64,000 nt of DNA from Pseudomonadota bacterium (GTDB lineage: Bacteria; Pseudomonadota; Gammaproteobacteria; Burkholderiales; Burkholderiaceae_C), in NCBI GenBank assembly GCA_020161775.1, contig JAIUOW010000004.1:219081-283080 (forward strand), written 5' to 3'. Under the pieces are notes generated by a model. It did no database searches, had not been told where the DNA came from, and worked only from the letters and a program-made list of their open reading frames with translations. Positions 1 through 64,000 of the stretch are shown here, one piece after another (the first letter of the stretch is position 1; each line of letters begins with the position of its first letter). The position numbers and the translations under genes are program-made.

Positions 1-2
1 GC

Positions 3-728
3 GCCGGGCACACCCCCAAGGTCACCATCCCCTCGCCCACCATGCTGCACTTTCGCGGCGGGCGCGCCAGCATCAGCAAGGAAGCCTACCCCGAGCTGGA
101 CCCGGCCTTTTATGACGACGTGGCCAAGGCCTATGGGGACGAGCTGCGCAGCCTGGCCGCCGCCGGCTGCACCTATGTGCAGATGGACGACACCAACCTG
201 GCCTACCTGTGCGACGACAAGATGCGCGAGGCCGCCCGCCAGCGCGGTGACGACCCCAACGAGCTGCCGCACCGCTACGCCGCCTTCATCAACAAGGTGG
301 TGGCGCAAAAGCCCGCCGGCATGCTGCTGGCCATGCACCTGTGCCGCGGCAACTTCAAGAGCACGCACGCGGCAGCCGGCAACTACGAGCCCGTGGCCGA
401 GGCGCTGCTGAAGGAAATGAACCTGGACGCGTACTTCATGGAGTACGACGACGACCGTTCGGGCGACTTCAAGCCCCTGCGCTACCTGCCCAAGGGCAAG
501 ACCGTGGTGCTGGGTCTGGTGACCACCAAGTTCGGCAAGATGGAAAGCAAGGACGCGCTCAAGCGCCGCATCGAGGAAGCCGCGAAATACGCGCCCATGG
601 AGCAGTTGGCCCTGAGCCCGCAGTGCGGCTTTTCCAGCACCGTGCACGGCAACAACATTGCGGTGGAAGACCAGCGCAACAAGCTGCGCCTGGTGGTGGA
701 GACGGCGCAGGAAATGTGGGGCGGTTAA
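3..728 (+). CDS. MetE-like methyltransferase (cobalamin-independent methionine synthase C-terminal family), 5' partial
   Basis: The reading frame is open from base 3, so the gene begins before the window; 241 residues are visible. Motifs VQMDD, HLCRGN and SPQCGFSS are those of the zinc-dependent C-terminal domain of cobalamin-independent methionine synthase, in which His and Cys residues hold the zinc that activates a thiol for methylation. Stand-alone proteins of this type (the YxjG/YxjH group) are about 370 residues, so roughly the first third is missing. The true methyl donor cannot be read from sequence; these short forms often do not use the triglutamyl folate of MetE. The stop codon overlaps the stop of the convergent downstream gene by 4 bases. 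Confidence 0.88.
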   Translation, partial: AGHTPKVTIPSPTMLHFRGGRASISKEAYPELDPAFYDDVAKAYGDELRSLAAAGCTYVQMDDTNLAYLCDDKMREAARQRGDDPNELPHRYAAFINKVVAQKPAGMLLAMHLCRGNFKSTHAAAGNYEPVAEALLKEMNLDAYFMEYDDDRSGDFKPLRYLPKGKTVVLGLVTTKFGKMESKDALKRRIEEAAKYAPMEQLALSPQCGFSSTVHGNNIAVEDQRNKLRLVVETAQEMWGG

Positions 729-1999
729 CTGCCTGCCTGCTTCGAGTCCGTCCCCGAAACACCCGCCTCGGGCAGTACGACCAGCCCCGGGTGCTTGCTC
801 AGGGGCAGCACAGGCCCGTCGCCCACGCGGTAGCTGCCCAGTGCAACCAGATTGCCGGGGATGAACACGCGTTGCGATTCAGAGGAAAGCTTCAGGCTGA
901 AGTCTGAGCGGGCCTCGCGAATCTCGATGCCCTCCGAACACTTGCCCAACGCCAGCGGCTTTTCAAGGGCGGATGTGAGCTCGACGGAAACCATGCCGCC
1001 CATGCAATCCGCGACGTTCATCCAGTCGTGAACCGATGTTTTGCCGGGAAATTCGGCAGGCAGGCGAAGCAAAAACAATGCAGGCCCGGAATCACTGGGT
1101 CCGTACTCGATCACGCGCTGATGCATGCGGACAAATGTCAGTGCAGCCCCCCTGAGTTCTGCAGCAGGGGTAATGATTGAAGGCAATCCGCCATGCAATT
1201 GGGCGCATTCCGCGAGATCCAGCACGCCCTGGCGCATGTGAGGCAGCACGAGTTCGACGCAAGTACGGGCCGCCAATCCCATTTTCTTGGCACTGATTCG
1301 TTCAGCCAGCGCGGAAGTCCCGGGAAAGATGGCCTGTGCGGCACGCTGGTCCAGCCCGCCGTGAATATCAAACCTCAGAAGCTGAGGACTCCCGGGAGGC
1401 GCTCCTTCGACGAGTTCTGCATTGCACAGGAGCGCCAGCGAGCCCGCGTGTGCGTCAGGCACAACCATGGTCAGAATGCTGCCGTCCAGTGCCAGCAGCT
1501 CGACATCGACGGGACCGGAATTGAGAGCGGGCGCGAGGGTGACCTGACGGTCATCCCTTGCCAGCCGTTGGGTGATTTCCGTCACGCGCGATGCGTTCAC
1601 CCAGTCGTACCGGTACCTGGTTTCGCCACTTTTGGATTCGGACAGGTAGTTGAAATTGAGAGGGCCGCCGTAACGGGCGTACTCGGAGGTCAGGTCCACC
1701 GCTTTCTCCGGAAGGAAAACAGGCTCACGGGTCAGGCCCTGACGGAGCATCTTTTCCCGTGCCTGCGACCTTCCCTCGGGCAGATCGATGGGTGTCTGCG
1801 TCCGGGGAGCTTGGGAGCCACCGGTGCTCACGGATTTGCTTTCCGCAGGAGAAGGCCTGTCCAGTAGCGGCACGCGGGGCGGAGTGCCCTGCATGGGCGT
1901 GGGCAAAGCGCGCTTGGTGTCGGATGTTTCGGCCGATGTCCCAGCCGGCGATACAGGCCGGATGCCGGATATCAGGCTTGTGGTGCTGCTGCTGTTCAT
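725..1999 (-). CDS. Hypothetical protein with Pro/Ser/Thr-rich N-terminus
   Basis: A 424-residue protein that I do not recognise. The first 80 residues are low complexity and rich in Ser, Thr and Pro; the remainder looks globular, with alternating hydrophobic stretches and no clear transmembrane segment or Sec signal peptide. A good ribosome site (GGGAGG) lies 5 bases before the ATG. The sequence is less GC-biased than its neighbours, which suggests acquired or fast-evolving DNA. A disordered N-terminus without a signal peptide is seen in some type III effectors, but no secretion genes and no PIP-box promoter are visible, so that role is only a possibility. It has the same general look as the gene at 2889-4169. 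Confidence 0.7.
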   Translation of the reverse strand: MNSSSTTSLISGIRPVSPAGTSAETSDTKRALPTPMQGTPPRVPLLDRPSPAESKSVSTGGSQAPRTQTPIDLPEGRSQAREKMLRQGLTREPVFLPEKAVDLTSEYARYGGPLNFNYLSESKSGETRYRYDWVNASRVTEITQRLARDDRQVTLAPALNSGPVDVELLALDGSILTMVVPDAHAGSLALLCNAELVEGAPPGSPQLLRFDIHGGLDQRAAQAIFPGTSALAERISAKKMGLAARTCVELVLPHMRQGVLDLAECAQLHGGLPSIITPAAELRGAALTFVRMHQRVIEYGPSDSGPALFLLRLPAEFPGKTSVHDWMNVADCMGGMVSVELTSALEKPLALGKCSEGIEIREARSDFSLKLSSESQRVFIPGNLVALGSYRVGDGPVLPLSKHPGLVVLPEAGVSGTDSKQAGS

Positions 2000-2126
2000 A
2001 TGAGCCTCCCGGACCGAATGGAAAGGCGCGAGTCTATTTGGCGTAGGTCCGATCGTCGTTCAGACGGAAGTCTGTTCGCCCGGTCAGCGCGCGCCGGCTG
2101 GGCGGGCGGGACGGGAAACCTGATGC

Positions 2127-2777
2127 TCAGCGCTCGCCCGACGGCCGCTTGAACGCAGCGCGCGCGGCCAGCGCCTTGTCGCGCGTGGCGCAGCCTTCGT
2201 AGTGGTCGTTGACCAGGCCCATGGCCTGCATGAACGCATAGACGGTGGTGGGGCCCACAAAGCTCCAGCCGCGCTTTTTCAGGTCCTTGGAGATCGCCAC
2301 GGATTCGGGCGACGTGGTGATGGCGCGCAGGGCTTCGCGCGTGATGCGCCTGGGTCGCGACTTTGCATCGGGCTCATGCCGCCAGAAATACGCGGCCAGC
2401 GAGCCAAATTCGTCGCGTAACGCCAGCGCACGCTGCGCGTTGTTGATGGTCGATTCGATCTTGCCGCGGTGCCGCACGATGCCGGCATCGTTGACCAGCC
2501 GCTCCACGTCTTTCGCGCCAAAGCGCGCCACCCGCGCCGCGTCGAAATTGGCAAAGCCTTTGCGGAAGGCCTCGCGCTTGTTCAGGATGGTCAGCCAGCT
2601 CAGGCCGCTCTGGAAGCCTTCCAGGCAGATTTTTTCAAACAGCCGGCGGTCGTCCGCGACGGGAAAGCCCCATTCGCTGTCGTGGTAGTCGCGGTACAAC
2701 GGCGTGGCCTGGCACCAGGTGCAGCGGGCGATGTGGTCGTCGTCGGTATACAGGCCGTCGGGCAAGGTGAGGGTCAT
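2127..2777 (-). CDS. tag: DNA-3-methyladenine glycosylase I
   Basis: This protein excises 3-methyladenine from alkylated DNA, the first step of base-excision repair. The 216 residues match the usual Tag length (about 190) with a short C-terminal extension. The N-terminal RCTWC...YHDSEWG segment and the C-terminal HYEGC segment carry the Cys/His residues that form the Tag zinc snap, and LEGFQSGLSW holds the conserved glutamate of the base pocket. The ATG at 2777 was chosen because Tag homologues begin only a few residues before the RC motif; a frame extending to 2843 is also open but adds a non-conserved leader. It is flanked by two unrelated hypothetical genes on the same strand. Confidence 0.95.
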   Translation of the reverse strand: MTLTLPDGLYTDDDHIARCTWCQATPLYRDYHDSEWGFPVADDRRLFEKICLEGFQSGLSWLTILNKREAFRKGFANFDAARVARFGAKDVERLVNDAGIVRHRGKIESTINNAQRALALRDEFGSLAAYFWRHEPDAKSRPRRITREALRAITTSPESVAISKDLKKRGWSFVGPTTVYAFMQAMGLVNDHYEGCATRDKALAARAAFKRPSGER

Positions 2778-2888
2778 AAGGGGCGGGCGTTCAGCGCAGT
2801 GCAGTGTAGGGCAGTGCCGCTGCGCCGGCGCCAATCGGCTCAATGATCGCGTTGCAGGGCAGACCGGTCACCCTGGCATGAACAAGCC

Positions 2889-4169
2889 CTAACCCAGTTC
2901 GACCCGCCTCTTGGTCACGTCCACCACCGTGACACCGCCTGGAAACTGCACCTTGATCTGGTTGGCCTTTCGGCCGTGCTCCACGAAGGTGCAGGCCTTG
3001 CCATCGACGCGCAGATGCTCGCCCCTGCGCGTGGGGCGCAACTCGTCCATGGTCAGGCGCGTGCCCTGCGCTGGCGCCACCGGTGCCGAAGCTGACGCCG
3101 GCTTGCGCACCATGATCGCGTCAAAGGCAACATCGCACTTCACCTTGCCCAGATCCAGATAGAACTCGTACCGCGGGTCCGGCCCCGCGCGCAGGACAAA
3201 GACCCGCGACGCCTCCAGCTCACCCGTAAGGCCGTCCACCACGCCCAGCATGTCAGGCGGCCACCGCAGGGAATCGCCGTCGGCGGAAGGCGGCGCCCAG
3301 GCGGCTGAAAAGACCAGCTCTTTCTCGGTCCGGCGCTGATAGTGCGCGGGCAGGCACAGCTGCACGCTGCTGGCGCCGGCGCCGCTGCCTGCGTGCCACC
3401 GGGTGTGCATCAGCACGTTGTCACCCGGGCGCAAATGCACCGACAGGTCCTTGAGCGGCGCGAACAGCTTGCCCGCAATCGGCTCCTGCGGCGCGCAGGC
3501 CGGCCCCATGGGCAGCACCGCCAGGCAGAAAGCCTCGGCCGTTTGCAATGGGACCAGCACCATGGATGCGCGGATGTCGGGCGCGCGCGTGACGAAAGCA
3601 TCGCGCCAGTGCAGCCGGTCGTATGGCGTGCCCACCTGGATCAGCACGCCTTCGGGCCTGCCGCCCACCCGGGTGCAGCCAATCACTGCAGCGGGAAAGC
3701 ACGGCGAATCACCCGTCTCAAGGCGCCGGGTCATCCACAAAGGACGATCGGGGATGACCAGCTGGCCGGTGTCCTTGAAAAGTGCCTTCAGCGGCAGTGC
3801 CACTGCGCCCTGCGCCGCGAGCTTGCTGCCCGGGGTCATGTCCGGGTTGCCGCGCATGAACTGCGCCAGCAACTCGTCAGCTCCGGTGCGTTGCGTGCGC
3901 ACCTTGTACGCGTCCCGCCTTGAAAGCTCGGGCGGTCGCGTGCCTTTCAGGACATGAAAGATCACCGGCCCGGGCGGCGTGCCGGGCGACACCGGCTCGA
4001 AGGTCTTGCGGTCGTTGCCCGCCTGCTGCGTGGGCTGCATGTGTACAACGCGGGGCGGCCCAACGACGTCCGACACGCGAACGGTCGGCGCAGGCCCGGG
4101 TCGGGCATCACCAGCCGGAGGTTTTGCAGAGGGTTGCACGGGGCCCTGTGCGGCGCGGGAAGCTTGCAT
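2889..4169 (-). CDS. Hypothetical protein with Pro/Ala-rich N-terminus
   Basis: A 426-residue protein that I do not recognise. The first 60 or so residues are Pro/Ala-rich and probably disordered. The middle contains beta-rich hydrophobic stretches, and the last 50 residues (GEHLRVDGKACTF onward) look like a small beta-barrel. No signal peptide or membrane helix is apparent. The frame stays open to 4547, but that extension lies antisense to the isomerase gene and is not credible; the ATG at 4169 is the first that clears it. Like the gene at 725-1999 it resembles neither metabolic neighbour, and the two sit either side of tag. An effector-like role is speculation. Confidence 0.68.
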   Translation of the reverse strand: MQASRAAQGPVQPSAKPPAGDARPGPAPTVRVSDVVGPPRVVHMQPTQQAGNDRKTFEPVSPGTPPGPVIFHVLKGTRPPELSRRDAYKVRTQRTGADELLAQFMRGNPDMTPGSKLAAQGAVALPLKALFKDTGQLVIPDRPLWMTRRLETGDSPCFPAAVIGCTRVGGRPEGVLIQVGTPYDRLHWRDAFVTRAPDIRASMVLVPLQTAEAFCLAVLPMGPACAPQEPIAGKLFAPLKDLSVHLRPGDNVLMHTRWHAGSGAGASSVQLCLPAHYQRRTEKELVFSAAWAPPSADGDSLRWPPDMLGVVDGLTGELEASRVFVLRAGPDPRYEFYLDLGKVKCDVAFDAIMVRKPASASAPVAPAQGTRLTMDELRPTRRGEHLRVDGKACTFVEHGRKANQIKVQFPGGVTVVDVTKRRVELG

Positions 4170-4238
4170 GACGGTCCGATGTAGAGTGTGAATCGCGATG
4201 GTGCCCGCCTGCGGTGGGTGGACGCCACATCCGAAAGC

Positions 4239-4844
4239 ATGGCTACGCTGCACTTTTATTTCGACTTCATCTCGCCGTTTGGCTACTTCGCGTCGCTGCG
4301 CGTGCAGGACATCGCACGCCGCCATGGCCGCACGGTGGAATGGCACGCCATGCTGCTGGGCGTGTCGGTGCTGAAGGTGATGGGCCTCAAGCCGCTGCTG
4401 GACACACCGCTCAAGGGCGACTACATCCGCCGCGATGCGCAGCGCTACATTCGCCGCCACGGCCTGGTGCTCAAGCGCGGCCTGGACGACCCGGTGATGG
4501 ATCCGCGCGCCGCCGGGCGCGCGTTCCACTACGTCAAGCACCACCACCCTGCCCTGGCCGCGCCGCTGGCGCAGGCCCTGTATGACGCCTACTGGGCCGA
4601 AGGCCAGGACCTGTCCACGGCGGACGCCATCGCCGCCGTGCCCCTGCCCGCGGGGCTGGACGCCGGCTGGCTGCGCGCGGGCATTGCCAGCGACGAGGCC
4701 GGCGCGCTGCTGCGCAGCGCGGTGGATGCGTCACTGAAAGCGGGCATCTTCGGCTCGCCCACCGTGGTGGTGGATGGCGAGCCGTTCTGGGGTGTGGACA
4801 AGCTGGGCTTGCTGGAGGAATGGCTGGATTGCGGTGGGTGGTAA
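4239..4844 (+). CDS. 2-hydroxychromene-2-carboxylate isomerase family protein (DsbA fold)
   Basis: A 201-residue thioredoxin-fold protein of the HCCA isomerase / kappa-class glutathione transferase group. The N-terminal FYFDFISPFGYF has the SP pair at the position of the activated serine of these enzymes instead of a DsbA CxxC. Near the C-terminus GSPTVVVDGEPFWG carries the cis-proline of the fold and the family's DGE-FWG signature. In naphthalene degraders this enzyme opens 2-hydroxychromene-2-carboxylate using glutathione; no other naphthalene genes are nearby, so the substrate here is unknown. The ATG at 4239 starts exactly at the conserved first beta strand; the longer frame from 4188 adds a non-conserved leader. 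Confidence 0.9.
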   Translation: MATLHFYFDFISPFGYFASLRVQDIARRHGRTVEWHAMLLGVSVLKVMGLKPLLDTPLKGDYIRRDAQRYIRRHGLVLKRGLDDPVMDPRAAGRAFHYVKHHHPALAAPLAQALYDAYWAEGQDLSTADAIAAVPLPAGLDAGWLRAGIASDEAGALLRSAVDASLKAGIFGSPTVVVDGEPFWGVDKLGLLEEWLDCGGW

Positions 4845-4854
4845 GCGTGCCGCG

Positions 4855-5652
4855 TTACGCCCCCGGCATCCCCACTCCTCCCGTCTCCAGTCCGGCCTTC
4901 AGCTCCTGCGCCAGCACGCCCTTCCATTCAGCGATGACGGATTCCGTCACCACCGATGCATGCGCGGCAATGCTCAGCGCCAGGCAGGGCGCGCCGCTGG
5001 CGCTGGGTATGGCCAGCCCCAGGCCAAAGCCGTCGGCCACCACCGTGCCCTGGCTCACCGCAAAGCCGGTCTTGCGCGTCTGGCGCACGGCCCGGCGCAG
5101 GCTGTCGGGCGTGAGCCGCGGGTACGGCTGCAGGCCCGGCGCGATGAGCGCAATGACCTGTTCGCAATGCGCGTCGTCCAGCGCGGCCAGCAGCGTGGTG
5201 GCGCCCGCGCCCACGCCCAGCAGGCGGCGCTGGCCCACCTCCACCGGCACAAAGCGCATCAGCGCCTGGCTGTCGGCCTTGGCCAGGCACACGGCCTCCA
5301 CCCCGCTCCGGCGCATGAGGTAGGCCGTGGCGCCGGTGCGCCGCGAAATGGTGGCCACCACCGGCCGCCAGTGCGCCACCTCCAGCGCGCTGGCCGACGG
5401 CGCCAGCGCCAGCTCGTGCACCAGCTCGCCCATGCGGTAACGTTTGCCGGCGTCAGGCTCGCCGGCCAGCCGTTCGTCCACCAGGCAGCGCAGGATGCGG
5501 TGCGCGGTGGACCGCGCCAGACCGCAGCTGCGCGCCACCTCGGCCAGCGTGGCACCCTCGGGGCCGGCCTGGCCGATGGCGCGCAGCACCGCAGCCGCGC
5601 GGCGGATGGCCTGGGTGCCGCCAGCGGCGGCTTCTTCAACAGAAGTGTCCAT
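4855..5652 (-). CDS. IclR-family transcriptional regulator
   Basis: A 265-residue regulator with an N-terminal winged helix (residues about 15-75, recognition helix in LARSTAHRILRCL) and a C-terminal IclR effector domain. Family members bind small organic acids, often substrates of the adjacent operon. It is divergent from the tctC-SDR-acyl-CoA dehydrogenase operon starting at 5804, separated by 151 bp, which is the usual place for an IclR regulator of a catabolic operon; control of that operon is inferred. The ATG at 5652 places about 15 residues before the helix-turn-helix; the open frame to 6228 is antisense to tctC and was rejected. Confidence 0.93.
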   Translation of the reverse strand: MDTSVEEAAAGGTQAIRRAAAVLRAIGQAGPEGATLAEVARSCGLARSTAHRILRCLVDERLAGEPDAGKRYRMGELVHELALAPSASALEVAHWRPVVATISRRTGATAYLMRRSGVEAVCLAKADSQALMRFVPVEVGQRRLLGVGAGATTLLAALDDAHCEQVIALIAPGLQPYPRLTPDSLRRAVRQTRKTGFAVSQGTVVADGFGLGLAIPSASGAPCLALSIAAHASVVTESVIAEWKGVLAQELKAGLETGGVGMPGA

Positions 5653-5803
5653 GATGTGGAACAGTTGGAATCGGGCTTTCCCTTGGGTTTGCAGTACGGG
5701 ACTGGTACCACAGACCCTGGGCGTGTGAAATCCAGTATCCCACGATGTGGTTACACCCCATCCTTTCCCGACTCTTTCCCGACATGAACGACAGGAGCAC
5801 ACC

Positions 5804-6781
5804 ATGAGCACAACCCCTTGCAGCCGCCGCCGCGGCCTGATGCTGGCCGCCGCGTTGACGGGCATGGCCGCCTGGCCACTGGCCGCGACCGCGCAGGCCC
5901 CCACCGACAAGCCGCTGCGCATCGTTGTGCCGTTTGGCCCCGGCGGCTCCGACACACTGGCGCGCGCCATGGCCGAAAAGCTCAGCACCCAGCTCAAGCA
6001 GCCGGTCATTGTGGAAAACAAGCCCGGCGCGGCCGCGCTGATCGGCTCGGAATACGTGGCGGCCCAGCCGGCCGACGGCAACACCATCCTGTTCCTGGGC
6101 GGCGGCAGCCTGACGCCGGTGCTCATCAAGGACCTGAAGTTCAACCTGCTCAAGGCCATGCGCCCGGTGGTGTGCGTGGCGCGTGGCGGCATGACGCTGA
6201 TGGTGCCCGGCACCCTGCCCGTCAACAACTTCAGGGAGTTCGTGGACTACGCCAGGAAGAACCCCGGCAAGATCAATTTCAGCTACACCGCCGGCAGCAT
6301 CCTGCTGGGCAGCGAGATGCTGAAGTCGCGCGCAGGCTTTGACGCCACCGCCATCCCCTACAAGGGCTCCACCCAGGTGGCCACCGCACTGATCGCGGGC
6401 GAGATCCAGATGGGCATCGATGTGCCGCTGTTTTACGTGGGCATGATCAAGGAAGGCCGCATCAAGGCGCTGGCGCATGGCGCCTCGGAGCGCTCCCCCT
6501 CGCTGCCCGACGTGCCTACGCTGGCCGAGGTGGGCGTGCCCGACCTGACGTTTGCGTTCTCGTTTGGCTTCTGGGCGCCAGCGGGCACGCCGGACGCCGC
6601 CATCAACCGGCTCAACACCGCCTTCAACGCCGTGCTGAAGGAACCCGACATCCGTGCCCGCCTGGCGCAGGCCGGCGTGGTGCCGGTGGGCGGCGCACCC
6701 GAGGTGCATTCGCGCCAGGTGTCAGACGAGCAGAACATGTGGGCCCAGGCCGCCGCCAAGATTGGCTACAAGCCGGAGTAA
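5804..6781 (+). CDS. Bug-family tripartite tricarboxylate transporter substrate-binding protein (TctC type)
   Basis: A 325-residue periplasmic binding protein. The N-terminus has paired arginines followed by a hydrophobic run ending in ATAQA, a plausible signal peptide of about 31 residues. The mature protein opens with PLRIVVPFGPGGSDTLAR, the family's first ligand loop, and later carries the VENKPGA motif typical of Bug proteins. These bind carboxylates, often via loops that contact a carboxyl group. No tctA/tctB membrane genes lie nearby, as is usual for orphan Bug genes in beta-proteobacteria. An AGGAG site sits 6 bases before the ATG. First gene of a co-directional catabolic operon running to 11776. 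Confidence 0.93.
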   Translation: MSTTPCSRRRGLMLAAALTGMAAWPLAATAQAPTDKPLRIVVPFGPGGSDTLARAMAEKLSTQLKQPVIVENKPGAAALIGSEYVAAQPADGNTILFLGGGSLTPVLIKDLKFNLLKAMRPVVCVARGGMTLMVPGTLPVNNFREFVDYARKNPGKINFSYTAGSILLGSEMLKSRAGFDATAIPYKGSTQVATALIAGEIQMGIDVPLFYVGMIKEGRIKALAHGASERSPSLPDVPTLAEVGVPDLTFAFSFGFWAPAGTPDAAINRLNTAFNAVLKEPDIRARLAQAGVVPVGGAPEVHSRQVSDEQNMWAQAAAKIGYKPE

Positions 6782-6791
6782 AGCGGCACCC

Positions 6792-7604
6792 ATGTTTTCG
6801 TTGAAGGACAAGACCGTCGTCGTGACCGGCGGCGGCAAGGGCATTGGCCGCGGCATTGCGCTGGCCCTGGCGCGCTGCGGCGCGCAGGTGGTGGTCAGCG
6901 GGCGCGACGCTGCGGCACTGGACGCCACGGTGGCGGACCTGCAGGCGCTGGGCGCGCATGCGCTGGCCGTGCCGGGCGACATCACCCAGCACAGCGGCCG
7001 CCAGGGGTTGATTGACGCCACGCTGGCGCGCTTTGGCGCCCTCCACGGCTGGATCAACAACGCGGGCAGCGCGGCGCCGGCCGACGTGGGCCCGCTGGAC
7101 ACGATTGACGAAGGCCAGTGGGACCGCGTGATGGACCTGAACCTGAAGGCCGCGTTCTTTGCGGCGCAGGCGGCGGCGCGGGCCATGGCGGCCGGCACAG
7201 GCCGGGGCGGCAGCATCGTCAACATCAGCTCGCGCAGCGCCTCTTACCCCAACCCCGGCACCGGCCACTATGGCGCGGCCAAGGCGGCGCTGGAAAACCT
7301 CACACGCACCATGGCCGCCGAATGGGGCCACCTGGGCATCCGCGTGAACGCGGTGGCGCCCGGCGTGGTGATGACCGACGAACTGGCCAGAACACTGAAC
7401 ACGCCCGAGCGCATCCGCCGCCAGGTGGACACCGTGCCGCTGCAGCGCCTGGGCACGCCCGACGACATCGGCCCGCTGTGCGCCTACCTGGTCAGCGACG
7501 AATCTGCGTGGACCAGTGGCGCGCTGATCCCTGTGAACGGCGGCAGCTTCGTGCCCATGGGCTACCTGAGCTACCTGCACCGCGTGAACCAACAGGCAAC
7601 ATGA
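6792..7604 (+). CDS. SDR-family oxidoreductase
   Basis: A 270-residue short-chain dehydrogenase. TGGGKGIG (residues about 13-20) is the NAD(P)-binding glycine motif, NNAGS marks the central strand, and SSRSASYPNPGTGHYGAAK supplies the catalytic Ser, Tyr and Lys (YxxxK). The C-terminal MTDE and GGSFVPMG segments are typical of alcohol or 3-hydroxyacyl-CoA dehydrogenases. It follows tctC by 10 bases, and its stop overlaps the next start (ATGA). Given acyl-CoA dehydrogenases and an enoyl-CoA hydratase downstream, oxidation of a 3-hydroxyacyl-CoA or other hydroxy intermediate is the likely role; this is inferred from context. Confidence 0.92.
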   Translation: MFSLKDKTVVVTGGGKGIGRGIALALARCGAQVVVSGRDAAALDATVADLQALGAHALAVPGDITQHSGRQGLIDATLARFGALHGWINNAGSAAPADVGPLDTIDEGQWDRVMDLNLKAAFFAAQAAARAMAAGTGRGGSIVNISSRSASYPNPGTGHYGAAKAALENLTRTMAAEWGHLGIRVNAVAPGVVMTDELARTLNTPERIRRQVDTVPLQRLGTPDDIGPLCAYLVSDESAWTSGALIPVNGGSFVPMGYLSYLHRVNQQAT

Positions 7605-8758
7605 ATTTCAACTGGACCGAAGAACAGGCCGCGCTGCGCAGCCGCGTGCGCGCCCTGCTGGCGCGCGAGCTGCCGCCCGACTGGGAACACATCTGCCGCC
7701 ATGGCCCCGGCTCGCCCGAGCAAACCGCCTTCTCGCTTGGGTTTTGCCCCAAGCTGGCGGCCGAGGGCCTGCTGGTGCCGCACTGGCCGGTCGAACACGG
7801 CGGGCGCGGTGCACCGGCGTGGGAGCATTTCATCGTGGGCGAGGAGCTGTTTGCCGCCGGTGAGCCGCGCGGGCCGCAGTACATGAACGTGAACTTCATC
7901 GGTGCCACGCTCATGAAATACGGCACGCCCGAGCAGCAGGCACGCTACCTGCCGCCCATGGCGGCAGGCCAGGCCGTGTGGTGCCAGGGCTTCTCGGAAC
8001 CGTCGGCCGGCTCGGACCTGGCCGCGCTGGCCACCCGCGCCGAGGCGCGCGGGGACGCGTATGTGATCAACGGCGGCAAGGTCTGGACGTCCTACGCCGG
8101 CATGGCGCAGACCTGCTTCCTGCTGGCGCGCACCGGCTCGGGCAAGGGCGGCATCGCCATCTTCCTGGTGCCCATGGACACGCCGGGCATCACGGTGCGC
8201 GCGATTCCGTCGCTGATCGGCCATGGTGACATCCATGAGGTGTTCTTTGACAACGTGGTGGTGCCCGCCAGCGCACGCCTGGGCGAAGAAGGCCAGGCCT
8301 GGGCCATCATCAGCTACGCGCTGGGGCTGGAACGCGTGGGGCTGGCGCGCTATGCGTTTTCACGCCGGGTGCTGGACCGCATGGTGGGCGAGTTGCACGC
8401 ACAGGGCCTGTTCACAGACGATGCCGTGCGTACCCAGGCCGCCCGCGCGCTGGCGGCGTGCGAGGCCGCGCGGCTGCTGGTGTACCGCGTGGTGGACCAG
8501 CGCGCACGCGGCCTGCCGCCCACAGCCGAAGCCAACCTGGCACGCGTGGCCGTGGTGGCGGCCGACCATGCGGTGGCCGACTTTGCGCTGGATCATTTTG
8601 GCGACGCGCTGTGCGGCGACGGCTGGCCGCTGGTGCTGGCCCACCACGAGCGCGCCATTGCCGCCGGCATTGCATCGGGCGCGGCAGAGATCCAGCTGAA
8701 CCTGGTGGCGCACGAATGGCTTCAACTTCCCCGTGAACCCAGGCTGGAGCGCGCATGA
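7601..8758 (+). CDS. Acyl-CoA dehydrogenase family protein, large subunit of a probable heteromeric pair
   Basis: A 385-residue acyl-CoA dehydrogenase. WCQGFSEPSAGSDLAAL is the FAD/substrate-binding signature and VINGGKVWTSYAG the following strand region. The C-terminal helical domain lacks the usual RRQFG segment and the terminal catalytic loop, which are instead present in the next, shorter gene. Steroid-degrading bacteria use alpha2-beta2 enzymes built from such complementary subunits. The start and stop both overlap neighbours by 4 bases, so translation is coupled to the SDR before it and the partner after it. The substrate is probably a CoA ester made by the CoA transferase at 9684. Confidence 0.93.
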   Translation: MNFNWTEEQAALRSRVRALLARELPPDWEHICRHGPGSPEQTAFSLGFCPKLAAEGLLVPHWPVEHGGRGAPAWEHFIVGEELFAAGEPRGPQYMNVNFIGATLMKYGTPEQQARYLPPMAAGQAVWCQGFSEPSAGSDLAALATRAEARGDAYVINGGKVWTSYAGMAQTCFLLARTGSGKGGIAIFLVPMDTPGITVRAIPSLIGHGDIHEVFFDNVVVPASARLGEEGQAWAIISYALGLERVGLARYAFSRRVLDRMVGELHAQGLFTDDAVRTQAARALAACEAARLLVYRVVDQRARGLPPTAEANLARVAVVAADHAVADFALDHFGDALCGDGWPLVLAHHERAIAAGIASGAAEIQLNLVAHEWLQLPREPRLERA

Positions 8759-9687
8759 ACATCAGCTTTACCCCCGACCAGCACGCGCTGCTGGACGCCG
8801 TGGACCGCATCGCGCAGCGCCATGAAGGCAAGGCCACGCTGGGCGCCAGCCATTTTGAAGAATCTGCCGCACTGCAGGCTGACCTGGAGGGTGCCGGTGT
8901 TTTTGACGCAGCCGCGATGGAAGAGCTCGGCCCTGTGGCCGCCGCCGCCATGGTGCAGCGGCTGGCACGCCTGCCGCAGTGCGTGGAATTGATCGCGTCT
9001 GCATTGCTGCTGCCTTTGCTGGCAACCGCCCTGCCCCGCCCCTGCGCCGTGCTTTGGGACCAGCGGGACCGGCCCGCACGCTGGCTGCCTGGCGCGCGCG
9101 CAGTGCTGTGCGTGCGCGGCAACCGCGTGGAAGCCGCCCCATTGACCGACGATGACGTGGCCCCGCTGGACAGCCCTTTTGGCTACCCCGTGGGCCGCCT
9201 GCGCGCGCCCGATGCGCTGGCCTGGACGCCGCTGGACATCGATGCGCAGGCGCTGCGCCGCCTGTGGCAGCTGGGCGTGGCTGCCGAGCTGACCGGCTGC
9301 CTGGACGCTGGCCTGCAAGCGGTGGTGGCGCACGTGCGCGAGCGCCGCCAGTTTGGCCGCCCGCTGGGCGCGTTCCAGGCCATCCAGCACCGGCTGGCGC
9401 AGGCGGCGGTGCAGGTGGAGGCGGCGCGCTGGCTCACGCTGCAGGCGGCATTCACCGGCACGCAGGCCGACGCCGCCACCGCGCTGGCCCATGCCCAGCA
9501 ATGCACACCCACCGTGGTTTACGACCTGCACCAGTTCATGGGTGCCATGGGCCTGACGCTGGAGCACCCGCTGCACCGCTGGACCACGCGCGCCAAGATG
9601 CTGCGCGCCGACCTGGGTGGCGCGCAGGCGCAGCTGCGCGCGCTGGCCAATGCCACCTGGGGTGCCAACGAAAAGGCCGGAACATGA
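8755..9687 (+). CDS. Acyl-CoA dehydrogenase family protein, small subunit of a probable heteromeric pair
   Basis: At 310 residues this is shorter than a normal acyl-CoA dehydrogenase (about 380). The N-terminal half is degenerate and lacks the EPxAGSD signature. The C-terminal half keeps RRQFGRPLGAFQAIQH, the FAD-contacting helix segment, and GAMGLTLEHPLHRW, a loop whose Glu corresponds to the catalytic base of one acyl-CoA dehydrogenase subclass. This division complements the gene just upstream, with which it overlaps by 4 bases, so the two probably assemble into one enzyme. That is an inference from motif content; the substrate is unknown. Confidence 0.9.
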   Translation: MNISFTPDQHALLDAVDRIAQRHEGKATLGASHFEESAALQADLEGAGVFDAAAMEELGPVAAAAMVQRLARLPQCVELIASALLLPLLATALPRPCAVLWDQRDRPARWLPGARAVLCVRGNRVEAAPLTDDDVAPLDSPFGYPVGRLRAPDALAWTPLDIDAQALRRLWQLGVAAELTGCLDAGLQAVVAHVRERRQFGRPLGAFQAIQHRLAQAAVQVEAARWLTLQAAFTGTQADAATALAHAQQCTPTVVYDLHQFMGAMGLTLEHPLHRWTTRAKMLRADLGGAQAQLRALANATWGANEKAGT

Positions 9688-10937
9688 GCAACACCACCCA
9701 CCCCACCCGCATGCCGCTGAACGGCGTGAAAGTACTGGACCTGAGCCGCATCCTGGCCGGGCCGCTGGCCGCCCAGGCGCTGGCCGACCTGGGCGCCGAG
9801 GTCATCAAGATCGAGCGCCCCGGCAACGGCGACGAAGCCCGCCGCTGGGGGCCGCCCTTTCTGAAAGACCAGGACGGCCACGACACGCGGGAATCGCCGA
9901 TGTACCTGTCGGCCAACCGCAACAAGCGGTCCATCACCATCGACATCGCCAGCACCGCCGGGCAGGACCTGGTGCGCCGCCTGGCGGCGCGCAGCGACGT
10001 GCTGCTGGAAAACTACAAGGTCGGTGACCTGGCCCGCTACGGGCTGGACCCTGTGAGCTTGCGCGCATTGAACCCGCGCCTGGTGTATTGCTCGGTCACC
10101 GGCTTTGGTCAGACCGGCCCCAAGGCCCACCTGCCCGGCTACGACACGGTGTTCCAGGCCATGAGCGGCATGATGAGCGTGACCGGCCTGCCCGACGGCG
10201 TGCCCGGCGGCGGCCCCATGAAAACCGGCCCCAGCCTGGCGGACTTCATCGCCGGGCAATACGCCGCCACCGGCGTGCTGGCCGCGCTGTACGAGCGCGA
10301 CGGCCCCAACGGCACGGGCCAGGGCCAGCACATCGACATTGCCCTGCTGGACTGCACCATCGCCGCGCAGACGCATGCGGTCATGACCTACCTGGCAGCA
10401 GGCGTGGTGCCGCCGCGGCGCGGCACGGAAGGCAATGGCGGCCTGCCGTCGCAGGCGTTTGAATGCGCCGATGGCGGCGTGATCGTCATCTGCGGCAGCG
10501 AGGCGCAATACCGCAGCTTTTGCGAAGCGCTGCGCCAGCCGCAGCTGGCCGACGACCCGCGCTTTGTCACCAACACCCAGCGCCTGGCGCACCGGCGCGA
10601 GCTGGCCGAAGTCTTCAACGCGCTCACCCGGCAATGGCAGATGCGCGAGCTGCTGGCCGTGCTGGAAGCCGCAGGCATTCCCAGCGGCCCGATCTACCGC
10701 TACCCCGAGGTGTTTGCCGACCCGCAGGTGCTGCACCGCGGCATCGCCCAGCGCGTGCCCCACCCCACGGCAGGCGAGGTGACGTTGTGCGCCAACCCCA
10801 TCCGGTTTACCGGCACGCAGGCGCCGCTGCCCACCGCGCCGCCGACGATCGGCCAGCACACCGACGACATCCTGCGCGACGTGCTGGGCCTGGACGACGC
10901 CGCCATTGCCGCGCTGCGGGCGCAACGCACGGTATGA
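9684..10937 (+). CDS. CaiB/BaiF CoA transferase family protein (class III)
   Basis: A 417-residue family III CoA transferase. It moves CoA between a carboxylate and an acyl-CoA donor through a mixed anhydride on an aspartate. The N-terminal VLDLSRILAGPLAAQALADLGAEVIKIE is the family hallmark, and GPSLADFIAG contains the Asp at the catalytic position. It overlaps the preceding dehydrogenase by 4 bases and its own stop overlaps the next gene, placing it inside one translationally coupled operon. It is probably the activation step of the pathway; the identity of the acid is not evident. Confidence 0.94.
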   Translation: MSNTTHPTRMPLNGVKVLDLSRILAGPLAAQALADLGAEVIKIERPGNGDEARRWGPPFLKDQDGHDTRESPMYLSANRNKRSITIDIASTAGQDLVRRLAARSDVLLENYKVGDLARYGLDPVSLRALNPRLVYCSVTGFGQTGPKAHLPGYDTVFQAMSGMMSVTGLPDGVPGGGPMKTGPSLADFIAGQYAATGVLAALYERDGPNGTGQGQHIDIALLDCTIAAQTHAVMTYLAAGVVPPRRGTEGNGGLPSQAFECADGGVIVICGSEAQYRSFCEALRQPQLADDPRFVTNTQRLAHRRELAEVFNALTRQWQMRELLAVLEAAGIPSGPIYRYPEVFADPQVLHRGIAQRVPHPTAGEVTLCANPIRFTGTQAPLPTAPPTIGQHTDDILRDVLGLDDAAIAALRAQRTV

Positions 10938-11776
10938 AGACCTTTGAAACCATCCTGTGCGCGGTGCAGGACGGCATCGCCACGCTGACGCTGAACCGGC
11001 CCAAGGCGCTGAACGCCATCAGCCGGCAGATGGCCGATGAAATGACTGAAGCGCTGACGCAGCTGGAAGCGGACCCCGCCGTGCGCGTGCTGGTGCTGCG
11101 CGGCGCGGGCGACGCGTTCTGCGCGGGCGGCGACGTGCGCGACATGGCCACGGCCCAGGCGGCCCCCGGCCAGCGCAGCGCGGACGAAGCCCTGGAGGGG
11201 ATGGCCCGCTACAGACGGATGACGCTGGCGCTGCACCACTTCCCCCGCCCGGTGATCGCCGCGGTGGACGGCGTGGCATTTGGCGCCGGCATGAGCCTGG
11301 CCTTGCTGGCCGACCTGGTGCTGCTGAGCGACCGCGCGCGGCTGTGCCTGGTGTTCCAGCGCGTGGGCCTGGTGCCTGATTGCGGCGCGCTGTACACGCT
11401 GCCGCGCCTGGTGGGGCTGCAGCAGGCCAAGGCGCTGGCGCTGACCGCGCGCGAAATCAGCGCCACCGAGGCGCATGCCATGGGCCTGGCGCTGGAGGTG
11501 CTGCCCTGGGAGCAGTTGCACGCGCGCGCGCAGCAGCTGGCCGAGGCCATGGCCAAAGGCTCCCCCACGGCGCTGGTGTTGACCAAGCAGGCGCTGGATG
11601 CATCACCGCAAAGTGATTTGCCCGCGATGCTGGCCCTGGAGGCCACAAGTCAGGCAGTGGCACTGACGAGTGAAGAACACCGCCAGGCGGTGCAGGCATT
11701 TGCGCGCAAGGAAACGCCCCGCTACGTGTGGCCGGTGCCGCACACCATCGCTCGAAATGGACCCGCCACCGAATGA
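10934..11776 (+). CDS. Enoyl-CoA hydratase/isomerase family protein
   Basis: A 280-residue crotonase-fold enzyme. AFCAGGDVRDM and VDGVAFGAGMSLALLADLVL form the two oxyanion-hole segments. The active-site stretch FQRVGLVPDCGALYTLPRLVG carries Asp in the PD pair rather than the second catalytic Glu of true hydratases, a pattern also seen in PaaG-type isomerases, so isomerisation is as likely as hydration. It is the last gene of the operon that starts at tctC (5804) and overlaps the CoA transferase by 4 bases. Only 21 bases separate its stop from the stop of the convergent fic gene. Confidence 0.92.
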   Translation: MKTFETILCAVQDGIATLTLNRPKALNAISRQMADEMTEALTQLEADPAVRVLVLRGAGDAFCAGGDVRDMATAQAAPGQRSADEALEGMARYRRMTLALHHFPRPVIAAVDGVAFGAGMSLALLADLVLLSDRARLCLVFQRVGLVPDCGALYTLPRLVGLQQAKALALTAREISATEAHAMGLALEVLPWEQLHARAQQLAEAMAKGSPTALVLTKQALDASPQSDLPAMLALEATSQAVALTSEEHRQAVQAFARKETPRYVWPVPHTIARNGPATE

Positions 11777-11797
11777 GCGACGCCTCTTGGGTAGCGC

Positions 11798-12916
11798 TCA
11801 GGCGTACGGCTGAAACTGGTTGCTGTCCCGGCTGAGCAGTTGCATCAGCTTGGGGTGGATGAAGAGCTTTTCCTTGCCAAACGGCATTTCACGCAGCACG
11901 CCCAGCGCGGCCAGGTCGTGCAGGTAGCGCGATGCGGCCTGGCGCTGGGCGATGCCTTTGTCCACCAGGTTGCCGATGCGGCAATAGGGCTGCTCAAAGA
12001 TCACGTCCACCAGCTCGCGGGTGTAGATCTTGGGCAGGCGCGTGCGCACATGTTCGGTGGTGTGTTCGGCCAGCGCGCGGATGGCGGCGATCTTGGCCGT
12101 CGTCCATCTGGACGTTTCGGCCACGGCCTGCAACATGAAGATCACCCAGGGTTCCCAGGCCTCGTCCCGCGTGACGCTGAGCAGCAGGCGGTAATAGTCG
12201 GCCTTGTGGGCGATCACATGGCGGCTGAGGTACAGGATGGGCAGGTTCAACAGCTCTTCCTGAATCAGGTAGAGGATGTTGATCACACGGCCAGTGCGGC
12301 CGTTGCCGTCAGTGAAGGGGTGAATGGCTTCGAACTGGTAGTGACCCACGGCCATGCGGATCAAAGGGTCCAGCTCGGTCTGGTTGTGCAGAAAGCGCTC
12401 CCAGTTGGCCAGCATGTCGCGCAGGCGGGCTTCGCCTTCGGGCGGGGTGTAGACCACCTCGCCGGTGCGGTCGTTGGCAAGCTGGGTGCCCGGCGTGCGG
12501 CGGATGTCCATGTCCACCCCTTTGAGGGTGCGGCAGACCTCCACGGCGGTAGCGGTGCACAGCGGGCGGGCTTCCAGTGACTGAAAGCCCTGGTGCAGCG
12601 CGGTGCGGTAGCGCAGGGCTTCTTTGGTGGCCGGGTCGGCGTTGTCCTGGCCCTGCGCATACTGGAACAGCTGGTCGGTCGTGGTGACGATGTTTTCGAT
12701 TTCCGAGCTGTCTTTGGCTTCCAGCAGCGGGATGGTGTTGATCAGCATTGCCTGGTTGGGGATGAGTTCGGCGGCCTGCTTGAGCTCGGCCAGCGCAGCG
12801 CGAGCCTCGATGCAGGCCTTGAGCACGGCCCGGCTTTCCAGTTCGCGTGCCGGGGGCAGCGCGGGCAGGTGGTTGTGGGGCTGCTCGGGGTGCCAGGCAA
12901 AGGCGGCGGTTGTCAT
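11798..12916 (-). CDS. Fic family protein with N-terminal inhibitory motif and C-terminal winged helix
   Basis: A 372-residue Fic protein. [13 protein letters not shown] is the complete HPFx(D/E)GNGRxxR active-site motif, so the protein should transfer AMP to a hydroxyl on a target (or reverse that). SSEIEN near residue 75 fits the (S/T)xxxE(G/N) inhibitory helix, whose Glu blocks ATP placement; being N-terminal it makes this a class II, self-inhibited Fic. The last 80 residues ([24 protein letters not shown] region) look like a winged helix, suggesting DNA binding and autoregulation. The ATG at 12916 gives MTTAAF; a GTG at 12943 would add nine residues. The upstream DNA is AT-rich and full of short repeats. 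Confidence 0.93.
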
Positions 12917-12937
12917 GATGCAAGAATCTTGTTTTAT

Positions 12938-12977
12938 CGACACGTCATCAGCTTATGTCGCCGCTGACGACACGTCA
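12938..12977. promoter_or_regulatory. Direct/inverted repeat operator candidate upstream of fic
   Basis: The decamer CGACACGTCA occurs at 12938-12947 and again at 12968-12977, spaced 30 bp (about three helical turns). The second copy is part of a perfect interrupted palindrome, TGACG-ACA-CGTCA (12965-12977), whose reverse strand reads TTGACG and could double as a -35 element for fic. The Fic protein has a C-terminal winged helix, so autorepression is a reasonable guess. Confidence 0.5.
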
Positions 12978-13007
12978 ATGAAACATGTTCTTGTTTTTGA
13001 AAAATAG

Positions 13008-13030
13008 CGACATATTAGAAATTCATGTCG
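13008..13030. promoter_or_regulatory. CGACAT/ATGTCG inverted repeat in the fic-lysR gap
   Basis: CGACAT at 13008-13013 and ATGTCG at 13025-13030 form a perfect 6-bp inverted repeat around an 11-bp AT-rich spacer; a further ATGTCG lies at 12955-12960. The region (12917-13082) is markedly AT-rich compared with the rest of the window and holds the fic promoter. Function is not proven. Confidence 0.35.
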
Positions 13031-13082
13031 TTTGAAATGACATGAGCCTGGAAACGTGTCACTGATTTGCTTTCATCTTGCG

Positions 13083-13976
13083 TCACCAAGCCGCATCCGC
13101 AAACGCCCCCGCCAGAAAATCCACCAGCGCGCGCACCTTGGGCAGCACGAATTTGCGGCTGGGGTACACGGCGTAGATGCCCAGCTCCGCGGCCTGCCAG
13201 TCCGGCAGCACCTCCACCAGCCGCCCGCTGGCCAGCTCGTCGGCGATGAGGAAGGTGGGCTGCAGGTCGATGCCCGCGCCGCGCACGGCGGCGGCCACGC
13301 TGGTGTCGCCGTTGTTGGTCCACAGGCGCGGTTTTGTCTTCACCGCCACCAGGCCGCCCGGCCCCTGCAGCAGCCACTGGCCGGGCGTGGCCAGCAGGCT
13401 GTAGCCAATCACGTCGTGCGCGGCCAGGTCGTCGGGGTGGCGCGGCGTGCCGCGCCGGCGCAGGTACGAAGGTGCCGCGCACAGCACCAGCCGGGTGGAC
13501 GCCAGCTTGCGCGACACCAGCGATGAATCGGGCAGGCGCGCAATCCGCACCGCCAGGTCAAAACCCTCGTCCACAAGATCCACCACGCGGTCGGCCAGCT
13601 GCACGTCCAGCGTCAGGCGCGGATGCGCCGCCAGAAAGTCGCTCCACAGCGGTGCCAGGTGCCGCGTGGCAAAGCTCACGGGCACGCTCACCTTCAGCAG
13701 GCCGCTGGCGCTGGCCGTGCGCGTGGACAGCTCGGCTTCGGATGCCTCGATGCTGGCCAGGATGTCGCGGCAGCGCGAAAGAAACACCTCACCTTCAGGC
13801 GTGAGCGACAGCTTGCGGGTGGTGCGCTGCATCAGCCGCACACCCAGGCGCTGCTCCAGGTCCGACACATGGCGCGACACCGCCGCCTTGGACATGCCCA
13901 GCGCGTCGGCGGCGCCCACAAAGCTGCCGGCATCCGCCACGCCGGCAAACACGCACATTTCCTGGAATTTGTCCAT
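13083..13976 (-). CDS. LysR-family transcriptional regulator
   Basis: A 297-residue LysR regulator. The N-terminal winged helix is at residues 1-60 (GSFVGAADALGMSKAAVSRHVSDLEQRLG), followed by a linker helix and a periplasmic-binding-like effector domain. It belongs to the subgroup with RTTRKLSLTPEGE after the helix-turn-helix. It is divergent from the oxidoreductase gene at 14093, with 116 bp between the two starts containing an 8-bp inverted repeat, so it probably controls that gene and the dioxygenase after it. Confidence 0.95.
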   Translation of the reverse strand: MDKFQEMCVFAGVADAGSFVGAADALGMSKAAVSRHVSDLEQRLGVRLMQRTTRKLSLTPEGEVFLSRCRDILASIEASEAELSTRTASASGLLKVSVPVSFATRHLAPLWSDFLAAHPRLTLDVQLADRVVDLVDEGFDLAVRIARLPDSSLVSRKLASTRLVLCAAPSYLRRRGTPRHPDDLAAHDVIGYSLLATPGQWLLQGPGGLVAVKTKPRLWTNNGDTSVAAAVRGAGIDLQPTFLIADELASGRLVEVLPDWQAAELGIYAVYPSRKFVLPKVRALVDFLAGAFADAAW

Positions 13977-13989
13977 TGTTCCGATATTC

Positions 13990-14047
13990 TGAACTATCTA
14001 TCGCCTGAATGACTATTTATCAATCCCTGGATCACCAATATAGTTCA
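13990..14047. promoter_or_regulatory. LysR divergent promoter region with TGAACTAT/ATAGTTCA inverted repeat
   Basis: TGAACTAT (13990-13997) and ATAGTTCA (14040-14047) are perfect inverted repeats 42 bp apart in the gap between the lysR gene and the oxidoreductase. The right arm overlaps TATAGT (14039-14044), a good -10 for the rightward gene; the hexamer 17 bp upstream (TTTATC) is a weak -35, as expected for an activator-dependent promoter. Confidence 0.45.
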
Positions 14048-14092
14048 TTCAAGCCCGCAGACCGGGCCCCAACTCCACCGAAAGGAAACGAT

Positions 14093-14716
14093 ATGAAGGT
14101 TCTCGTTATTGGCGCCGGCAACATGGGCGCAGGCTTCGTCAAGCAACTGGCCGCCGCTGGCCACCAGGTCAGCGTGACCGCACGCGACATCACCAAGGCC
14201 CAGGCAGTGGCACAGCAGTTCGGCGCCAGCGCCGTGCCGCAAGACAATGCCGCCAGCGGCGTGGATGCAGTGGTCGTCGCCACACCTTATGGCGAAGCCG
14301 CCGCTGCGCTGCGCAGCGTGGGCGCGCGGGCCGGCACGGTCGTGATCGACATCACCAACCCGCTGACGGCGGACTACATGGGCCTGACGCTGGGCCACAG
14401 CACCTCCGCCGCGGAAGAGATTGCCCGGGCCGTGCCCGGCGCCGAAGTGGTCAAGGGCTTCAACACCGTGTTTGCGCAGGTGCTGGCCAATGGCGCTGAC
14501 CTGGGCGGCGAGAAGGTGACAGTGTTCCTGGCCAGCGACAGCGAGCGCGGCAAGCAAACGGCCAAGGCGCTGGCTGAAAGCATGGGCTTCAAGACCCTGG
14601 ACGCGGGCGGCCTGAAGAACGCGCGCTACCTGGAGCCGCTGGCCGGCCTGAACATCTACTTCGGCTATGGCGCAGGCCTGGGCACGGCGGTGGCGCCGGC
14701 CTGGATCGGCAGCTGA
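14093..14716 (+). CDS. NADPH-dependent F420 reductase-like oxidoreductase (NAD(P)-binding)
   Basis: A 207-residue single-domain Rossmann protein. VLVIGAGNMGAGF at the N-terminus is the dinucleotide-binding loop, and TARD after strand 2 with basic context fits NADP(H). The central IDITNPLT and VVKGFNTV segments are typical of the F420H2:NADP oxidoreductase / DinF-like family. Burkholderiales do not generally use F420, so the true electron partner is probably another small molecule. The ATG at 14093 follows an AAAGGAAAC ribosome site; the frame upstream of it runs through the lysR intergenic region. A likely target of the divergent LysR. Confidence 0.9.
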   Translation: MKVLVIGAGNMGAGFVKQLAAAGHQVSVTARDITKAQAVAQQFGASAVPQDNAASGVDAVVVATPYGEAAAALRSVGARAGTVVIDITNPLTADYMGLTLGHSTSAAEEIARAVPGAEVVKGFNTVFAQVLANGADLGGEKVTVFLASDSERGKQTAKALAESMGFKTLDAGGLKNARYLEPLAGLNIYFGYGAGLGTAVAPAWIGS

Positions 14717-14751
14717 TCCCACCCACCTGTCAACCCCCATCAGGAGCCCCT

Positions 14752-15534
14752 ATGACTGCCCCTTCGCTGTTTGTGTCCCACGGCGCACCCACCTACGCCA
14801 TCGAGCCTGGCCTGGCCGGCGAGCAGTTGCACGCCCTGGGCCTGGCCCTGGGCAAGCCCCGGGGCATCGTGGTGGTGTCGCCGCACTGGATGACGCGCGG
14901 CGTGGCCGTGACAGCCAGCGCCCGCCCGCCCACCATCCATGACTTTGGCGGCTTTCCTGACGCGCTGTACAGCCTGCAATACCCCGCGCCCGGCGACGGT
15001 GCGCTGGCCGCGCGCGCCGCGCAGCTGCTGCAGGGGCTGGGCCTGCCGGTGAGGCTGGACGACACGCGCGGGCTGGACCACGGCGCCTGGGTGCCGCTGC
15101 TGCACATGTACCCCGACGCCGACGTGCCCGTGGTGCAGGTGTCGCTGCCGCATGACAGCACGCCGGCCACGGCTTTTGCGCTCGGCCAGGCGCTGGCGCC
15201 GCTGGCGCATGAGGGCGTGCTGGTGATCGGCTCGGGCAGCCTCACGCACAACCTGTATGAGTTCCGTGGCGGCGATGTGGCGGCGGCGGACTACGCGGTG
15301 GAATTCACGCACTGGATCCGCGCCGCGGTGCGGCGCGGCGACACAGCTGCGCTGCTGCACGCGCTGCGCGACGCACCGCACGCGCGGCGCGCGCACCCCA
15401 CCAGCGACCATTACCTGCCGCTGCTGGTGGCCGCGGGCGCCGCGGCGCAGGCCACGCCCGCCACCGTGCTGGACGGCGGCATCCGCCACGGCATGCTGGC
15501 CATGGAGTCGTACCTGTTTGGCCAGGTGCATTAA
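14752..15534 (+). CDS. DODA-type extradiol aromatic ring-opening dioxygenase (LigB fold, YgiD type)
   Basis: A 260-residue class III extradiol dioxygenase of the DOPA 4,5-dioxygenase-like group. The N-terminal LFVSHGAPTYAI carries the first metal-ligand His, PHWMTRG the second His region, and GSGSLTHNLYEF plus LDHGAWVPL the remaining His residues of the active site. It cleaves a catechol-type ring next to one hydroxyl using non-haem Fe(II) or Zn-dependent chemistry. It lies 35 bases after the oxidoreductase with its own ribosome site (CAGGAG), in a lysR-oxidoreductase-dioxygenase arrangement. The physiological substrate is not known. Confidence 0.94.
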   Translation: MTAPSLFVSHGAPTYAIEPGLAGEQLHALGLALGKPRGIVVVSPHWMTRGVAVTASARPPTIHDFGGFPDALYSLQYPAPGDGALAARAAQLLQGLGLPVRLDDTRGLDHGAWVPLLHMYPDADVPVVQVSLPHDSTPATAFALGQALAPLAHEGVLVIGSGSLTHNLYEFRGGDVAAADYAVEFTHWIRAAVRRGDTAALLHALRDAPHARRAHPTSDHYLPLLVAAGAAAQATPATVLDGGIRHGMLAMESYLFGQVH

Positions 15535-15543
15535 CCTCGGTGC

Positions 15544-15864
15544 ATGGACGACGACAGCAACCAGATTGAAGTACCCGCCAGCTTCGGCGCCCTCTTCACC
15601 ACCCCCGCCGGCCGCCTGCGCGAGCCGGCGGCCACCGTGCGCCAGCGCTATGAGCTGTGCGAAGACCTGGCCCAGATGCTGGTGGACCAGGCGGCCACGC
15701 TGCAGTTCAAGACCGGCCGGTCCGAGGCCGAGGTGCTGCAGACGATTGAGGCCGGCCTGACGGGTGGCGATGCGGGGGTGAGTGCGCAAGAGGCGCTCTG
15801 GGTGGGCATGCGGCTGGCGGAACTGCTGGACTGGAAAATTCCCGCAGGGCAGACCGGCGAATAA
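15544..15864 (+). CDS. Small conserved-looking hypothetical protein
   Basis: A 106-residue acidic protein that I do not recognise with confidence. It is mostly helical, with a central QRYELCEDLAQMLVDQA segment, and has no signal peptide or membrane helix. It starts 9 bases after the dioxygenase stop, so it is probably co-transcribed. Its codon use matches the neighbours, which supports it being a real gene. No function is assigned. Confidence 0.75.
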   Translation: MDDDSNQIEVPASFGALFTTPAGRLREPAATVRQRYELCEDLAQMLVDQAATLQFKTGRSEAEVLQTIEAGLTGGDAGVSAQEALWVGMRLAELLDWKIPAGQTGE

Positions 15865-15888
15865 CCGTCATCAAATAGCCGTCATCCG

Positions 15889-16716
15889 TCATGGCCGCAA
15901 CCGCCCAGCGTCCCGCGCCGCGGCTCGCACCGCCTCATGGATCGCCGCCACCACTGCCTCTGGCTTTTCCATCGGGATGCCGTGGCCGCTGTCCACCCAG
16001 ACCTGCCGTGCGCCGGGGTACAGGGTGGCCAGGGCGACGCGCTTGCGGTTGGCGTCATCGGCCAGGGCCGACGACTGCGCCATCGGGTGCAACGCGCTCA
16101 GCACCCATACCGGCACGGCGGGGTCCGCCGGCAGGCCCAGCACGATCTGGCCTGTAGCGTCCAGAGCGGCCAATTCCTGTTTGGCCGTGTCGGAGGTCAG
16201 CATGCCAAAGGTCAGCTTGAGCCAGGCCGGCCATCCCTGCGGGTCACCGGCGCCCCTGAGCTGCTCGGGGTGGGTGGCGTCCACCAGCACCAGGGCAGCC
16301 ACCTCGCGCGGGTGCTGCCGCGCATACAACTGCATGTACAGCCCGCCCAGCGAATGCCCCACCAGCACATACGGCGGCGGCAGCTTGCGCGCCTGCAGCA
16401 AGGCCCGCAGTTCGTTGACGATGTGCGTGCCGTCGCGTGTCTGCGCGACGGCATCGCTTTTGCCGTAGCCCGCACGGTTGTAGGCCAGCACGGTGCTTTC
16501 ACGCGCGGCCTCGGGCCAGACCTTGGCCCACCAGTCCAGCGTGCCGCCCAAGCCGTTTTCCAGAACAACCACGGGCATGCCCTGACCGGCAACCACGGAT
16601 TCAACCTGGCGCCCGCCCACGGCGGCGGTGGTGACTCCCGCCAAGGTGCCGCAGCCGCCGATGCACACGGCCAGCATCAGCCCCGCAACCAACCCGGTTG
16701 CGCGCGGGCTCAGCAC
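15889..16716 (-). CDS. Alpha/beta hydrolase, probable lipoprotein
   Basis: A 275-residue alpha/beta-hydrolase. The N-terminus has a hydrophobic signal ending in the lipobox IGGC (Cys about 22), so the enzyme is probably anchored in a membrane. GHSLGG is the nucleophile elbow, NGLGG is the oxyanion segment before it, and the DATHP and DSGHGIP segments supply the likely acid and His. Substrate is unknown; esterase or lipase-like activity is most probable. Its start overlaps the stop of the small lipoprotein gene upstream by 7 bases, so the two are translationally linked. Confidence 0.9.
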   Translation of the reverse strand: MLSPRATGLVAGLMLAVCIGGCGTLAGVTTAAVGGRQVESVVAGQGMPVVVLENGLGGTLDWWAKVWPEAARESTVLAYNRAGYGKSDAVAQTRDGTHIVNELRALLQARKLPPPYVLVGHSLGGLYMQLYARQHPREVAALVLVDATHPEQLRGAGDPQGWPAWLKLTFGMLTSDTAKQELAALDATGQIVLGLPADPAVPVWVLSALHPMAQSSALADDANRKRVALATLYPGARQVWVDSGHGIPMEKPEAVVAAIHEAVRAAARDAGRLRP

Positions 16717-17075
16717 CGCTTGGCCGCCCGCATCAAGGCGTTGCAGGTTTCACTGCTGCCTGCAGGGCGCGCCTTTGACCCGCCCGCCATCGGCGTGCAG
16801 ATCGCGTCCGAATGCGGCGTCTGGCCAAAACTCATGGCGCGCTGGAAGCCCGTGGCGCTGTACATGTAGCAGGTGTAGGCCGCGCCGTCCCGTGTGTTCA
16901 CGGTGTAATTCAGGCGGCCACCCGTCTCTTCGGTGCGCTCGCCCAGGGTGAACTGGCCCACGGGCCGTCCGATGGCCTGCGCCGTGCGTTGCTCGATCCC
17001 GCCCTGGTCAATCGTGGCGGCGCAGCCGCCCAGAAGCGCCAGCGCGGTGAAGGTGGTGATGGTTCGAAAGTACAT
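16710..17075 (-). CDS. Small hypothetical lipoprotein
   Basis: A 121-residue protein with a clear lipoprotein signal peptide: MYFRTITTFTALALLGGC, lipobox LGGC with Cys18. The mature part has four Cys residues that could form disulfides in the periplasm. I do not recognise the family. The gene overlaps the hydrolase downstream by 7 bases and is 22 bases from the next lipoprotein gene upstream, so three envelope proteins appear to form one unit (17694 to 15889). Confidence 0.8.
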   Translation of the reverse strand: MYFRTITTFTALALLGGCAATIDQGGIEQRTAQAIGRPVGQFTLGERTEETGGRLNYTVNTRDGAAYTCYMYSATGFQRAMSFGQTPHSDAICTPMAGGSKARPAGSSETCNALMRAAKRC

Positions 17076-17097
17076 GGATCAATCCTCGGGATGGGTT

Positions 17098-17694
17098 TCA
17101 GCGGCTGAAGCAGTTGTCCGTGGGGATCCGGGTCAGGGTGTTGGCCACATCCGCCAGCGTGGGCTGGATGGTGGGCATTTCGTCACCCACCAGGCACAGC
17201 AGGTTGCCCGGACGCAGCGTCCAGATGGTGCCCACGCGCGTGCCGGTCACGGTCTGGAAGATGCCCCAGTAAGCGCTCAGGCTGGCGCTGGCTTCGGTCT
17301 TCGCAAATGTCACAACGCCCAGGCGAGTAGGGCCGGCCTGGGTGGGCGTGCCCGCGCATTCATTGCCGCTGAAGCTCAGCACGCCTTCGTCGTAGTCGAT
17401 CGTCGTGGGGCTGGTCACGCGGGCGCGCAGCAGCCGCTTGAACGACTGGCCGCCCGTGCGCACGCAGCCCTTTTGCACCCAGTCGCCCGCCAGCGCATCG
17501 ATCTGGGCGGGCAGCGGCAGCGCATCACCGGGGCTGGGCGCGGGGGCCGGGGCGGGGGCAGGCGCGGGCAGCGCGGCGTCACCGTTGCCACCGTCACCAC
17601 CACCGCCGCAGGCGCCCAGGGCGAGCGTGGCGGCGGCAAGGGCCGCCAGGGTGCACAGGCGCGCACGGCGTGATTGAGAGGGGAGAGACAGCAT
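17098..17694 (-). CDS. Hypothetical lipoprotein with Gly-rich and Pro/Ala linker
   Basis: A 198-residue protein with a lipoprotein signal (lipobox LGAC, Cys29) followed by a GGGGDGGNGD stretch and an (AP)n linker before a globular domain with four Cys. Poly-Gly after the lipid Cys is common in Comamonadaceae surface lipoproteins. The ATG at 17694 has an AGGAG site 8 bases upstream; a TTG two codons earlier is less likely. The family is not recognised. First gene of the three-lipoprotein set. Confidence 0.8.
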   Translation of the reverse strand: MLSLPSQSRRARLCTLAALAAATLALGACGGGGDGGNGDAALPAPAPAPAPAPSPGDALPLPAQIDALAGDWVQKGCVRTGGQSFKRLLRARVTSPTTIDYDEGVLSFSGNECAGTPTQAGPTRLGVVTFAKTEASASLSAYWGIFQTVTGTRVGTIWTLRPGNLLCLVGDEMPTIQPTLADVANTLTRIPTDNCFSR

Positions 17695-17784
17695 AAACAA
17701 CTCCTTGAAAAGTTCTGGTTGGCAAAAAAAGGGCGAACGAAAGCCCGACCCTCAAGAGGGCCCTGGAGGAAACGCGGTGGAAAG

Positions 17785-18486
17785 TCAGTCCGGCTTGCGG
17801 GCCACGATGAACACCCGGAAGTCCTTGCCCCGGGTGCCGTGCCGCTCCACGGCCTCGATCCGCAGGCCCTGGCGCACCATGGCCGCGCGCAGCTGCGCCG
17901 CGTCAAGGCACAGCAACACATCCGGCGCCTTGCCGATGGCGCGCATCAGCGGCAGCGCCAGCCAGCGCACCAGCGGGTTCATCTCCGAAATGCACGGTGT
18001 CTTTGAAATGAGCAGGCCGCCCGGACGCAGGGCCCGCACGGCCTGGGCCAGCGCCAGGTCCAGGTCGCTCACCAGGTGCAGCATGTTGAAGGCCAGCACG
18101 GCGTCGTAAATGCCCTGGCCAAACACCTGCGCGTCGGCGTCGGCCACCGCAAAGCCCAGCTGCGCCATCGGGCGCGCGGCCAGCTTTTCGCGGGCGATGT
18201 TGATCATTTGCTGCGACACGTCGGTGGCCAGCAGGCGGCGTGTGAACGGCGCCAGGCGCAAGGCCGTGCTGCCTGTGCCGCAGCCGATCTCCAGCACATC
18301 CTGGCCGGGGTGCAGCAGGGCCAGCACGCGTTGCAGCGTGGCTTCATAGCCCGCCATGTCGGCAATCGGGTCGGCGGCGTACTTGCGCGCAATGCGGTCC
18401 CAGAAGCGGGCCTTGCGGGCAGCCGTTGCATGGTCCTGCAGCCCGGCGGGGGCAACGGCAAGCGGGGCGGTGGGTAAAGATGCCAT
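17785..18486 (-). CDS. Class I SAM-dependent methyltransferase
   Basis: A 233-residue Rossmann-fold methyltransferase. VLEIGCGTGSTAL is motif I (SAM glycine loop), LLATDVS gives the acidic residue after strand 2, and YDAVLAFNMLHLV and LRPGGLLISKT are motifs II/III. The protein resembles the UbiE/Methyltransf_11 group, which methylates small molecules; the acceptor is unknown. It is divergent from a LysR gene 70 bp away, which may regulate it. Confidence 0.92.
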   Translation of the reverse strand: MASLPTAPLAVAPAGLQDHATAARKARFWDRIARKYAADPIADMAGYEATLQRVLALLHPGQDVLEIGCGTGSTALRLAPFTRRLLATDVSQQMINIAREKLAARPMAQLGFAVADADAQVFGQGIYDAVLAFNMLHLVSDLDLALAQAVRALRPGGLLISKTPCISEMNPLVRWLALPLMRAIGKAPDVLLCLDAAQLRAAMVRQGLRIEAVERHGTRGKDFRVFIVARKPD

Positions 18487-18556
18487 GCCCGGATGCTATC
18501 CATGCACAACGCCGCAGGGAACTGCGGTAAATTGCAGCGAACCCATACAAAAATGC

Positions 18557-19429
18557 ATGAATGAACTCGACTGGAATCAGCTAAAGGCATTTCTGGCCAC
18601 GGCGGAGGCCGGCTCGCTGTCGGCCGCGGCGCGCAAGCTGGGCCTGACCCAGCCCACGCTGAGCCGGCAGGTGGCGGCGATTGAACGGCACATGGGCGTG
18701 ACGCTGTTCGAGCGGGTGGGCAAGGCCATGGCGCTGACCAGCACCGGGCTGGACCTGCTGGAACATGCACGCGCGATGGGCACGGCGGCCGAGGCGCTTG
18801 CGCTGGCGGCCACGGGCCGCTCGCAGGCGGTGGGCGGTGTGGTGTCTGTGTCAGCCACCGACGCCATGGCCGCCTATGTGGTGCCGCCACTGGTGCGCCA
18901 GCTGCGTGAGCAGGACCCGGGCATTGTCGTGGAGGTGATTGCCTCCAACGCCTTGAGCGACCTGCTGCGCCGCGAGGCCGACATCGCCATCCGCCACGTC
19001 AAGCCCGAGCAGCCCGAGCTGATCGCGCGCCTGGTGCGCGAGGCCTCGGCCTGCTTTTACGCGTCTGAAGACTGGGTGAAAGTGCATGGCCACCCGCGCA
19101 GCGCGGCGGACGCCGCCGGCCTGCCCTTTGTGGGCGCCGGGCGCAACGGCCCGTACCTGGCCTACCTGCAGCATCACGGCCTGCCGGTGACCGAGGCCAA
19201 TTTCAGCTGCCACGCCGAACATTCGGTGGCCAGCTGGTCGCTGGTGCGCGCCGGCATGGGCATCGGCGCGATGATGGATGACATCGCACGCCAGACGCCC
19301 GGCGTGGTGCGCGTGCTGGACGACGTGCCGCCGGTGATGTTTCCGGTCTGGCTGGTGAGCCACCGCGAGCTGCGCACCTCGCGGCGCATCCGCGTGGTGT
19401 TCGAGGCGCTGGCCGCGGGGCTGGCCTGA
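18557..19429 (+). CDS. LysR-family transcriptional regulator
   Basis: A 290-residue LysR regulator with the helix-turn-helix at residues 1-60 (GSLSAAARKLGLTQPTLSRQVAAIERHMG) and a substrate-binding domain after residue 90. The ATG at 18557 was chosen because LysR proteins begin only a few residues before DWNQLKAF; the frame from 18356 is antisense to the methyltransferase. It is divergent from the methyltransferase and convergent with the CoA ligase gene 10 bases downstream. The methyltransferase is the likeliest target. Confidence 0.95.
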   Translation: MNELDWNQLKAFLATAEAGSLSAAARKLGLTQPTLSRQVAAIERHMGVTLFERVGKAMALTSTGLDLLEHARAMGTAAEALALAATGRSQAVGGVVSVSATDAMAAYVVPPLVRQLREQDPGIVVEVIASNALSDLLRREADIAIRHVKPEQPELIARLVREASACFYASEDWVKVHGHPRSAADAAGLPFVGAGRNGPYLAYLQHHGLPVTEANFSCHAEHSVASWSLVRAGMGIGAMMDDIARQTPGVVRVLDDVPPVMFPVWLVSHRELRTSRRIRVVFEALAAGLA

Positions 19430-19439
19430 GGCCGCTGGC

Positions 19440-21239
19440 TCAGGCGGCGCGAAACACCACAGGCACCGCGATCGCGGCCAGCTTCCCGCGCAGATCGCGC
19501 TCGCGCGACAGGTCCGCCAGCGTCACCACCGCCGACAGCGTGCCGCCCTGCTCCACCGCCTGCACCGTCACGCCCGGCCCCGCGGCACCGGCTTCGGCCA
19601 GCATTTCGGTCAGCTTGACCTCGATGGCGCGCAGGCGCAGCGCGGGCTTGTAGATCTTGCCGATGGCGGTCATCGGCATCGCGTCGATGACCGTCACGCG
19701 CTTGGGCGCGGCCGGGCGCTCATACACCTGCGGCGCCACCTCGGCCAGCAGCGCGGCGGCGTCCATCCGCGCGCCAGGCTTGAGCGTCACGAAGGCCACG
19801 GGCAGCTCGCCCGCGTACGCATCGGGCTCGCCCACCACGGCGCACAGGGCCACGGCGGGATGGGCAAGAAAGGCCTCTTCCACCAGGCCGGGGTCGATGT
19901 TGTGGGAGCCGCGGATGATCACGTCCTTGGCGCGGCCGGTGATGTGCAGGTAACCCTGCGCGTCAATGTGGCCGAGGTCGCCCGAGATGAGCCACTCGCC
20001 TTCAAACATGCCGGCGTTGCGCGCGGCGTCGGTGTAGCCGGGGCTCACGTGCGGGCCGCGCAGCACCACCACGCCGGTTTCACCGGTCGCACAAGGCCGG
20101 TCCAGCTGAACCTCGCCGTCTTTCCATGCCACGGCGCGCACCTCGGTGTAGGGCAGGCGCAGGCCGGTGGAGCCGGGCACGCGCGGCGCGGCGAATGGCT
20201 CGATGCTGACCAGGCCCGCGCATTCGGTCATGCCCAGGATGTTGCGCACCGGAATGCGCAGGCGCTGTTCAAACTGCGCGGCCAGCTCGCCAGGCAGCGG
20301 CGAGCCGCCGGTGTAGGCCACCTTCACGGTGGAAATGTCCGCATCCACCGGCTGGTTCACCAGCGTGGCCAGGATGGTGGGCACGCAGGCCAGCGCGGTC
20401 ACGCGTTCGCGCTCGCAGAATTTCCAGTAGTTTTTGACGAACGCCGCGTTGCGCATGCCGCTCAAGGTGGGCAGCACCTGCGTGGCGCCCACAGCCAGCA
20501 GCGCCAGGCCGTACACAAAGGCGCCCGCCACATGGAACAGCGGAAAGCCGTTGACCTCCACCGTGTGTTCGTCAAAGCCGTAGTAGTGGTGGGCAAACCA
20601 GCTGGTATGCGCTTCGTTGCCGTGGGTGTGCTGCGCGAGCTTGGGCGCACCCGTGGTGCCGCCGGTGTGAAAGAACGCCGCAATGCGCCCGGGCGTGAGC
20701 GCAGGATCGAATGTCAATATGTCCGGCTGGGCGTCCAGTTGGTCAAACCGGCCCGGCGCGATCTGCAGCACGGGGATGTCGTGCAGGGCACGCACCTTCT
20801 GCACGGTGCTCCACACGTCCAGCTCGTCGTTGGGGCCCAGCGCCACCAGCAGTTTGACGCCTGCGGCCTTTAGCAGCGCGGCGATGTGGTCGGGCTGCAG
20901 CAGGTAATTGATGGGGCAGGCCCGCCCCGCCACCTGCGCGCCCCAAAGCGCGTAATGCGTCTCGGGGATGTTGGGCGCCAGGATGGCTACCGCATCGTCC
21001 GGCGCCACGCCCAGCGATCTGAACAGGTTGGCCGCGCGGTGGATGTTGGCCAGCAGTTGCGCATAACTCACGCGCACGGGCTCCGCTGCGATGTCGCCAT
21101 TGGGCAAATAGTTGAACGCCACGCGCTGCGCGTGCCGCGCGGCAGCCGATGCGATCAGCCCGTAGGTCGTGCGCTGGGGAATCGCCTGCTCATACGGCTG
21201 CTGCTCCAGCCGCTGCACATCCGCCAGCGAGGCAATCAC
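19440..21239 (-). CDS. Acyl-CoA synthetase (AMP-binding), probable aryl/hydroxycinnamate ligase
   Basis: A 599-residue adenylate-forming enzyme. FFHTGGTTGAPK is the ATP phosphate loop, GMTECAG the adenine motif, GEWLISGDLGHID the hinge Asp region, and AIGKIYKPALR holds the conserved catalytic Lys. It activates a carboxylate to its CoA ester. It is longer than many ligases because of a C-terminal tail of about 60 residues after the Lys motif. The start is GTG (21237-21239) overlapping the amidohydrolase stop as GTGA, so the two are co-translated and divergent from the feruloyl-CoA synthase operon. A second ligase for the same or related acids is the best guess. Confidence 0.93.
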   Translation of the reverse strand: MIASLADVQRLEQQPYEQAIPQRTTYGLIASAAARHAQRVAFNYLPNGDIAAEPVRVSYAQLLANIHRAANLFRSLGVAPDDAVAILAPNIPETHYALWGAQVAGRACPINYLLQPDHIAALLKAAGVKLLVALGPNDELDVWSTVQKVRALHDIPVLQIAPGRFDQLDAQPDILTFDPALTPGRIAAFFHTGGTTGAPKLAQHTHGNEAHTSWFAHHYYGFDEHTVEVNGFPLFHVAGAFVYGLALLAVGATQVLPTLSGMRNAAFVKNYWKFCERERVTALACVPTILATLVNQPVDADISTVKVAYTGGSPLPGELAAQFEQRLRIPVRNILGMTECAGLVSIEPFAAPRVPGSTGLRLPYTEVRAVAWKDGEVQLDRPCATGETGVVVLRGPHVSPGYTDAARNAGMFEGEWLISGDLGHIDAQGYLHITGRAKDVIIRGSHNIDPGLVEEAFLAHPAVALCAVVGEPDAYAGELPVAFVTLKPGARMDAAALLAEVAPQVYERPAAPKRVTVIDAMPMTAIGKIYKPALRLRAIEVKLTEMLAEAGAAGPGVTVQAVEQGGTLSAVVTLADLSRERDLRGKLAAIAVPVVFRAA

Positions 21240-22099
21240 GCCAGCCCCAGCAACCTGACCGCGTTGTCCTTCAGGATGCCGGGCATCACCTCGGGCTTGA
21301 AGCCGGCTTCTTCAAAGTCCTTCATCCAGCGCTCGGGCGTGATCAGCGGGTAGTCACTGCCAAACAGCACGCGGTCCTTGAGCAGCGTGTTGGCGTACTG
21401 CACCAGCTGCTTCGGGAAATACTTGGGGCTCCAGCCGCTCAGGTCGATCCACACATTGGGCTTGTGCGTGGCCACGCTCAGGGCCTCGTCCTGCCAGGGG
21501 AAGCTCGGGTGCGCCATGACGATCTGCATGTCGGGGAAGTCGATCGCCACGTCGTCCAGGTGCATGGGGTTGCTGTATTCCAGCCGCAGCCCGCCGCCGC
21601 AGCGCATGCCGCTGCCAATGCCGCTGTGGCCGGTGTGGAAGATCGCGGGCAGCTTGTGCGCATTGATCACCTCGTAGATGGGCCAGGCCATGCGGTCATA
21701 GGGGTGATAGCCCTGCACCGTGGGGTGGAACTTGAAGCCCTTGACGTTGTGCTCCTTGATCAGCCGTTCGGCCTCGCGCGCGCCCATCTTGCCCTTGTGC
21801 GGGTCGATGCTGCCAAAGCACATCATCATGTCGCTGTTGGCCTTGGCCGCCTCGGCGATTTCCTCGTTGGGGATGCGCCGGCGGCCCAGCTGCGATTCGC
21901 TGTCCACGGTGAACATCACCAGGCCGATCTTCTTTTCGCGGTAATGGGCAATGGTCTCGGCAATGGTGGGGCGGCGGCTGTTGCGGAAATACTTGTCCGC
22001 CGCGCGGTCGTATTCCTCGCCGTAATTGTCAAACGGGTTCCAGCAGCTCACCTCGGCATGGGTGTGCACGTCAATGGCGATGAGGTTCTTGTAATCCAC
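21236..22099 (-). CDS. Amidohydrolase family protein (amidohydrolase-2/ACMSD type), candidate 3-aryl-3-oxopropanoyl-CoA hydrolase
   Basis: A 287-residue TIM-barrel metal hydrolase. IDVHTHAE supplies the HxH ligands, FKFHPT a conserved Lys/His strand, FHTGHSG and AHPSFPW further His residues, and LFGSDYP the terminal catalytic Asp. This type includes decarboxylases and C-C hydrolases. In actinobacterial hydroxycinnamate pathways (Rhodococcus cou and Corynebacterium phd clusters) an amidohydrolase cleaves the 4-hydroxybenzoylacetyl-CoA intermediate. The same partners (ligase, crotonase, SDR, MarR) are present here, so the same step is proposed by context, not proven. It is the first gene of the leftward arm of the divergent cluster. 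Confidence 0.92.
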   Translation of the reverse strand: MDYKNLIAIDVHTHAEVSCWNPFDNYGEEYDRAADKYFRNSRRPTIAETIAHYREKKIGLVMFTVDSESQLGRRRIPNEEIAEAAKANSDMMMCFGSIDPHKGKMGAREAERLIKEHNVKGFKFHPTVQGYHPYDRMAWPIYEVINAHKLPAIFHTGHSGIGSGMRCGGGLRLEYSNPMHLDDVAIDFPDMQIVMAHPSFPWQDEALSVATHKPNVWIDLSGWSPKYFPKQLVQYANTLLKDRVLFGSDYPLITPERWMKDFEEAGFKPEVMPGILKDNAVRLLGLA

Positions 22100-22136
22100 G
22101 GGTTGTCTCCTGGTTCCCAGGCCACTGGAGCCTAGG

Positions 22137-22160
22137 GTAAGTCCTTACGAAACAGGACTT
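22137..22160. promoter_or_regulatory. Overlapping palindromes in the divergent amidohydrolase/crotonase promoter
   Basis: AAGTCCT (22139-22145) and AGGACTT (22154-22160) are perfect 7-bp inverted arms around an 8-bp spacer. Overlapping it, GTAAG-TC-CTTAC (22137-22148) is a second palindrome. The position, between two divergent catabolic operons, suits a repressor operator, plausibly for the cluster's MarR protein; a hairpin in the leader RNA is the alternative. Confidence 0.5.
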
Positions 22161-22176
22161 CGGGTTTCTTGAATTG

Positions 22177-22196
22177 GTTATTATTTATAACAATAA
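22177..22196. promoter_or_regulatory. AT-rich MarR-type operator/promoter candidate before the crotonase gene
   Basis: GTTAT-TATTT-ATAAC (22177-22191) lies in an AT-rich island, nested with TTATT (22178-22182) and AATAA (22192-22196). AT-rich dyads of this form are typical MarR-family sites, and the island is the obvious place for the rightward promoter. No convincing -35/-10 pair could be fixed. Confidence 0.45.
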
Positions 22197-22220
22197 TCCA
22201 CCCACTTGGCAAACACCGAC

Positions 22221-22994
22221 ATGACCCAAAAAGACGTTCAACTTGAAATCCGCGGCCCTGTTGCCGTGGTGCGCCTGAGCCGTCCGGCCAAGCGCAACGC
22301 GCTGTCCGACGGTGTCATTCTGGCACTGCGCGGCATTTTTGAAACCCTGCCCGACACGGTGCGCGCCGCCGTGCTGGACGGCGAAGGCGAGCACTTCTGC
22401 GCCGGCCTGGACCTGAGCGAGCTGAAAGAGCGCGATGCCGGCCAGGGCCTGCACCATTCACGCATGTGGCATGCCGCGCTGGAGCGTGTGCAGTACGGCC
22501 CGGTGCCGGTGGTGGCCGCGCTGCACGGCGCGGTGGTGGGCGGCGGGCTGGAGCTGGCCAGCGCCTGCCACATCCGCGTGGCCGATGAGTCCACCTTCTA
22601 TGCCCTGCCCGAGGGCTCGCGCGGCATCTTCGTGGGCGGCGGCGGCGCGGTGCGCATTCCGCGCCTGATCGGCGCCGCGCGCATGACCGACATGATGCTC
22701 ACCGGCCGCGTGTACAACGCGGCGGACGGCGAGCGCGCGGGCTTCGCGCAGTACCTGGTGCCCCAGGGACAGGGGTTTGACAAAGCCTTTGAGCTGGCCA
22801 CGCGCGTGGCAGAAAACGCGCCGCTGACCAACTACGCGCTGATGCACGCCCTGCCCCGCATCGCCGAGCAGCCGGCGGACCAGGGTTTCATGACCGAAGC
22901 CCTGATGGCCGCCATTGCGCAAAGCGCGCCCGAGGCCAAGAGCCGCGTCAAGGCCTTCCTGGACGGCAAGGCAGCCAAGGTCAAGAAGGCCTGA
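22221..22994 (+). CDS. Crotonase/enoyl-CoA hydratase family protein
   Basis: A 257-residue crotonase-fold enzyme. HFCAGLDLSEL and HGAVVGGGLELASACHIRVAD are the two oxyanion-hole segments, and ALPEGSRGIFVGGGGAVRIPRLIG is the active-site region with a Glu in PEG. In the hydroxycinnamate context it would hydrate feruloyl- or coumaroyl-CoA; whether it then releases an aldehyde (aldolase type) or passes the 3-hydroxyacyl-CoA to the SDR is decided by the partners, which favour the latter. The ATG at 22221 is preferred over a TTG at 22206; neither has a strong ribosome site. It begins the rightward operon. Confidence 0.9.
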   Translation: MTQKDVQLEIRGPVAVVRLSRPAKRNALSDGVILALRGIFETLPDTVRAAVLDGEGEHFCAGLDLSELKERDAGQGLHHSRMWHAALERVQYGPVPVVAALHGAVVGGGLELASACHIRVADESTFYALPEGSRGIFVGGGGAVRIPRLIGAARMTDMMLTGRVYNAADGERAGFAQYLVPQGQGFDKAFELATRVAENAPLTNYALMHALPRIAEQPADQGFMTEALMAAIAQSAPEAKSRVKAFLDGKAAKVKKA

Positions 22995-23011
22995 CTCTCA
23001 ACCACAAGAAC

Positions 23012-24862
23012 ATGAGCGAGACATCCCTGAACCCCAAGTACCGCCCGCTGACCTTCGGCGTGACGCGCGTGCTGATGCGCGACGGCCAGGACGGCACGCG
23101 CTATGTACGCGCCGACCAGCCGCTTGAGCCGCATGCACAGCGCCTGACCGACCGCCTGCTCCACTGGGCGCAGGCCACGCCCGGGCGCACCTTCATGGCG
23201 CGGCGCGTGCGCAACGCCGACGGCAGCACCGGCGACTGGCGCCACATCAGCTACGCCCAGGCGCTGGCCAGCGCGCGCAGCATCGGCCAGGCCCTGCTGG
23301 ACCGCGGCCTGAGCCCCGAGCGGCCCGTGGCCATCCTGAGCGAAAACGACCTGGAGCACGCGCTGCTGGCGCTGGGCTGCCTGTACGCGGGCGTGCCCTA
23401 CTGCCCGGTGTCGCCCGCCTATTCCACCGTCAGCCAGAACTACGACAAGCTGCGCCATGTGCTCACCACGCTCACACCGGGCCTGGTATTCGCGGCCGAC
23501 AGCGCACGCTATGGCAAGGCCATTGCGGCTACCGTGGGCGACGATGTGGAGGTGCTGACGGGCGATGCGTTCAACACGCTGCTGGCCACCGAGGCCACGG
23601 CGGCGGTGGATGCCGCCATGCAGGCCACCGGGCCCGACACCATCACCAAGTTCCTGTTCACGTCGGGCTCCACCAAGCTGCCCAAGGCGGTGATCAACAC
23701 CCACGGCATGTGGTGCGCCAACCAGCAGCAGATGCGCCAGAGCATGCCGGTGCTGGCCGACGAGCCGCCCGTGCTGGTGGACTGGCTGCCCTGGAACCAC
23801 ACCTTCGGCGGCAACCACAACTTCGGCCTGACGGTCTACAACGGCGGCACGCTGTACATCGACGATGGCAAGCCCACGCCCGCGCTCATGGCCGAGACGC
23901 TGCGCAACCTGCGCGAGATCGCGCCCACGGTGTACTTCAACGTGCCCACTGGCTTCGAGGCGATTGCCAACGCCATGAAGACCGACGACGCGCTGCGCAA
24001 GAACCTGCTGTCGCGCGTGCGCATGTTCTTCTATGCCGGCGCGGCGCTGGCCCAGCCCGTGTGGGACACGCTGCATGAGGTGCAGGAGCGCGAGATCGGC
24101 GAACGCATCGTGATGGGCACCGGCCTGGGCATGACGGAATCGTCGCCGTTTGCGATCTTCGTCACCAACCCCAACGTCAAGGCCGGCTACCTGGGCGTGC
24201 CCACGCCGGGACTCGAATTGAAGCTGGTGCCGGCCGAGGGCAAGACCGAAGTCCGCTACAAGGGCCCCAACATCACGCCTGGCTACTGGCGCGCGCCCGA
24301 CGCCACGGCAGAGGCCTTTGACGAGGAAGGCTTCTTCTGCACCGGCGACGCCGTGCTGTGGATCGACGAGGCCGACGTGCACCAGGGCCTGAAGTTCGAC
24401 GGCCGCATCGCAGAAGACTTCAAGCTCGCCACCGGCACGTTCGTGAGCGTGGGCCCGCTGCGCGCCAAGGTCATTGCCGCGGGCGCGCCCTATGTGCAGG
24501 ACGCGGTGCTGACCGGCATCAACCTGAAGGAAGTGGGCGCCCTGATATTCCCCACCGCCGCCGTGCGCCAGCTGGCGGGCTTGGGCGTCAACGCCCCGAT
24601 GAAAGAAGTGGTGGAAAGCGCACCGGTGCAGGCGCACTTCCAGACAGTGCTCAACGAACTGAACCGTTCAGGCACCGGCAGTGCCAACCGCATCGCGCGG
24701 CTGCACGTCATGCACGAGCCGCCGTCCATCGACAAGGGCGAAGTCACCGACAAGGGCTCCATCAACCAGCGTGCAGTGCTCAAACACCGCGACGCCATGG
24801 TGAATGCCCTGCATGACGGCACCCTGCCTTTCACCCTTTTGCCAACGGAAGCAAAGCCATGA
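23012..24862 (+). CDS. Feruloyl-CoA synthase
   Basis: A 616-residue AMP-forming ligase. The N-terminal region (RYVRADQPLEPHAQRLTDRL), LSENDLEHALLALGCLYAGVPY and SPAYSTVSQNYDKLRHVL closely follow the proteobacterial feruloyl-CoA synthase pattern. FTSGSTKLPK (about residues 215-224) is the ATP loop and MGTGLGMTESSP the adenine motif. The C-terminal KGEVTDKGSINQRAVLKHR is also typical of this family. It converts ferulate, p-coumarate or caffeate to the CoA thioester in the cytoplasm. It lies 17 bases after the crotonase and overlaps the SDR by 4 bases. Confidence 0.93.
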   Translation: MSETSLNPKYRPLTFGVTRVLMRDGQDGTRYVRADQPLEPHAQRLTDRLLHWAQATPGRTFMARRVRNADGSTGDWRHISYAQALASARSIGQALLDRGLSPERPVAILSENDLEHALLALGCLYAGVPYCPVSPAYSTVSQNYDKLRHVLTTLTPGLVFAADSARYGKAIAATVGDDVEVLTGDAFNTLLATEATAAVDAAMQATGPDTITKFLFTSGSTKLPKAVINTHGMWCANQQQMRQSMPVLADEPPVLVDWLPWNHTFGGNHNFGLTVYNGGTLYIDDGKPTPALMAETLRNLREIAPTVYFNVPTGFEAIANAMKTDDALRKNLLSRVRMFFYAGAALAQPVWDTLHEVQEREIGERIVMGTGLGMTESSPFAIFVTNPNVKAGYLGVPTPGLELKLVPAEGKTEVRYKGPNITPGYWRAPDATAEAFDEEGFFCTGDAVLWIDEADVHQGLKFDGRIAEDFKLATGTFVSVGPLRAKVIAAGAPYVQDAVLTGINLKEVGALIFPTAAVRQLAGLGVNAPMKEVVESAPVQAHFQTVLNELNRSGTGSANRIARLHVMHEPPSIDKGEVTDKGSINQRAVLKHRDAMVNALHDGTLPFTLLPTEAKP

Positions 24863-25623
24863 ACATTCAAGGACAAGCCGCCCTCGTCACCGGCGGCGCA
24901 TCAGGCCTGGGCGAGGCCACCGCGCGCGAGCTGGCCCGCCTGGGCGCCAAGGTGGCCGTGCTGGACGTGAACATGGCTCTGGCCGAAAAGGTGGCCGCCG
25001 ACATCAACGGCATTGCCTGCCAGTGCGACATCACCAACACCGACAGCGTGGTGGCCGCGCTGGACAAGGCCGCCGCCGCCCACGGCCCGGCACGCATCCT
25101 CATGAACATCGCCGGCATCGGCACGGCCAAGCGCATCGTCGGCAAGGACGGCAATCCCGCTGCGCTGGAAGATTTTGCGAAAGTCATCAACGTCAACCTG
25201 ATCGGCAGCTACAACATCAGCCGCCTGTTTGCTGCGGCCTGCGTCAAGCTGCCCGCGCTGGAAGACGGCGAACGCGGCGTGATGATGTTCACCGCGTCGG
25301 TGGCCGCGTTTGACGGCCAGGTGGGCCAGCAGGCCTACAGCGCCAGCAAGGGCGGCCTGGTCGGCATGACGCTGCCCATGGCGCGCGACCTGGCGCAGCA
25401 CGGCATCCGCGTGTGCACGGTGGCGCCGGGCCTGTTTGCCACGCCGCTCATGAAGCAGCTGCCCGAGCCCGTGCAGGCCTCCCTTGCGGCCTCCATCCCG
25501 TTCCCCTCGCGCCTGGGCAAGCCGCAAGAGTTTGCGCAGCTGGCGGCACACATCGTGACCAATGGCCACCTGAACGGCGAGGTCATCCGGCTCGATGGGG
25601 CCCTGCGCATGGCCCCTCGATAA
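24859..25623 (+). CDS. SDR-family 3-hydroxyacyl-CoA dehydrogenase (HSD17B10-like)
   Basis: A 254-residue short-chain dehydrogenase. TGGASGLG is the cofactor loop, LDVNM after strand 2 carries the acidic residue that selects NAD, NIAGIGTAKR is the NAG-equivalent, and QQAYSASKGG contains the catalytic YxxxK. An insertion of about ten residues after the catalytic-Ser strand and the GLFATPLMKQLPE segment are typical of type II 3-hydroxyacyl-CoA dehydrogenases. In this operon it would oxidise the 3-hydroxy-3-aryl-propanoyl-CoA made by the crotonase. Its start overlaps the stop of feruloyl-CoA synthase (ATGA). Confidence 0.93.
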   Translation: MNIQGQAALVTGGASGLGEATARELARLGAKVAVLDVNMALAEKVAADINGIACQCDITNTDSVVAALDKAAAAHGPARILMNIAGIGTAKRIVGKDGNPAALEDFAKVINVNLIGSYNISRLFAAACVKLPALEDGERGVMMFTASVAAFDGQVGQQAYSASKGGLVGMTLPMARDLAQHGIRVCTVAPGLFATPLMKQLPEPVQASLAASIPFPSRLGKPQEFAQLAAHIVTNGHLNGEVIRLDGALRMAPR

Positions 25624-25647
25624 AACCATTTTTCCAAGGAGACAACC

Positions 25648-26631
25648 ATGAGCAACCGACGTACTTTCATCACCCAGACGGCCGCGCTGGCCGCCGGCGC
25701 GGGCTTGCCCCTGTCGGCGCTGGCCCAAGCCAATCTGGAACTGGCCAAGGTCATCTGCGGCTTCCCGCCCGGTGGCACCAGCGACGCCATGTCGCGCCGC
25801 ATCGCCGACAAGCTGCGCGGCGGCTATGCCACCAACGTGGTAGTGGAGAACAAGCCCGGCGCGGGCGGCCAGATCGGCGTGACCACGCTGCGCGACAGCC
25901 CGGCTGACGGCAGCTCCATGCTGCTCACGCCGTCGTCCATGCTGTCGATCTATCCGTTCGTGTACAAGTCGCTTCCCTACAAGCCGCTGGAAGACGTGCA
26001 GCCGGTTTCGCTGGCCTGCTACTTCAACCACGCGTTCGGCGTGGGCCCGGCCGTGCCCGAGAGCGTGAAGACCATCAAGGACTTCCTGGCCTGGGCCAAG
26101 GCCAACCCGACCAAGGCCAACTACGGCTCGCCGGGCGCGGGCTCCATGCCGCACCTGATCGTGGGCCTGCTGAACAAGCTGACGGGCAGCGACCTCAAGC
26201 ACATCCCTTACCGCGGTTCGGCCCCCGGCATCCAGGACCTGCTGGGCGGGCAGATCTCGGCCATGTCGTCGCCGGTGGGTGATTACCTGCCCTACCTCAA
26301 GAGCGGCCGCCTGCGCCTGCTGGCCATCTCGGGCACCAACCGCAGCCCGTTCGTGCCCGACGTGCCCACGTACCGGCAGCAGGGCTACCCGATCACGGTG
26401 CGCGAGTGGTACGGCGTGTTCCTGCCCGGCAAGGCCAGCCCCGCCGTGGTCAGCCGCGCCGCGGCCTACCTGCAGCCCGCGCTGGCGCAGCCCGACCTGA
26501 TCAGCAGCATGGCCCAGGTGGGCATGGAAGTGCAGTCGTCCTCGCCCCAGGTGCTGGGCGATTTGCTGCGCGCCGACGCCGAGGAATGGCGCCGCCTGAT
26601 CAAGCAGATCGGCTTTACCGCAGAGAGTTAA
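25648..26631 (+). CDS. Bug-family tripartite tricarboxylate transporter substrate-binding protein (TctC type)
   Basis: A 327-residue periplasmic binding protein. The signal peptide begins SNRRTFITQTAALAAGAGLPL with a twin-arginine-like RRTF motif, cleaved near SALAQA. The mature part has VICGFPPGGTSDAMSR and VENKPGAGG, the Bug ligand loops. Paired with feruloyl-CoA synthase and a feruloyl esterase, an aromatic acid is the likely ligand. AAGGAG precedes the ATG. An 83-bp repeat element follows the stop codon. Confidence 0.93.
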   Translation: MSNRRTFITQTAALAAGAGLPLSALAQANLELAKVICGFPPGGTSDAMSRRIADKLRGGYATNVVVENKPGAGGQIGVTTLRDSPADGSSMLLTPSSMLSIYPFVYKSLPYKPLEDVQPVSLACYFNHAFGVGPAVPESVKTIKDFLAWAKANPTKANYGSPGAGSMPHLIVGLLNKLTGSDLKHIPYRGSAPGIQDLLGGQISAMSSPVGDYLPYLKSGRLRLLAISGTNRSPFVPDVPTYRQQGYPITVREWYGVFLPGKASPAVVSRAAAYLQPALAQPDLISSMAQVGMEVQSSSPQVLGDLLRADAEEWRRLIKQIGFTAES

Positions 26632-26635
26632 ACCA

Positions 26636-26718
26636 CCCCCGAGGCGCCCTTGGCGCCTCCCCCTCAAGGGGGCGCCGCCGGCGGCCCGGCAAAGCCGGTT
26701 CCGCGGCGGCACTTGAAT
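26636..26718. repeat. Dispersed intergenic repeat, copy A
   Basis: An 83-bp GC-rich element between tctC and the tannase gene. It contains an 8-bp perfect hairpin (GAGGCGCC-CTT-GGCGCCTC, 26641-26659), a CCCC-TCAA-GGGG hairpin (26660-26671) and a CCGGC-AAA-GCCGG core. A clearly related copy lies at 51928-52009, sharing the block GCGGCCCGGC and the block AGCCGGTTCCGCGG. Both follow a periplasmic binding-protein gene. It may terminate or attenuate transcription. Confidence 0.8.
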
Positions 26719-26745
26719 AAATCGTTGCGCCTTTTGGAGCCTTAT

Positions 26746-28464
26746 ATGAAAACGTCTCGTCTCTGGCTGCTGGGTGCAGTCGTCACCGTTGCGTCGCTGG
26801 CGGGCTGCTCTACGCAGCCGCCGGCCACCACGACGCTGAAAGCCGCCACACCCGCAACGTTAGCCCAATGCGAGCCACTGACCACGGCCTTTCGCCATGA
26901 CAACACCACGCTGGACTCCGCCGCCACCGTGCCCGCGGGCGCGCTCAAGCTGGCCGGCCAGAACGTGGCCGCGCACTGCCTGGTCAAGGGCGCGATGCAC
27001 AAACGCAAGGGCAGCGACGGGCGCGACTACGCGATTGCATTCGAGATGCGCCTGCCCCGGAACTGGAACGGGCGCTTTTACTACCAGGGCAACGGCGGCC
27101 TGGACGGCGCGGTGCGCCCGGCCGAAGGTGCCCTGGGCGGCGGGCCGCTGACCGGCGCGCTGATGCAGGGCTTTGCCGTCATCAGCTCCGACGCCGGCCA
27201 CACCGGCGCGCAGACGCCCTATTTCGGCGCCGAGCCGCAGGCCCGGCTGGACTACGGCTGGCAGGCCGTGGCCAAGCTCACGCCCATGGCCAAGGGGTTG
27301 ATCGCCACCGCCTACGGCAAGGGCCCCGACCGCTCGTACATCGGCGGCTGCTCCAACGGCGGGCGCCACGCCATGGTGGCCGCCGCGCGCATCGGCGACC
27401 AGTACGACGGCTACCTGGTGGGTGCGCCCGGCTACCGCCTGCCCAACGCCGCCATGGCCCAGCTGTGGGGCGTGCAGCAATGGGCGCCGCTGGCCACGCC
27501 GGGCGCCACCGTCAAGCACCCGCTGGCGCCCAACGTGAACATTGCCGACCTGGGCAGCGCACTGACCGCCGCCGAGCGCCAGACGGTGGCAGGCGCGCTG
27601 CTGGACAAATGCGACGCGCTGGACGGCCTGCGCGACGGTATGGTGCAGGCCACGCAGGCCTGCCAGGCGGCGTTTGACATCCGCCGCGACGTGGCCGCCT
27701 GTGGCACGGCGGGACGCAACGGCGCCTGCCTGACGCCCGCGCAAAAAGACGTGCTGGCCACAGCATTCGCCGGCGCCACCACACGCAGCGGCCGCGCGCT
27801 GTACAGCGCCTTTCCCATGGACGCGGGCATTGCCGGCGCCAACTGGGCGCAATGGAAATTCGTGAACGCGCTGGCGCTGGACCCGCTGTCGGTGGGCACG
27901 GTGTTCAGCTCGCCGCCCACGCCGGTGGATGCGATGAAGGAAGACCTGGACGCCCGCCTGGCGCTGCTGTCCGCCACCACGGCCACCTACCGTGAATCGG
28001 GCATCTCGCTGATGTCGCCCCCGGGCCACGAGAGCGCCGCCGGCATGGCCGCGCTGCAGGCACGCGGCGCGCGCATGGTGCTGTACCACGGCGTGAGCGA
28101 CGCCATCTTCTCGGCCGAGGACACCCGCCAGTGGATGCTGCGCCTGGACCAGGCGCTGGGTGGCAAGGGCGCGGACTTCGCGCGCTACTTCCCGGTGCCC
28201 GGCATGAACCATTGCAGCGCCGGCCCGGCGGCCGACCAGTTCGACCTGCTGACGCCGCTGGTGCAGTGGGTGGAGCAAGGCGTGGCACCCAACGCCGTGA
28301 CGGCCAGCGTGCGCGGCGCCGGCAACCCCGGCGGCGCCAACGCCGAACTGCCCGCAGGCTGGTCCGCCAGCCGCACCCGGCCGCTGTGCGCCTGGCCCAC
28401 CGTGGCCCGCTACAACGGCAGCGGCGACGTGGAAAAAGCATCCAGCTTCAGCTGCAAACCCTGA
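26746..28464 (+). CDS. Tannase/feruloyl esterase family lipoprotein
   Basis: A 572-residue secreted esterase. The N-terminal signal ends in the lipobox LAGC, so it is likely lipid-anchored and faces the periplasm or surface. GGCSNGGRH is the family's nucleophile elbow (Ser in CSNGG), preceded by SSDAGHTG; the catalytic Asp and His lie in the later GVSDAIFS and GMNHCSAG segments, and the paired Cys that bridge the triad in this family are present. It would release hydroxycinnamates from plant cell-wall esters, or hydrolyse gallate or phthalate-type esters. The ATG at 26746 gives the signal peptide; the upstream frame reads through the repeat element. Confidence 0.92.
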   Translation: MKTSRLWLLGAVVTVASLAGCSTQPPATTTLKAATPATLAQCEPLTTAFRHDNTTLDSAATVPAGALKLAGQNVAAHCLVKGAMHKRKGSDGRDYAIAFEMRLPRNWNGRFYYQGNGGLDGAVRPAEGALGGGPLTGALMQGFAVISSDAGHTGAQTPYFGAEPQARLDYGWQAVAKLTPMAKGLIATAYGKGPDRSYIGGCSNGGRHAMVAAARIGDQYDGYLVGAPGYRLPNAAMAQLWGVQQWAPLATPGATVKHPLAPNVNIADLGSALTAAERQTVAGALLDKCDALDGLRDGMVQATQACQAAFDIRRDVAACGTAGRNGACLTPAQKDVLATAFAGATTRSGRALYSAFPMDAGIAGANWAQWKFVNALALDPLSVGTVFSSPPTPVDAMKEDLDARLALLSATTATYRESGISLMSPPGHESAAGMAALQARGARMVLYHGVSDAIFSAEDTRQWMLRLDQALGGKGADFARYFPVPGMNHCSAGPAADQFDLLTPLVQWVEQGVAPNAVTASVRGAGNPGGANAELPAGWSASRTRPLCAWPTVARYNGSGDVEKASSFSCKP

Positions 28465-28493
28465 GCCACCCCAAGAAGATCTGACCCCGCACC

Positions 28494-30269
28494 ATGGATT
28501 ACCGACCCCACGCCGATGACGCCCGATTCCTGCTGATGGAGGTGCTGGACGCGCCAGCACAGCTGGCCGCCCTGCCCGCCATGGCCGACGCCGACCCGGC
28601 GCTGATGGCCCAGGTGCTGGACGAAGCGGGCAAGTTCGTGGGCGAGGTGGTGGCACCGCTGAACGCGGCGGGCGACGCGACGGGCTGCACGTTCAACGCC
28701 GGCGGCGTGGCCACGCCGCCGGGTTTTCGCGATGCGTACCAGGCGTTCTGGCGGGCCGGCTGGCCGGCGCTGGCCTGCGCGCCGCAAGACGGCGGCCAGG
28801 GCCTGCCCTGGGTGCTGGAGGGCGTTCTGTACGAATGGCTGAGCGCGGCCAACCACGGCTGGACCATGGCGCCGGGGCTGCTGCATGGTGCCTATGAGTG
28901 CCTGAAGCACCACGGCAGCGCCGACCTGAAGCAGCGCTACCTGGCAAAGATCGCCAGCGGCGAATGGCTGGCCACCATGTGCCTGACCGAGCCCCATGCG
29001 GGCAGCGACCTGGGCCTGGTGCGCACGCGCGCCGTGGCGCAGGCAGACGGCAGCTACCACCTGAACGGCAGCAAGATCTTCATCTCGGGCGGCGAGCACG
29101 ACCTGACGGACAACATCATCCACCTGGTGCTGGCACGGCTGCCCGACGCGCCGCCCGGGCCCAAGGGGCTGTCGCTGTTCCTGGCGCCCAAGGTGCTGCC
29201 CCACGACACGCATGGGGGTGCACGCAACGCCGTGCACTGCGAGCGCATCGAGGAAAAAATGGGCCTGCATGGCAGCCCCACCTGCGCCATGCGGTTTGAC
29301 GGCGCCACCGGCTGGCTGATTGGCGAGCCGGGACGCGGGCTGAACGCGATGTTTGTGATGATGAACGCCGCGCGCCTGCATGTGGCGCTGCAGGGCGTGG
29401 GCCTGCTGGACGCGGCCTGGCAAAAGGCAGACGCCTATGCACGTGAACGCACGCAGATGCGCGTGCCGGGCCCGCGCGACGCCGCCAAGGCAGCAGACGA
29501 AATTATTGGCCACCCCGCCATCCAGCGCATCCTGGACACCGAGCGCGCCTGGGTGGACTGCGCGCGCGTGCTGGCCTACCGCACGGGTCTGGAACTGGAC
29601 ATCGCGCGCCACCACCCGGACGAAAAGCGCCGCGCCAGCGCGCAACGCTGGTGCAGCCTGGTCACGCCGGTGCTCAAGGCCGCCTGCACCGAGCAGGCCT
29701 TTCACGGCGCCAGCGACTGCCTGCAGGTCTTTGGCGGGCACGGCTACATCCGCGAATGGGGCATCGAGCAGATCGTGCGCGATTCGCGCGTGGCCATGAT
29801 CTACGAGGGCACCAACGAAATCCAGGCGATCGACCTGCTGGTGCGCAAGGTGCTGCCCGACGGCGGCGCCGCGCTGGCCGCGCTGCTGCTGGACCTGCGC
29901 CACGACCTGGACGCCGCCGTGCCGGAACACGCCGAGGTGCTGCGCCGCCTGGCCGAGCTGCGCTACGCCACCACGCAGCTGGCCCATGCGGCCCAGGCCG
30001 ACGCGCAGCTGCCCTACTGGGTCGCCGGCGACTACCTGCGCGCCGTGGCACTGGCACTGCTGGCCTGGGCCGCCACGCGCATCGACGCGGCCGCGCCCCG
30101 CGCCGCGCAGCCCGCGCGCTGGCAGCGCGCCACCCAGGCGCTGCGCCGCTGGGTGATGCCGGAATTCAGCCTGCGCCTGGGCCTCATCAAGGACAGCGCG
30201 GACAAAGCCGCTATGCTTGCGGGCCAAACCGCCCCCGCAGCCCCAGCCGCCACCCCCGCCAACGCATGA
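28494..30269 (+). CDS. Acyl-CoA dehydrogenase (long form with C-terminal extension)
   Basis: A 591-residue acyl-CoA dehydrogenase. MCLTEPHAGSDLGLVRTRA is the FAD signature, the HGASDCLQVFGGHGYIREW segment is the second family signature, and MIYEGTNEIQAIDL carries the catalytic Glu. The extra 150 C-terminal residues match the C-terminal domain of AcdA/DmdC-like enzymes. In this cluster it could desaturate dihydro-hydroxycinnamoyl-CoA (aryl-propanoyl-CoA) and feed it into the crotonase step; that is inference. A second protein of the same type is encoded at 47009. It starts 29 bases after the esterase and overlaps the MarR gene by 4 bases. Confidence 0.94.
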   Translation: MDYRPHADDARFLLMEVLDAPAQLAALPAMADADPALMAQVLDEAGKFVGEVVAPLNAAGDATGCTFNAGGVATPPGFRDAYQAFWRAGWPALACAPQDGGQGLPWVLEGVLYEWLSAANHGWTMAPGLLHGAYECLKHHGSADLKQRYLAKIASGEWLATMCLTEPHAGSDLGLVRTRAVAQADGSYHLNGSKIFISGGEHDLTDNIIHLVLARLPDAPPGPKGLSLFLAPKVLPHDTHGGARNAVHCERIEEKMGLHGSPTCAMRFDGATGWLIGEPGRGLNAMFVMMNAARLHVALQGVGLLDAAWQKADAYARERTQMRVPGPRDAAKAADEIIGHPAIQRILDTERAWVDCARVLAYRTGLELDIARHHPDEKRRASAQRWCSLVTPVLKAACTEQAFHGASDCLQVFGGHGYIREWGIEQIVRDSRVAMIYEGTNEIQAIDLLVRKVLPDGGAALAALLLDLRHDLDAAVPEHAEVLRRLAELRYATTQLAHAAQADAQLPYWVAGDYLRAVALALLAWAATRIDAAAPRAAQPARWQRATQALRRWVMPEFSLRLGLIKDSADKAAMLAGQTAPAAPAATPANA

Positions 30270-30745
30270 GCACCCGCAAGCCCGCCGCCGTCCCTTCGGT
30301 CGAAGAGGTCGATACCAGCTACCTGGAAAGCCTGATCGGCTACAACGCGCGGCGCGCGGCGCTGTCGGTGATCGAGGTGTTCCTGGACCGAATGGCCGTG
30401 TATGGCCTGCGGCCGGTGGATTTTTCGGTGCTGTCGCTGATCACCCACAACCCCGGCATCACCTCGCGCCAGCTGTGTACCACGCTGGGCATGCTGCCGC
30501 CCAACCTGGTGGGCATGATCAACAACTTTGAAAAGCGCGACCTGGTCATGCGCAAGCCCCACCCGCGCGACGGCCGGGCCATGGGGCTGCACCTGACCGC
30601 CGCCGGCCACAAGCTGATGCGCGACGCCGAGCGCACCGCGGCCGAGCTGGAGCGCGACGTGGGCGCCCGCCTGAGCGCGGCCGAAAACAAGACGCTGATC
30701 CGGCTGCTGCAGAAGATCTACCTGCACCGCACTGAAACGGCCTAG
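30266..30745 (+). CDS. MarR-family transcriptional regulator
   Basis: A 159-residue MarR regulator with the winged helix at about residues 45-115 (GITSRQLCTTLGMLPPNLVGMINNFEKRDLVMRKPHPRDGRAMG contains the recognition helix and wing). Hydroxycinnamate clusters in other bacteria are repressed by MarR proteins (CouR, FerR/FerC, PhdR types) that release DNA on binding the aryl-CoA, so this is the likely controller of the cluster and of the palindromes at 22137-22196. It is the last gene of the rightward operon and overlaps the dehydrogenase by 4 bases. Confidence 0.92.
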   Translation: MSTRKPAAVPSVEEVDTSYLESLIGYNARRAALSVIEVFLDRMAVYGLRPVDFSVLSLITHNPGITSRQLCTTLGMLPPNLVGMINNFEKRDLVMRKPHPRDGRAMGLHLTAAGHKLMRDAERTAAELERDVGARLSAAENKTLIRLLQKIYLHRTETA

Positions 30746-30768
30746 CTGACACGGCATAGCACAGTTGT

Positions 30769-30788
30769 AACCCCCATATAAAGGGGTT
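30769..30788. promoter_or_regulatory. AACCCC/GGGGTT inverted repeat before the HxlR gene
   Basis: AACCCC (30769-30774) and GGGGTT (30783-30788) form a perfect 6-bp dyad around CATATAAA, 10 bp upstream of a good -35 box. It could be the operator of the HxlR protein encoded just downstream. There is no U-run after it, so it is not a typical terminator. Confidence 0.4.
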
Positions 30789-30797
30789 TGCGCGCTA

Positions 30798-30826
30798 TTG
30801 TTTGTGTAGCAAAACCTGCGTACACT
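30798..30826 (+). promoter_or_regulatory. Sigma-70-like promoter of the HxlR-FAH unit
   Basis: TTGTTT (30798-30803) and TACACT (30821-30826) are separated by exactly 17 bp and lie 43 bp before the HxlR start codon. This is a good match to the sigma-70 consensus in spacing and moderate in sequence. Confidence 0.55.
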
Positions 30827-30869
30827 TGCGCTCCGGCTGCGAGGGCCGCGCACGAGGAGACCCCTTTCA

Positions 30870-31190
30870 ATGAGTTCGAAGGACAACGCGGCGGTGAGCC
30901 AGCTGCTGAGCTTGCTGGAAGCCCGCTACGCGATGCGCGTGCTCTGGGCCCTGCGCGACGGTCACCCGCAAACCTTCCGCCTGCTGCAAGACAGCGTGGG
31001 CGGCATCACCCCCAACACCCTGAACACCCGCCTGAAAGAGCTGCGCGAGGCTGGCCTGGTCAGCCATGGCAGCGACGGCTACATCGTCACCCCCATGGGC
31101 GTGGACCTGCTCAAGCGCCTGAGCGACCTGCAGGCCTTCGCCATCAAATGGACGCTGGTGCAAACCCGCAAGAAGACGCCTGCTCCCTGA
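30870..31190 (+). CDS. HxlR-family winged-helix transcriptional regulator
   Basis: A 106-residue regulator of the HxlR type. RYAMRVLWALRDGHPQTFRLLQDSVGGITPNTLNTRLKEL contains the helix-turn-helix, and SDGYIVTPMGVDLL forms the wing and last helix. Unlike many family members it lacks the N-terminal Cys used for redox or aldehyde sensing, so its signal is not clear. It lies 24 bases upstream of the FAH-family hydrolase and is probably co-transcribed with it. Confidence 0.88.
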   Translation: MSSKDNAAVSQLLSLLEARYAMRVLWALRDGHPQTFRLLQDSVGGITPNTLNTRLKELREAGLVSHGSDGYIVTPMGVDLLKRLSDLQAFAIKWTLVQTRKKTPAP

Positions 31191-31214
31191 AACCTGCCCC
31201 CCCCTGTTTCCACC

Positions 31215-32390
31215 ATGCAACAACACCTGAGTCTTTCCGCCGTGCTGCCCTCCGACCATGAACGTGCCGTGCTGATCGGCCGCGCCTGGGTCGAAGGCAC
31301 CGGCCCCGTGCTCGTGCGCGTGCGCGAGGACGGCCTGTACGACCTGTCGCACATTGCCGCCACCGCCAGCCAGCTGCTGGAAATGGCCGACCCCGTGGGC
31401 ACGGTGCGCGAATACGGCGTGCAGCGCATCGCGTCCACCGCCGAGGTGCTGGCCAACAGCGCCCATGACCGGCGCGACGCCGCCCTGCCCTGGCTGCTGG
31501 CGCCGTGCGACCTGCAGGCCATCAAGGCCGCGGGCGTCACTTTCGTGGCGTCCATGCTGGAGCGCGTGATTGAAGAGCAGGCCCGTGGCGACGCCGGCAA
31601 GGCGCAGGCCGTGCGCCGCGCCGTGGTGGACGTGATCGGCGACAACCTCTCCAGCGTCAAGCCGGGCTCGCCCGAGGCCATGAAGCTCAAGGACGTGCTC
31701 ATCGCCCAGGGCGTGTGGAGCCAGTACCTGGAGGTGGGCATCGGCCCGGACGCCGAGATCTTCACCAAGTCGCAGCCGCTGAGCGCCGTGGGCACCGGCG
31801 CACAAGTCGGCATCCACCCCAAAAGCGAATGGAACAACCCTGAACCCGAGGTGGTTCTGGCCGTGAACAGCCGCGGGGAAGTCAAAGGCGCGGCGCTGGG
31901 TAATGACGTGAACCTGCGCGACTTTGAAGGCCGCAGCGCGCTGCTGCTGGGCAAGGCCAAGGACAACAACGCAAGTTGCGCGATCGGCCCGTTCATCCGC
32001 CTGCTGGACGAGCACTTCGGCATCGACGACGTGCGCGGCTGCGACCTGGCCATGCAGGTCACGGGCACTGATGGCTTTGTGATGCAGGGCGCCAGCTCGC
32101 TGCGGCAGATCAGCCGCGACCCGCTGGACCTGGTGGCCCAGGCCTGCGGGCCCAACCACCAGTACCCCGACGGCTTCATGCTGTTCCTGGGCACCATGTT
32201 CGCGCCCACGCAGGACCGCTTTGGCCCCGGCCAGGGCTTCACCCATGCGGTGGGCGACGTGGTCACGGTCTCCACGCCCGGCCTCGGTACACTTGCCAAC
32301 CGCGTGAACCACTCCGACAAAGTGGCCCCCTGGACCTACGGCATGGCCGCGCTGATGCGCGACCTTTCGCGCCGCGGCCTCATCAACTGA
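31215..32390 (+). CDS. Fumarylacetoacetate hydrolase family protein
   Basis: A 391-residue protein of the FAH superfamily, which cleaves or rearranges 2-oxo acids with Mg2+. The NNPEPEVVLAVNSRGEVKGAALGNDVNLRDFEGR stretch holds the metal-binding PEPE/EVV signature and the GNDVNLRD segment after it. It is longer than ring-cleavage-pathway hydrolases (about 280) because of an N-terminal domain of roughly 110 residues, as in the long FAH-family proteins found with sugar-acid or aromatic pathways. The reaction here is unknown. The HxlR gene upstream is the obvious regulator. Confidence 0.9.
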   Translation: MQQHLSLSAVLPSDHERAVLIGRAWVEGTGPVLVRVREDGLYDLSHIAATASQLLEMADPVGTVREYGVQRIASTAEVLANSAHDRRDAALPWLLAPCDLQAIKAAGVTFVASMLERVIEEQARGDAGKAQAVRRAVVDVIGDNLSSVKPGSPEAMKLKDVLIAQGVWSQYLEVGIGPDAEIFTKSQPLSAVGTGAQVGIHPKSEWNNPEPEVVLAVNSRGEVKGAALGNDVNLRDFEGRSALLLGKAKDNNASCAIGPFIRLLDEHFGIDDVRGCDLAMQVTGTDGFVMQGASSLRQISRDPLDLVAQACGPNHQYPDGFMLFLGTMFAPTQDRFGPGQGFTHAVGDVVTVSTPGLGTLANRVNHSDKVAPWTYGMAALMRDLSRRGLIN

Positions 32391-32407
32391 ACGAAAGAAC
32401 CTTCACC

Positions 32408-32758
32408 ATGATCACCACCCCCTCCGGCCTGCAATACGAAGACACCACCGTGGGCGACGGCGCCGAAGCCAGGGCCGGCCAGGACGTCACCGTGCACTAC
32501 ACCGGCTGGCTGTACAACGACGGCGCGCAAGGCGCCAAGTTCGACTCCAGCAAGGACCGCAACGACCCGTTCGAGTTCTCGCTGGGCGCGGGCATGGTCA
32601 TCAAGGGCTGGGACGAAGGCGTGGCCGGCATGAAGATCGGCGGCAAGCGCACGCTGATCATCCCCGCCGCGCTGGGCTACGGCGCACGCGGCGCCGGCGG
32701 CGTGATCCCGCCGAATGCCACGCTCAAGTTCGACGTGGAACTGCTGGGCGTGCAATGA
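32408..32758 (+). CDS. FKBP-type peptidyl-prolyl cis-trans isomerase
   Basis: A 116-residue single-domain FKBP. VTVHYTGWL, FDSSKDRNDPFEF, GMVIKGWDEGVAGMKIGGKR and GYGARGAGGVIPPNATL together form the complete FKBP fold with the aromatic pocket residues Y, F, W and Y. There is no signal peptide, so it is cytoplasmic. It probably assists folding around prolines. It lies 17 bases after the FAH-family gene and may share its promoter, although function need not be linked. Confidence 0.96.
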   Translation: MITTPSGLQYEDTTVGDGAEARAGQDVTVHYTGWLYNDGAQGAKFDSSKDRNDPFEFSLGAGMVIKGWDEGVAGMKIGGKRTLIIPAALGYGARGAGGVIPPNATLKFDVELLGVQ

Positions 32759-32816
32759 AGGTGGCTCAGCCCTTGGTATAGCTGCCAGTTTGGCCTGTCA
32801 GGCGCAGTATGCGGCC

Positions 32817-33611
32817 ATGGACAGCAAACAGATACAGGCGGGCCTGCGCCCTTCAGCACGGGGGATGGTTGCCAGCCAACAGCACCCGCTCAGCCAGACC
32901 GGAGATCCGAAGACCGACGCCATGGCTGATCTCATACAGGTGCTGACCTTCTGGCAAGAAACCAGGGTCGATCTGGCCGAGGGCATAGAGCAAGTCATGT
33001 CTTGCGTGCTGGATCAACAAGTCGAGAACGGACGGCTGGACCTGAGCCCCCTGCGGGACAATCCGGCCCTGCCGCAGATACCTCTGATGCTCTGGCGCTC
33101 TCTGGCTGACTATTACAAGGTGCTGAGCAAGCAACCGCAGCTCATCGTGACCCTTCCCGCTGCGAGCCTGACAGGGCTGGCGGCCAAAACAACCATTGAC
33201 GGACTGAACAGAATGCCCGCAGTCGCGGCGCTGGGCATCGAGTTGCCGCCCGTGGCCCAAGTGGACCTGAGCGCGTTGGGCCAGGGCGTGCACCCGGAGA
33301 CAGGACGTCCGCTAGCGCCGCCACAGACAATTCAGGTCGCCCCCGCCAGGGAGCACCAGACAGGCACCGTCAAAACCAATCTGAAGGCACCACAACCTTC
33401 CCTCGTCTTGGGACATGACCCGAAAAACTGCATCACGGTCACCCAAGGGGACCTGTGTCTGCCCCTGGGAACCGGCATGAAGTGGGACACCAAGCAAGAA
33501 AGTCATTCCGCCGGCCCCAGTTCCAGTTCCAGTTCCAGTTCCAGTTCCAGTTCCAGTTCCAGTTCCAGTTCTTCGTCTTCTTCATCCTCCGCATCGACAA
33601 GGGAACCATGA
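32817..33611 (+). CDS. Hypothetical protein with C-terminal poly-serine tract
   Basis: A 264-residue protein that I do not recognise. Residues about 30-150 look helical (DLIQVLTFWQETRVDLAEGIEQVMSCV and LMLWRSLADYYKVLSKQ), followed by a Pro-rich linker and 24 consecutive serines at residues 235-258, ending ASTREP. The serine tract is written mainly by eight perfect copies of a hexanucleotide (33519-33566). There is no signal peptide. The ATG at 32817 avoids overlap with the FKBP gene. Codon use is less GC-biased than its neighbours, and the style resembles the unknown proteins at 725 and 2889. Confidence 0.65.
   Translation: MDSKQIQAGLRPSARGMVASQQHPLSQTGDPKTDAMADLIQVLTFWQETRVDLAEGIEQVMSCVLDQQVENGRLDLSPLRDNPALPQIPLMLWRSLADYYKVLSKQPQLIVTLPAASLTGLAAKTTIDGLNRMPAVAALGIELPPVAQVDLSALGQGVHPETGRPLAPPQTIQVAPAREHQTGTVKTNLKAPQPSLVLGHDPKNCITVTQGDLCLPLGTGMKWDTKQESHSAGPSSSSSSSSSSSSSSSSSSSSSSSSASTREP
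33519..33566 (+). repeat. Hexanucleotide tandem repeat (AGTTCC)8
   Basis: Eight perfect tandem copies of AGTTCC, in frame with the surrounding gene so that each unit encodes Ser-Ser; a ninth unit is degenerate (AGTTCT) and the tract continues as mixed serine codons. Slippage would change the serine run by two residues per unit without breaking the frame. Confidence 0.97.
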
Positions 33612-33623
33612 CGTGACCGGGGC

Positions 33624-34004
33624 TCAGCGCTTCCTTGCAGTGACCTCGATTTCAATGCGCATGCGCGGGTCGGCCAGGCCTGCTGAAATCATCATGGCCG
33701 CAGGCCGGATCTCGCCAAAGTATTTGCGCAGCACCGGCCAGCACTGGGGGAATTCATCCCCCCTGGGCAGCACATAGGTCACACGCACCACGTCCTTCAG
33801 GCTGGCGCCGGCCTGCGCCAGGGCGGCTTCAATGTTCTTCAGGCACTGCTCGGTCTGCGCCACCACACCATCGGCAATGGTCATGGTGCTGTAGTCAAAG
33901 CCGGTCGTGCCGGACACAAACACCCAGTCGCCGTCCACCACGGCACGCGAATAGCCGATCTCCTGCTCGAAGGTGGAGCCAGAGCTGATGAGCTGTCTTG
34001 GCAT
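33624..34004 (-). CDS. RidA family protein (YjgF/YER057c/UK114)
   Basis: A 126-residue RidA-fold protein. GYSRAVVDGDWVFVSGTTGFD is the N-terminal strand pair and the C-terminal ADPRMRIEIEVTARK carries the Arg that binds the substrate carboxylate in active RidA proteins. The classic member deaminates reactive enamines/imines made by PLP enzymes; this one belongs to the wider family with an ECLKNIE-like TEQCLKNIEAAL helix. AGGAGAAAG precedes the ATG at 34004; a longer open frame to 34226 overlaps grpE in antisense and is not used. Divergent from grpE. Confidence 0.93.
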   Translation of the reverse strand: MPRQLISSGSTFEQEIGYSRAVVDGDWVFVSGTTGFDYSTMTIADGVVAQTEQCLKNIEAALAQAGASLKDVVRVTYVLPRGDEFPQCWPVLRKYFGEIRPAAMMISAGLADPRMRIEIEVTARKR

Positions 34005-34138
34005 GGGTTCTTTCTCCTCTGGTTGAACCGCTGAAGAATACAGCTGGCCCCTACAATCCCCCAGCCTCGCCACCAGCGTTTCGCGGCCATTTCCGGCCCA
34101 AAGCAGGCCAAAACACCCCGAAAACCAGAAATCCCTGC

Positions 34139-34165
34139 CTTGAAAAGGGATTCTGAGCCCCAAGC
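34139..34165 (+). promoter_or_regulatory. Sigma-32 (heat-shock) promoter candidate for grpE
   Basis: CTTGAAA (34139-34145), a perfect sigma-32 -35 element, is followed after 12 bp by CCCCAAGC (34158-34165), which resembles the CCCCATNT -10. The spacer is at the short end of the usual range. It sits 36 bp before the grpE start, where a heat-shock promoter is expected. Confidence 0.6.
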
Positions 34166-34201
34166 TGCCCAGCAGCGTTACCAGAAAACAGTTATCCGAG
34201 C

Positions 34202-34789
34202 ATGAGCGATCAACCCCAAACCCCACCCAACCAGCCGTCGTCCGGCCCCTCCGGCCCCGTTGGCGCCGCCGCCCCCATGAGCCCCGAGGAACGGGAAGCC
34301 GCCCAGGCCGCCAACGAGGCTGACGCCCTGAGCGCGGCCCGGGCCGAGCTGGCCATGCTGCAGGCCAAGAGCGCCGACCTGGCCGACCAGTTCCTGCGCG
34401 CCAAGGCCGAGGCCGAGAACGCCCGCCGCCGCGCCGAGGAAGAAATCTCCAAGGCCCGCAAGTTCGCGGTGGAGTCCTTTGCCGACAGCCTGCTGCCCGT
34501 GTGCGACAGCCTGGAAGCCGGCCTGGCCGTCAAGGAGGCCACCGCCGGGCAACTGCGCGAAGGCTCCGAAGCCACGCTGCGCCAGCTCAAGAGCGCGCTG
34601 GAACGCAACAAGGTGCTGGAGATCAACCCGGCCCCCGGCGCGAAGTTCGACCCGCACCAGCACCAGGCCATCAGCATGGTGCCTGCCGAGCAGGAAGCCA
34701 ACACCGTCGTGACCGTGCTGCAAAAGGGCTACCTGATCGCCGATCGCGTGCTGCGCCCGGCCCTGGTCACGGTCGCCGCACCTAAATAA
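34202..34789 (+). CDS. grpE: Nucleotide exchange factor GrpE
   Basis: A 195-residue GrpE. It is the exchange factor that releases ADP from DnaK. Residues about 40-95 form the long coiled-coil helix ([42 protein letters not shown]), and the C-terminal beta-wing is marked by [10 protein letters not shown] and [20 protein letters not shown]. The first 35 residues are Pro/Gln-rich and disordered. First gene of grpE-dnaK-dnaJ with a heat-shock-type promoter upstream. Confidence 0.97.
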
Positions 34790-34861
34790 AACTCTTGAAC
34801 CCGGGCGACTTATCCACAAGTAACCCACATCTGAATTTCATCTGCATCTGGAGAACACAAC

Positions 34862-36800
<1,939 letters not shown>

Positions 36801-36802
<2 letters not shown>

Positions 36803-36818
36803 GCCCTTGCAGGGGCTT
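36801..36818 (+). terminator. Small hairpin at the dnaK stop
   Basis: AAGCCC-TTGCAG-GGGCTT is a perfect 6-bp stem beginning on the dnaK stop codon, followed 11 bases later by the larger terminator hairpin. On its own it is too weak to terminate but may form tandem structures. Confidence 0.35.
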
Positions 36819-36829
36819 TGACAGGCTCG

Positions 36830-36870
36830 GCCCGAACGGAGAAACCTTCGTTCGGGCTTTTCAGTTTTTT
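36830..36870 (+). terminator. Intrinsic terminator between dnaK and dnaJ
   Basis: GCCCGAACG (36830-36838) pairs perfectly with CGTTCGGGC (36849-36857), giving a 9-bp stem with a 10-base loop, followed by TTTTCAGTTTTTT. It lies only 13 bp before the dnaJ start codon, so it probably attenuates rather than separates the two genes. Confidence 0.8.
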
Positions 36871-36883
36871 CCTGGTTGAGAAC

Positions 36884-38029
36884 ATGGCCACCAAAAGAGA
36901 CTTTTACGAAATCCTGGGCGTCCCCAAGAACGCCTCGGAAGAAGAGATCAAGAAGGCTTATCGCAAGCTCGCGATGAAGCACCACCCTGACCGCAACCAG
37001 GGTGATGCCGCCAAGGAGGCCGAGGTCAAGTTCAAGGAGGCCAAGGAGGCCTACGAGATGCTGTCCGACGCCGAAAAGCGCGCGGCTTACGACCAGTTCG
37101 GCCACGCAGGCGTGGACCCGAACATGCGCGGCCCCGGCGGGCCGGGCGCTGAAGGCTTTGGCGGCTTTGCCGAGGCGTTTGGCGACATCTTTGGCGATGT
37201 CTTTGGCGGCGGGCGCGGCCGCGGCCAGGGCGGGCGTCAGGTGTACCGCGGCAGCGACCTGAGCTATGCCATGGAAGTCACGCTGGAAGAAGCGGCCGGC
37301 GGCAAGGAAGCGCAGATCCGCATCCCCAGCTGGGATTCATGCGACACCTGCCACGGCAGCGGCGCCAAGCCGGGCACGCAGGCCAAAACCTGCTCCACCT
37401 GCAACGGCCAGGGCGTGGTGCAGATGCGCCAGGGCTTCTTCAGCGTGCAGCAGACCTGCCCGCACTGCCGCGGCACGGGCAAGATCATCCCCGAGCCCTG
37501 CACCACCTGCCACGGCCAGGGCAAGATCAAGAAGCAGAAGACGCTGGAAGTGAAGATCCCCGCGGGCATCGACGACGGCATGCGCATCCGCAGCGCCGGC
37601 AATGGCGAGCCGGGCACCAACGGCGGGCCGCCGGGCGACCTGTACATCGAGATCCGCCTGAAGAAGCACGACATCTTCGAGCGAGACGGCGACGACCTGC
37701 ATTGCTCGGTGCCGATCAGCTTCACCACGGCGGCGCTGGGCGGCGAGATCGAGGTGCCCACGCTGGCGGGCAAGGCCGCGATCGACATCCCCGAAGGCAC
37801 GCAGGCCGGCAAGCAGTTCCGCCTGCGCGGCAAGGGTATCAAGGGCGTGCGCTCCAGCTACCCGGGCGACCTGTACTGCCACATCTCGGTGGAAACGCCG
37901 GTCAAGCTGACCGAGCACCAGCGCAAGCTGCTCAAGGAGCTGGACGATTCGTTGCGCAAGGGCGGTGCCAAGCATTCGCCCGACGGGCAAAGCTGGACGG
38001 ACAAGCTCAAGGGTTTCTTCAACACCTGA
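36884..38029 (+). CDS. dnaJ: Molecular chaperone DnaJ
   Basis: A 381-residue type I Hsp40. The J domain (residues 1-70) has the HPD motif in KHHPDRNQ, followed by a Gly/Phe-rich stretch. Four zinc-binding CxxCxGxG repeats follow ([32 protein letters not shown]), then the two C-terminal beta-sandwich domains. It delivers unfolded protein to DnaK and stimulates its ATPase. The start at 36884 gives the conserved [12 protein letters not shown]; an upstream frame reads through the terminator and was rejected. Confidence 0.98.
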
Positions 38030-38098
38030 GCGGCGCGCGGGTAACCGCTGGTAAACCAACGGCGGCGCCCGCACCAAACCGGCGCAAAATGCAGCGCC

Positions 38099-38596
38099 AT
38101 GCGCCTGAAACTCTTTCGCTCCACGGGCTATGCGTCGGTCTTCGGCCCGGGCGAGACCCGCATGGCCACCCACCCGGGCTGGGTGATGCTGGCCACCAGC
38201 CTGTGGCTCGCACTGGCGTGCAATGCCCCCTTGGGCCTGGCGCTGATGCAGCGCGCCCACCCCATGGACGCGCTTGCGTTTGGCCTGCTGGCCGGTGGGC
38301 TTGCCGCAGTGCTGCTGGGCCTGCTGGCCTGGGGCAACGGCCTCAAGCTGATTGTGCTGTTGCTGCTGGTCGCGGGTGCCTGGGCGGCCACCTGGGCCTG
38401 GCTGCGCGGCCCCGCGCTGCCCTGGCAGCTGGCCGTCACGGTGCCCGTGCTGGCGCTGCTGCCCTGGGCCTGGCTGCGCAGCGTGACCGTCAAGCGCCTG
38501 TCGGGCGCGCGCCAGCTGCGCGTGCATCTGGTGGCGCTGCTGCTGGGCACGGGCGCCTGCGCGGGCGCATGGTGGCTGGTGTCGCCCGGCACCTGA
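38099..38596 (+). CDS. Hypothetical membrane protein, possible remnant of an EptA-like N-terminal domain
   Basis: A 165-residue integral membrane protein with four probable transmembrane helices (around residues 25-45, 58-78, 82-100 and 140-160). The opening LKLFRSTGYASVF...GETRMATHPGW and the following helix recall the N-terminal membrane domain of phosphoethanolamine transferases (about 540 residues), but the catalytic sulfatase-like domain is absent. It may be a domain that became a separate gene, or an unrelated small membrane protein; the resemblance is from memory and weak. It lies between dnaJ and a two-component system. Confidence 0.75.
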   Translation: MRLKLFRSTGYASVFGPGETRMATHPGWVMLATSLWLALACNAPLGLALMQRAHPMDALAFGLLAGGLAAVLLGLLAWGNGLKLIVLLLLVAGAWAATWAWLRGPALPWQLAVTVPVLALLPWAWLRSVTVKRLSGARQLRVHLVALLLGTGACAGAWWLVSPGT

Positions 38597-38621
38597 TCGC
38601 GGGCGGCCGCCGCACGGGCCG

Positions 38622-38637
38622 TCACATGTTCATGTGA
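38622..38637. promoter_or_regulatory. 16-bp palindrome upstream of the response-regulator gene
   Basis: TCACATG-TT-CATGTGA is an interrupted perfect palindrome with 7-bp arms, 37 bp before the response-regulator start. Its compactness and position fit a dimeric repressor or activator site, perhaps for the response regulator itself; it could also fold as a tight hairpin. Confidence 0.5.
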
Positions 38638-38640
38638 AGG

Positions 38641-38660
38641 CCCTGCCCCGGCGGGCAGGG
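38641..38660. terminator. GC-rich hairpin between the membrane protein and response-regulator genes
   Basis: CCCTGCC-CCGGCG-GGCAGGG is a perfect 7-bp stem followed only by GTTATG, so a U-run is lacking. It may be a weak terminator for the upstream gene or a leader hairpin near the response-regulator ribosome site. Confidence 0.3.
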
Positions 38661-38674
38661 TTATGCTCGCCGCC

Positions 38675-39388
38675 ATGCTGTCCGAACGTCAGGAGCCGGG
38701 TCTGTCCATCGCCGTGGTGGAGGACGACGCGCCGCTTCGCGAAACCCTGTGCGCTGCCATCAATGCGCAGCCGGGCATGCAGGTCACGGCGGCCTGGGGC
38801 ACCCTGGCGGAGGCGCTCGCCTGGCTGGCGGGCCATCCGGTGGACGTGCTGCTGACTGACCTGGGCCTGCCGGACGGCTCGGGCATCGACCTGATCCGTG
38901 CCTGCGCCGCCACGCACCCGCGTTGCGACATCATGGTGATCACCATGTTTGGCGACGAGAAAAACGTGCTGGCCTCCATCGAGGCGGGCGCCGTGGGCTA
39001 CATCCTCAAGGACGCCGACCAGCTGGACGTTGCCCGCTTCATTGCCGAACTGCGCCAGGGCGGCTCGCCCATGAGCCCGCTGGTGGCCCGCAAGCTGCTG
39101 CTGCGGGCCCAGCCCGCGCCGACGGTGCAGGCCAGCGCCGCGCACACCCCCGCAGCCGCCGAAGCCATCCGGCTCACGCCACGCGAGCAGGAGGCGCTGG
39201 ACCTGATCGCGCGCGGCTACACCTACGGCGAGATCGCGTCGCTGCTGGCCGTGTCGGTCAACACGGTGCAAACGCACATCAAGAACACCTATGCCAAGCT
39301 GTCGGTGCACAGCCGCAGCGAGGCCGTGTTCGAGGCCCAGAAGATGGGCCTGCTGCAAGGCGGTTTGCTGAAGCCGGACGCCGTGTGA
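38675..39388 (+). CDS. Two-component response regulator, NarL/FixJ family
   Basis: A 237-residue regulator. The receiver domain has the phosphorylated Asp in LLTDLGLPDGSG, the Thr in VITMFGDEKN and the Lys in ILKDAD. After a Pro/Ala linker comes a LuxR-type helix-turn-helix (LTPREQEALDLIARGYTYGEIASLLAVSVNTVQTHIKNTYAKL). An earlier in-frame ATG at 38663 would add four residues. Its stop overlaps the kinase start by 4 bases (GTGA), so it is paired with the sensor kinase downstream. The target genes are unknown. Confidence 0.94.
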   Translation: MLSERQEPGLSIAVVEDDAPLRETLCAAINAQPGMQVTAAWGTLAEALAWLAGHPVDVLLTDLGLPDGSGIDLIRACAATHPRCDIMVITMFGDEKNVLASIEAGAVGYILKDADQLDVARFIAELRQGGSPMSPLVARKLLLRAQPAPTVQASAAHTPAAAEAIRLTPREQEALDLIARGYTYGEIASLLAVSVNTVQTHIKNTYAKLSVHSRSEAVFEAQKMGLLQGGLLKPDAV

Positions 39389-41220
39389 CCGTGGCCCGGC
39401 TGTACCGGCTGCTCGTGCTTGCCGTGCTGGCGGCCCTGGCCGGGATGGCCGGTCCTGCGCGCGCTGCCGTCGTGCAACTGGACAGGGCCAACGTCATCGC
39501 AACCGTCGCCGGCACACAGCAGCCGGCCACCAGCACCCGGCTGCCCTACCACTGGGACAAGCTGCACGGCGCCGCCGGTGGCCAGGCGCGGTTTCGCCTG
39601 ACCGTGCCCGTGCAGGACACCTCGGTACCGCTGGGCCTGTACATCCCGCGCCTGGGCAACACCTATGCCATTCGCGTCAACGGCGACCTGTTCGCCAGCT
39701 TTGGCACGCTGCCGGCCAACCGGTATGACGACGCGGCCACCGAGCCGCGCTACTTTGCCGTGCCGCCGCGCATGCTGGCGCCGCTCACGGTGATCGAGAT
39801 CGACATTGGCGCCACCGGCGGGCGCCAGGGCGGGCTGTCTGCTGTCACCGCCGGGCCGGCGCACGAGGTTGAACCGATCTACCAGGCCAATCACTTCTGG
39901 CAGATCACGGGCGCGCGCGTGGTGGTGATCGTGAGCACGGTGCTGGGCCTGCTGGCCCTGCTGCTGTGGGCCCGCCAGCGCGACCCGGCCTACCTGGCCT
40001 ATGGCCTGGGCGAGCTGCTGTGGGGCGTGCAGACCCTGCGCGTGCTCGTCGAGCACGCGCCGCTGCCATGGCCCTGGTGGGGCGTGATCCCGCTGGCCGC
40101 GTTCAATGCCGCGCCGCCGCTGCTGTGCCGGTTTGCGCTGATCATCATGGGCGCCGACAAGGGCCGCGTGGCCCGCATGGCCAATGCGCTGATCCTTGCG
40201 GCGGTGCCGGCGGCGCTGTTGACCATGCTGGGCGGCATGCTGTGGATCCCCCCGCTGTTCCAGGGCCTGATCACGCTCACCAGCGCGCTGATGGCCTGGG
40301 TGGTGATCTCTGCCGCCATGCGCAGCAACGTCCATGAAAAGCGCATCCTGGGCGTGGCCGTGGCCCTGATCGTGGCCTGCGCGGTGCGCGACGTGCTGGT
40401 GCTGCGCCTGTCAGCCAACAACTACGACGTGGTGCCGTGGATCCGTTTTGCCTGGGTGGGTTTCGGCGTGTCACTGGCCTGGATCATTGCCGAGCGGCTG
40501 CGCAAGGAAAGCGCCGCCGCGCGCGCGGCCAATGACAACCTGAGCGAGCAGCTGCGCGCGCGTGACGCCGAACTGGGCGCCGCCTTTGAGCGCCAGCGCG
40601 CCGAGGAAAAGCTGCTCGGCGCCGCCGAAGAGCGCCAGCGCCTGATGCGCGACCTGCACGACGGCCTGGGCAGCCAGCTGGTGGGCGCGCTGCGCGTGGC
40701 CCAGCAGCCCACGGCGTCGCGCGACGACATCACGCGCCAGCTGCGCGGCGCGGTGGACCAGCTGAAGATCACGGTAGACGCCATGCAGGAAACAGATGGC
40801 GACATCGCGTCCGTGCTGGGCGCCACACGCTACCGCCTGGCGCCGCGGTTGCAGGCTGCGGGCATTCACCTGCACTGGAATGTGGGCCGCCTGCCCGTGC
40901 TGCCGGGCTGGGGGGTACGCCAGTCCTACCAGCTGCAGATGATCCTGTTCGAGGCCTTCACCAACATGGTGGTGCACTCCGGCGCGAGCTCGGCGCGCCT
41001 GTCGGCCCAGCAGGTGAACCAGGACGGCACCCCCACGATAGAGATCACCATCACCGACGACGGCCGGGGCTTTGACGCTGCCACCGCAAACGGCGGCAAG
41101 GGCCTGGCCAACATGCGCCAGCGGGCCGCATCGCTGGGCAGCACGCTGCAGGTCACGTCGCAACCCGGTGACACGCGCATTCGCATCAGCATCCCGTTTG
41201 ATGCCCGGCCCGCCGCCTGA
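39385..41220 (+). CDS. Sensor histidine kinase (HisKA_3/NarX type with seven-helix membrane sensor)
   Basis: A 611-residue kinase starting at GTG 39385. A signal peptide (to about residue 28) is followed by a periplasmic beta domain of about 140 residues. A block of roughly seven transmembrane helices (residues about 175-370) comes next, an arrangement resembling the 7TMR-DISM sensors, then a coiled coil. LMRDLHDGLGSQL carries the phosphorylated His near residue 425, and NGGKGLANMRQRAASLG is the HATPase G box. It phosphorylates the NarL-type regulator encoded just before it. The signal sensed is not evident. Confidence 0.93.
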   Translation: MTVARLYRLLVLAVLAALAGMAGPARAAVVQLDRANVIATVAGTQQPATSTRLPYHWDKLHGAAGGQARFRLTVPVQDTSVPLGLYIPRLGNTYAIRVNGDLFASFGTLPANRYDDAATEPRYFAVPPRMLAPLTVIEIDIGATGGRQGGLSAVTAGPAHEVEPIYQANHFWQITGARVVVIVSTVLGLLALLLWARQRDPAYLAYGLGELLWGVQTLRVLVEHAPLPWPWWGVIPLAAFNAAPPLLCRFALIIMGADKGRVARMANALILAAVPAALLTMLGGMLWIPPLFQGLITLTSALMAWVVISAAMRSNVHEKRILGVAVALIVACAVRDVLVLRLSANNYDVVPWIRFAWVGFGVSLAWIIAERLRKESAAARAANDNLSEQLRARDAELGAAFERQRAEEKLLGAAEERQRLMRDLHDGLGSQLVGALRVAQQPTASRDDITRQLRGAVDQLKITVDAMQETDGDIASVLGATRYRLAPRLQAAGIHLHWNVGRLPVLPGWGVRQSYQLQMILFEAFTNMVVHSGASSARLSAQQVNQDGTPTIEITITDDGRGFDAATANGGKGLANMRQRAASLGSTLQVTSQPGDTRIRISIPFDARPAA

Positions 41221-41231
41221 CGGCGCCGCCT

Positions 41232-42320
41232 TCAGAACAGTGCCTGCTGGCCCGCTGGTGAAGGACGCCTGAACGCCGTGGTGTCCAGGCTGAAGCGCTC
41301 GCGGTTGAAGCCCAGCCGCGCACAGGCCTTCTGGAAGCGCTGGGCTATCAGCTGGGCCCACAGGCCCTGGCCCTTCATGCGGGTGGAAAAGTCCGCGTCA
41401 TAGTCCTTGCCGCCACGCATGTCGTGGATGCGCGCCATCACGCGGTCCGCGCGCTGCGGGTAGTGCACGGCCAGCCATTCGCGGAACAGCGGCGCCACTT
41501 CCCAGGGCAGGCGCAGCACGGTGTAGAACGCCGTGCGCGCCCCGGCGTCCCACGCGGCCTCCAGCACCTGCTCCATGTCGTCGTTGATGAACGGTATCTG
41601 GGGCGCCACGCTCACGCCCACGGGCACGCCCTGCTCGGCCAGCGCGCGGATGGCGCGCAGGCGCCGGTGCGGCGCGGCCGCGCGCGGCTCCAGCGTGCGG
41701 GCCAGGGCCGCGTCCAGCGTGGTGATGGTGATGTACACCGCGGCCAGCCGTCGCTGCGCCATGGGCGCCAGCAGGTCCATGTCACGCTCCACGCCGCTGG
41801 ACTTGGTGACCAGGCCCAGCGGGTGGCTGGTTTCGTTGAACAGCTCGATGACCGAGCGCGTGAGCTTGAGTTCGCGTTCGATGGGCTGGTAGCAGTCGGT
41901 CACCGTGCCCACGGCCAGTGCGGTGGGCACATACGACGGGCGTGACAGCTCGGCGCGCAGCACGCTGGCGATGTTGCGCTTGGCGATCAGCCTCGTTTCA
42001 AAGTCCAGCCCCGGCGACAGGCCCAGGTAGCTGTGCGTGGGCCGCGCGTAGCAGTAGATGCAGCCATGCTCGCAGCCCCGGTAGGGATTGATCGAATGCT
42101 CGAAATAGATGTCGGGTGAGTCGTTGCGGCTGATGATGCTGCGCGCATCCTCGAACGTGACCTGTGTGCGCGGTGGCGCCGCTGCGCCGCCTGGCTGTGC
42201 GTCCACCGTGCCCCAGCCATCGTCAAACGCATCACGGGCGTCGCGCTCGAAGCGGTGCGCGATGCGGCTGGCCGCGCCACGCCCCTTGATGGCTGAAGGC
42301 GGGATGAGAATACTGTTCAT
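41232..42320 (-). CDS. PA0069-family radical SAM protein (SplB/DNA-repair-photolyase-like)
   Basis: A 362-residue radical SAM enzyme. C83, C87 and C90 in GCEHGCIYCYARP form the CxxxCxxC cluster site that holds the 4Fe-4S used to cleave SAM. KGRGAASRIAHRFE near residue 12 is the family's N-terminal signature. The family belongs to the same orthologous group as spore photoproduct lyase, hence the usual annotation as DNA repair photolyase-like, but its substrate is unproven. The ATG at 42320 lies inside a 20-bp LexA-box match, and TATACT 10 bp upstream is a good -10, so the mRNA may be nearly leaderless and SOS-controlled. Confidence 0.94.
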   Translation of the reverse strand: MNSILIPPSAIKGRGAASRIAHRFERDARDAFDDGWGTVDAQPGGAAAPPRTQVTFEDARSIISRNDSPDIYFEHSINPYRGCEHGCIYCYARPTHSYLGLSPGLDFETRLIAKRNIASVLRAELSRPSYVPTALAVGTVTDCYQPIERELKLTRSVIELFNETSHPLGLVTKSSGVERDMDLLAPMAQRRLAAVYITITTLDAALARTLEPRAAAPHRRLRAIRALAEQGVPVGVSVAPQIPFINDDMEQVLEAAWDAGARTAFYTVLRLPWEVAPLFREWLAVHYPQRADRVMARIHDMRGGKDYDADFSTRMKGQGLWAQLIAQRFQKACARLGFNRERFSLDTTAFRRPSPAGQQALF

Positions 42321-42330
42321 TTAAACAGTA
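42311..42330. promoter_or_regulatory. LexA (SOS) box candidate over the start of the PA0069-family gene
   Basis: TACTGT (42311-42316), eight bases, ACAGTA (42325-42330) matches the TACTGT-N8-ACAGTA form of the LexA box on both arms; the symmetry extends to ATACTGTT/AACAGTAT. The site covers the ATG of the leftward gene and abuts its -10-like TATACT, where LexA would block initiation. Confidence 0.7.
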
Positions 42331-42349
42331 TAGACATTGCATTGTGATG

Positions 42350-42379
42350 CTGAATTTTCAGTAATTATTGAAAATTCAG
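42350..42379. promoter_or_regulatory. GbsR/MarR-type operator upstream of the regulator-cydAB unit
   Basis: CTGAATTTTCA (42350-42360) and TGAAAATTCAG (42369-42379) are perfect 11-bp inverted repeats around GTAATTAT, ending 23 bp before the regulator's start codon. This is the strongest dyad in the window and very probably the autoregulatory operator of the GbsR-type protein. Confidence 0.75.
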
Positions 42380-42402
42380 GAAATTTTGATTAGGATCAAC
42401 CC

Positions 42403-42978
42403 ATGCCGCTTGACACCACCCTCCCCCCTTTGTCCCGCCAGTTTGTTTCGCACTTTGGCGAGATGGGCAGCAAATGGGGCATCAACCGCACCGTGGGCCA
42501 GATCTATGCGCTGATCTTCATCTCGCAGCGCGCCCTGAATGCCGATGAAATTGCCGACACGCTGGAGTTCTCGCGCTCCAACGTGAGCATGGGCCTGAAG
42601 GAACTGCAGGCCTGGCGGCTCGTGAAGCTGCGCCACCAGAGCGGCGACCGGCGCGAATACTTCGAGGCACCGGGCGACGTGTGGGAGATCTTCCGCGTGC
42701 TGGCCGAGGAGCGCCGCCGCCGCGAGATCGAGCCCACGCTGTCCATGCTGCGCATGGCGCTGCTTGAATCCCCCGGCAACGACGCCGAGCGCCACGCGCA
42801 GGAGCGCATGCGCCAGATGCACGAGCTGATCGACCGGCTGATGACCTGGTTTGACGACGTGCAGAAGCTGGCGCCTGAAACAGCAATGCAGCTCATGGGC
42901 ATGGGCGCGACGGTGACCAAGGTACTGGAATTCAAGGACCGCATGACCGGGCGGTCTTCCAGAAGCAAAGAGGAATAA
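42403..42978 (+). CDS. GbsR/MarR-family transcriptional regulator
   Basis: A 191-residue GbsR-type regulator. The winged helix spans residues about 25-90 (LNADEIADTLEFSRSNVSMGLKELQAWRLVKLR and SGDRREYFEA wing), followed by a helical dimerisation region. It is the first gene of an apparent operon with cydA, only 3 bases downstream, and a perfect 30-bp operator lies just upstream, so it probably controls its own expression and that of the cytochrome bd oxidase. The signal it senses is not evident from sequence. Confidence 0.94.
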   Translation: MPLDTTLPPLSRQFVSHFGEMGSKWGINRTVGQIYALIFISQRALNADEIADTLEFSRSNVSMGLKELQAWRLVKLRHQSGDRREYFEAPGDVWEIFRVLAEERRRREIEPTLSMLRMALLESPGNDAERHAQERMRQMHELIDRLMTWFDDVQKLAPETAMQLMGMGATVTKVLEFKDRMTGRSSRSKEE

Positions 42979-42981
42979 ATC

Positions 42982-44376
42982 ATGGACCTGGACCCCCTGC
43001 TGCTGTCGCGCATCCAGTTTGCCGCCAACATCAGCTTTCACATCCTGTTTCCCACGATCAACATCGCGCTGTGCTGGTTCCTGGTGTACTTCCGCCTGCG
43101 CCATGGCGCCGCCAAAGGCACGCCGGCCGCGCAGGCCTGGGAAGAAGCCTATTACCTGTGGACCAAGATCTTCGCGCTGAGCTTTGCGCTGGGCGTGGTG
43201 TCGGGCATCACCATGAGCTTCCAGTTCGGCACCAACTGGCCCGGCTTCATGGAAAAGGCCGGCAACATTGCCGGCCCGCTGCTGGGCTATGAGGTGCTGA
43301 CGGCCTTCTTCCTGGAAGCCACCTTCCTGGGCATCATGCTGTTTGGCCGCGGCCGCGTGTCCGACCGCGTGCACCTGCTGGCCACGCTGATGGTGGCCGC
43401 GGGCACCACGCTGTCGGCCTTCTGGATATTGAGCCTCAACTCATGGATGCAGACGCCGGCGGGCTACAAGATCATTGACGGTGTGATGCATGCCGACAGC
43501 TGGTGGGCCATCGTGTTCAACCCGTCATTCCCCTACCGGCTGGCGCACAAGCTGCTGGCCTCCACGCTGACGGCGGCCTTCCTGATCGCGGGCCTGTCGG
43601 CGTGGCAGCTCCTGCGCAGGACGGCCAACGCCGGCACGCACCGCGCGCTGCACACCGCCGTGGTGGCGGCGGCAGTGGCCATTCCCCTGCAGATCCTGGC
43701 CGGCGACATGCATGGCCTGAACACGCTGCAGCACCAGCCCGCCAAGATCGCCGCGATCGAAGGCATCTGGCACACCGAAAAGGGCGCGCCGCTCACGCTG
43801 TTTGGCTGGCCCAATGAAAAGGAAGCCCGCACCGACTACGCGATCCAGGTGCCCAAGCTGGCCAGCCTGGTGCTGGCGCATGACATCGACGCCGAAATCA
43901 AGGGGCTCAATGAATTCCCCGGCGCGCATCCGCCGGTGGCGCCGGTGTTCTGGAGCTTTCGCATCATGGTGGGCATGGGCCTGCTGATGCTGGCGGTGTC
44001 ATGGTGGGGCGCGTGGACGCTGTGGCGCCACCGCAAGGGCAGCGCGACGGCGGGCCTGGTGTTCTCTGCCTGGCAACTGCGCCTGCTGGCGGGCATGACG
44101 TTCTCGGGCTGGGTGGCCACGCTGGCGGGCTGGTACGTCACTGAAATCGGCCGCCAGCCCTTCCTGGTGTATGGCGTGCTGCGCACCGCCGACCTGGTGG
44201 CGCCGCATTCGGGCGGCATGGTGCTGGCCACGCTGCTGGCCTACCTGGCGGTGTATGCCTTCCTGCTGGTGTCGTACGTGCTGGTGCTGATGTACATGGC
44301 ACGCCATCCCGCCATGCCCACGCCCGAAACACCCCAAAGCCCCAAGGCCGCCACGCCCATTGGCGGTCCGGCCTGA
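42982..44376 (+). CDS. cydA: Cytochrome bd-type quinol oxidase subunit I (CydA, cyanide-insensitive CioA type)
   Basis: A 464-residue membrane protein with about nine helices. It oxidises quinol and reduces O2 using haems b558, b595 and d. SRIQFAANISFHILFP puts the haem-ligand His at residue 20; the WxxxEIGRQP motif appears as GWYVTEIGRQPF. It is shorter than E. coli CydA (522) because the Q-loop is short, as in CioA-type oxidases that often resist cyanide. It starts 3 bases after the regulator and is followed by cydB. No small cydX-like gene is visible after cydB. Confidence 0.95.
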   Translation: MDLDPLLLSRIQFAANISFHILFPTINIALCWFLVYFRLRHGAAKGTPAAQAWEEAYYLWTKIFALSFALGVVSGITMSFQFGTNWPGFMEKAGNIAGPLLGYEVLTAFFLEATFLGIMLFGRGRVSDRVHLLATLMVAAGTTLSAFWILSLNSWMQTPAGYKIIDGVMHADSWWAIVFNPSFPYRLAHKLLASTLTAAFLIAGLSAWQLLRRTANAGTHRALHTAVVAAAVAIPLQILAGDMHGLNTLQHQPAKIAAIEGIWHTEKGAPLTLFGWPNEKEARTDYAIQVPKLASLVLAHDIDAEIKGLNEFPGAHPPVAPVFWSFRIMVGMGLLMLAVSWWGAWTLWRHRKGSATAGLVFSAWQLRLLAGMTFSGWVATLAGWYVTEIGRQPFLVYGVLRTADLVAPHSGGMVLATLLAYLAVYAFLLVSYVLVLMYMARHPAMPTPETPQSPKAATPIGGPA

Positions 44377-44392
44377 GCGCAGGAGAACACGC

Positions 44393-45412
44393 ATGAGCTT
44401 CAACGACATCCTGCCCCTCATCTTCATGGCCGTAATGGGCCTGGCGCTTTTGGCCTATGTGGTACTGGACGGCTACGACCTGGGCGTGGGCATCCTGCTG
44501 CCTTTTGCCACCGACGCGGAAAAGGACATCATGGTCTCCAGCATCGGCCCATTCTGGGACGCCAACGAAACCTGGCTGGTGCTGGGCATCGGCGTGCTGC
44601 TGGTTGCCTTCCCCAAGGCGCACGGCCTGGTGCTGCAGGCGCTGTACCTGCCGGTGGCGGTGATGCTGATCGGCCTGACGTTGCGCGGCGTGTCGTTTGA
44701 CTTCCGCGTGAAGGCGCGCGCCGAGCGCAAGGCGCTGTGGAACGGCCTGTTCGCGCTGGGCTCGCTGCTGGCCGCCATGGCGCAAGGCTGGATGCTGGGC
44801 GCCTGGCTCACCGGCTTTGACAACAGCCTGTGGCCGCTGCTGTTCACCGCCGGCATTGCGCTCACGCTGCCCACCGCCTACGCGATGCTGGGCGCGGGCT
44901 GGCTCATCATGAAGACATGGGACGCGCTGCAACTGAAGGCCGTGGGCTGGGCCCGCGCGGTGATATTGCCCATGGGCGTGGCGCTGGTGGGCATCTCGCT
45001 GGCCACGCCCATGATCAGCCCCACGGTGTTTGACAAGTGGTTCAGCATGCCGGAGTTCATTGGCCTGCTGCCCATCCCGGTGGCCTGCGCGGCCGCCTTC
45101 TACGCGGCGTTCCATGTCATCAGCAAGCCAAAGGTGGTGGCCGCGGGCTATGGCTGGGTGGTGTTTGCCAGCACCGTGCTGCTGTTCGTGCTGGCCTTCT
45201 TCGGGCTGGCGTACAGCATCTACCCCTACATCGTGATCGACAAGCTCACCGTCTGGCAGGCTGCCAGCGCGCATGAGTCGCTGGTGGTGATCTTCGTAGG
45301 CACTGCCATCACGCTGCCGGTGATCGTGGTGTACACGATCTTCATGTACCGGGTGTTCTGGGGGCGGGCGAGTGTGTTGAGCTACGTGGCGCCGGTCGCC
45401 AGGGACAGCTGA
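44393..45412 (+). CDS. cydB: Cytochrome bd-type quinol oxidase subunit II (CydB/CioB type)
   Basis: A 339-residue membrane protein with about eight helices. LPLIFMAVMGLALLAYVVLDGYDLGVGILLPF is the conserved first segment with the DGYDLG motif, and GPFWDANETWLVLGIGVLLVAFP the second. It forms the CydB half of the bd oxidase heterodimer in the inner membrane. The ATG at 44393 is preceded by CAGGAG; the upstream frame overlaps the cydA stop and is not used. Confidence 0.96.
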   Translation: MSFNDILPLIFMAVMGLALLAYVVLDGYDLGVGILLPFATDAEKDIMVSSIGPFWDANETWLVLGIGVLLVAFPKAHGLVLQALYLPVAVMLIGLTLRGVSFDFRVKARAERKALWNGLFALGSLLAAMAQGWMLGAWLTGFDNSLWPLLFTAGIALTLPTAYAMLGAGWLIMKTWDALQLKAVGWARAVILPMGVALVGISLATPMISPTVFDKWFSMPEFIGLLPIPVACAAAFYAAFHVISKPKVVAAGYGWVVFASTVLLFVLAFFGLAYSIYPYIVIDKLTVWQAASAHESLVVIFVGTAITLPVIVVYTIFMYRVFWGRASVLSYVAPVARDS

Positions 45413-45445
45413 GCCGGCACGCGGCATTGGCTATGATTCGCGCCG

Positions 45446-45949
45446 ATGTTCCGCCTGACCGCCTTCACCCTCCTGTCGCTGTGGATGGCCACGGCCCACG
45501 CCGACATCCCCGCCGCCTACCAGCCGCTGGTGCCGCAACCCGCGTTCAGCTTCACCCAACGGCTGTTTGACCTGACGCCGGCGTTCGAGCAGGCGCGGGC
45601 ACAGAACAAGCCGGTGTTTGTGTACCTGGGCGCGTCCGACTGCCCGCCGTGCGTGGACTACACGAAATTCCTGGCGCGCCAGCGCGATGCGCTCAAGCCC
45701 GCTTTTGATGGTGTGGTGCTGGTGGATCTGCGCACCTGGCTGCGCGGGCCGTCCGTCAAGCTGGCGCTGGATGGCAAGGAATACACGGTGGCGCAGTTCA
45801 AGACCATGGTGGGCGACCAGAACCCGGGCTTTTCCTATCCGTGGTTCTGGCTGCTGGCGCCCAACGGGCGGCAGCTGAAGCAGTTGCCTTATGGCATGGA
45901 TGCCTACATGACCGTGGCAGGGCACACGCGGCTGCTCAATCAGCCGTAG
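45446..45949 (+). CDS. Thioredoxin-like periplasmic protein (CPPC motif)
   Basis: A 167-residue protein with a Sec signal peptide (MFRLTAFTLLSLWMATAHA) and a thioredoxin-fold core. KPVFVYLGASDCPPC places the redox pair at Cys66 and Cys69 with a CPPC spacing. FWLLAPNGRQLKQLPYG is the strand after the cis-proline region. It is probably a periplasmic thiol oxidoreductase. It lies 33 bases after cydB on the same strand and might help assembly of the oxidase or cytochromes; that link is only positional. Confidence 0.88.
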   Translation: MFRLTAFTLLSLWMATAHADIPAAYQPLVPQPAFSFTQRLFDLTPAFEQARAQNKPVFVYLGASDCPPCVDYTKFLARQRDALKPAFDGVVLVDLRTWLRGPSVKLALDGKEYTVAQFKTMVGDQNPGFSYPWFWLLAPNGRQLKQLPYGMDAYMTVAGHTRLLNQP

Positions 45950-45955
45950 CGGTCT

Positions 45956-46915
45956 TCAGCGCAGCCGCGCCTTGGCCTCTTCGTATTCGCGCTTCAGGCG
46001 CGCCACCAGGTCGGCGGTGCTGGTCACTTCGGTCACGGCGCCAATGCCCTGGCCGCAGCCCCAGATGTCCTTCCAGGCCTTGGCCTTGCTGCCGTCGCCG
46101 GAGGCGAAGTTCATGGTCTTCACATCGCCTTCGGGCAGGTTGTCCGGGTCCATGCCGGCGGCCACGATGCTGGGGCGCAGGTAGTTGCCGTGCACGCCGG
46201 TAAACAGGCTGGAATACACGATGTCGTCGCTGTTGCCGTCCACGATGGCCTGCTTGTAGGCGTCGCTGGCGCGGGCCTCGTGCGTGGCGATGAAGGCCGA
46301 GCCGATGTAGGCAAAGTCGGCGCCCATGGCCTGCGCGGCCAGCACGGCGCCGCCGGTGGCGATGGAGCCGCTCAGGGCCAGCGGGCCGTCAAACCACTGG
46401 CGAATTTCCTGCACCAGCGCAAACGGGCTCTTGACGCCCGCGTGGCCACCGGCACCCGCGGCCACGGCGATCAGGCCGTCCGCGCCCTTTTCAATCGCCT
46501 TCTTGGCAAACATGTTGTTGATGATGTCGTGCAGCACCACGCCGCCATAGCTGTGGATCGCGTCGTTCACGTCAGTGCGCGCGCCCAGGCTGGTGATGAT
46601 GACCGGCACCTTGTATTTCACGACCATTTCCATGTCGTGTTCCAGGCGGTCATTGCTCTTGTGCACGATCTGGTTGATGGCAAACGGCGCGGCGGGCTTG
46701 TCAGGGTTGGCCTTGTTGTAGGCGGCCAGCGTCTCGGTGATCTCGGCCAGCCATTCGTCCAGCTGCGAGGCCGGGCGTGCGTTCAGCGCGGGCATGGCGC
46801 CGATGATGCCGGCCTTGCACTGCTCGATCACGAGCTTGGGGTTGCTGATGATGAACAGCGGCGAGCCGATGATGGGCAGCGGCAGGTTCTGCAGGGTCTT
46901 GGGCAGCTTGGACAT
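45956..46915 (-). CDS. Nitronate monooxygenase family protein (FMN TIM barrel)
   Basis: A 319-residue flavoprotein of the 2-nitropropane dioxygenase-like superfamily. LPIIGSPLFIIS is the first strand, VAAGAGGHAG the phosphate/FMN loop with the conserved His, and LSGSIATGGAVLAAQAMGADFAYIGSAFIATHEA the C-terminal FMN-binding strand. Members oxidise alkyl nitronates or act as NADH:quinone reductases, and many have unknown substrates. It is convergent with the thioredoxin-like gene 6 bases away and is separated from the acyl-CoA dehydrogenase by a palindromic repeat. Confidence 0.92.
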   Translation of the reverse strand: MSKLPKTLQNLPLPIIGSPLFIISNPKLVIEQCKAGIIGAMPALNARPASQLDEWLAEITETLAAYNKANPDKPAAPFAINQIVHKSNDRLEHDMEMVVKYKVPVIITSLGARTDVNDAIHSYGGVVLHDIINNMFAKKAIEKGADGLIAVAAGAGGHAGVKSPFALVQEIRQWFDGPLALSGSIATGGAVLAAQAMGADFAYIGSAFIATHEARASDAYKQAIVDGNSDDIVYSSLFTGVHGNYLRPSIVAAGMDPDNLPEGDVKTMNFASGDGSKAKAWKDIWGCGQGIGAVTEVTSTADLVARLKREYEEAKARLR

Positions 46916-46934
46916 GTCTTCACTCCGTCAGGTT

Positions 46935-46996
46935 GTCATCCCGGGCTTGACCCGGGATCCACGCAGGCATGGATGCCGGATCAAGTCCGGCATGAC
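46935..46996. repeat. 62-bp imperfect palindromic intergenic repeat
   Basis: The left arm opens GTCATCCCGGGCTTGACC and the right arm closes GATCAAGTCCGGCATGAC; over 27 bases each arm is largely complementary to the other, with TCCA/TGGA flanking a short centre. Sequences of this type recur between genes in many proteobacteria. It lies between a dehydrogenase gene and the nitronate monooxygenase gene on the same strand. Confidence 0.85.
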
Positions 46997-47008
46997 TGGG
47001 TTTGTTGT

Positions 47009-48796
47009 TCAGAAAGCTTCAAGGGCCAGCGCGGTCACGCTGTCGGCGCCTTCCACGATGCTGTCGCGGATGCCGGGCGCCTTGGCCAGAATATGGTCCG
47101 CATAGAAGCGCGCGGTTGTCACCTTGGCGTCCATGAAGGCCTTTTCCTCGCCCTGGGCTGACAGTTCCTCGGCCACCAGCAGCGCGCGCGCCAGCTGCCA
47201 GCCGGCCACCAGGTTGCCCGCGAGCATGAGGTAAGGCACGCTGCCCGCGAACACGGCGTTGGGGCTGGCCTTCGTATTGCCGGCCACAAAGTCCACCACG
47301 TCCACAAAGGCTTCGCGCGCGGCCTTCAGGCGTTTGCCCACGGCCTGCGCCTGGGCGCTGCCCTTGGCAAGCTCAGTCTCGGTGGCCTCGATCTGCTTCG
47401 CAATGGCCTTGGCCGTCTGGCCACCGTCGCGGGCCGTCTTGCGGCCCACCAGGTCGTTGGCCTGGATGGCGGTCGTGCCTTCGTAGATGGTCAGGATCTT
47501 GGCGTCGCGGTAGTACTGGGCTGCGCCGGTTTCTTCAATGAAGCCCATGCCGCCATGCACCTGCACGCCCAGGGAAGTGACCTCCAGGCTCATCTCGGTG
47601 CTGTAGCCCTTGACCAGCGGCACCATGAACTCATAAAACGCGGCGTTCTGCTTGCGCACGTCGGCGTCGGGGTGATGGTGCGCGGCGTCATACGCTGCGG
47701 CGGCCACCGATGCCATGGCGCGACAACCTTCGGTGTAGGCGCGCATGGTCATCAGCATGCGCTTCACATCGGGGTGATGGATGATGGGCGCGCTGGCGTT
47801 GACGCTGCCGTCCACCGGGCGGCTTTGCACGCGGTCTTTGGCGTACTGCACGGCCTTCTGGTAGGCGCGCTCGGCCACCGCGATGCCCTGCACACCCACG
47901 GCGTAGCGCGCGGCGTTCATCATGATGAACATGTACTCAAGGCCCCGGTTTTCCTGGCCCACCAGGTAACCCACAGCGCCGCCGTTGTCGCCGTATTGCA
48001 ATACTGCGGTAGGCGACGCCTTGATGCCCATCTTGTGCTCGATGCTCACGCAGTGCACGTCGTTGCGCGCGCCGAGCGAGCCGTCCTTGTTCACCATGAA
48101 CTTCGGCACGACAAACAGGCTGATGCCCTTCACGCCCTCGGGCGCGCCCTGCACGCGGGCCAGCACCAGGTGGACGATGTTGTCCGCCATGTCGTGCTCG
48201 CCATAGGTGATGAAGATCTTGGTGCCAAAGATCTTGTACGTGCCGTCCGGCTGCGGCTCGGCGCGCGTGCGCACCAGCGCCAGGTCGCTGCCGGCCTGGG
48301 GCTCGGTCAGGTTCATGGTGCCGGTCCACTGGCCGCTGACCAGCTTTTCCAGGTACGTTGCCTTCAGCTCGTCGCTGCCGGCGGTCAGCAGCGCCTCGAT
48401 GGCGCCGTCGCTGAGCAACGGGCACAGCGCAAAACTCATGTTGGCCGAATTGAGCATTTCACCGCATGCCGCGCCAATGGTCTTGGGCAAGCCCTGGCCG
48501 CCAAAGTCCACCGGGTGCTGCAGGCCCTGCCAGCCACCTTCTGCATACTGCTTGAACGCCGCCTTGAAGCCCGGCGTGGTGGTAACCACACCGTCCTTGA
48601 ATGACGACGGATTGCGGTCACCGTCCCAGTTCAGCGGGGCAATCACGCCCTCGTTGAGCTTGGCGCATTCCTCGAGCACGGCTTGCGCCGTGTCGAAGCC
48701 GGCCTCTTCAAACGCAGGTATCTGCGCAATCTGGTCAATATTGGCCAGGTGCTTGATGTTGAAGAGCATGTCCTTCAACGGGGCGGTGTAGCTCAT
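47009..48796 (-). CDS. Acyl-CoA dehydrogenase (long form with C-terminal extension)
   Basis: A 595-residue acyl-CoA dehydrogenase. MNLTEPQAGSDLALVRTRAEPQ is the FAD signature, GVQVHGGMGFIEETGAAQYYRDAKI the second signature, and LTIYEGTTAIQANDLVGRK carries the catalytic Glu. The C-terminal extension of about 150 residues is the same type as in the protein at 28494, which is a paralogue. It is next to etfBA, which would take its electrons. Long-form enzymes of this group use straight-chain or aryl acyl-CoAs; the substrate is not fixed by sequence. Confidence 0.95.
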   Translation of the reverse strand: MSYTAPLKDMLFNIKHLANIDQIAQIPAFEEAGFDTAQAVLEECAKLNEGVIAPLNWDGDRNPSSFKDGVVTTTPGFKAAFKQYAEGGWQGLQHPVDFGGQGLPKTIGAACGEMLNSANMSFALCPLLSDGAIEALLTAGSDELKATYLEKLVSGQWTGTMNLTEPQAGSDLALVRTRAEPQPDGTYKIFGTKIFITYGEHDMADNIVHLVLARVQGAPEGVKGISLFVVPKFMVNKDGSLGARNDVHCVSIEHKMGIKASPTAVLQYGDNGGAVGYLVGQENRGLEYMFIMMNAARYAVGVQGIAVAERAYQKAVQYAKDRVQSRPVDGSVNASAPIIHHPDVKRMLMTMRAYTEGCRAMASVAAAAYDAAHHHPDADVRKQNAAFYEFMVPLVKGYSTEMSLEVTSLGVQVHGGMGFIEETGAAQYYRDAKILTIYEGTTAIQANDLVGRKTARDGGQTAKAIAKQIEATETELAKGSAQAQAVGKRLKAAREAFVDVVDFVAGNTKASPNAVFAGSVPYLMLAGNLVAGWQLARALLVAEELSAQGEEKAFMDAKVTTARFYADHILAKAPGIRDSIVEGADSVTALALEAF

Positions 48797-48818
48797 GGGT
48801 TTTGTCTCCGGTTTTGCC

Positions 48819-48898
48819 CCTTCCCCCGCTGGGGGAAGGTTGGGATGGGGGCTATCGCGCGCGTGCCCCCACCCCTGCCCTCCCCCATTGGGGGAGGG
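48819..48898. repeat. Compound inverted-repeat element between etfA and the acyl-CoA dehydrogenase
   Basis: Two GC-rich hairpins, CCTTCCCCC-GCT-GGGGGAAGG (48819-48839) and CCCTCCCCC-ATT-GGGGGAGGG (48878-48898), flank a middle region in which GATGGGGGC and GCCCCCACCCC can also pair. This three-stem form looks like a dispersed intergenic element and may stop or slow transcription out of etfBA. Confidence 0.75.
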
Positions 48899-48903
48899 AG
48901 CTT

Positions 48904-49836
48904 TTACAGTGCGTTGACCAGCTCGGGCACGGCCGTGAACAGGTCGGCTTCGAGGCCGTAATCGGCCACGCTGAAGATCGGCGCTTCAGGGTCCTTGTTG
49001 ATCGCCACGATCACTTTGGAATCCTTCATGCCGGCCAGGTGCTGGATGGCGCCCGAGATGCCCGCGGCCACATACAGCTGCGGCGCGACGATCTTGCCCG
49101 TCTGGCCCACCTGCCAGTCGTTGGGCGCGTAGCCTGCGTCCACCGCGGCGCGGCTGGCGCCCAGGGCGGCGCCCAGCTTGTCGGCCAGCGGCGTCATCAC
49201 CTCGTTGAACTTCTCGGCACTGCCCAGGGCCCGGCCGCCCGAGACGATGATCTTGGCCGCCGTCAGCTCAGGCCGCTCGCTCTTGGCGATTTCGTTGCCT
49301 TCAAAGGTGCTCTTGCCGCTGTCTGCTGCTGCACCTGCGGTTTCCACCGCGGCGCTGCCGCCGGTGGCTGCCGCCGGGTCAAAGCCCGTGGTGCGCACGG
49401 TGATGACCTTGGTCGCATCGGTGGCCTGCACCGTGGCGATGGCGTTGCCCGCATAGATGGGGCGCTCAAAGGTGTCGGCGCCCAGCACCTTGGTGATGTC
49501 GCTGACCTGGCCCACATCCAGCTTGGCCGCCACGCGCGGGGCCACGTTCTTGCCGCTGGCCGTGGCCGGAAACAGGATGTGGCTGTAATTCGAAGCGATG
49601 GCCAGCACCTGCGCCGCCACGTTCTCAGCCAGGCCGTGGCCCAGATGGGCGCCATCGGCGTGGATGACCTTGGCAACGCCCGCAATCTGCGCGGCGGCGG
49701 CGGCTGCCGCGCCGGCGTTGTGCCCGGCCACCAGCACATGGACGTCGCCGCCACAGGCCGCGGCTGCGGTCACGGTGTTCAGGGTGGCGCCCTTGATGGA
49801 CGCGTTGTCGTGTTCAGCAATAACCAGTGCAGCCAT
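48904..49836 (-). CDS. etfA: Electron transfer flavoprotein subunit alpha
   Basis: A 310-residue ETF alpha subunit. The C-terminal FAD domain has VSGGRALGS and, later, the conserved [47 protein letters not shown] that binds FAD. It accepts electrons from acyl-CoA dehydrogenases and passes them to ETF:ubiquinone oxidoreductase. It starts one base after the etfB stop, so the two are co-translated. The four dehydrogenase systems in this window are natural donors. Confidence 0.97.
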
Positions 49837-50586
49837 TTAGATCACCTTCGCTTCAGTTTTCAGCTTGGCCACCAGGGTGGCGACGTCCGGCACCTTGATG
49901 CCGGCCTTGCGGCCCGCAGGCTCGCTGACCTTCAGGGTCTTGATGCGCGGGGCCACGTCCACGCCCAGTTCCTCGGGCTTGAGCGTGTCCAGTTGCTTTT
50001 TCTTGGCCTTCATGATGTTGGGCAGCGTCACATAGCGCGGCTCGTTCAGGCGCAGGTCAGTGGTGATCACCGCCGGCAGGCTCAAGGAAAGGGTTTCCAG
50101 GCCGCCGTCCACTTCACGCGTGACCCTGGCTTTGCCATCAGCGACCTCGACCTTGGATGCAAACGTGGCTTGCGGCAGGTCGGCCAGCGCGGCCAGCATC
50201 TGGCCCGTCTGGTTGCAGTCATCATCAATGGCCTGCTTGCCCAGGATCACCAGGCCCGGTTGCTCCTTGTCCACCAGGGCCTTGAGCAGCTTGGCCACGG
50301 CCAGGGGCTGCAGTTCTTCAGACGTTTCGACCAGGATGGCGCGGTCCGCGCCGATGGCCATGGCCGTGCGCAGGGTTTCCTGGCACTGCGTGACGCCGCA
50401 GGACACGGCGATGACTTCGGTGGCGACGCCTTTTTCCTTCAGGCGTACGGCTTCTTCCACCGCGATTTCGTCAAACGGGTTCATGCTCATCTTGACGTTG
50501 GCAATGTCCACCCCGCTGCCGTCCGATTTGACTCGGACTTTCACGTTGTAGTCCACCACGCGCTTGACTGGGACGAGGACCTTCAT
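49837..50586 (-). CDS. etfB: Electron transfer flavoprotein subunit beta
   Basis: A 249-residue ETF beta subunit. [19 protein letters not shown] opens the AMP-binding domain, [18 protein letters not shown] is the family signature, and [18 protein letters not shown] binds the nucleotide. It pairs with EtfA to carry electrons from acyl-CoA oxidation to the respiratory chain. It is the first gene of etfBA; its 312-bp upstream region, shared with a divergent TRAP gene, carries two palindromes at 50613 and 50699. Confidence 0.97.
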
Positions 50587-50612
50587 GCTTGGCTGGCTCC
50601 AGAGTTGTTGAA

Positions 50613-50628
50613 TTGACGTTAACGTAAA
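50613..50628. promoter_or_regulatory. Palindrome TTGACGTTAACGTAAA before etfB
   Basis: A 16-bp near-perfect palindrome centred on ACGTTAACGT (50616-50625), 27 bp upstream of the etfB start. From memory, sites of this shape are reported for MerR-family LiuR repressors that control branched-chain acid and ETF genes, so an acyl-CoA-linked regulator is plausible; the regulator is not in the window. Confidence 0.5.
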
Positions 50629-50898
50629 CCTGACGATTCTATGCGGCGGTGCATCATCGAACTATCGGGGTGACGACAAGTAGGGGAATACAGAAAATAG
50701 AACGGTCGTTCTTTTTTGATTATAGGCCGCACACCCAGCGCCGTTAGGGGCAGTTGCCGAAATCAATGTCCGCCCCATGACAATTTGCCGACCGTGCGGT
50801 TGGTTAATTCGGGTAATTCATAGGACCACGTTGCACCACCCCGCCCTATAGTCACATTGGTTCAAAGATTCCAACCCCGCCGATTTGAGGAGCTCCCC
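50629..50898. other. Intergenic region between etfB and the TRAP operon
   Basis: The whole gap runs 50587-50898 (312 bp) without a credible gene. Apart from the two palindromes listed separately it is AT-richer than the surroundings, contains TATAGT near 50848 as a possible -10, and has a GAGGAG ribosome site at 50887-50892. No other repeat or RNA structure stands out. Confidence 0.6.
50699..50712. promoter_or_regulatory. Palindrome AGAACG-GT-CGTTCT in the etfB/dctP gap
   Basis: A 14-bp dyad with perfect 6-bp arms. Symmetry continues outward as AAAA/TTTT after one mismatch, giving about 24 bp in total. The form is typical of TetR-family operators, such as those of fatty-acid regulators; its place between two divergent units suggests a shared control point. 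Confidence 0.5.
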
Positions 50899-51924
50899 AT
50901 GCGCCGTTGCCTTATTGCCCTGGCCGCTGTTGCCGCCGCCACCGGATTCACCACCGCAGCCCAGGCCCAGACCGTGCTGACGGTCTCCAGCTGGCTGCCG
51001 CCCACCCACACGCTGAGCATGGCGCAAAAGGAATGGTGCGACCTGCTGGAAAAGAACACCACCGGCAAGATCAAGTGCAACATCCTGCCGCGCGGCGTGA
51101 GCCCTGCCCCCGGCACCATGGACGCCGTGAAGAACGGCCTGGCCGATGTGTCCTACACCGTGCATGGCTACACGCCGGGGCGCTTTGTGCTGACGCAGAT
51201 GGCCGAGGTCCCCTTCCTGGGCGACAAGGCCGAGCCGCTGTCGGTGGCCTTTCACCGCGTGGCCAGCAAGCACCCCGAATTTGACGCCGAGCACCAGAAG
51301 GCCGGCGTGAAGCCGCTGGCGTATTTCACCCACGGCCCCGGCATCGTGTTCAACACCAAGCGCCCCATCACCAGGCCCGACGACCTGCAGGGGCTGAAGT
51401 TCCGCGTGGGTGGCGGCATGGTCAATGAAATCTCCAAGGCGCTGGCCATGAACGTCACGCTCAAGCCGGCCCCGGACTCCTACGAGCTGCTGTCCACCGG
51501 CGTGATGGATGGCACGCTGTTCCCCGCTGAATCCACCGACTCGTTCAAGATCGACAAGATCATCAAGCACGCCACGGTGTTTCCCGGCGGGCTGTACAAC
51601 ACCAGCTTCGTGTTCATGATGAACCCGGCCAAATACGACAAGATGAGCGCCGACGAAAAGAAAGCCATCGACGCCGTGTCGGGTGAAGTGGCCGCGCGCA
51701 TCTTCGGCAAGGGCTGGGACCGCGTGGACGCTGCCGCCACCGAGAACATGAAGAAAAACGGCGTGGCCATCGTGCCGGCCAGCCCGGCGCTGATCAGCGA
51801 AGTGAAGATCCGCGTGAACAAGCTGGAGCGTGACTGGGCCGCCGCCGCCGAAGGCCGCGGACTGAAGAACGCCAGCGCCGTGCTGGCCGAGTTCCGCGCT
51901 GAAGCAGCCAAGCTGCAGAAGTAG
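50899..51924 (+). CDS. TRAP transporter substrate-binding protein (DctP family)
   Basis: A 341-residue periplasmic binding protein. A Sec signal peptide (MRRCLIALAAVAAATGFTTAAQA) is followed by VLTVSSWLPPTHTLS, and the conserved DLQGLKFRVGG carries the Arg that binds a substrate carboxylate, with SDSF-type EST/DSFK segments near it. It captures organic acids for the TRAP permease downstream. The ATG at 50899 has GAGGAG seven bases upstream and gives a proper signal peptide; an earlier frame start at 50857 does not. A repeat element separates it from the permease genes. Confidence 0.94.
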   Translation: MRRCLIALAAVAAATGFTTAAQAQTVLTVSSWLPPTHTLSMAQKEWCDLLEKNTTGKIKCNILPRGVSPAPGTMDAVKNGLADVSYTVHGYTPGRFVLTQMAEVPFLGDKAEPLSVAFHRVASKHPEFDAEHQKAGVKPLAYFTHGPGIVFNTKRPITRPDDLQGLKFRVGGGMVNEISKALAMNVTLKPAPDSYELLSTGVMDGTLFPAESTDSFKIDKIIKHATVFPGGLYNTSFVFMMNPAKYDKMSADEKKAIDAVSGEVAARIFGKGWDRVDAAATENMKKNGVAIVPASPALISEVKIRVNKLERDWAAAAEGRGLKNASAVLAEFRAEAAKLQK

Positions 51925-51927
51925 GTT

Positions 51928-52009
51928 CCCCCCGAAGCGCCTGCGGCGCCTCCCCCCAGGGGGCGCCACCAGCGGCCCGGCGCAGCCGGTTCCGCGGTGG
52001 CACTGGAAT
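51928..52009. repeat. Dispersed intergenic repeat, copy B
   Basis: About 82 bp between the TRAP binding-protein gene and its small permease gene, related along its length to the element at 26636-26718. The first hairpin is GAAGCGCC-TGC-GGCGCCTC, followed by CCCCC-CA-GGGGG and the shared AGCCGGTTCCGCGG block. As in copy A it follows a binding-protein gene, where it could raise binding-protein output relative to downstream genes. Confidence 0.8.
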
Positions 52010-52030
52010 GACATCGCGGAGACCTGAAGT

Positions 52031-52516
52031 TTGAAAAAAACCATAGAAACGGCGTGTGGCCTTGTTGCCGCGCTCGCGCTGTTCGGCATCATGGCGCTCA
52101 CCTTTTTCGACGTGGGCGGGCGCAAGCTGCTGTCCAACTCGATCCCTGGCTCACTGGAGCTGACCGAGCTGCTGATGGTGGCGGTCATCTTCGCGGGGCT
52201 GCCGCTGGTGTCGCTCAAGGGCGAGCACATCGTGTTTGATTCGCTGGACAACGTATGGGGCCCGGTGGTGCGCAAGCTGGTCAAGCTGCTGGTCAACCTG
52301 CTGTGCGCCGCCGCCATGCTGGGCCTGGCCTGGCTGATGTGGAAGACCGGCAATGACTTTGCCGGCTCGGGCGAAACCACCGCGCAGCTGAAGATCCCCA
52401 AGTACCCCTTCATCTACGGCATGAGCGTGCTGTGCGCGCTGACCGGTCTGGTGCACCTGGCGCATGCCGTCACCGCGCCCGCGGAGCAGGACGGCGCCGA
52501 AGGGGGTGCGCTGTGA
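52031..52516 (+). CDS. TRAP transporter small permease (DctQ family)
   Basis: A 161-residue membrane protein with four transmembrane helices. LMALTFFDVGGRKLLSNSIPGSLELTELLMV-like residues (the DVGGRK-x-IPGSLELTEL pattern) are the DctQ signature. It pairs with the large permease to form the Na+-driven TRAP membrane unit. The start is TTG at 52031, with GGAGA nine bases upstream; no better in-frame ATG exists. Its stop overlaps the large permease start as GTGA. Confidence 0.9.
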   Translation: MKKTIETACGLVAALALFGIMALTFFDVGGRKLLSNSIPGSLELTELLMVAVIFAGLPLVSLKGEHIVFDSLDNVWGPVVRKLVKLLVNLLCAAAMLGLAWLMWKTGNDFAGSGETTAQLKIPKYPFIYGMSVLCALTGLVHLAHAVTAPAEQDGAEGGAL

Positions 52517-53805
52517 CCGAAGCATTGCTGGGCTTCCTGGCCATCTTTGCGATGGCGCTGGTGCGCATTCCGCTGGCGTTTGCCATGGGCATCGTGGGCG
52601 TGGTGGGCATTGGCCTCACGCGTGGCTGGATGCCTTCATTCGCCAATGCGGCGCAGGTGGTGCACGAGACCGGCTTTGCCTACACGCTGTCGGTCATCCC
52701 GCTGTTCATCCTGATGGGCAATTTCGTGGCGCGCGCGGGGCTGGCGCACGAACTGTTCCACGCGGCCTACACCTTCATCGGCCACCGCCGCGGCGGCCTG
52801 GCGCACGCCACCATCGCCGCCTGCGCGGGCTTTGGTGCCATCTGTGGCTCGTCGATTGCGACCGCGGCCACCATGAGCAAGGTGGCCTACCCGTCGATGA
52901 AAAAGCTGGGCTACAGCGATTCGCTGTCCACCGGCGTGATTGCCGCGGGCGGCACGCTGGGCATCATGATCCCGCCGTCCACCATCATGGTGATCTACGG
53001 CATCGTGACCGAAACGCACATCGGCAAGCTGTTTGCGGCGGGCGTGCTGCCCGGCATCCTCACGGCGCTGCTGCTGATGGGTGCCGTGGTGATCGTCACC
53101 TCGCGTGACCCGGAACACGCGCCAGCGGGCGAGAAATTCACCTGGAGCGAACGCTGGGCCGCGCTGCGCGGCATCTGGGGCGTGCTGCTGCTGGTGGTGC
53201 TGGTGCTGGGCGGCATTTATGGCGGCGTGTTCACCGCGACCGAGGGCGCGGGCATCGGCGCGGCGGGTGCGTTCTTTTTTGCGCTGGGGCGCCGGGCGCT
53301 CACCTGGAAGATCCTGGGCGACGTGCTGATCGAATCGGCCCGCACCACGGCCATGCTGTTCACGCTGCTGATCGCGGCCACCATCTTCGCCAACTTCGTG
53401 AACTTCACCTCCATGCCCATGCAGCTGAAGGACACCATCACCCACCTGGGCCTGTCGCCCATCATGATCGTGGCGGCCATGATGGCGATCTATGTGCTGC
53501 TGGGCACGGTGATGGAAGAGCTCACCATGGTGCTGCTGACCATTCCGCTGTTCTTCCCCATCGTGATCCAGCTGGGCTTTGACCCGGTGTGGTTTGGCGT
53601 GCTGATCGTGATGGTGATCCAGATCGGGCTGATCTCGCCGCCCGTGGGCATGAACCTGTTCGTGCTGAACACCCTGCTGCCCAAGGTGGGCATCGGCACC
53701 ATCTTCCGCGGCGTGTGGCCCTACGTGCTGGTGCAGATCATCACGCTGTGCATCCTGCTGTTCCTGCCGCAGATCAGCCTGTGGCTTCCGTCGATGATGA
53801 AGTAG
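52513..53805 (+). CDS. TRAP transporter large permease (DctM family)
   Basis: A 430-residue membrane protein with about twelve helices. The GSSIATAATMSKVAYPSM and GIMIPPSTIMVIYGIVTE motifs are the DctM signatures that form the substrate and Na+ sites; the SPPVGMNLFVLN motif near the C-terminus is the second repeat's equivalent. It starts at GTG 52513, overlapping dctQ by 4 bases. It imports a carboxylate presented by the DctP protein at 50899. Its 3' end overlaps the convergent mscS gene by 32 bases. Confidence 0.95.
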   Translation: MTEALLGFLAIFAMALVRIPLAFAMGIVGVVGIGLTRGWMPSFANAAQVVHETGFAYTLSVIPLFILMGNFVARAGLAHELFHAAYTFIGHRRGGLAHATIAACAGFGAICGSSIATAATMSKVAYPSMKKLGYSDSLSTGVIAAGGTLGIMIPPSTIMVIYGIVTETHIGKLFAAGVLPGILTALLLMGAVVIVTSRDPEHAPAGEKFTWSERWAALRGIWGVLLLVVLVLGGIYGGVFTATEGAGIGAAGAFFFALGRRALTWKILGDVLIESARTTAMLFTLLIAATIFANFVNFTSMPMQLKDTITHLGLSPIMIVAAMMAIYVLLGTVMEELTMVLLTIPLFFPIVIQLGFDPVWFGVLIVMVIQIGLISPPVGMNLFVLNTLLPKVGIGTIFRGVWPYVLVQIITLCILLFLPQISLWLPSMMK

Positions 53806-55042
53806 GCTGCGCGCTGTATTGCAGCACCCGCTGCGGCGGGCGGATTTCAATGCCCGCATCGCGCAGGCCTTCAACGATGGCGATGTTGATCGCCGAGCGC
53901 AGGTTCAGCTGGCCGTTGGCCGGATCGCTGACCCAGAAATTCAGCGTGAACTGCAGGCCGTCAGGCGCGAACTCCGCCAGGAAGGCCACCGGCTCCGGTG
54001 ATTTGAGCACCCGCGGCTGCGCCGCCGCGGCTTCGGTCAGCACGCGCTGCACCGTGGCCACGTCGCTGCCATAGCCCACCGTCACGTCGCTGGTGATGGA
54101 GAACTTCAGGTCGGCCTGCGACAGGTTTTCCACCCGCTGGGTGATCAAAAGCTCGTTGGGCACGATGGACTCGCGCCCGTTGTTGGCGCGCACCAGGGTG
54201 TAGCGCGTCTTGATGTCGGCGATGCGGCCCTCAAAGCCGTCCACCCGCACGTTGTCGCCAATACGCAGGGACCGCTCGAACAGGATGACAAAGCCGCTCA
54301 CATAGTTGGCGGCCAGCTTCTGCAGGCCAAAGCCCAGGCCCACCCCCAGGGCGCCGCCCAGCACCGACAGTGCCGTGAGGTCCACCCCCACGGTGGACAG
54401 CGCAAACAGCAGGCCCACCAGCAGCAGCACCGCGCGGATCGCGTTGGACGCCACCTTGCGCAGCGAAAGGTCGCTCACCGTGTCCACCAGCACGCGCCGC
54501 TCCAGCGTGGCGGACACCCACAACGCCGCCACCAGCATCGCGCCAGACGACAGAACGCCCTGCACGATGCCCAGCACGCTGATCTTGTTCTTGCCGATGG
54601 CGAACTGGATGTCCTCCATCTCGCGCATCACATCGGGCAGCAGGCCCACGATCCACAGCACCGCGGCCATCCATGCCAGCCACGAGAACAGCCGCTCCAC
54701 CAGCCGCGCAACGCCCGAGGCCGGGAACACGACCGTGGTCACGCGCGCCAGGAAGCGTATGCCCACCAGCGACACCAGCACCGGCACCGCAATGCTCAGC
54801 ACGGGCACGACCTGGTAGTCGTCCACGATGCGCCGCGCGATCCAGGTCAGCGCCAGCGCCAGCAGCGGGAACAGCACGCCGTCAAACACCGCGCGGCCAA
54901 ACCAGATGGAGTCCTTGGGCTGCTTGCGCCCCACCGCCCAGCAGATGCCAAAGGCCAGCGCCAGGCAACCCGCCAGCACCACCAACTCCAGTGCCACGCC
55001 CGGCTGGGCCAGGTCGCGCAACAGCTTGTCCAGTTCTGTCAT
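53774..55042 (-). CDS. Mechanosensitive ion channel protein, MscS family
   Basis: A 422-residue membrane protein. Four to five N-terminal helices precede the MscS core. The pore-lining helix includes LSVLGGALGVGLGFGLQKLAANYVSGFVILFERSLRIGD, with Gly/Ala packing, followed by the beta domain (VRVDGFEGRIADIKTRYTLVRANNGRESIVPNELLI). It opens on membrane tension to release solutes during osmotic downshock. It overlaps the TRAP large permease by 32 bases at their 3' ends and overlaps the enoyl-CoA hydratase upstream by 4 bases. The C-terminal tail is Ser/Thr-rich. Confidence 0.93.
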   Translation of the reverse strand: MTELDKLLRDLAQPGVALELVVLAGCLALAFGICWAVGRKQPKDSIWFGRAVFDGVLFPLLALALTWIARRIVDDYQVVPVLSIAVPVLVSLVGIRFLARVTTVVFPASGVARLVERLFSWLAWMAAVLWIVGLLPDVMREMEDIQFAIGKNKISVLGIVQGVLSSGAMLVAALWVSATLERRVLVDTVSDLSLRKVASNAIRAVLLLVGLLFALSTVGVDLTALSVLGGALGVGLGFGLQKLAANYVSGFVILFERSLRIGDNVRVDGFEGRIADIKTRYTLVRANNGRESIVPNELLITQRVENLSQADLKFSITSDVTVGYGSDVATVQRVLTEAAAAQPRVLKSPEPVAFLAEFAPDGLQFTLNFWVSDPANGQLNLRSAINIAIVEGLRDAGIEIRPPQRVLQYSAQPTSSSTEATG

Positions 55043-55821
55043 GTGGATTTCTTCCAGGATGGTTCGCGCTTTTCAGTGAAGGCCTTCACGCCCTCTTGCG
55101 CGCTTGCGTCCATCATGTTCACGGCCATGGTCTGGCCGGCCAGCTGGTAGGCCGCATCGGTGCCCATTTCACGCTGGCGGTAAAACAGCGCCTTGCCCAT
55201 GGCCAGGGCCACGCGGGGCTTGGCCAGGATGCTGGTGACCAGCTGTTCCACTTCGGCGTCCAGCTGCTGCGGCGCCACCGCGCGGTTGACCAGCCCGCGC
55301 GCCAGGGCCTGTTCGGCGCTGATGAAGTCGCCGGTGACCAGCATCTCCATGGCCTGCTTGGCCGGCACGTTGCGCAGCAGCGGCACGCTGGGGGTAGAAC
55401 AGAACAGCCCGAAGTTCACGCCGCTGACCGCAAAGCGCGCGTCGGTGGACGCGACCGCCAGATCGCATTGCGCCACCAGCTGGCAGCCCGCCGCCGTGGC
55501 TATGCCCTGCACGCGTGCAATGACCGGCACCGGCAGTTTCTGGATGCTCAGCATCATGCGGCTGCACTGCGCAAACAGGCGCTGGTAATACGCCAGCTCG
55601 GGCGTAGCCACCATTTCCTTGAGGTTGTGGCCGGGGCAAAACGCCTTGCCCGCCGCGCCCAGCACCACGGCGCGGGCATCGTCGTCTTTGGCCACTTCAT
55701 CCAGCGCCTGCTGCAACGCGTCCAGCATTTCCTCGCTGAGGGCGTTGAAATTCTGCGGACGGTTCATGGTGAGCGTCCATATGCCCCTTGCGTCCCGGTG
55801 TTGTATCAGTGCGTCGTTCAT
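55039..55821 (-). CDS. Enoyl-CoA hydratase/isomerase family protein
   Basis: A 260-residue crotonase-fold enzyme. KAFCPGHNLKEMVATPE and VQGIATAAGCQLVAQCDLAVAS are the oxyanion-hole segments; CPGHNLKE is a variant of the usual CAGxDLxE and is typical of the ECHDC3-like subgroup. GVNFGLFCSTPSVPLLRNV at the second acidic position lacks the usual Glu pair, so classical hydratase chemistry is doubtful. It lies between an HDAC-like gene and mscS on one strand, separated by 6 bases and overlapping by 4 bases respectively. Confidence 0.92.
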   Translation of the reverse strand: MNDALIQHRDARGIWTLTMNRPQNFNALSEEMLDALQQALDEVAKDDDARAVVLGAAGKAFCPGHNLKEMVATPELAYYQRLFAQCSRMMLSIQKLPVPVIARVQGIATAAGCQLVAQCDLAVASTDARFAVSGVNFGLFCSTPSVPLLRNVPAKQAMEMLVTGDFISAEQALARGLVNRAVAPQQLDAEVEQLVTSILAKPRVALAMGKALFYRQREMGTDAAYQLAGQTMAVNMMDASAQEGVKAFTEKREPSWKKST

Positions 55822-55827
55822 TGCGTG

Positions 55828-56781
55828 TCAAACATCCGCCAACTCCCGGATGTGCGCCTCCACGCTGCGCGCCAACGCGCTCAGGTTGTAGCCGCCTTCC
55901 AGGCACGAAACAATGCGGCCGCCTGCATGGCGCCGCGCCACGTCCTTGATGCGCGAGGTGATCCAGCTGTAGTCGGCCTCGGTCATGCCCAGCTGGCCCA
56001 GGTCGTCCTCGCGGTGGGCGTCAAAGCCCGCGCTGATGAAGATCATCTCGGGCTTGAAGGCGTCCAGCCGCGGCATCCAGGACGCCTCGATCATCTCGCG
56101 GATGTCCATGCCTCGCGTGTAGGCCGGCACCGGCAGATTGAGCATGTTCGGCGCCGGCTGGTCGATGCCCGTGTACGGGTAAAACGGGTGCTGGAAGATG
56201 CCCACCATCAGCACGCGCGGGTCGTTGCTCAGGATGTCCTCCGTGCCGTTGCCGTGGTGCACGTCAAAGTCCACCACCGCCACGCGCTTGAGGCCGTGGC
56301 GTTCCAGCGCATAGCGCGCCGCAATGGCCACGTTGTTCAGGAAGCAAAAGCCCATGGCCTTGTCACGGCAGGCATGGTGGCCGGGCGGGCGCACCGCGCA
56401 AAAGGCGTTCTCCAGCTCGCCGGCCATCACCGCGTCGGTGGCGGCCAGCGCCGCGCCCGCCGCGCGCAGCGACGCCGCCCAGGTATGGACGTTGATGGAG
56501 GTGTCCGGGTCGATCTGCGCGTGCGTGGGGCCGCCGGCGGCGATCTCGTCGGCCAGCTGGTCGCTCAGGCCGCGCAGGGCGGCCACATGCATGCGGCCAT
56601 GGGCCAGCTCGATGTCGGTGAGCGATGCCTCGGGCGCCTCGCGCCGGTCCAGCGCGTCACCGACGCCGGTGACCAGCAGGCGGTCTTCAATGGCGTCCAG
56701 GCGCTCGGGGCATTCGGGGTGGCCCGGGCCCATTTCATGCTTCCAGCAGTCGCGGTGGGTGAAATATCCGGTGGCGCCCAT
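55828..56781 (-). CDS. Histone deacetylase family protein (acetylpolyamine/acetoin-utilisation type)
   Basis: A 317-residue arginase-fold metal hydrolase. RPPGHHACRDKAMGFCFLNN carries the catalytic His pair, VVDFDVHHGNGTED the Asp/His zinc ligands, and SAGFDAHREDDLG the second Asp ligand. Bacterial members deacetylate polyamines or other acetyl-amines. It leads a three-gene unit with an enoyl-CoA hydratase and mscS. Only 28 bp separate its start from the divergent moxR gene, so the two promoters must overlap coding DNA. Confidence 0.95.
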   Translation of the reverse strand: MGATGYFTHRDCWKHEMGPGHPECPERLDAIEDRLLVTGVGDALDRREAPEASLTDIELAHGRMHVAALRGLSDQLADEIAAGGPTHAQIDPDTSINVHTWAASLRAAGAALAATDAVMAGELENAFCAVRPPGHHACRDKAMGFCFLNNVAIAARYALERHGLKRVAVVDFDVHHGNGTEDILSNDPRVLMVGIFQHPFYPYTGIDQPAPNMLNLPVPAYTRGMDIREMIEASWMPRLDAFKPEMIFISAGFDAHREDDLGQLGMTEADYSWITSRIKDVARRHAGGRIVSCLEGGYNLSALARSVEAHIRELADV

Positions 56782-56809
56782 GTTAAAAATTTTGATGTAA
56801 CGTCATGCC

Positions 56810-57730
56810 ATGGATGCACAACAAAAACTCAAGTCGCTTCTGAATCAGCTTAACACGGTGATCGTGGGCAAACCGGCCCAGGTCCAGGACTGCGTGGCCT
56901 GCCTGCTGGCCGGCGGCCACCTGCTGATAGAAGACGTGCCCGGGGTAGGCAAGACCACGCTGGCCCACGCGCTGTCGCGCGCCTTTGGCCTGCAGTTTTC
57001 GCGGGTGCAGTTCACCGCCGACCTGATGCCCAGCGACCTGTCGGGCGTGTCCATCTACGAGCGCGGCAAGGAGTCATTCGTCTTTCACCCCGGCCCGGTG
57101 TTTGCCCAGGTGCTGCTGGCCGACGAAATCAACCGCGCCAGCCCCAAGACCCAGAGCGCGCTGCTGGAAGCCATGGAAGAAAAGCAGGTCACCGTCGAAG
57201 GAGAAACCCGCCCGCTGCCCACGCCGTTCTTTGTGATTGCCACGCAGAACCCGCACGACCAGCTGGGCACCTTTGCCCTGCCCGAAAGTCAGCTGGACCG
57301 CTTCCTCATGCGCATCTCCCTGGGCTACCCCGACCGCGCCGCCGAGCGTGCCCTGCTCAACGGTGGCGACCGGCGCGACATGGTGGAAGCCCTGCCCCCG
57401 GTGCTGACACCGCCCGAGCTTTTACACCTGCAGCAGCAGGTGCTGACCATCCATGCGGCCGACCCGCTGCTCAACTACGTGCAGGACCTGATCGCGGCCA
57501 CCCGATCGGGCCGCTGGTTTTTGCAGGGCCTGAGCCCGCGCGCGGGCATTGCGGTGGTGCGCGCCGCCAAGGCCCAGGCGCTGCTGGCCGGGCGCGACTA
57601 TGTGGCACCGGACGACGTGCAGTCCATCCTGCCGCAGACCATTGCGCACCGGCTGGTGCCCACGGGCGACGCAGGGCGTGGGCCAGTAGAACAAGTGCGG
57701 GCCATGATCGAATCCGTGCCCCTGCCATGA
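56810..57730 (+). CDS. MoxR-family AAA+ ATPase
   Basis: A 306-residue AAA+ protein. EDVPGVGKTTLAHAL is the Walker A loop, LLADEINRASPKTQSALLEAMEE the Walker B and MoxR signature, and ATQNP the sensor 1 region. MoxR ATPases act as chaperones that activate or assemble partner complexes. It is the first gene of a moxR-DUF58-transglutaminase unit, a common trio whose exact target is unknown in most bacteria. Confidence 0.95.
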   Translation: MDAQQKLKSLLNQLNTVIVGKPAQVQDCVACLLAGGHLLIEDVPGVGKTTLAHALSRAFGLQFSRVQFTADLMPSDLSGVSIYERGKESFVFHPGPVFAQVLLADEINRASPKTQSALLEAMEEKQVTVEGETRPLPTPFFVIATQNPHDQLGTFALPESQLDRFLMRISLGYPDRAAERALLNGGDRRDMVEALPPVLTPPELLHLQQQVLTIHAADPLLNYVQDLIAATRSGRWFLQGLSPRAGIAVVRAAKAQALLAGRDYVAPDDVQSILPQTIAHRLVPTGDAGRGPVEQVRAMIESVPLP

Positions 57731-58719
57731 ACCTGGCGGCATTGAACCCGTTTGCCATCGCGCGGGGCCGCTTCAGGCAGTGGTGGCAGTCGCGCCTGCC
57801 GCTGTCTGACACCACCACGCTCACCCAGCGCAATGTGTACATCCTGCCCACCCGGCCTGGCTTCATGCTGGCAGCGACCATCATGGTGCTGCTGGTGGCC
57901 AGCATCAATTACCAACTCAACCTGGGCTACCTGCTGACCTTCCTGCTGGCGGGCAGCGCGGTGGTGGGCATGCATGTGTGCCACGGCACGCTGCGCGGGC
58001 TGACGATGCAGCTGGTGCCGCCGGATGCGCAGTTCATGGGCAGCAACGCCACCTTTGGCATCACGCTGGTCAATGCCCGGCGCGCGGCGCGCCACGGCAT
58101 TGGCCTGGCCGTGCTGGACAGCACGCACCCCGACCACTGGACGTGGACCGACGTGCCCGGCCAGGGCCGCAGCACGGTGCAGGTAGCCTTTGCCCCCACG
58201 CAGCGCGGGCTGCAACGCCTGCCGGCGCTGACGGCCGAGACGCGCTTTCCGATGGGTACCTTTCGCGTGTGGACGGTGTGGCGCCCGGCCGCCCAGGTGC
58301 TGGTGTACCCCACGCCCGAGGCGCACCCCCCGCCCCTGCCGCCCGGCGAGCCGCGCACCGGCGGTGCGGCGGCCATGCGCACCCAGACCACCGGTGAATT
58401 TGACGGGGTGCGCGGCTACCGCCGGGGCGACCCGCTGAAGCTGGTGGTGTGGAAGCAGGTGGCGCGCAGCCAGGCCCGCGGCTCGGACGACCTGGTCAGC
58501 CGCGACACACAGCAGGCCCAGCGCTACGAGCTGTGGCTGGACTTTGCGCTGGCCGGCAACCTCGATACAGAACACAAGCTGTCGCGCCTGTGCGCCTGGG
58601 TGCTGCAGGCCGACAAGCTGGGCGTGGACTACGGCCTGCGCCTGCCGGGGCAAGAGATCAAACCGGCCAGCGGCGAGGCCCACAAACGCCGCTGCCTGGA
58701 GGCGCTGGCGCTGTGCTGA
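57727..58719 (+). CDS. DUF58 domain-containing protein
   Basis: A 330-residue protein with two N-terminal transmembrane helices (about residues 39-80) and a DUF58 domain in the C-terminal half. GVRGYRRGDPLKLVVWKQVARS is the DUF58 signature of the VWA-like fold that partners MoxR ATPases. It overlaps the MoxR gene by 4 bases and the transglutaminase gene by 7. It is thought to dock the complex at the membrane. Confidence 0.93.
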   Translation: MNLAALNPFAIARGRFRQWWQSRLPLSDTTTLTQRNVYILPTRPGFMLAATIMVLLVASINYQLNLGYLLTFLLAGSAVVGMHVCHGTLRGLTMQLVPPDAQFMGSNATFGITLVNARRAARHGIGLAVLDSTHPDHWTWTDVPGQGRSTVQVAFAPTQRGLQRLPALTAETRFPMGTFRVWTVWRPAAQVLVYPTPEAHPPPLPPGEPRTGGAAAMRTQTTGEFDGVRGYRRGDPLKLVVWKQVARSQARGSDDLVSRDTQQAQRYELWLDFALAGNLDTEHKLSRLCAWVLQADKLGVDYGLRLPGQEIKPASGEAHKRRCLEALALC

Positions 58720-60731
58720 AAGCCGCCCTGCAAAAACTCAACGCCCTGCCGCGCGAAGGGCGCGACACGCTGTTTTTGCTGGCCGTGATCGGCTGGGTGG
58801 TGATGCCCCAGGCGGGCAACCTGCCCTGGTGGTGCACCGGCCTGACCGCCGGCGTGCTGCTGTGGCGCGGGCGGCTGGCCTGGACGTCGCGCCCGTTGCC
58901 CGGGCGCTGGTGGATCGCGGGCCTGCTGGTCGTCACCATCGGCGCCACGCTGTTGACCCACCGCACGTTGATGGGCCGCGACGCCGGCGTGACCATGATC
59001 GTGGTGCTGTTTGCCCTGAAAACCCTGGAGCTGCGCGCGCGCCGCGATGCGTTCGTGATTTTCTTCCTGGGCTTCTTCACGATGCTCACGAACTTCTTCT
59101 TCTCGCAGTCGCTGCTGACGGCCGCCGCCATGCTGGTGGCGCTGCTGGGGCTGCTGACGGCGCTGGTCAATGCCCACATGCCGGTGGGCAAGCCACCGCT
59201 GATGCAGGCCGCGCGCACCGCGGGTGGCATGGCGCTGGTGGGCGCGCCCATCATGGTGGTGCTGTTCCTGCTGTTCCCGCGGCTGGCGCCGCTGTGGGGC
59301 ATACCGAGTGACGGCCTCACGGGGCGCAGCGGCCTGTCCAGCAGCATGCAGGTGGGCAACATCGCCAGCCTGGCGCTGGACGAAAGCATTGCGCTGCGCA
59401 TCAGGTTTGACGGGCCGGTGCCCGCGCAGCAGGACATGTACTTTCGCGGGCCGGTGCTCACCCGTTTTGACGGTCGTGAATGGCAGCCGCTGCAGCCCCG
59501 GCTGGCCTCGCGCTTCACGCCCGGCTTCATGGGCTCGCCCCGGCTGGACGTGGGCGGCCAGCCGGTGCGCTACGAAGTGACGCTGGAGCCCAGCAACCGC
59601 CCCTGGCTCATGGTGCTGGACGCCACGCCGCGCAGCCCCCAGGTGCCGGGCATGAACACCCTGCTGACGCAGGACCTGCAATGGGTGACCGACCGGCCCG
59701 TGACCGACCTGCTGCGCTACCGGGCCGAAAGCTACCTGCAGTTTCGCCACGGCCCGGCCGGCACCGCCGGCGTGCTGCCGGAATACCGCGAGTTGCCGCC
59801 CGGCTTCAACCCCCGCACGCTGCAGCTGGCGCTGGACCTGCGGCGCGACCCGCGCTATGCCAATGCCGACACGCCCGCGCTGGTGCAGGGCGTGATGGAC
59901 CTGCTGCGCAGCGGCGGCTACCAGTACACGCTGACCCCCGGCGTGTTTGGCCAGCACACGGCGGACGAATTCTGGTTTGACCGCAAGGCGGGCTTTTGCG
60001 AACACATTGCGTCGTCGTTCGTCATCCTGATGCGCGCACTGGACGTGCCCGCGCGCATCGTCACCGGCTACCAGGGCGGCGAGCGCAACAACGTGGACGG
60101 CTTCTGGACCATCCGCCAGGCCGACGCCCACGCCTGGGCTGAAGTCTGGATGGCCGGCAGCGGCTGGACGCGCGTGGACCCGACCTCGGCCGTGGCGCCG
60201 GGGCGCACTGGCGCGTTCGAGCGGCTGCGCGCACCGCAGGGCGCGGTGGCCGCCGCATTTGGCGCGGTGAACCCCACGCTGGCCGCCAGCCTGCGCGCCG
60301 CCTGGGAAGCGGTGAACAACAGCTGGAACCAGTGGGTGTTGAACTACACCCAGAGCAAACAGCTGGACCTGCTGAAGAACATCGGCTTCACCTCCCCCAG
60401 CTGGGAAGACCTGGCCTATGTGCTGCTGGGCCTGATCGTGGGCGTGGCGCTGTGCGGCGCGCTATGGACGCTGTGGGAACGCAGCCGGCATGACCCCTGG
60501 CTGCGCCTGCTGCGGCACGCGCAGCGCCGGCTGCAGCAGGCCGGCGCCGTAGTGCCCGCCAGCGCCCCGCCGCGTCAGACGGCGGCGGTGGCGCTGGCGC
60601 GGTTTGGCGATGCAGCGCAGGGCGTGGCCGACTGGCTGTTGCGCCTGGAAGCACACCGTTACGCGCCCCAGCCGCAGGCCAGCCTCGCTAAACTGCAACA
60701 GCAATACAAACAACTTGCCTGGCCCCAGTGA
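58713..60731 (+). CDS. Transglutaminase TgpA family membrane protein (DUF3488 plus transglutaminase-like domain)
   Basis: A 672-residue membrane protein. Five to six N-terminal helices form the DUF3488 region. A periplasmic transglutaminase-like domain follows, with the catalytic triad Cys in KAGFCEHIASS, His in ADAHAWAEVW and Asp in TRVDPTSAV. A final helix near residue 570 and a cytoplasmic DUF4129-like tail complete it. The start is GTG 58713, overlapping the DUF58 stop; there is no ATG nearby. TgpA in Pseudomonas is essential and linked to the cell envelope; its substrate here is unknown. Followed directly by mltB. Confidence 0.94.
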   Translation: MLKAALQKLNALPREGRDTLFLLAVIGWVVMPQAGNLPWWCTGLTAGVLLWRGRLAWTSRPLPGRWWIAGLLVVTIGATLLTHRTLMGRDAGVTMIVVLFALKTLELRARRDAFVIFFLGFFTMLTNFFFSQSLLTAAAMLVALLGLLTALVNAHMPVGKPPLMQAARTAGGMALVGAPIMVVLFLLFPRLAPLWGIPSDGLTGRSGLSSSMQVGNIASLALDESIALRIRFDGPVPAQQDMYFRGPVLTRFDGREWQPLQPRLASRFTPGFMGSPRLDVGGQPVRYEVTLEPSNRPWLMVLDATPRSPQVPGMNTLLTQDLQWVTDRPVTDLLRYRAESYLQFRHGPAGTAGVLPEYRELPPGFNPRTLQLALDLRRDPRYANADTPALVQGVMDLLRSGGYQYTLTPGVFGQHTADEFWFDRKAGFCEHIASSFVILMRALDVPARIVTGYQGGERNNVDGFWTIRQADAHAWAEVWMAGSGWTRVDPTSAVAPGRTGAFERLRAPQGAVAAAFGAVNPTLAASLRAAWEAVNNSWNQWVLNYTQSKQLDLLKNIGFTSPSWEDLAYVLLGLIVGVALCGALWTLWERSRHDPWLRLLRHAQRRLQQAGAVVPASAPPRQTAAVALARFGDAAQGVADWLLRLEAHRYAPQPQASLAKLQQQYKQLAWPQ

Positions 60732-61837
60732 ACCTTCGCCTTCTGCCTGCTATCGCCGCCCTCTGCATCACCGCCCTGGCCCTTCCAGGGCCTGCGCAGG
60801 CGGCCAAGACAAAACCCGCCCGCGCCAAACCCGCCAAGCTGGTCAAGACATCGCAGGCCGCCGTGCCCGCCGGCGCCGTGCTGTACGCCACCCGCGACGA
60901 CGTGATGCGCCAGGCCGACGACATCGCCCAGCGCCGCGACCTGGACCCGGCCTGGGTGCGCCGCGCGCTGGGCGAGGCCCGCTACCTGCCCACCGTCGCG
61001 CGCCTGATGCAGCCGCCAGCCAAGGGATTCGTGAAAAACTGGCGCGTGTACCGCAGCCGGTTCATTGACCCGATCCGAATTGGCGCGGGCGTGCGCTTCT
61101 GGAATGCGAATGCCGACGCACTGGCGCGCGCCGAGCGTGAATACGGCGTGCCGGCCGAAATCATCGTGGGCATCATCGGCGTGGAAACGATCTACGGCCA
61201 GCAAATGGGCAGCTTCCGCGTGATCGACGCGCTGGCCACGCTGGCCTTCAACTTCCCCGCCAGCCACCCGCGCGCGGCCGAGCGCACGCAATTCTTCCGC
61301 GACGAGCTGGAACAGTTTTTGACGCTGCAAAACCGCCTGGGCACCGACCCATTGCTGCCCGTGGGCAGCTACGCCGGCGCCATGGGCATGCCGCAGTTCA
61401 TGCCCAGCAGCCGGGTGAAATACGCGGTGGACTTTGACGGCGACGGCAGCATTGACCTGAGCGGCAACCCGGCCGACGTGATCGGCTCGGTGGCCAGCTA
61501 TTTCAAGGCCTTCAACTGGCAGCCCGGCATGCCCACGCATTACCCCGTGCGGTTTGACCCAGCCAAGCTGGACATGGACGCCCTGATGGCGCCAGACATC
61601 CTGCCCACCTTCAGCGTGGCCAGCTTCACCGCCAAGGGCGCGGTGCTGGAAGGTGAAGCACTGAACCACCCCGGCCCGCTGGCGCTGGTGGAGCTGCAAA
61701 ACGGCCCCGATGCGCCGGCACAGTATGTGGCGGGCACGGAAAACTTCTACGTGATCACCCGCTACAACTGGAGCAGCTACTACGCGATGTCGGTGATTGA
61801 TTTGGGGCGGGAAGTGAAGGCGGCGGCGGGGCGGTAG
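60728..61837 (+). CDS. mltB: Lytic murein transglycosylase B
   Basis: A 369-residue periplasmic enzyme that cuts peptidoglycan between MurNAc and GlcNAc with formation of a 1,6-anhydro end. A signal peptide ends near GPAQA without a lipobox Cys, so this is a soluble form. IIGVETIYGQQMGSF holds the catalytic Glu, SYAGAMGMPQFMPSS the glycan-binding loop, and AVDFDGDGSIDLSGN a Ca-binding-like loop. The start is GTG overlapping the transglutaminase stop by 4 bases, which ties it to the envelope operon. Confidence 0.95.
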   Translation: MNLRLLPAIAALCITALALPGPAQAAKTKPARAKPAKLVKTSQAAVPAGAVLYATRDDVMRQADDIAQRRDLDPAWVRRALGEARYLPTVARLMQPPAKGFVKNWRVYRSRFIDPIRIGAGVRFWNANADALARAEREYGVPAEIIVGIIGVETIYGQQMGSFRVIDALATLAFNFPASHPRAAERTQFFRDELEQFLTLQNRLGTDPLLPVGSYAGAMGMPQFMPSSRVKYAVDFDGDGSIDLSGNPADVIGSVASYFKAFNWQPGMPTHYPVRFDPAKLDMDALMAPDILPTFSVASFTAKGAVLEGEALNHPGPLALVELQNGPDAPAQYVAGTENFYVITRYNWSSYYAMSVIDLGREVKAAAGR

Positions 61838-61887
61838 ATGCTTGCAGTAAACTGATTTGCGCAACAGCCGAAGCCACGGAGCAGACC

Positions 61888-62127
61888 ATGCAAAACGCCC
61901 CCATCCCCCGAGTCAATCCGGCAGACGCACGCCGCTTTGCGGCGCTGAGCGCGGAAGACCAGCGGTTGGTTGAACTGCGCATGGCTGCGGAAATCGCGCG
62001 TCTGTCACGCCGACGCCCGCGCAAATCATTGGTTGCCCAGTTTGAACAGGCCAGCGCCACCATTGCCGCCAGCGGCCGAGCACCAGCCCTTGCCACCATC
62101 AAGCGCATGGTGAATGAGAGCCGTTGA
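61888..62127 (+). CDS. Antitoxin-like protein of a PIN toxin pair
   Basis: A 79-residue basic helical protein with no recognised domain. It is encoded directly before a PIN-family toxin and overlaps it by 14 bases, the usual order for antitoxin then toxin. GGAG lies a few bases upstream of the ATG. Antitoxin function is inferred from position and size; it would bind the toxin and its own promoter. Confidence 0.75.
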   Translation: MQNAPIPRVNPADARRFAALSAEDQRLVELRMAAEIARLSRRRPRKSLVAQFEQASATIAASGRAPALATIKRMVNESR

Positions 62128-62536
62128 ACGCATCGTTGTAGATACCAACGTACTTGTCAGCGCCATCCTGGCGCCAGGATCGGTCCCAAAACAATGGGTG
62201 AGTTGGTGTCTGGAACATGCCGAACTCGTCTTTACCGACGAAACAGAGACCGAGTTTCTGGAGGTTGTGTCGCGCGACAAATTCAACCGGTTTGCGCCAG
62301 CACAGGCACGCATGGCCGCAGCTCTGGCCATTATTGGCTCATCGGCCCGTGCACAGGTCAGCCACATGGTGCAGGCTTGCAGGGACGCGCGGGACGACAA
62401 ATTTCTGGATGCGGCGCTGGCGAGCCGCGCGAGCTTGCTCGTCTCGGGTGACAAAGACCTTCTGGCACTTCATCCATTTGAGGGCATTGCCATCGTTACC
62501 CCGGCGAAGGCATTGGCACTTCGACAGGCTACATAA
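62114..62536 (+). CDS. PIN-domain toxin component of a toxin-antitoxin system
   Basis: A 140-residue PIN-fold nuclease. VVDTNVLVSA provides the first Asp, TETEFLEVVS the conserved Glu, and DDKFLDAALAS plus LVSGDKDLLAL the remaining acidic residues that bind Mg2+. It belongs to the putative-toxin PIN family (VapC-like) that cuts RNA. The start overlaps the antitoxin stop. The pair sits beside an IS element, consistent with mobility. Confidence 0.9.
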   Translation: MRAVERIVVDTNVLVSAILAPGSVPKQWVSWCLEHAELVFTDETETEFLEVVSRDKFNRFAPAQARMAAALAIIGSSARAQVSHMVQACRDARDDKFLDAALASRASLLVSGDKDLLALHPFEGIAIVTPAKALALRQAT

Positions 62537-62571
62537 CGATAAAGGCGAGTTGTATCAGACTGACGACCCGT

Positions 62572-63093
62572 CTATCCGCTCAACTCCCCCAACCACCGCA
62601 CGCCCACCGGCGTTTCAATCTCGGCCGCCAGCGTGCACGCAGCGCCTTCTGTCAGCACCACGCGCGGTGCGTCATCCAGCGCCATGTGCGCCAACACGGC
62701 GGCCACATCGTCGGGGCGCGGGTGCTGGATGTGCAGGCAGCGCAGCCGCAGACCCACATCGGGCAGGCGCGACGCCGGGTGAAAGTTGGTAGCGCGCTGG
62801 ATGAGCAGCGGCGCAGCGCCTGACAGCGGCGGGTAACCGTCTGCAGTGGACGTCATCTGCCAGGTGAGGCCCTCACGTTCCATCTGCTCTACCACCCCGA
62901 GGGCGGGGCTGGCGCGGGCATGGATGTCATCGGTATTCGCCACCCAGGCGGCCAGACGCGCGGCGGACTGCGCCGTCACATTGTCCAGCCCGAACCAGCG
63001 GGGCCAGGCCACAGGCGGCGCATCGGGATCCATCGCCACCACCTCCAGATACACAGACGGGCCCAGCGACAGCAGCAGGTTGTGCGTGCCCAT
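62572..63093 (-). pseudogene. VOC family (glyoxalase-like domain) protein, 5' end removed by IS insertion
   Basis: The surviving 173 residues match the glyoxalase-3-like VOC group from the conserved MGTHNLLLSLGPSVYLEVVAMDPDAPP segment onward, through WVANTDDI and the C-terminal VGVRWLGEL. Intact members carry about 35-45 more residues before the MGTHN motif (the first beta-alpha-beta unit with the LDHLV strand). Here the DNA upstream of that ATG is the terminus of the IS element, so the frame starts at an internal Met by chance. The product is unlikely to fold fully. Original substrate unknown. Confidence 0.8.
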
Positions 63094-63165
63094 GTGACCT
63101 GCCCCCCACCAGCCATACCAGTCTGAAGTTAGTGAAGTCCGTCAACCACCAGGAGAATGACGGAC

Positions 63166-63432
63166 ATGAAGAAGAGCAGATTCAGCGAGGAACAGATCAT
63201 TGGGTTCCTGCGGCAGGCCGAGGCCGGCATGCCGATCAAGGAGCTGTGCCGCAACGGCGGTTTCAGCGATGCGACGTTTTACAAGTGGCGCGCCAAGTTC
63301 GGCGGCATGCAGGTGTCTGAAGCGCAGCGTCTGCGCGAGCTCGAATCCGAGAACGCGAAGCTCAAGCGGTTGCTGGCCGAGGCGCACCTGGACATGCACG
63401 CGCTCAAGAGCGTTCTGGGGGTAAAGCGCTAG
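63166..63432 (+). CDS. IS3-family transposase OrfA
   Basis: An 88-residue helix-turn-helix protein. MKKSRFSEEQIIGFLRQAEAG and KELCRNGGFSDATFYKWRAKFGG are the OrfA signature of the IS407 group, and the C-terminal LRELESENAKLKRLLAEAHLD is a leucine zipper. It binds the element's ends and joins OrfB by -1 frameshifting. AGGAG at 63151 supports the ATG at 63166; an ATG at 63157 is too close to it. Confidence 0.93.
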   Translation: MKKSRFSEEQIIGFLRQAEAGMPIKELCRNGGFSDATFYKWRAKFGGMQVSEAQRLRELESENAKLKRLLAEAHLDMHALKSVLGVKR

Positions 63433-63464
63433 CCCCACAGGCCAGGCGCGAGGCGATCCGGATC

Positions 63465-64000
63465 ATGGTCATCGAACACCATCTGTCCGAACGCCGCGCG
63501 TGCCGTCTTGTGGGGCTCTCCCGTGACAGCTATCGCCATCCGCCGCAGGTCGATGAGGCCACGCAGGATCTGCACGAGAAGATCGTGCAGATCGCGCACG
63601 TGCGCCGGCGCTTTGGCTACCGTCGTATCCACGACCTGCTGCGCCCGCAGTTTCCCGGGGTCAACCACAAACGCGTTTACCGCCTCTACCGGCAAGCCAA
63701 CCTGGCTGTGCGCCGTCGCAAGAAGGGCAAGCGCCCCGTCAACGAACGTGTACCGCTGCAACTCGCTCGCACGGTCAACGAGGTCTGGAGCATGGATTTT
63801 GTGAGTGACAGCCTCTCAGGCGGGCGGCGTCTGAAGTACCTCACGGTGGCCGACGACTTCAGTCATGAGAGCGTGGACATCGCGGTGGACTTCGGCATCT
63901 CGGGCCAATACGTCACCCGCGTGCTGGACCGCGCTGCGCTGTTTCGAGGGTATCCGCAGGCTGTGCGAACAGACAACGGCCCAGAGTTCACCAGCCGGGC
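63465..64000 (+). CDS. IS3-family transposase OrfB (DDE integrase core), 3' partial
   Basis: The frame is open from before 63432 to the window edge with no stop, giving at least 178 residues from the ATG at 63465. An HTH_21-like region (RRRFGYRRIHDLLR) precedes the integrase core, in which VWSMDFVSDSL supplies the first catalytic Asp and VRTDNGPEFTSR the second; the final Glu lies beyond the window. The frame is -1 relative to OrfA and overlaps its end, so an OrfAB fusion by ribosomal frameshift is likely the active transposase. Confidence 0.9.
   Translation, partial: MVIEHHLSERRACRLVGLSRDSYRHPPQVDEATQDLHEKIVQIAHVRRRFGYRRIHDLLRPQFPGVNHKRVYRLYRQANLAVRRRKKGKRPVNERVPLQLARTVNEVWSMDFVSDSLSGGRRLKYLTVADDFSHESVDIAVDFGISGQYVTRVLDRAALFRGYPQAVRTDNGPEFTSR

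Follow-up and report, generated by a model that had tools for sequence, protein, structure and literature searches.

A likely hydroxycinnamate catabolic cluster of Burkholderiales with an amidohydrolase in the place of a thiolase, and its thiolase-ended relatives

Described systems and layout of the locus

The closest described counterpart of the locus analysed here is the SpG8-1b set of A. fabrum C58 (atu1415-atu1417, atu1421 and hcaR/atu1422), likened to it by description and through a related locus of Rhizobium Q54 (L036). According to the excerpted text of its description, the A. fabrum set comprises feruloyl-CoA synthase, enoyl-CoA hydratase, phenylhydroxypropionyl-CoA dehydrogenase, the final enzyme Atu1421 and a MarR regulator, and has one intergenic promoter region, atu1416/atu1417 (PMC7797058). 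The cou cluster of Rhodococcus jostii RHA1 (CouL, CouM, CouN, CouO and CouR), as far as its excerpted description goes, shares with our locus a MarR regulator and the superfamily of the last enzyme: CouO, an amidohydrolase, carries out the final deacetylation step and gives the aromatic acid (PMC4737184). HpeF of the Rhodococcus hpe acetovanillone pathway, 95% identical to CouO, is proposed in the excerpt of its report to be a beta-ketoacyl-CoA hydrolase (PMC9618137). The beta-keto acid of the hpe pathway comes from carboxylation of an acetophenone, whereas beta-oxidation is proposed for the locus described here. The phd cluster of Corynebacterium glutamicum, with PhdC, follows the same route as cou.

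In the 64-kb window (the whole stretch of DNA analysed), all nine genes named in the preliminary description were found at 19440-30745, in two divergent arms that part at 22100-22205. A profile search of the cluster-region proteins gave each of them a family match above its curated cut-off, confirming the gene set (Table 1). The left arm runs from the amidohydrolase to a second ligase (ligase 2) with a 4-bp overlap. The right arm encodes a crotonase, feruloyl-CoA synthase (Fcs), SDR, TctC protein, esterase, acyl-CoA dehydrogenase and MarR regulator, with 4-bp overlaps at Fcs/SDR and dehydrogenase/MarR; the crotonase may in fact begin at the ATG at 22221. Divergent amidohydrolase and crotonase starts, at most 700 bp apart, are kept in the window and in 29 of 40 hand-picked regions of relatives, which argues that the cluster is not a chance array.

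Table 1. Features of the cluster, with positions in the window
Feature	Position	Strand	Evidence
Ligase 2, AMP-forming acyl/aryl-CoA ligase, 599 aa	19440..21239	-	AMP-binding 215.5 bits (Pfam); NF005714 637.5, cut-off 632
Amidohydrolase, proposed aryl-beta-ketopropionyl-CoA C-C hydrolase, CouO type, 287 aa	21236..22099	-	Amidohydro_2 168.8 bits (Pfam)
Inter-arm inverted repeat resembling an operator, TGGTTAT-N5-ATAACAA	22175..22193	+	sole genomic site at no more than one mismatch
Crotonase, proposed hydroxycinnamoyl-CoA hydratase	22206..22994	+	ECH_1 145 bits; NF006013 425 bits, cut-off 232
Fcs, feruloyl-CoA synthase-like ligase, 616 aa	23012..24862	+	AMP-binding 174.3 bits
HSD10-like SDR, proposed aryl-beta-hydroxypropionyl-CoA dehydrogenase	24859..25623	+	adh_short 144.5 bits
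TctC solute-binding protein	25648..26631	+	TctC 190 bits
Tannase/feruloyl-esterase family protein, MHETase-like	26746..28464	+	Tannase 381.7 bits
Acyl-CoA dehydrogenase, 591 aa	28494..30269	+	Acyl-CoA_dh domains
MarR regulator	30266..30745	+	MarR_2 43.7 bits

The elements of the A. fabrum-type set (Fcs, enoyl-CoA hydratase, SDR, final enzyme and MarR) all occur together in the window, which has the esterase, TctC protein and ligase 2 in addition. The Rhizobium locus holds an A. fabrum-like set, likewise in divergent arms, with Fcs, crotonase, SDR and amidohydrolase 47-58% identical to those of the window. The excerpt on A. fabrum describes Atu1421 as a beta-keto-thiolase and vanillate demethylation as folate-dependent (PMC7797058), whereas the window encodes an amidohydrolase and its genome a Rieske VanA. 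Against NF009232 ('acyl-CoA synthetase'), the NCBIfam model that it matches best, the window Fcs stays below the cut-off (714 bits against 777); it takes its name from annotated relatives (L036 and L043), being 47% identical to the Rhizobium gene annotated as feruloyl-CoA synthase. The best PDB matches of the SDR include type II 3-hydroxyacyl-CoA dehydrogenases.

Proposed side-chain cleavage: amidohydrolase and crotonase

We consider it very likely that the cluster serves catabolism of the plant hydroxycinnamates ferulate and coumarate by a beta-oxidation-like sequence in which the amidohydrolase cuts the side chain in place of a thiolase. The esterase would liberate hydroxycinnamic acids, Fcs would form the CoA thioester, the crotonase would hydrate the double bond and the SDR would oxidise the beta-hydroxyl. 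The metal-dependent amidohydrolase would then direct water onto the aryl ketone and split C2-C3, yielding acetyl-CoA and a free aromatic acid (vanillate, 4-hydroxybenzoate or protocatechuate). This acid could be O-demethylated by VanAB or hydroxylated by PobA, with ring cleavage through the protocatechuate 4,5 route. The genome carries VanA (Rieske), PobA, LigB and LigK, that is, acid-processing and protocatechuate 4,5-cleavage genes; they fit ferulate and coumarate and thus count for the hydroxycinnamate reading.

The amidohydrolase was compared with CouO through a cou locus of R. wratislaviensis (L113) standing in for RHA1; C. glutamicum, A. fabrum and R. jostii do not appear among the titles of the best 80 of 574 relatives in the genome contig scan. 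L113 is an authentic cou cluster, since its MarR is nearly identical to RHA1 CouR (PDB 5cyv), differing at 3 of 146 positions as read from the alignment. Over residues 2-286 the window protein shares 51% identity with the L113 homologue; it is 58% identical to the Rhizobium protein, which sits in the same gene set and is annotated as 4-hydroxyphenyl-beta-ketoacyl-CoA hydrolase. In L113, a MaoC-family hydratase follows couO and the SDR shows a likeness of only about 30%; the corresponding window enzymes are a crotonase and an HSD10-like SDR. The likeness to Rhodococcus cou claimed earlier thus holds for the amidohydrolase, which is clearly shared, but not for the MaoC-type hydratase and the CouN-type SDR, both absent from the window.

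Residues D10, H12, H14, H125, H155, H197 and D249 are invariant in all 46 rows of the amidohydrolase alignment, while some metal-site residues vary in a wider alignment including relatives of 34-40% identity. All of these residues except D10 we take to be the metal-site ligands. The predicted structure has a pLDDT of 93.3. The same amidohydrolase is also encoded in acetophenone-type carboxylase clusters (L038, L040 and L042), a context that supports a hydrolase role because the two kinds of cluster should share only the aryl-beta-ketoacyl-CoA intermediate. Judging from these sequence comparisons, the protein is probably a CouO-type aryl-beta-ketoacyl-CoA hydrolase with an aromatic acid and acetyl-CoA as products. 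In some Actinobacteria the same amidohydrolase accompanies other ligases, in one locus (L120) together with a 3HCDH-type dehydrogenase.

All nine Thiolase_N matches of the genome lie outside the 64-kb window, as expected from the earlier statement that no beta-ketothiolase is present. Conceivably, a housekeeping thiolase encoded at another place in the genome cleaves the chain, and the amidohydrolase, whose fold is common to ACMSD-like decarboxylases, decarboxylates an aromatic or beta-keto acid. We hold this to be very improbable. Kinship with decarboxylases had been singled out as a check on the preliminary description and is not close: in the profile comparison, named decarboxylases reach at most 38 bits against 116 bits for the uncharacterised BB4693, placing the amidohydrolase, by sequence, far from them. 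Moreover, a decarboxylase would leave the mutual replacement of the amidohydrolase and a cluster thiolase (see below) unexplained, and in the carboxylase clusters it would act on a beta-keto acid just made by carboxylation.

As a test for hydratase-lyases we used the model NF006588 (shown as PRK09120.1; cut-off 276 bits), which from its product name we take to represent the hydratase-lyase of the vanillin route. With all 30 candidates of the genome scored, none of the 24 crotonase matches exceeded the cut-off (best, 171 bits), and the cluster crotonase ranked 17th with 88.2 bits. The model works in the controls: of 14 named genomes, 1 has a match that exceeds the cut-off. E116 and E136 of the crotonase are kept in 58 of 58 matches, and both catalytic glutamates are also present in the hydratase DmdD, according to the excerpt of its description (PMC3660561). 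None of the ten cluster-region proteins scanned has an aldehyde dehydrogenase domain, so the earlier claim that vanillin dehydrogenase is missing holds at the level of the cluster.

These data bear on the vanillin route, in which the crotonase would be a hydratase-lyase yielding the aldehyde directly, with the SDR and amidohydrolase serving another purpose. The nearest PDB relative of the crotonase, 3hin, comes from R. palustris (PMC3660561), which in excerpted text is described as degrading p-coumarate via 4-hydroxybenzaldehyde (PMC12366328). We nevertheless rejected this route, and give it hardly any weight, because the crotonase falls short of the hydratase-lyase cut-off and keeps both glutamates; the lack of an aldehyde dehydrogenase in the cluster and the rarity of the model among relatives also count against it. 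Two Burkholderiales genome papers, in the parts consulted, still place ferulate on the vanillin route: one on Comamonas draws feruloyl-CoA to vanillin and states that, for coumarate beta-oxidation, the enzymes 'are still not clear' (PMC6307125), and one on Paraburkholderia infers vanillin, feruloyl-CoA hydratase not having been found (PMC8007519). Within the family of the window, just 7 of 299 genomes have a match above the cut-off of the hydratase-lyase model (scoring covered no more than 8 first-look candidates of each genome), and among the 164 that have Fcs one does.

Terminal enzymes in related genomes

Among the 164 of 299 related genomes that have Fcs, 97 carry the amidohydrolase only, 42 a particular thiolase only, 13 both and 12 neither, and Fcs is present in 110 of 117 genomes with the amidohydrolase against 54 of 182 others; for some of these counts scoring covered only the best 4 to 8 first-look candidates of each genome, and weak matches may have gone uncounted. 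Of 20 regions read that lack the amidohydrolase, 19 have the thiolase inside the same cluster. These thiolase-ended cro-fcs-sdr clusters (19 of L201-L220), from the same bacterial family, have crotonases 75-86%, Fcs 68-75% and SDRs 73-93% identical to those of the window, and 17 of the 19 contain the same repeat resembling an operator as the window. In them the thiolase replaces the amidohydrolase and would give aroyl-CoA instead of the free acid; it has no match in the genome of the window at 1e-150.

The Fcs tree rejects a single clade for either type, amidohydrolase or thiolase. Phylogeny-aware exchange pairs (three usable on starred branches, six on all) are too few for a sign test; within them, the two enzymes never changed in the same direction. 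On balance, we favour the view that in this bacterial family the cluster is conserved apart from its last step, which is exchangeable, a thiolase (aroyl-CoA) and an unrelated amidohydrolase (free acid) having been swapped more than once, with a few clusters containing both as possible intermediates and ligase 2 sometimes accompanying the amidohydrolase. Together, homology to CouO, absence of the hydratase-lyase from the genome and exchange with thiolase support the amidohydrolase-ended route, and lend weight to the initial proposal that the chain would be hydrolysed rather than thiolysed.

While the cluster type itself is already known, the exchange of terminal enzymes among relatives is new; we found no report of it in open-licence PMC papers, which is not proof of absence. 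The terminal enzyme matters for lignin bioconversion, as the hydrolase should give vanillate directly and the thiolase vanilloyl-CoA. The natural exchange also offers matched pairs for studying when cells forgo the thioester bond.

Second ligase, accessory genes and regulator

In the PDB, ligase 2 matches aryl/acyl ligases of a general kind, at best with 165 bits; one of them is named feruloyl-CoA synthetase. Of 40 regions fetched from relatives, 5 have a 65-78% identical homologue next to the amidohydrolase and 35 are without ligase 2. The amidohydrolase tree, with only 6 of 38 inner branches starred, does no more than suggest that the amidohydrolase and ligase 2 were transferred as a pair. 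The best PDB match of the acyl-CoA dehydrogenase is 8pns (512 bits), and the enzyme, earlier proposed to let dihydro compounds in, possibly acts on dihydrohydroxycinnamoyl-CoA. The esterase, which by eye has a lipoprotein-like signal (LAGC), was previously called a feruloyl esterase; among PDB entries MHETase is its best match (329.8 bits, against 106.4 bits for feruloyl esterases).

The main substrate of the cluster might instead carry a different aryl or alkyl chain, for example a 3-arylpropionate or some aryl ketone, and be activated by ligase 2, with ferulate as a secondary substrate. This would accommodate the second ligase and the dehydrogenase, the MHETase-like esterase, the closeness of the crotonase to DmdD and the actinobacterial loci mentioned above. 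We regard it as unlikely, given that relatives devoid of ligase 2, and often of the dehydrogenase, still keep the crotonase, Fcs and SDR, and that the VanA, PobA and ring-cleavage genes point to ferulate and coumarate.

The best PDB match of the MarR regulator is 6c28, named CouR (72.2 bits). The regulator probably represses both arms at the predicted operator until hydroxycinnamoyl-CoA, its putative ligand, is bound. The repeat is the sole site in the 4.36-Mb genome at no more than one mismatch; it scores at least 11 of 14 in 41 of 57 regions, and the same repeat occurs in 18 of the 20 amidohydrolase-less regions.

Gene content of the cluster and the vanillin route

The window is placed at C4:219081-283080 within a genome of 4.36 Mb. 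All nine genes claimed in the preliminary description are found at 19440-30745, each with a family match, and the top PDB matches of the SDR (HSD10-like) include type II 3-hydroxyacyl-CoA dehydrogenases. The match to the Rhodococcus cou gene set, also proposed there, did not hold: the genes present make the cluster one of the Agrobacterium fabrum type, a known kind.

Features of the window and of compared loci (window coordinates unless stated otherwise)
Feature	Position	Remarks
Left arm: amidohydrolase, then second AMP-forming ligase (ligase 2)		4-bp overlap between the two
Amidohydrolase	21236-22099 (-)	CouO type
Right arm, in order: crotonase, feruloyl-CoA synthase-like ligase (Fcs), SDR, TctC, esterase, acyl-CoA dehydrogenase, MarR		4-bp overlaps Fcs/SDR and acyl-CoA dehydrogenase/MarR
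Inverted repeat TGGTTAT-N5-ATAACAA	22175-22193	between arms
Tannase-family esterase	26746-28464	lipoprotein-like signal at N-terminus
Protocatechuate 4,5-cleavage and vanillate demethylation block	L088 4036-19476 = C4:203116-218556	directly left of window; LigB, LigK (415 bits), Gfo/Idh dehydrogenase, two Amidohydro_2, TRAP transporter, VanB-like reductase, VanA
LigB-family extradiol dioxygenase (114 bits) beside F420-type oxidoreductase	14009-15534	apart from protocatechuate block
Fic-domain protein	11798-12943	SoFic-like C-terminus
Serine-codon run	about 33535-33600	close to end of 298-aa ORF 32715-33611
Actinobacterial amidohydrolase context	L120 850-6861	additionally AMP ligase and 3HCDH-type dehydrogenase

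Against NF006588 (shown as PRK09120.1), presumably the model of hydroxycinnamoyl-CoA hydratase/lyase, the cluster crotonase scores 88.2 bits (cut-off 276), ranking 17th among the 24 crotonases of its genome. None of the 24 exceeds this cut-off, the best reaching 171 bits, and the genome is rated 100% complete; thus, it has no vanillin-forming enzyme of that family. Counted against the hydrolytic reading is the nearest solved crotonase structure, 3hin, from R. palustris: published descriptions have this species break down p-coumarate via an aldehyde (PMC12366328, PMC3223731), and 3hin may be the enzyme involved. Crotonase residues E116 and E136, kept in all 58 matches from fetched loci, align here with Glu121 and Glu141, given as the catalytic residues of DmdD (PMC3660561).

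About 20 kb to the left of the cluster are VanA and the VanB-like reductase, followed farther out by LigB, LigK and two more Amidohydro_2 genes; PobA (653.6 bits, cut-off 538.7) is encoded on a different contig. Acids liberated by a hydrolase are therefore usable as such.

The best PDB match of the tannase-family esterase is MHETase (329.8 bits vs 106.4 bits for feruloyl esterases). As judged from sequence, an MHETase relative within a hydroxycinnamate cluster hints at what the natural substrates of the MHETase family might be.

Amidohydrolase contexts in other loci

Twelve plasmid loci were compared with the window cluster. L036 (Rhizobium) holds the set, with 47% (Fcs), 55% (SDR), 51% (crotonase) and 58% (amidohydrolase) identity to the window, and its amidohydrolase is annotated as 4-hydroxyphenyl-beta-ketoacyl-CoA hydrolase. 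The Agrobacterium fabrum set is described as Atu1416, 1417, 1415, 1421 and HcaR, with the last enzyme, Atu1421, named beta-keto-thiolase (PMC7797058). Because the L036 gene at the place corresponding to Atu1421, known here by description only, is an amidohydrolase, that name may be worth a second look.

L043 contains SDR, crotonase, MarR, Fcs and amidohydrolase, and in L039 Fcs adjoins the amidohydrolase. L037 and L045, with a ligase, SDR and MaoC hydratase, are nearer to cou. In L038, L040 and L042 the amidohydrolase occurs with biotin carboxylase, HAD phosphatase and an enzyme resembling acetoacetyl-CoA ligase. Such a gene set is of the acetophenone type known from Rhodococcus, in which HpeF is reported to be 95% identical to CouO (PMC9618137). 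The intermediate common to the hydroxycinnamate and acetophenone-type contexts should be an aryl-beta-ketoacyl-CoA. L041, L046 (34%) and L047 (40%) have other or unclear contexts. In L044 a tannase-family esterase adjoins the amidohydrolase.

Two points speak against the reading: the SDR is missing in 6 of 34 regions having both amidohydrolase and Fcs (33 of 40 relatives plus the window), and Fcs is not nearby in 7 of 40 amidohydrolase regions. Both call for some other explanation, e.g. genes elsewhere.

A third context is seen in Actinobacteria (L120; similar in L129, L133, L135 and others); among the best 80 of 574 relatives, 18 loci have a crotonase 53-62% identical to that of the window and 23 match the acetoacetyl-CoA ligase-like probe. 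Five fetched regions (L065-L069) hold amidohydrolases of a second subgroup, sharing 59-61% identity with that of the window; they have other gene orders and, in some, a second crotonase. A 712-aa protein of L067 resembles an NDP-forming acyl-CoA ligase in its first residues.

Exchange of the terminal enzyme

The search covered 299 genomes from the same family, evenly sampled at one per species. The amidohydrolase was found in 117 (at 1e-60), Fcs in 164 (at 1e-150) and hydratase-lyase over the cut-off in seven; Fcs is present in 110/117 genomes with amidohydrolase and 54/182 without. In 20 regions hand-picked from these 54, the same crotonase-Fcs cluster encodes a thiolase in 19 and none in one; it lies in the Fcs/SDR interval in 15 and takes the amidohydrolase's divergent position in four. 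This exchange is a point that a specialist may not expect. The cluster thiolase has 59 matches in the 299 genomes (at 1e-150), and the 164 Fcs genomes divide into amidohydrolase alone (97), thiolase alone (42), both (13) and neither (12), with an odds ratio of 0.038 (p 5e-17, shared ancestry ignored). The 13 genomes need not have both in a single cluster, an arrangement seen in just two of the 40 amidohydrolase regions (L055 and L077).

An Fcs tree (54 rows, quick method) requires five changes of the amidohydrolase label (four forced by starred branches) and six of the thiolase label (two forced). A single clade is rejected for each label (p-AU 7e-5 for thiolase rows, 2e-4 for amidohydrolase rows) in a test picked after the tree was seen, with labels from gene content (19 vs 32 rows; two 'both' rows and one 'neither' row excluded). 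An independent-pairs test had only three usable pairs. The mainly thiolase clade also includes three amidohydrolase regions (L048, L049, L075) and the two regions with both (L055, L077). By path length, the amidohydrolases of L048 and L049 are closest to that of the window (support 87, unstarred), and ligase 2 is present in L048, L049, L055 and L075 alike; this suggests, with weak support, that amidohydrolase and ligase 2 were acquired jointly.

The inverted repeat between the arms is the sole site in the genome at ≤1 mismatch. It scores ≥11/14 upstream of the crotonase in 41/57 regions, including 18/20 amidohydrolase-less ones, these scores being biased towards the consensus because that was derived from the same sequences; most regions with a crotonase <66% identical miss it. 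The natural reading is a candidate operator common to amidohydrolase and thiolase cluster types. The closest PDB entry to the window MarR is 6c28, named CouR (72.2 bits).
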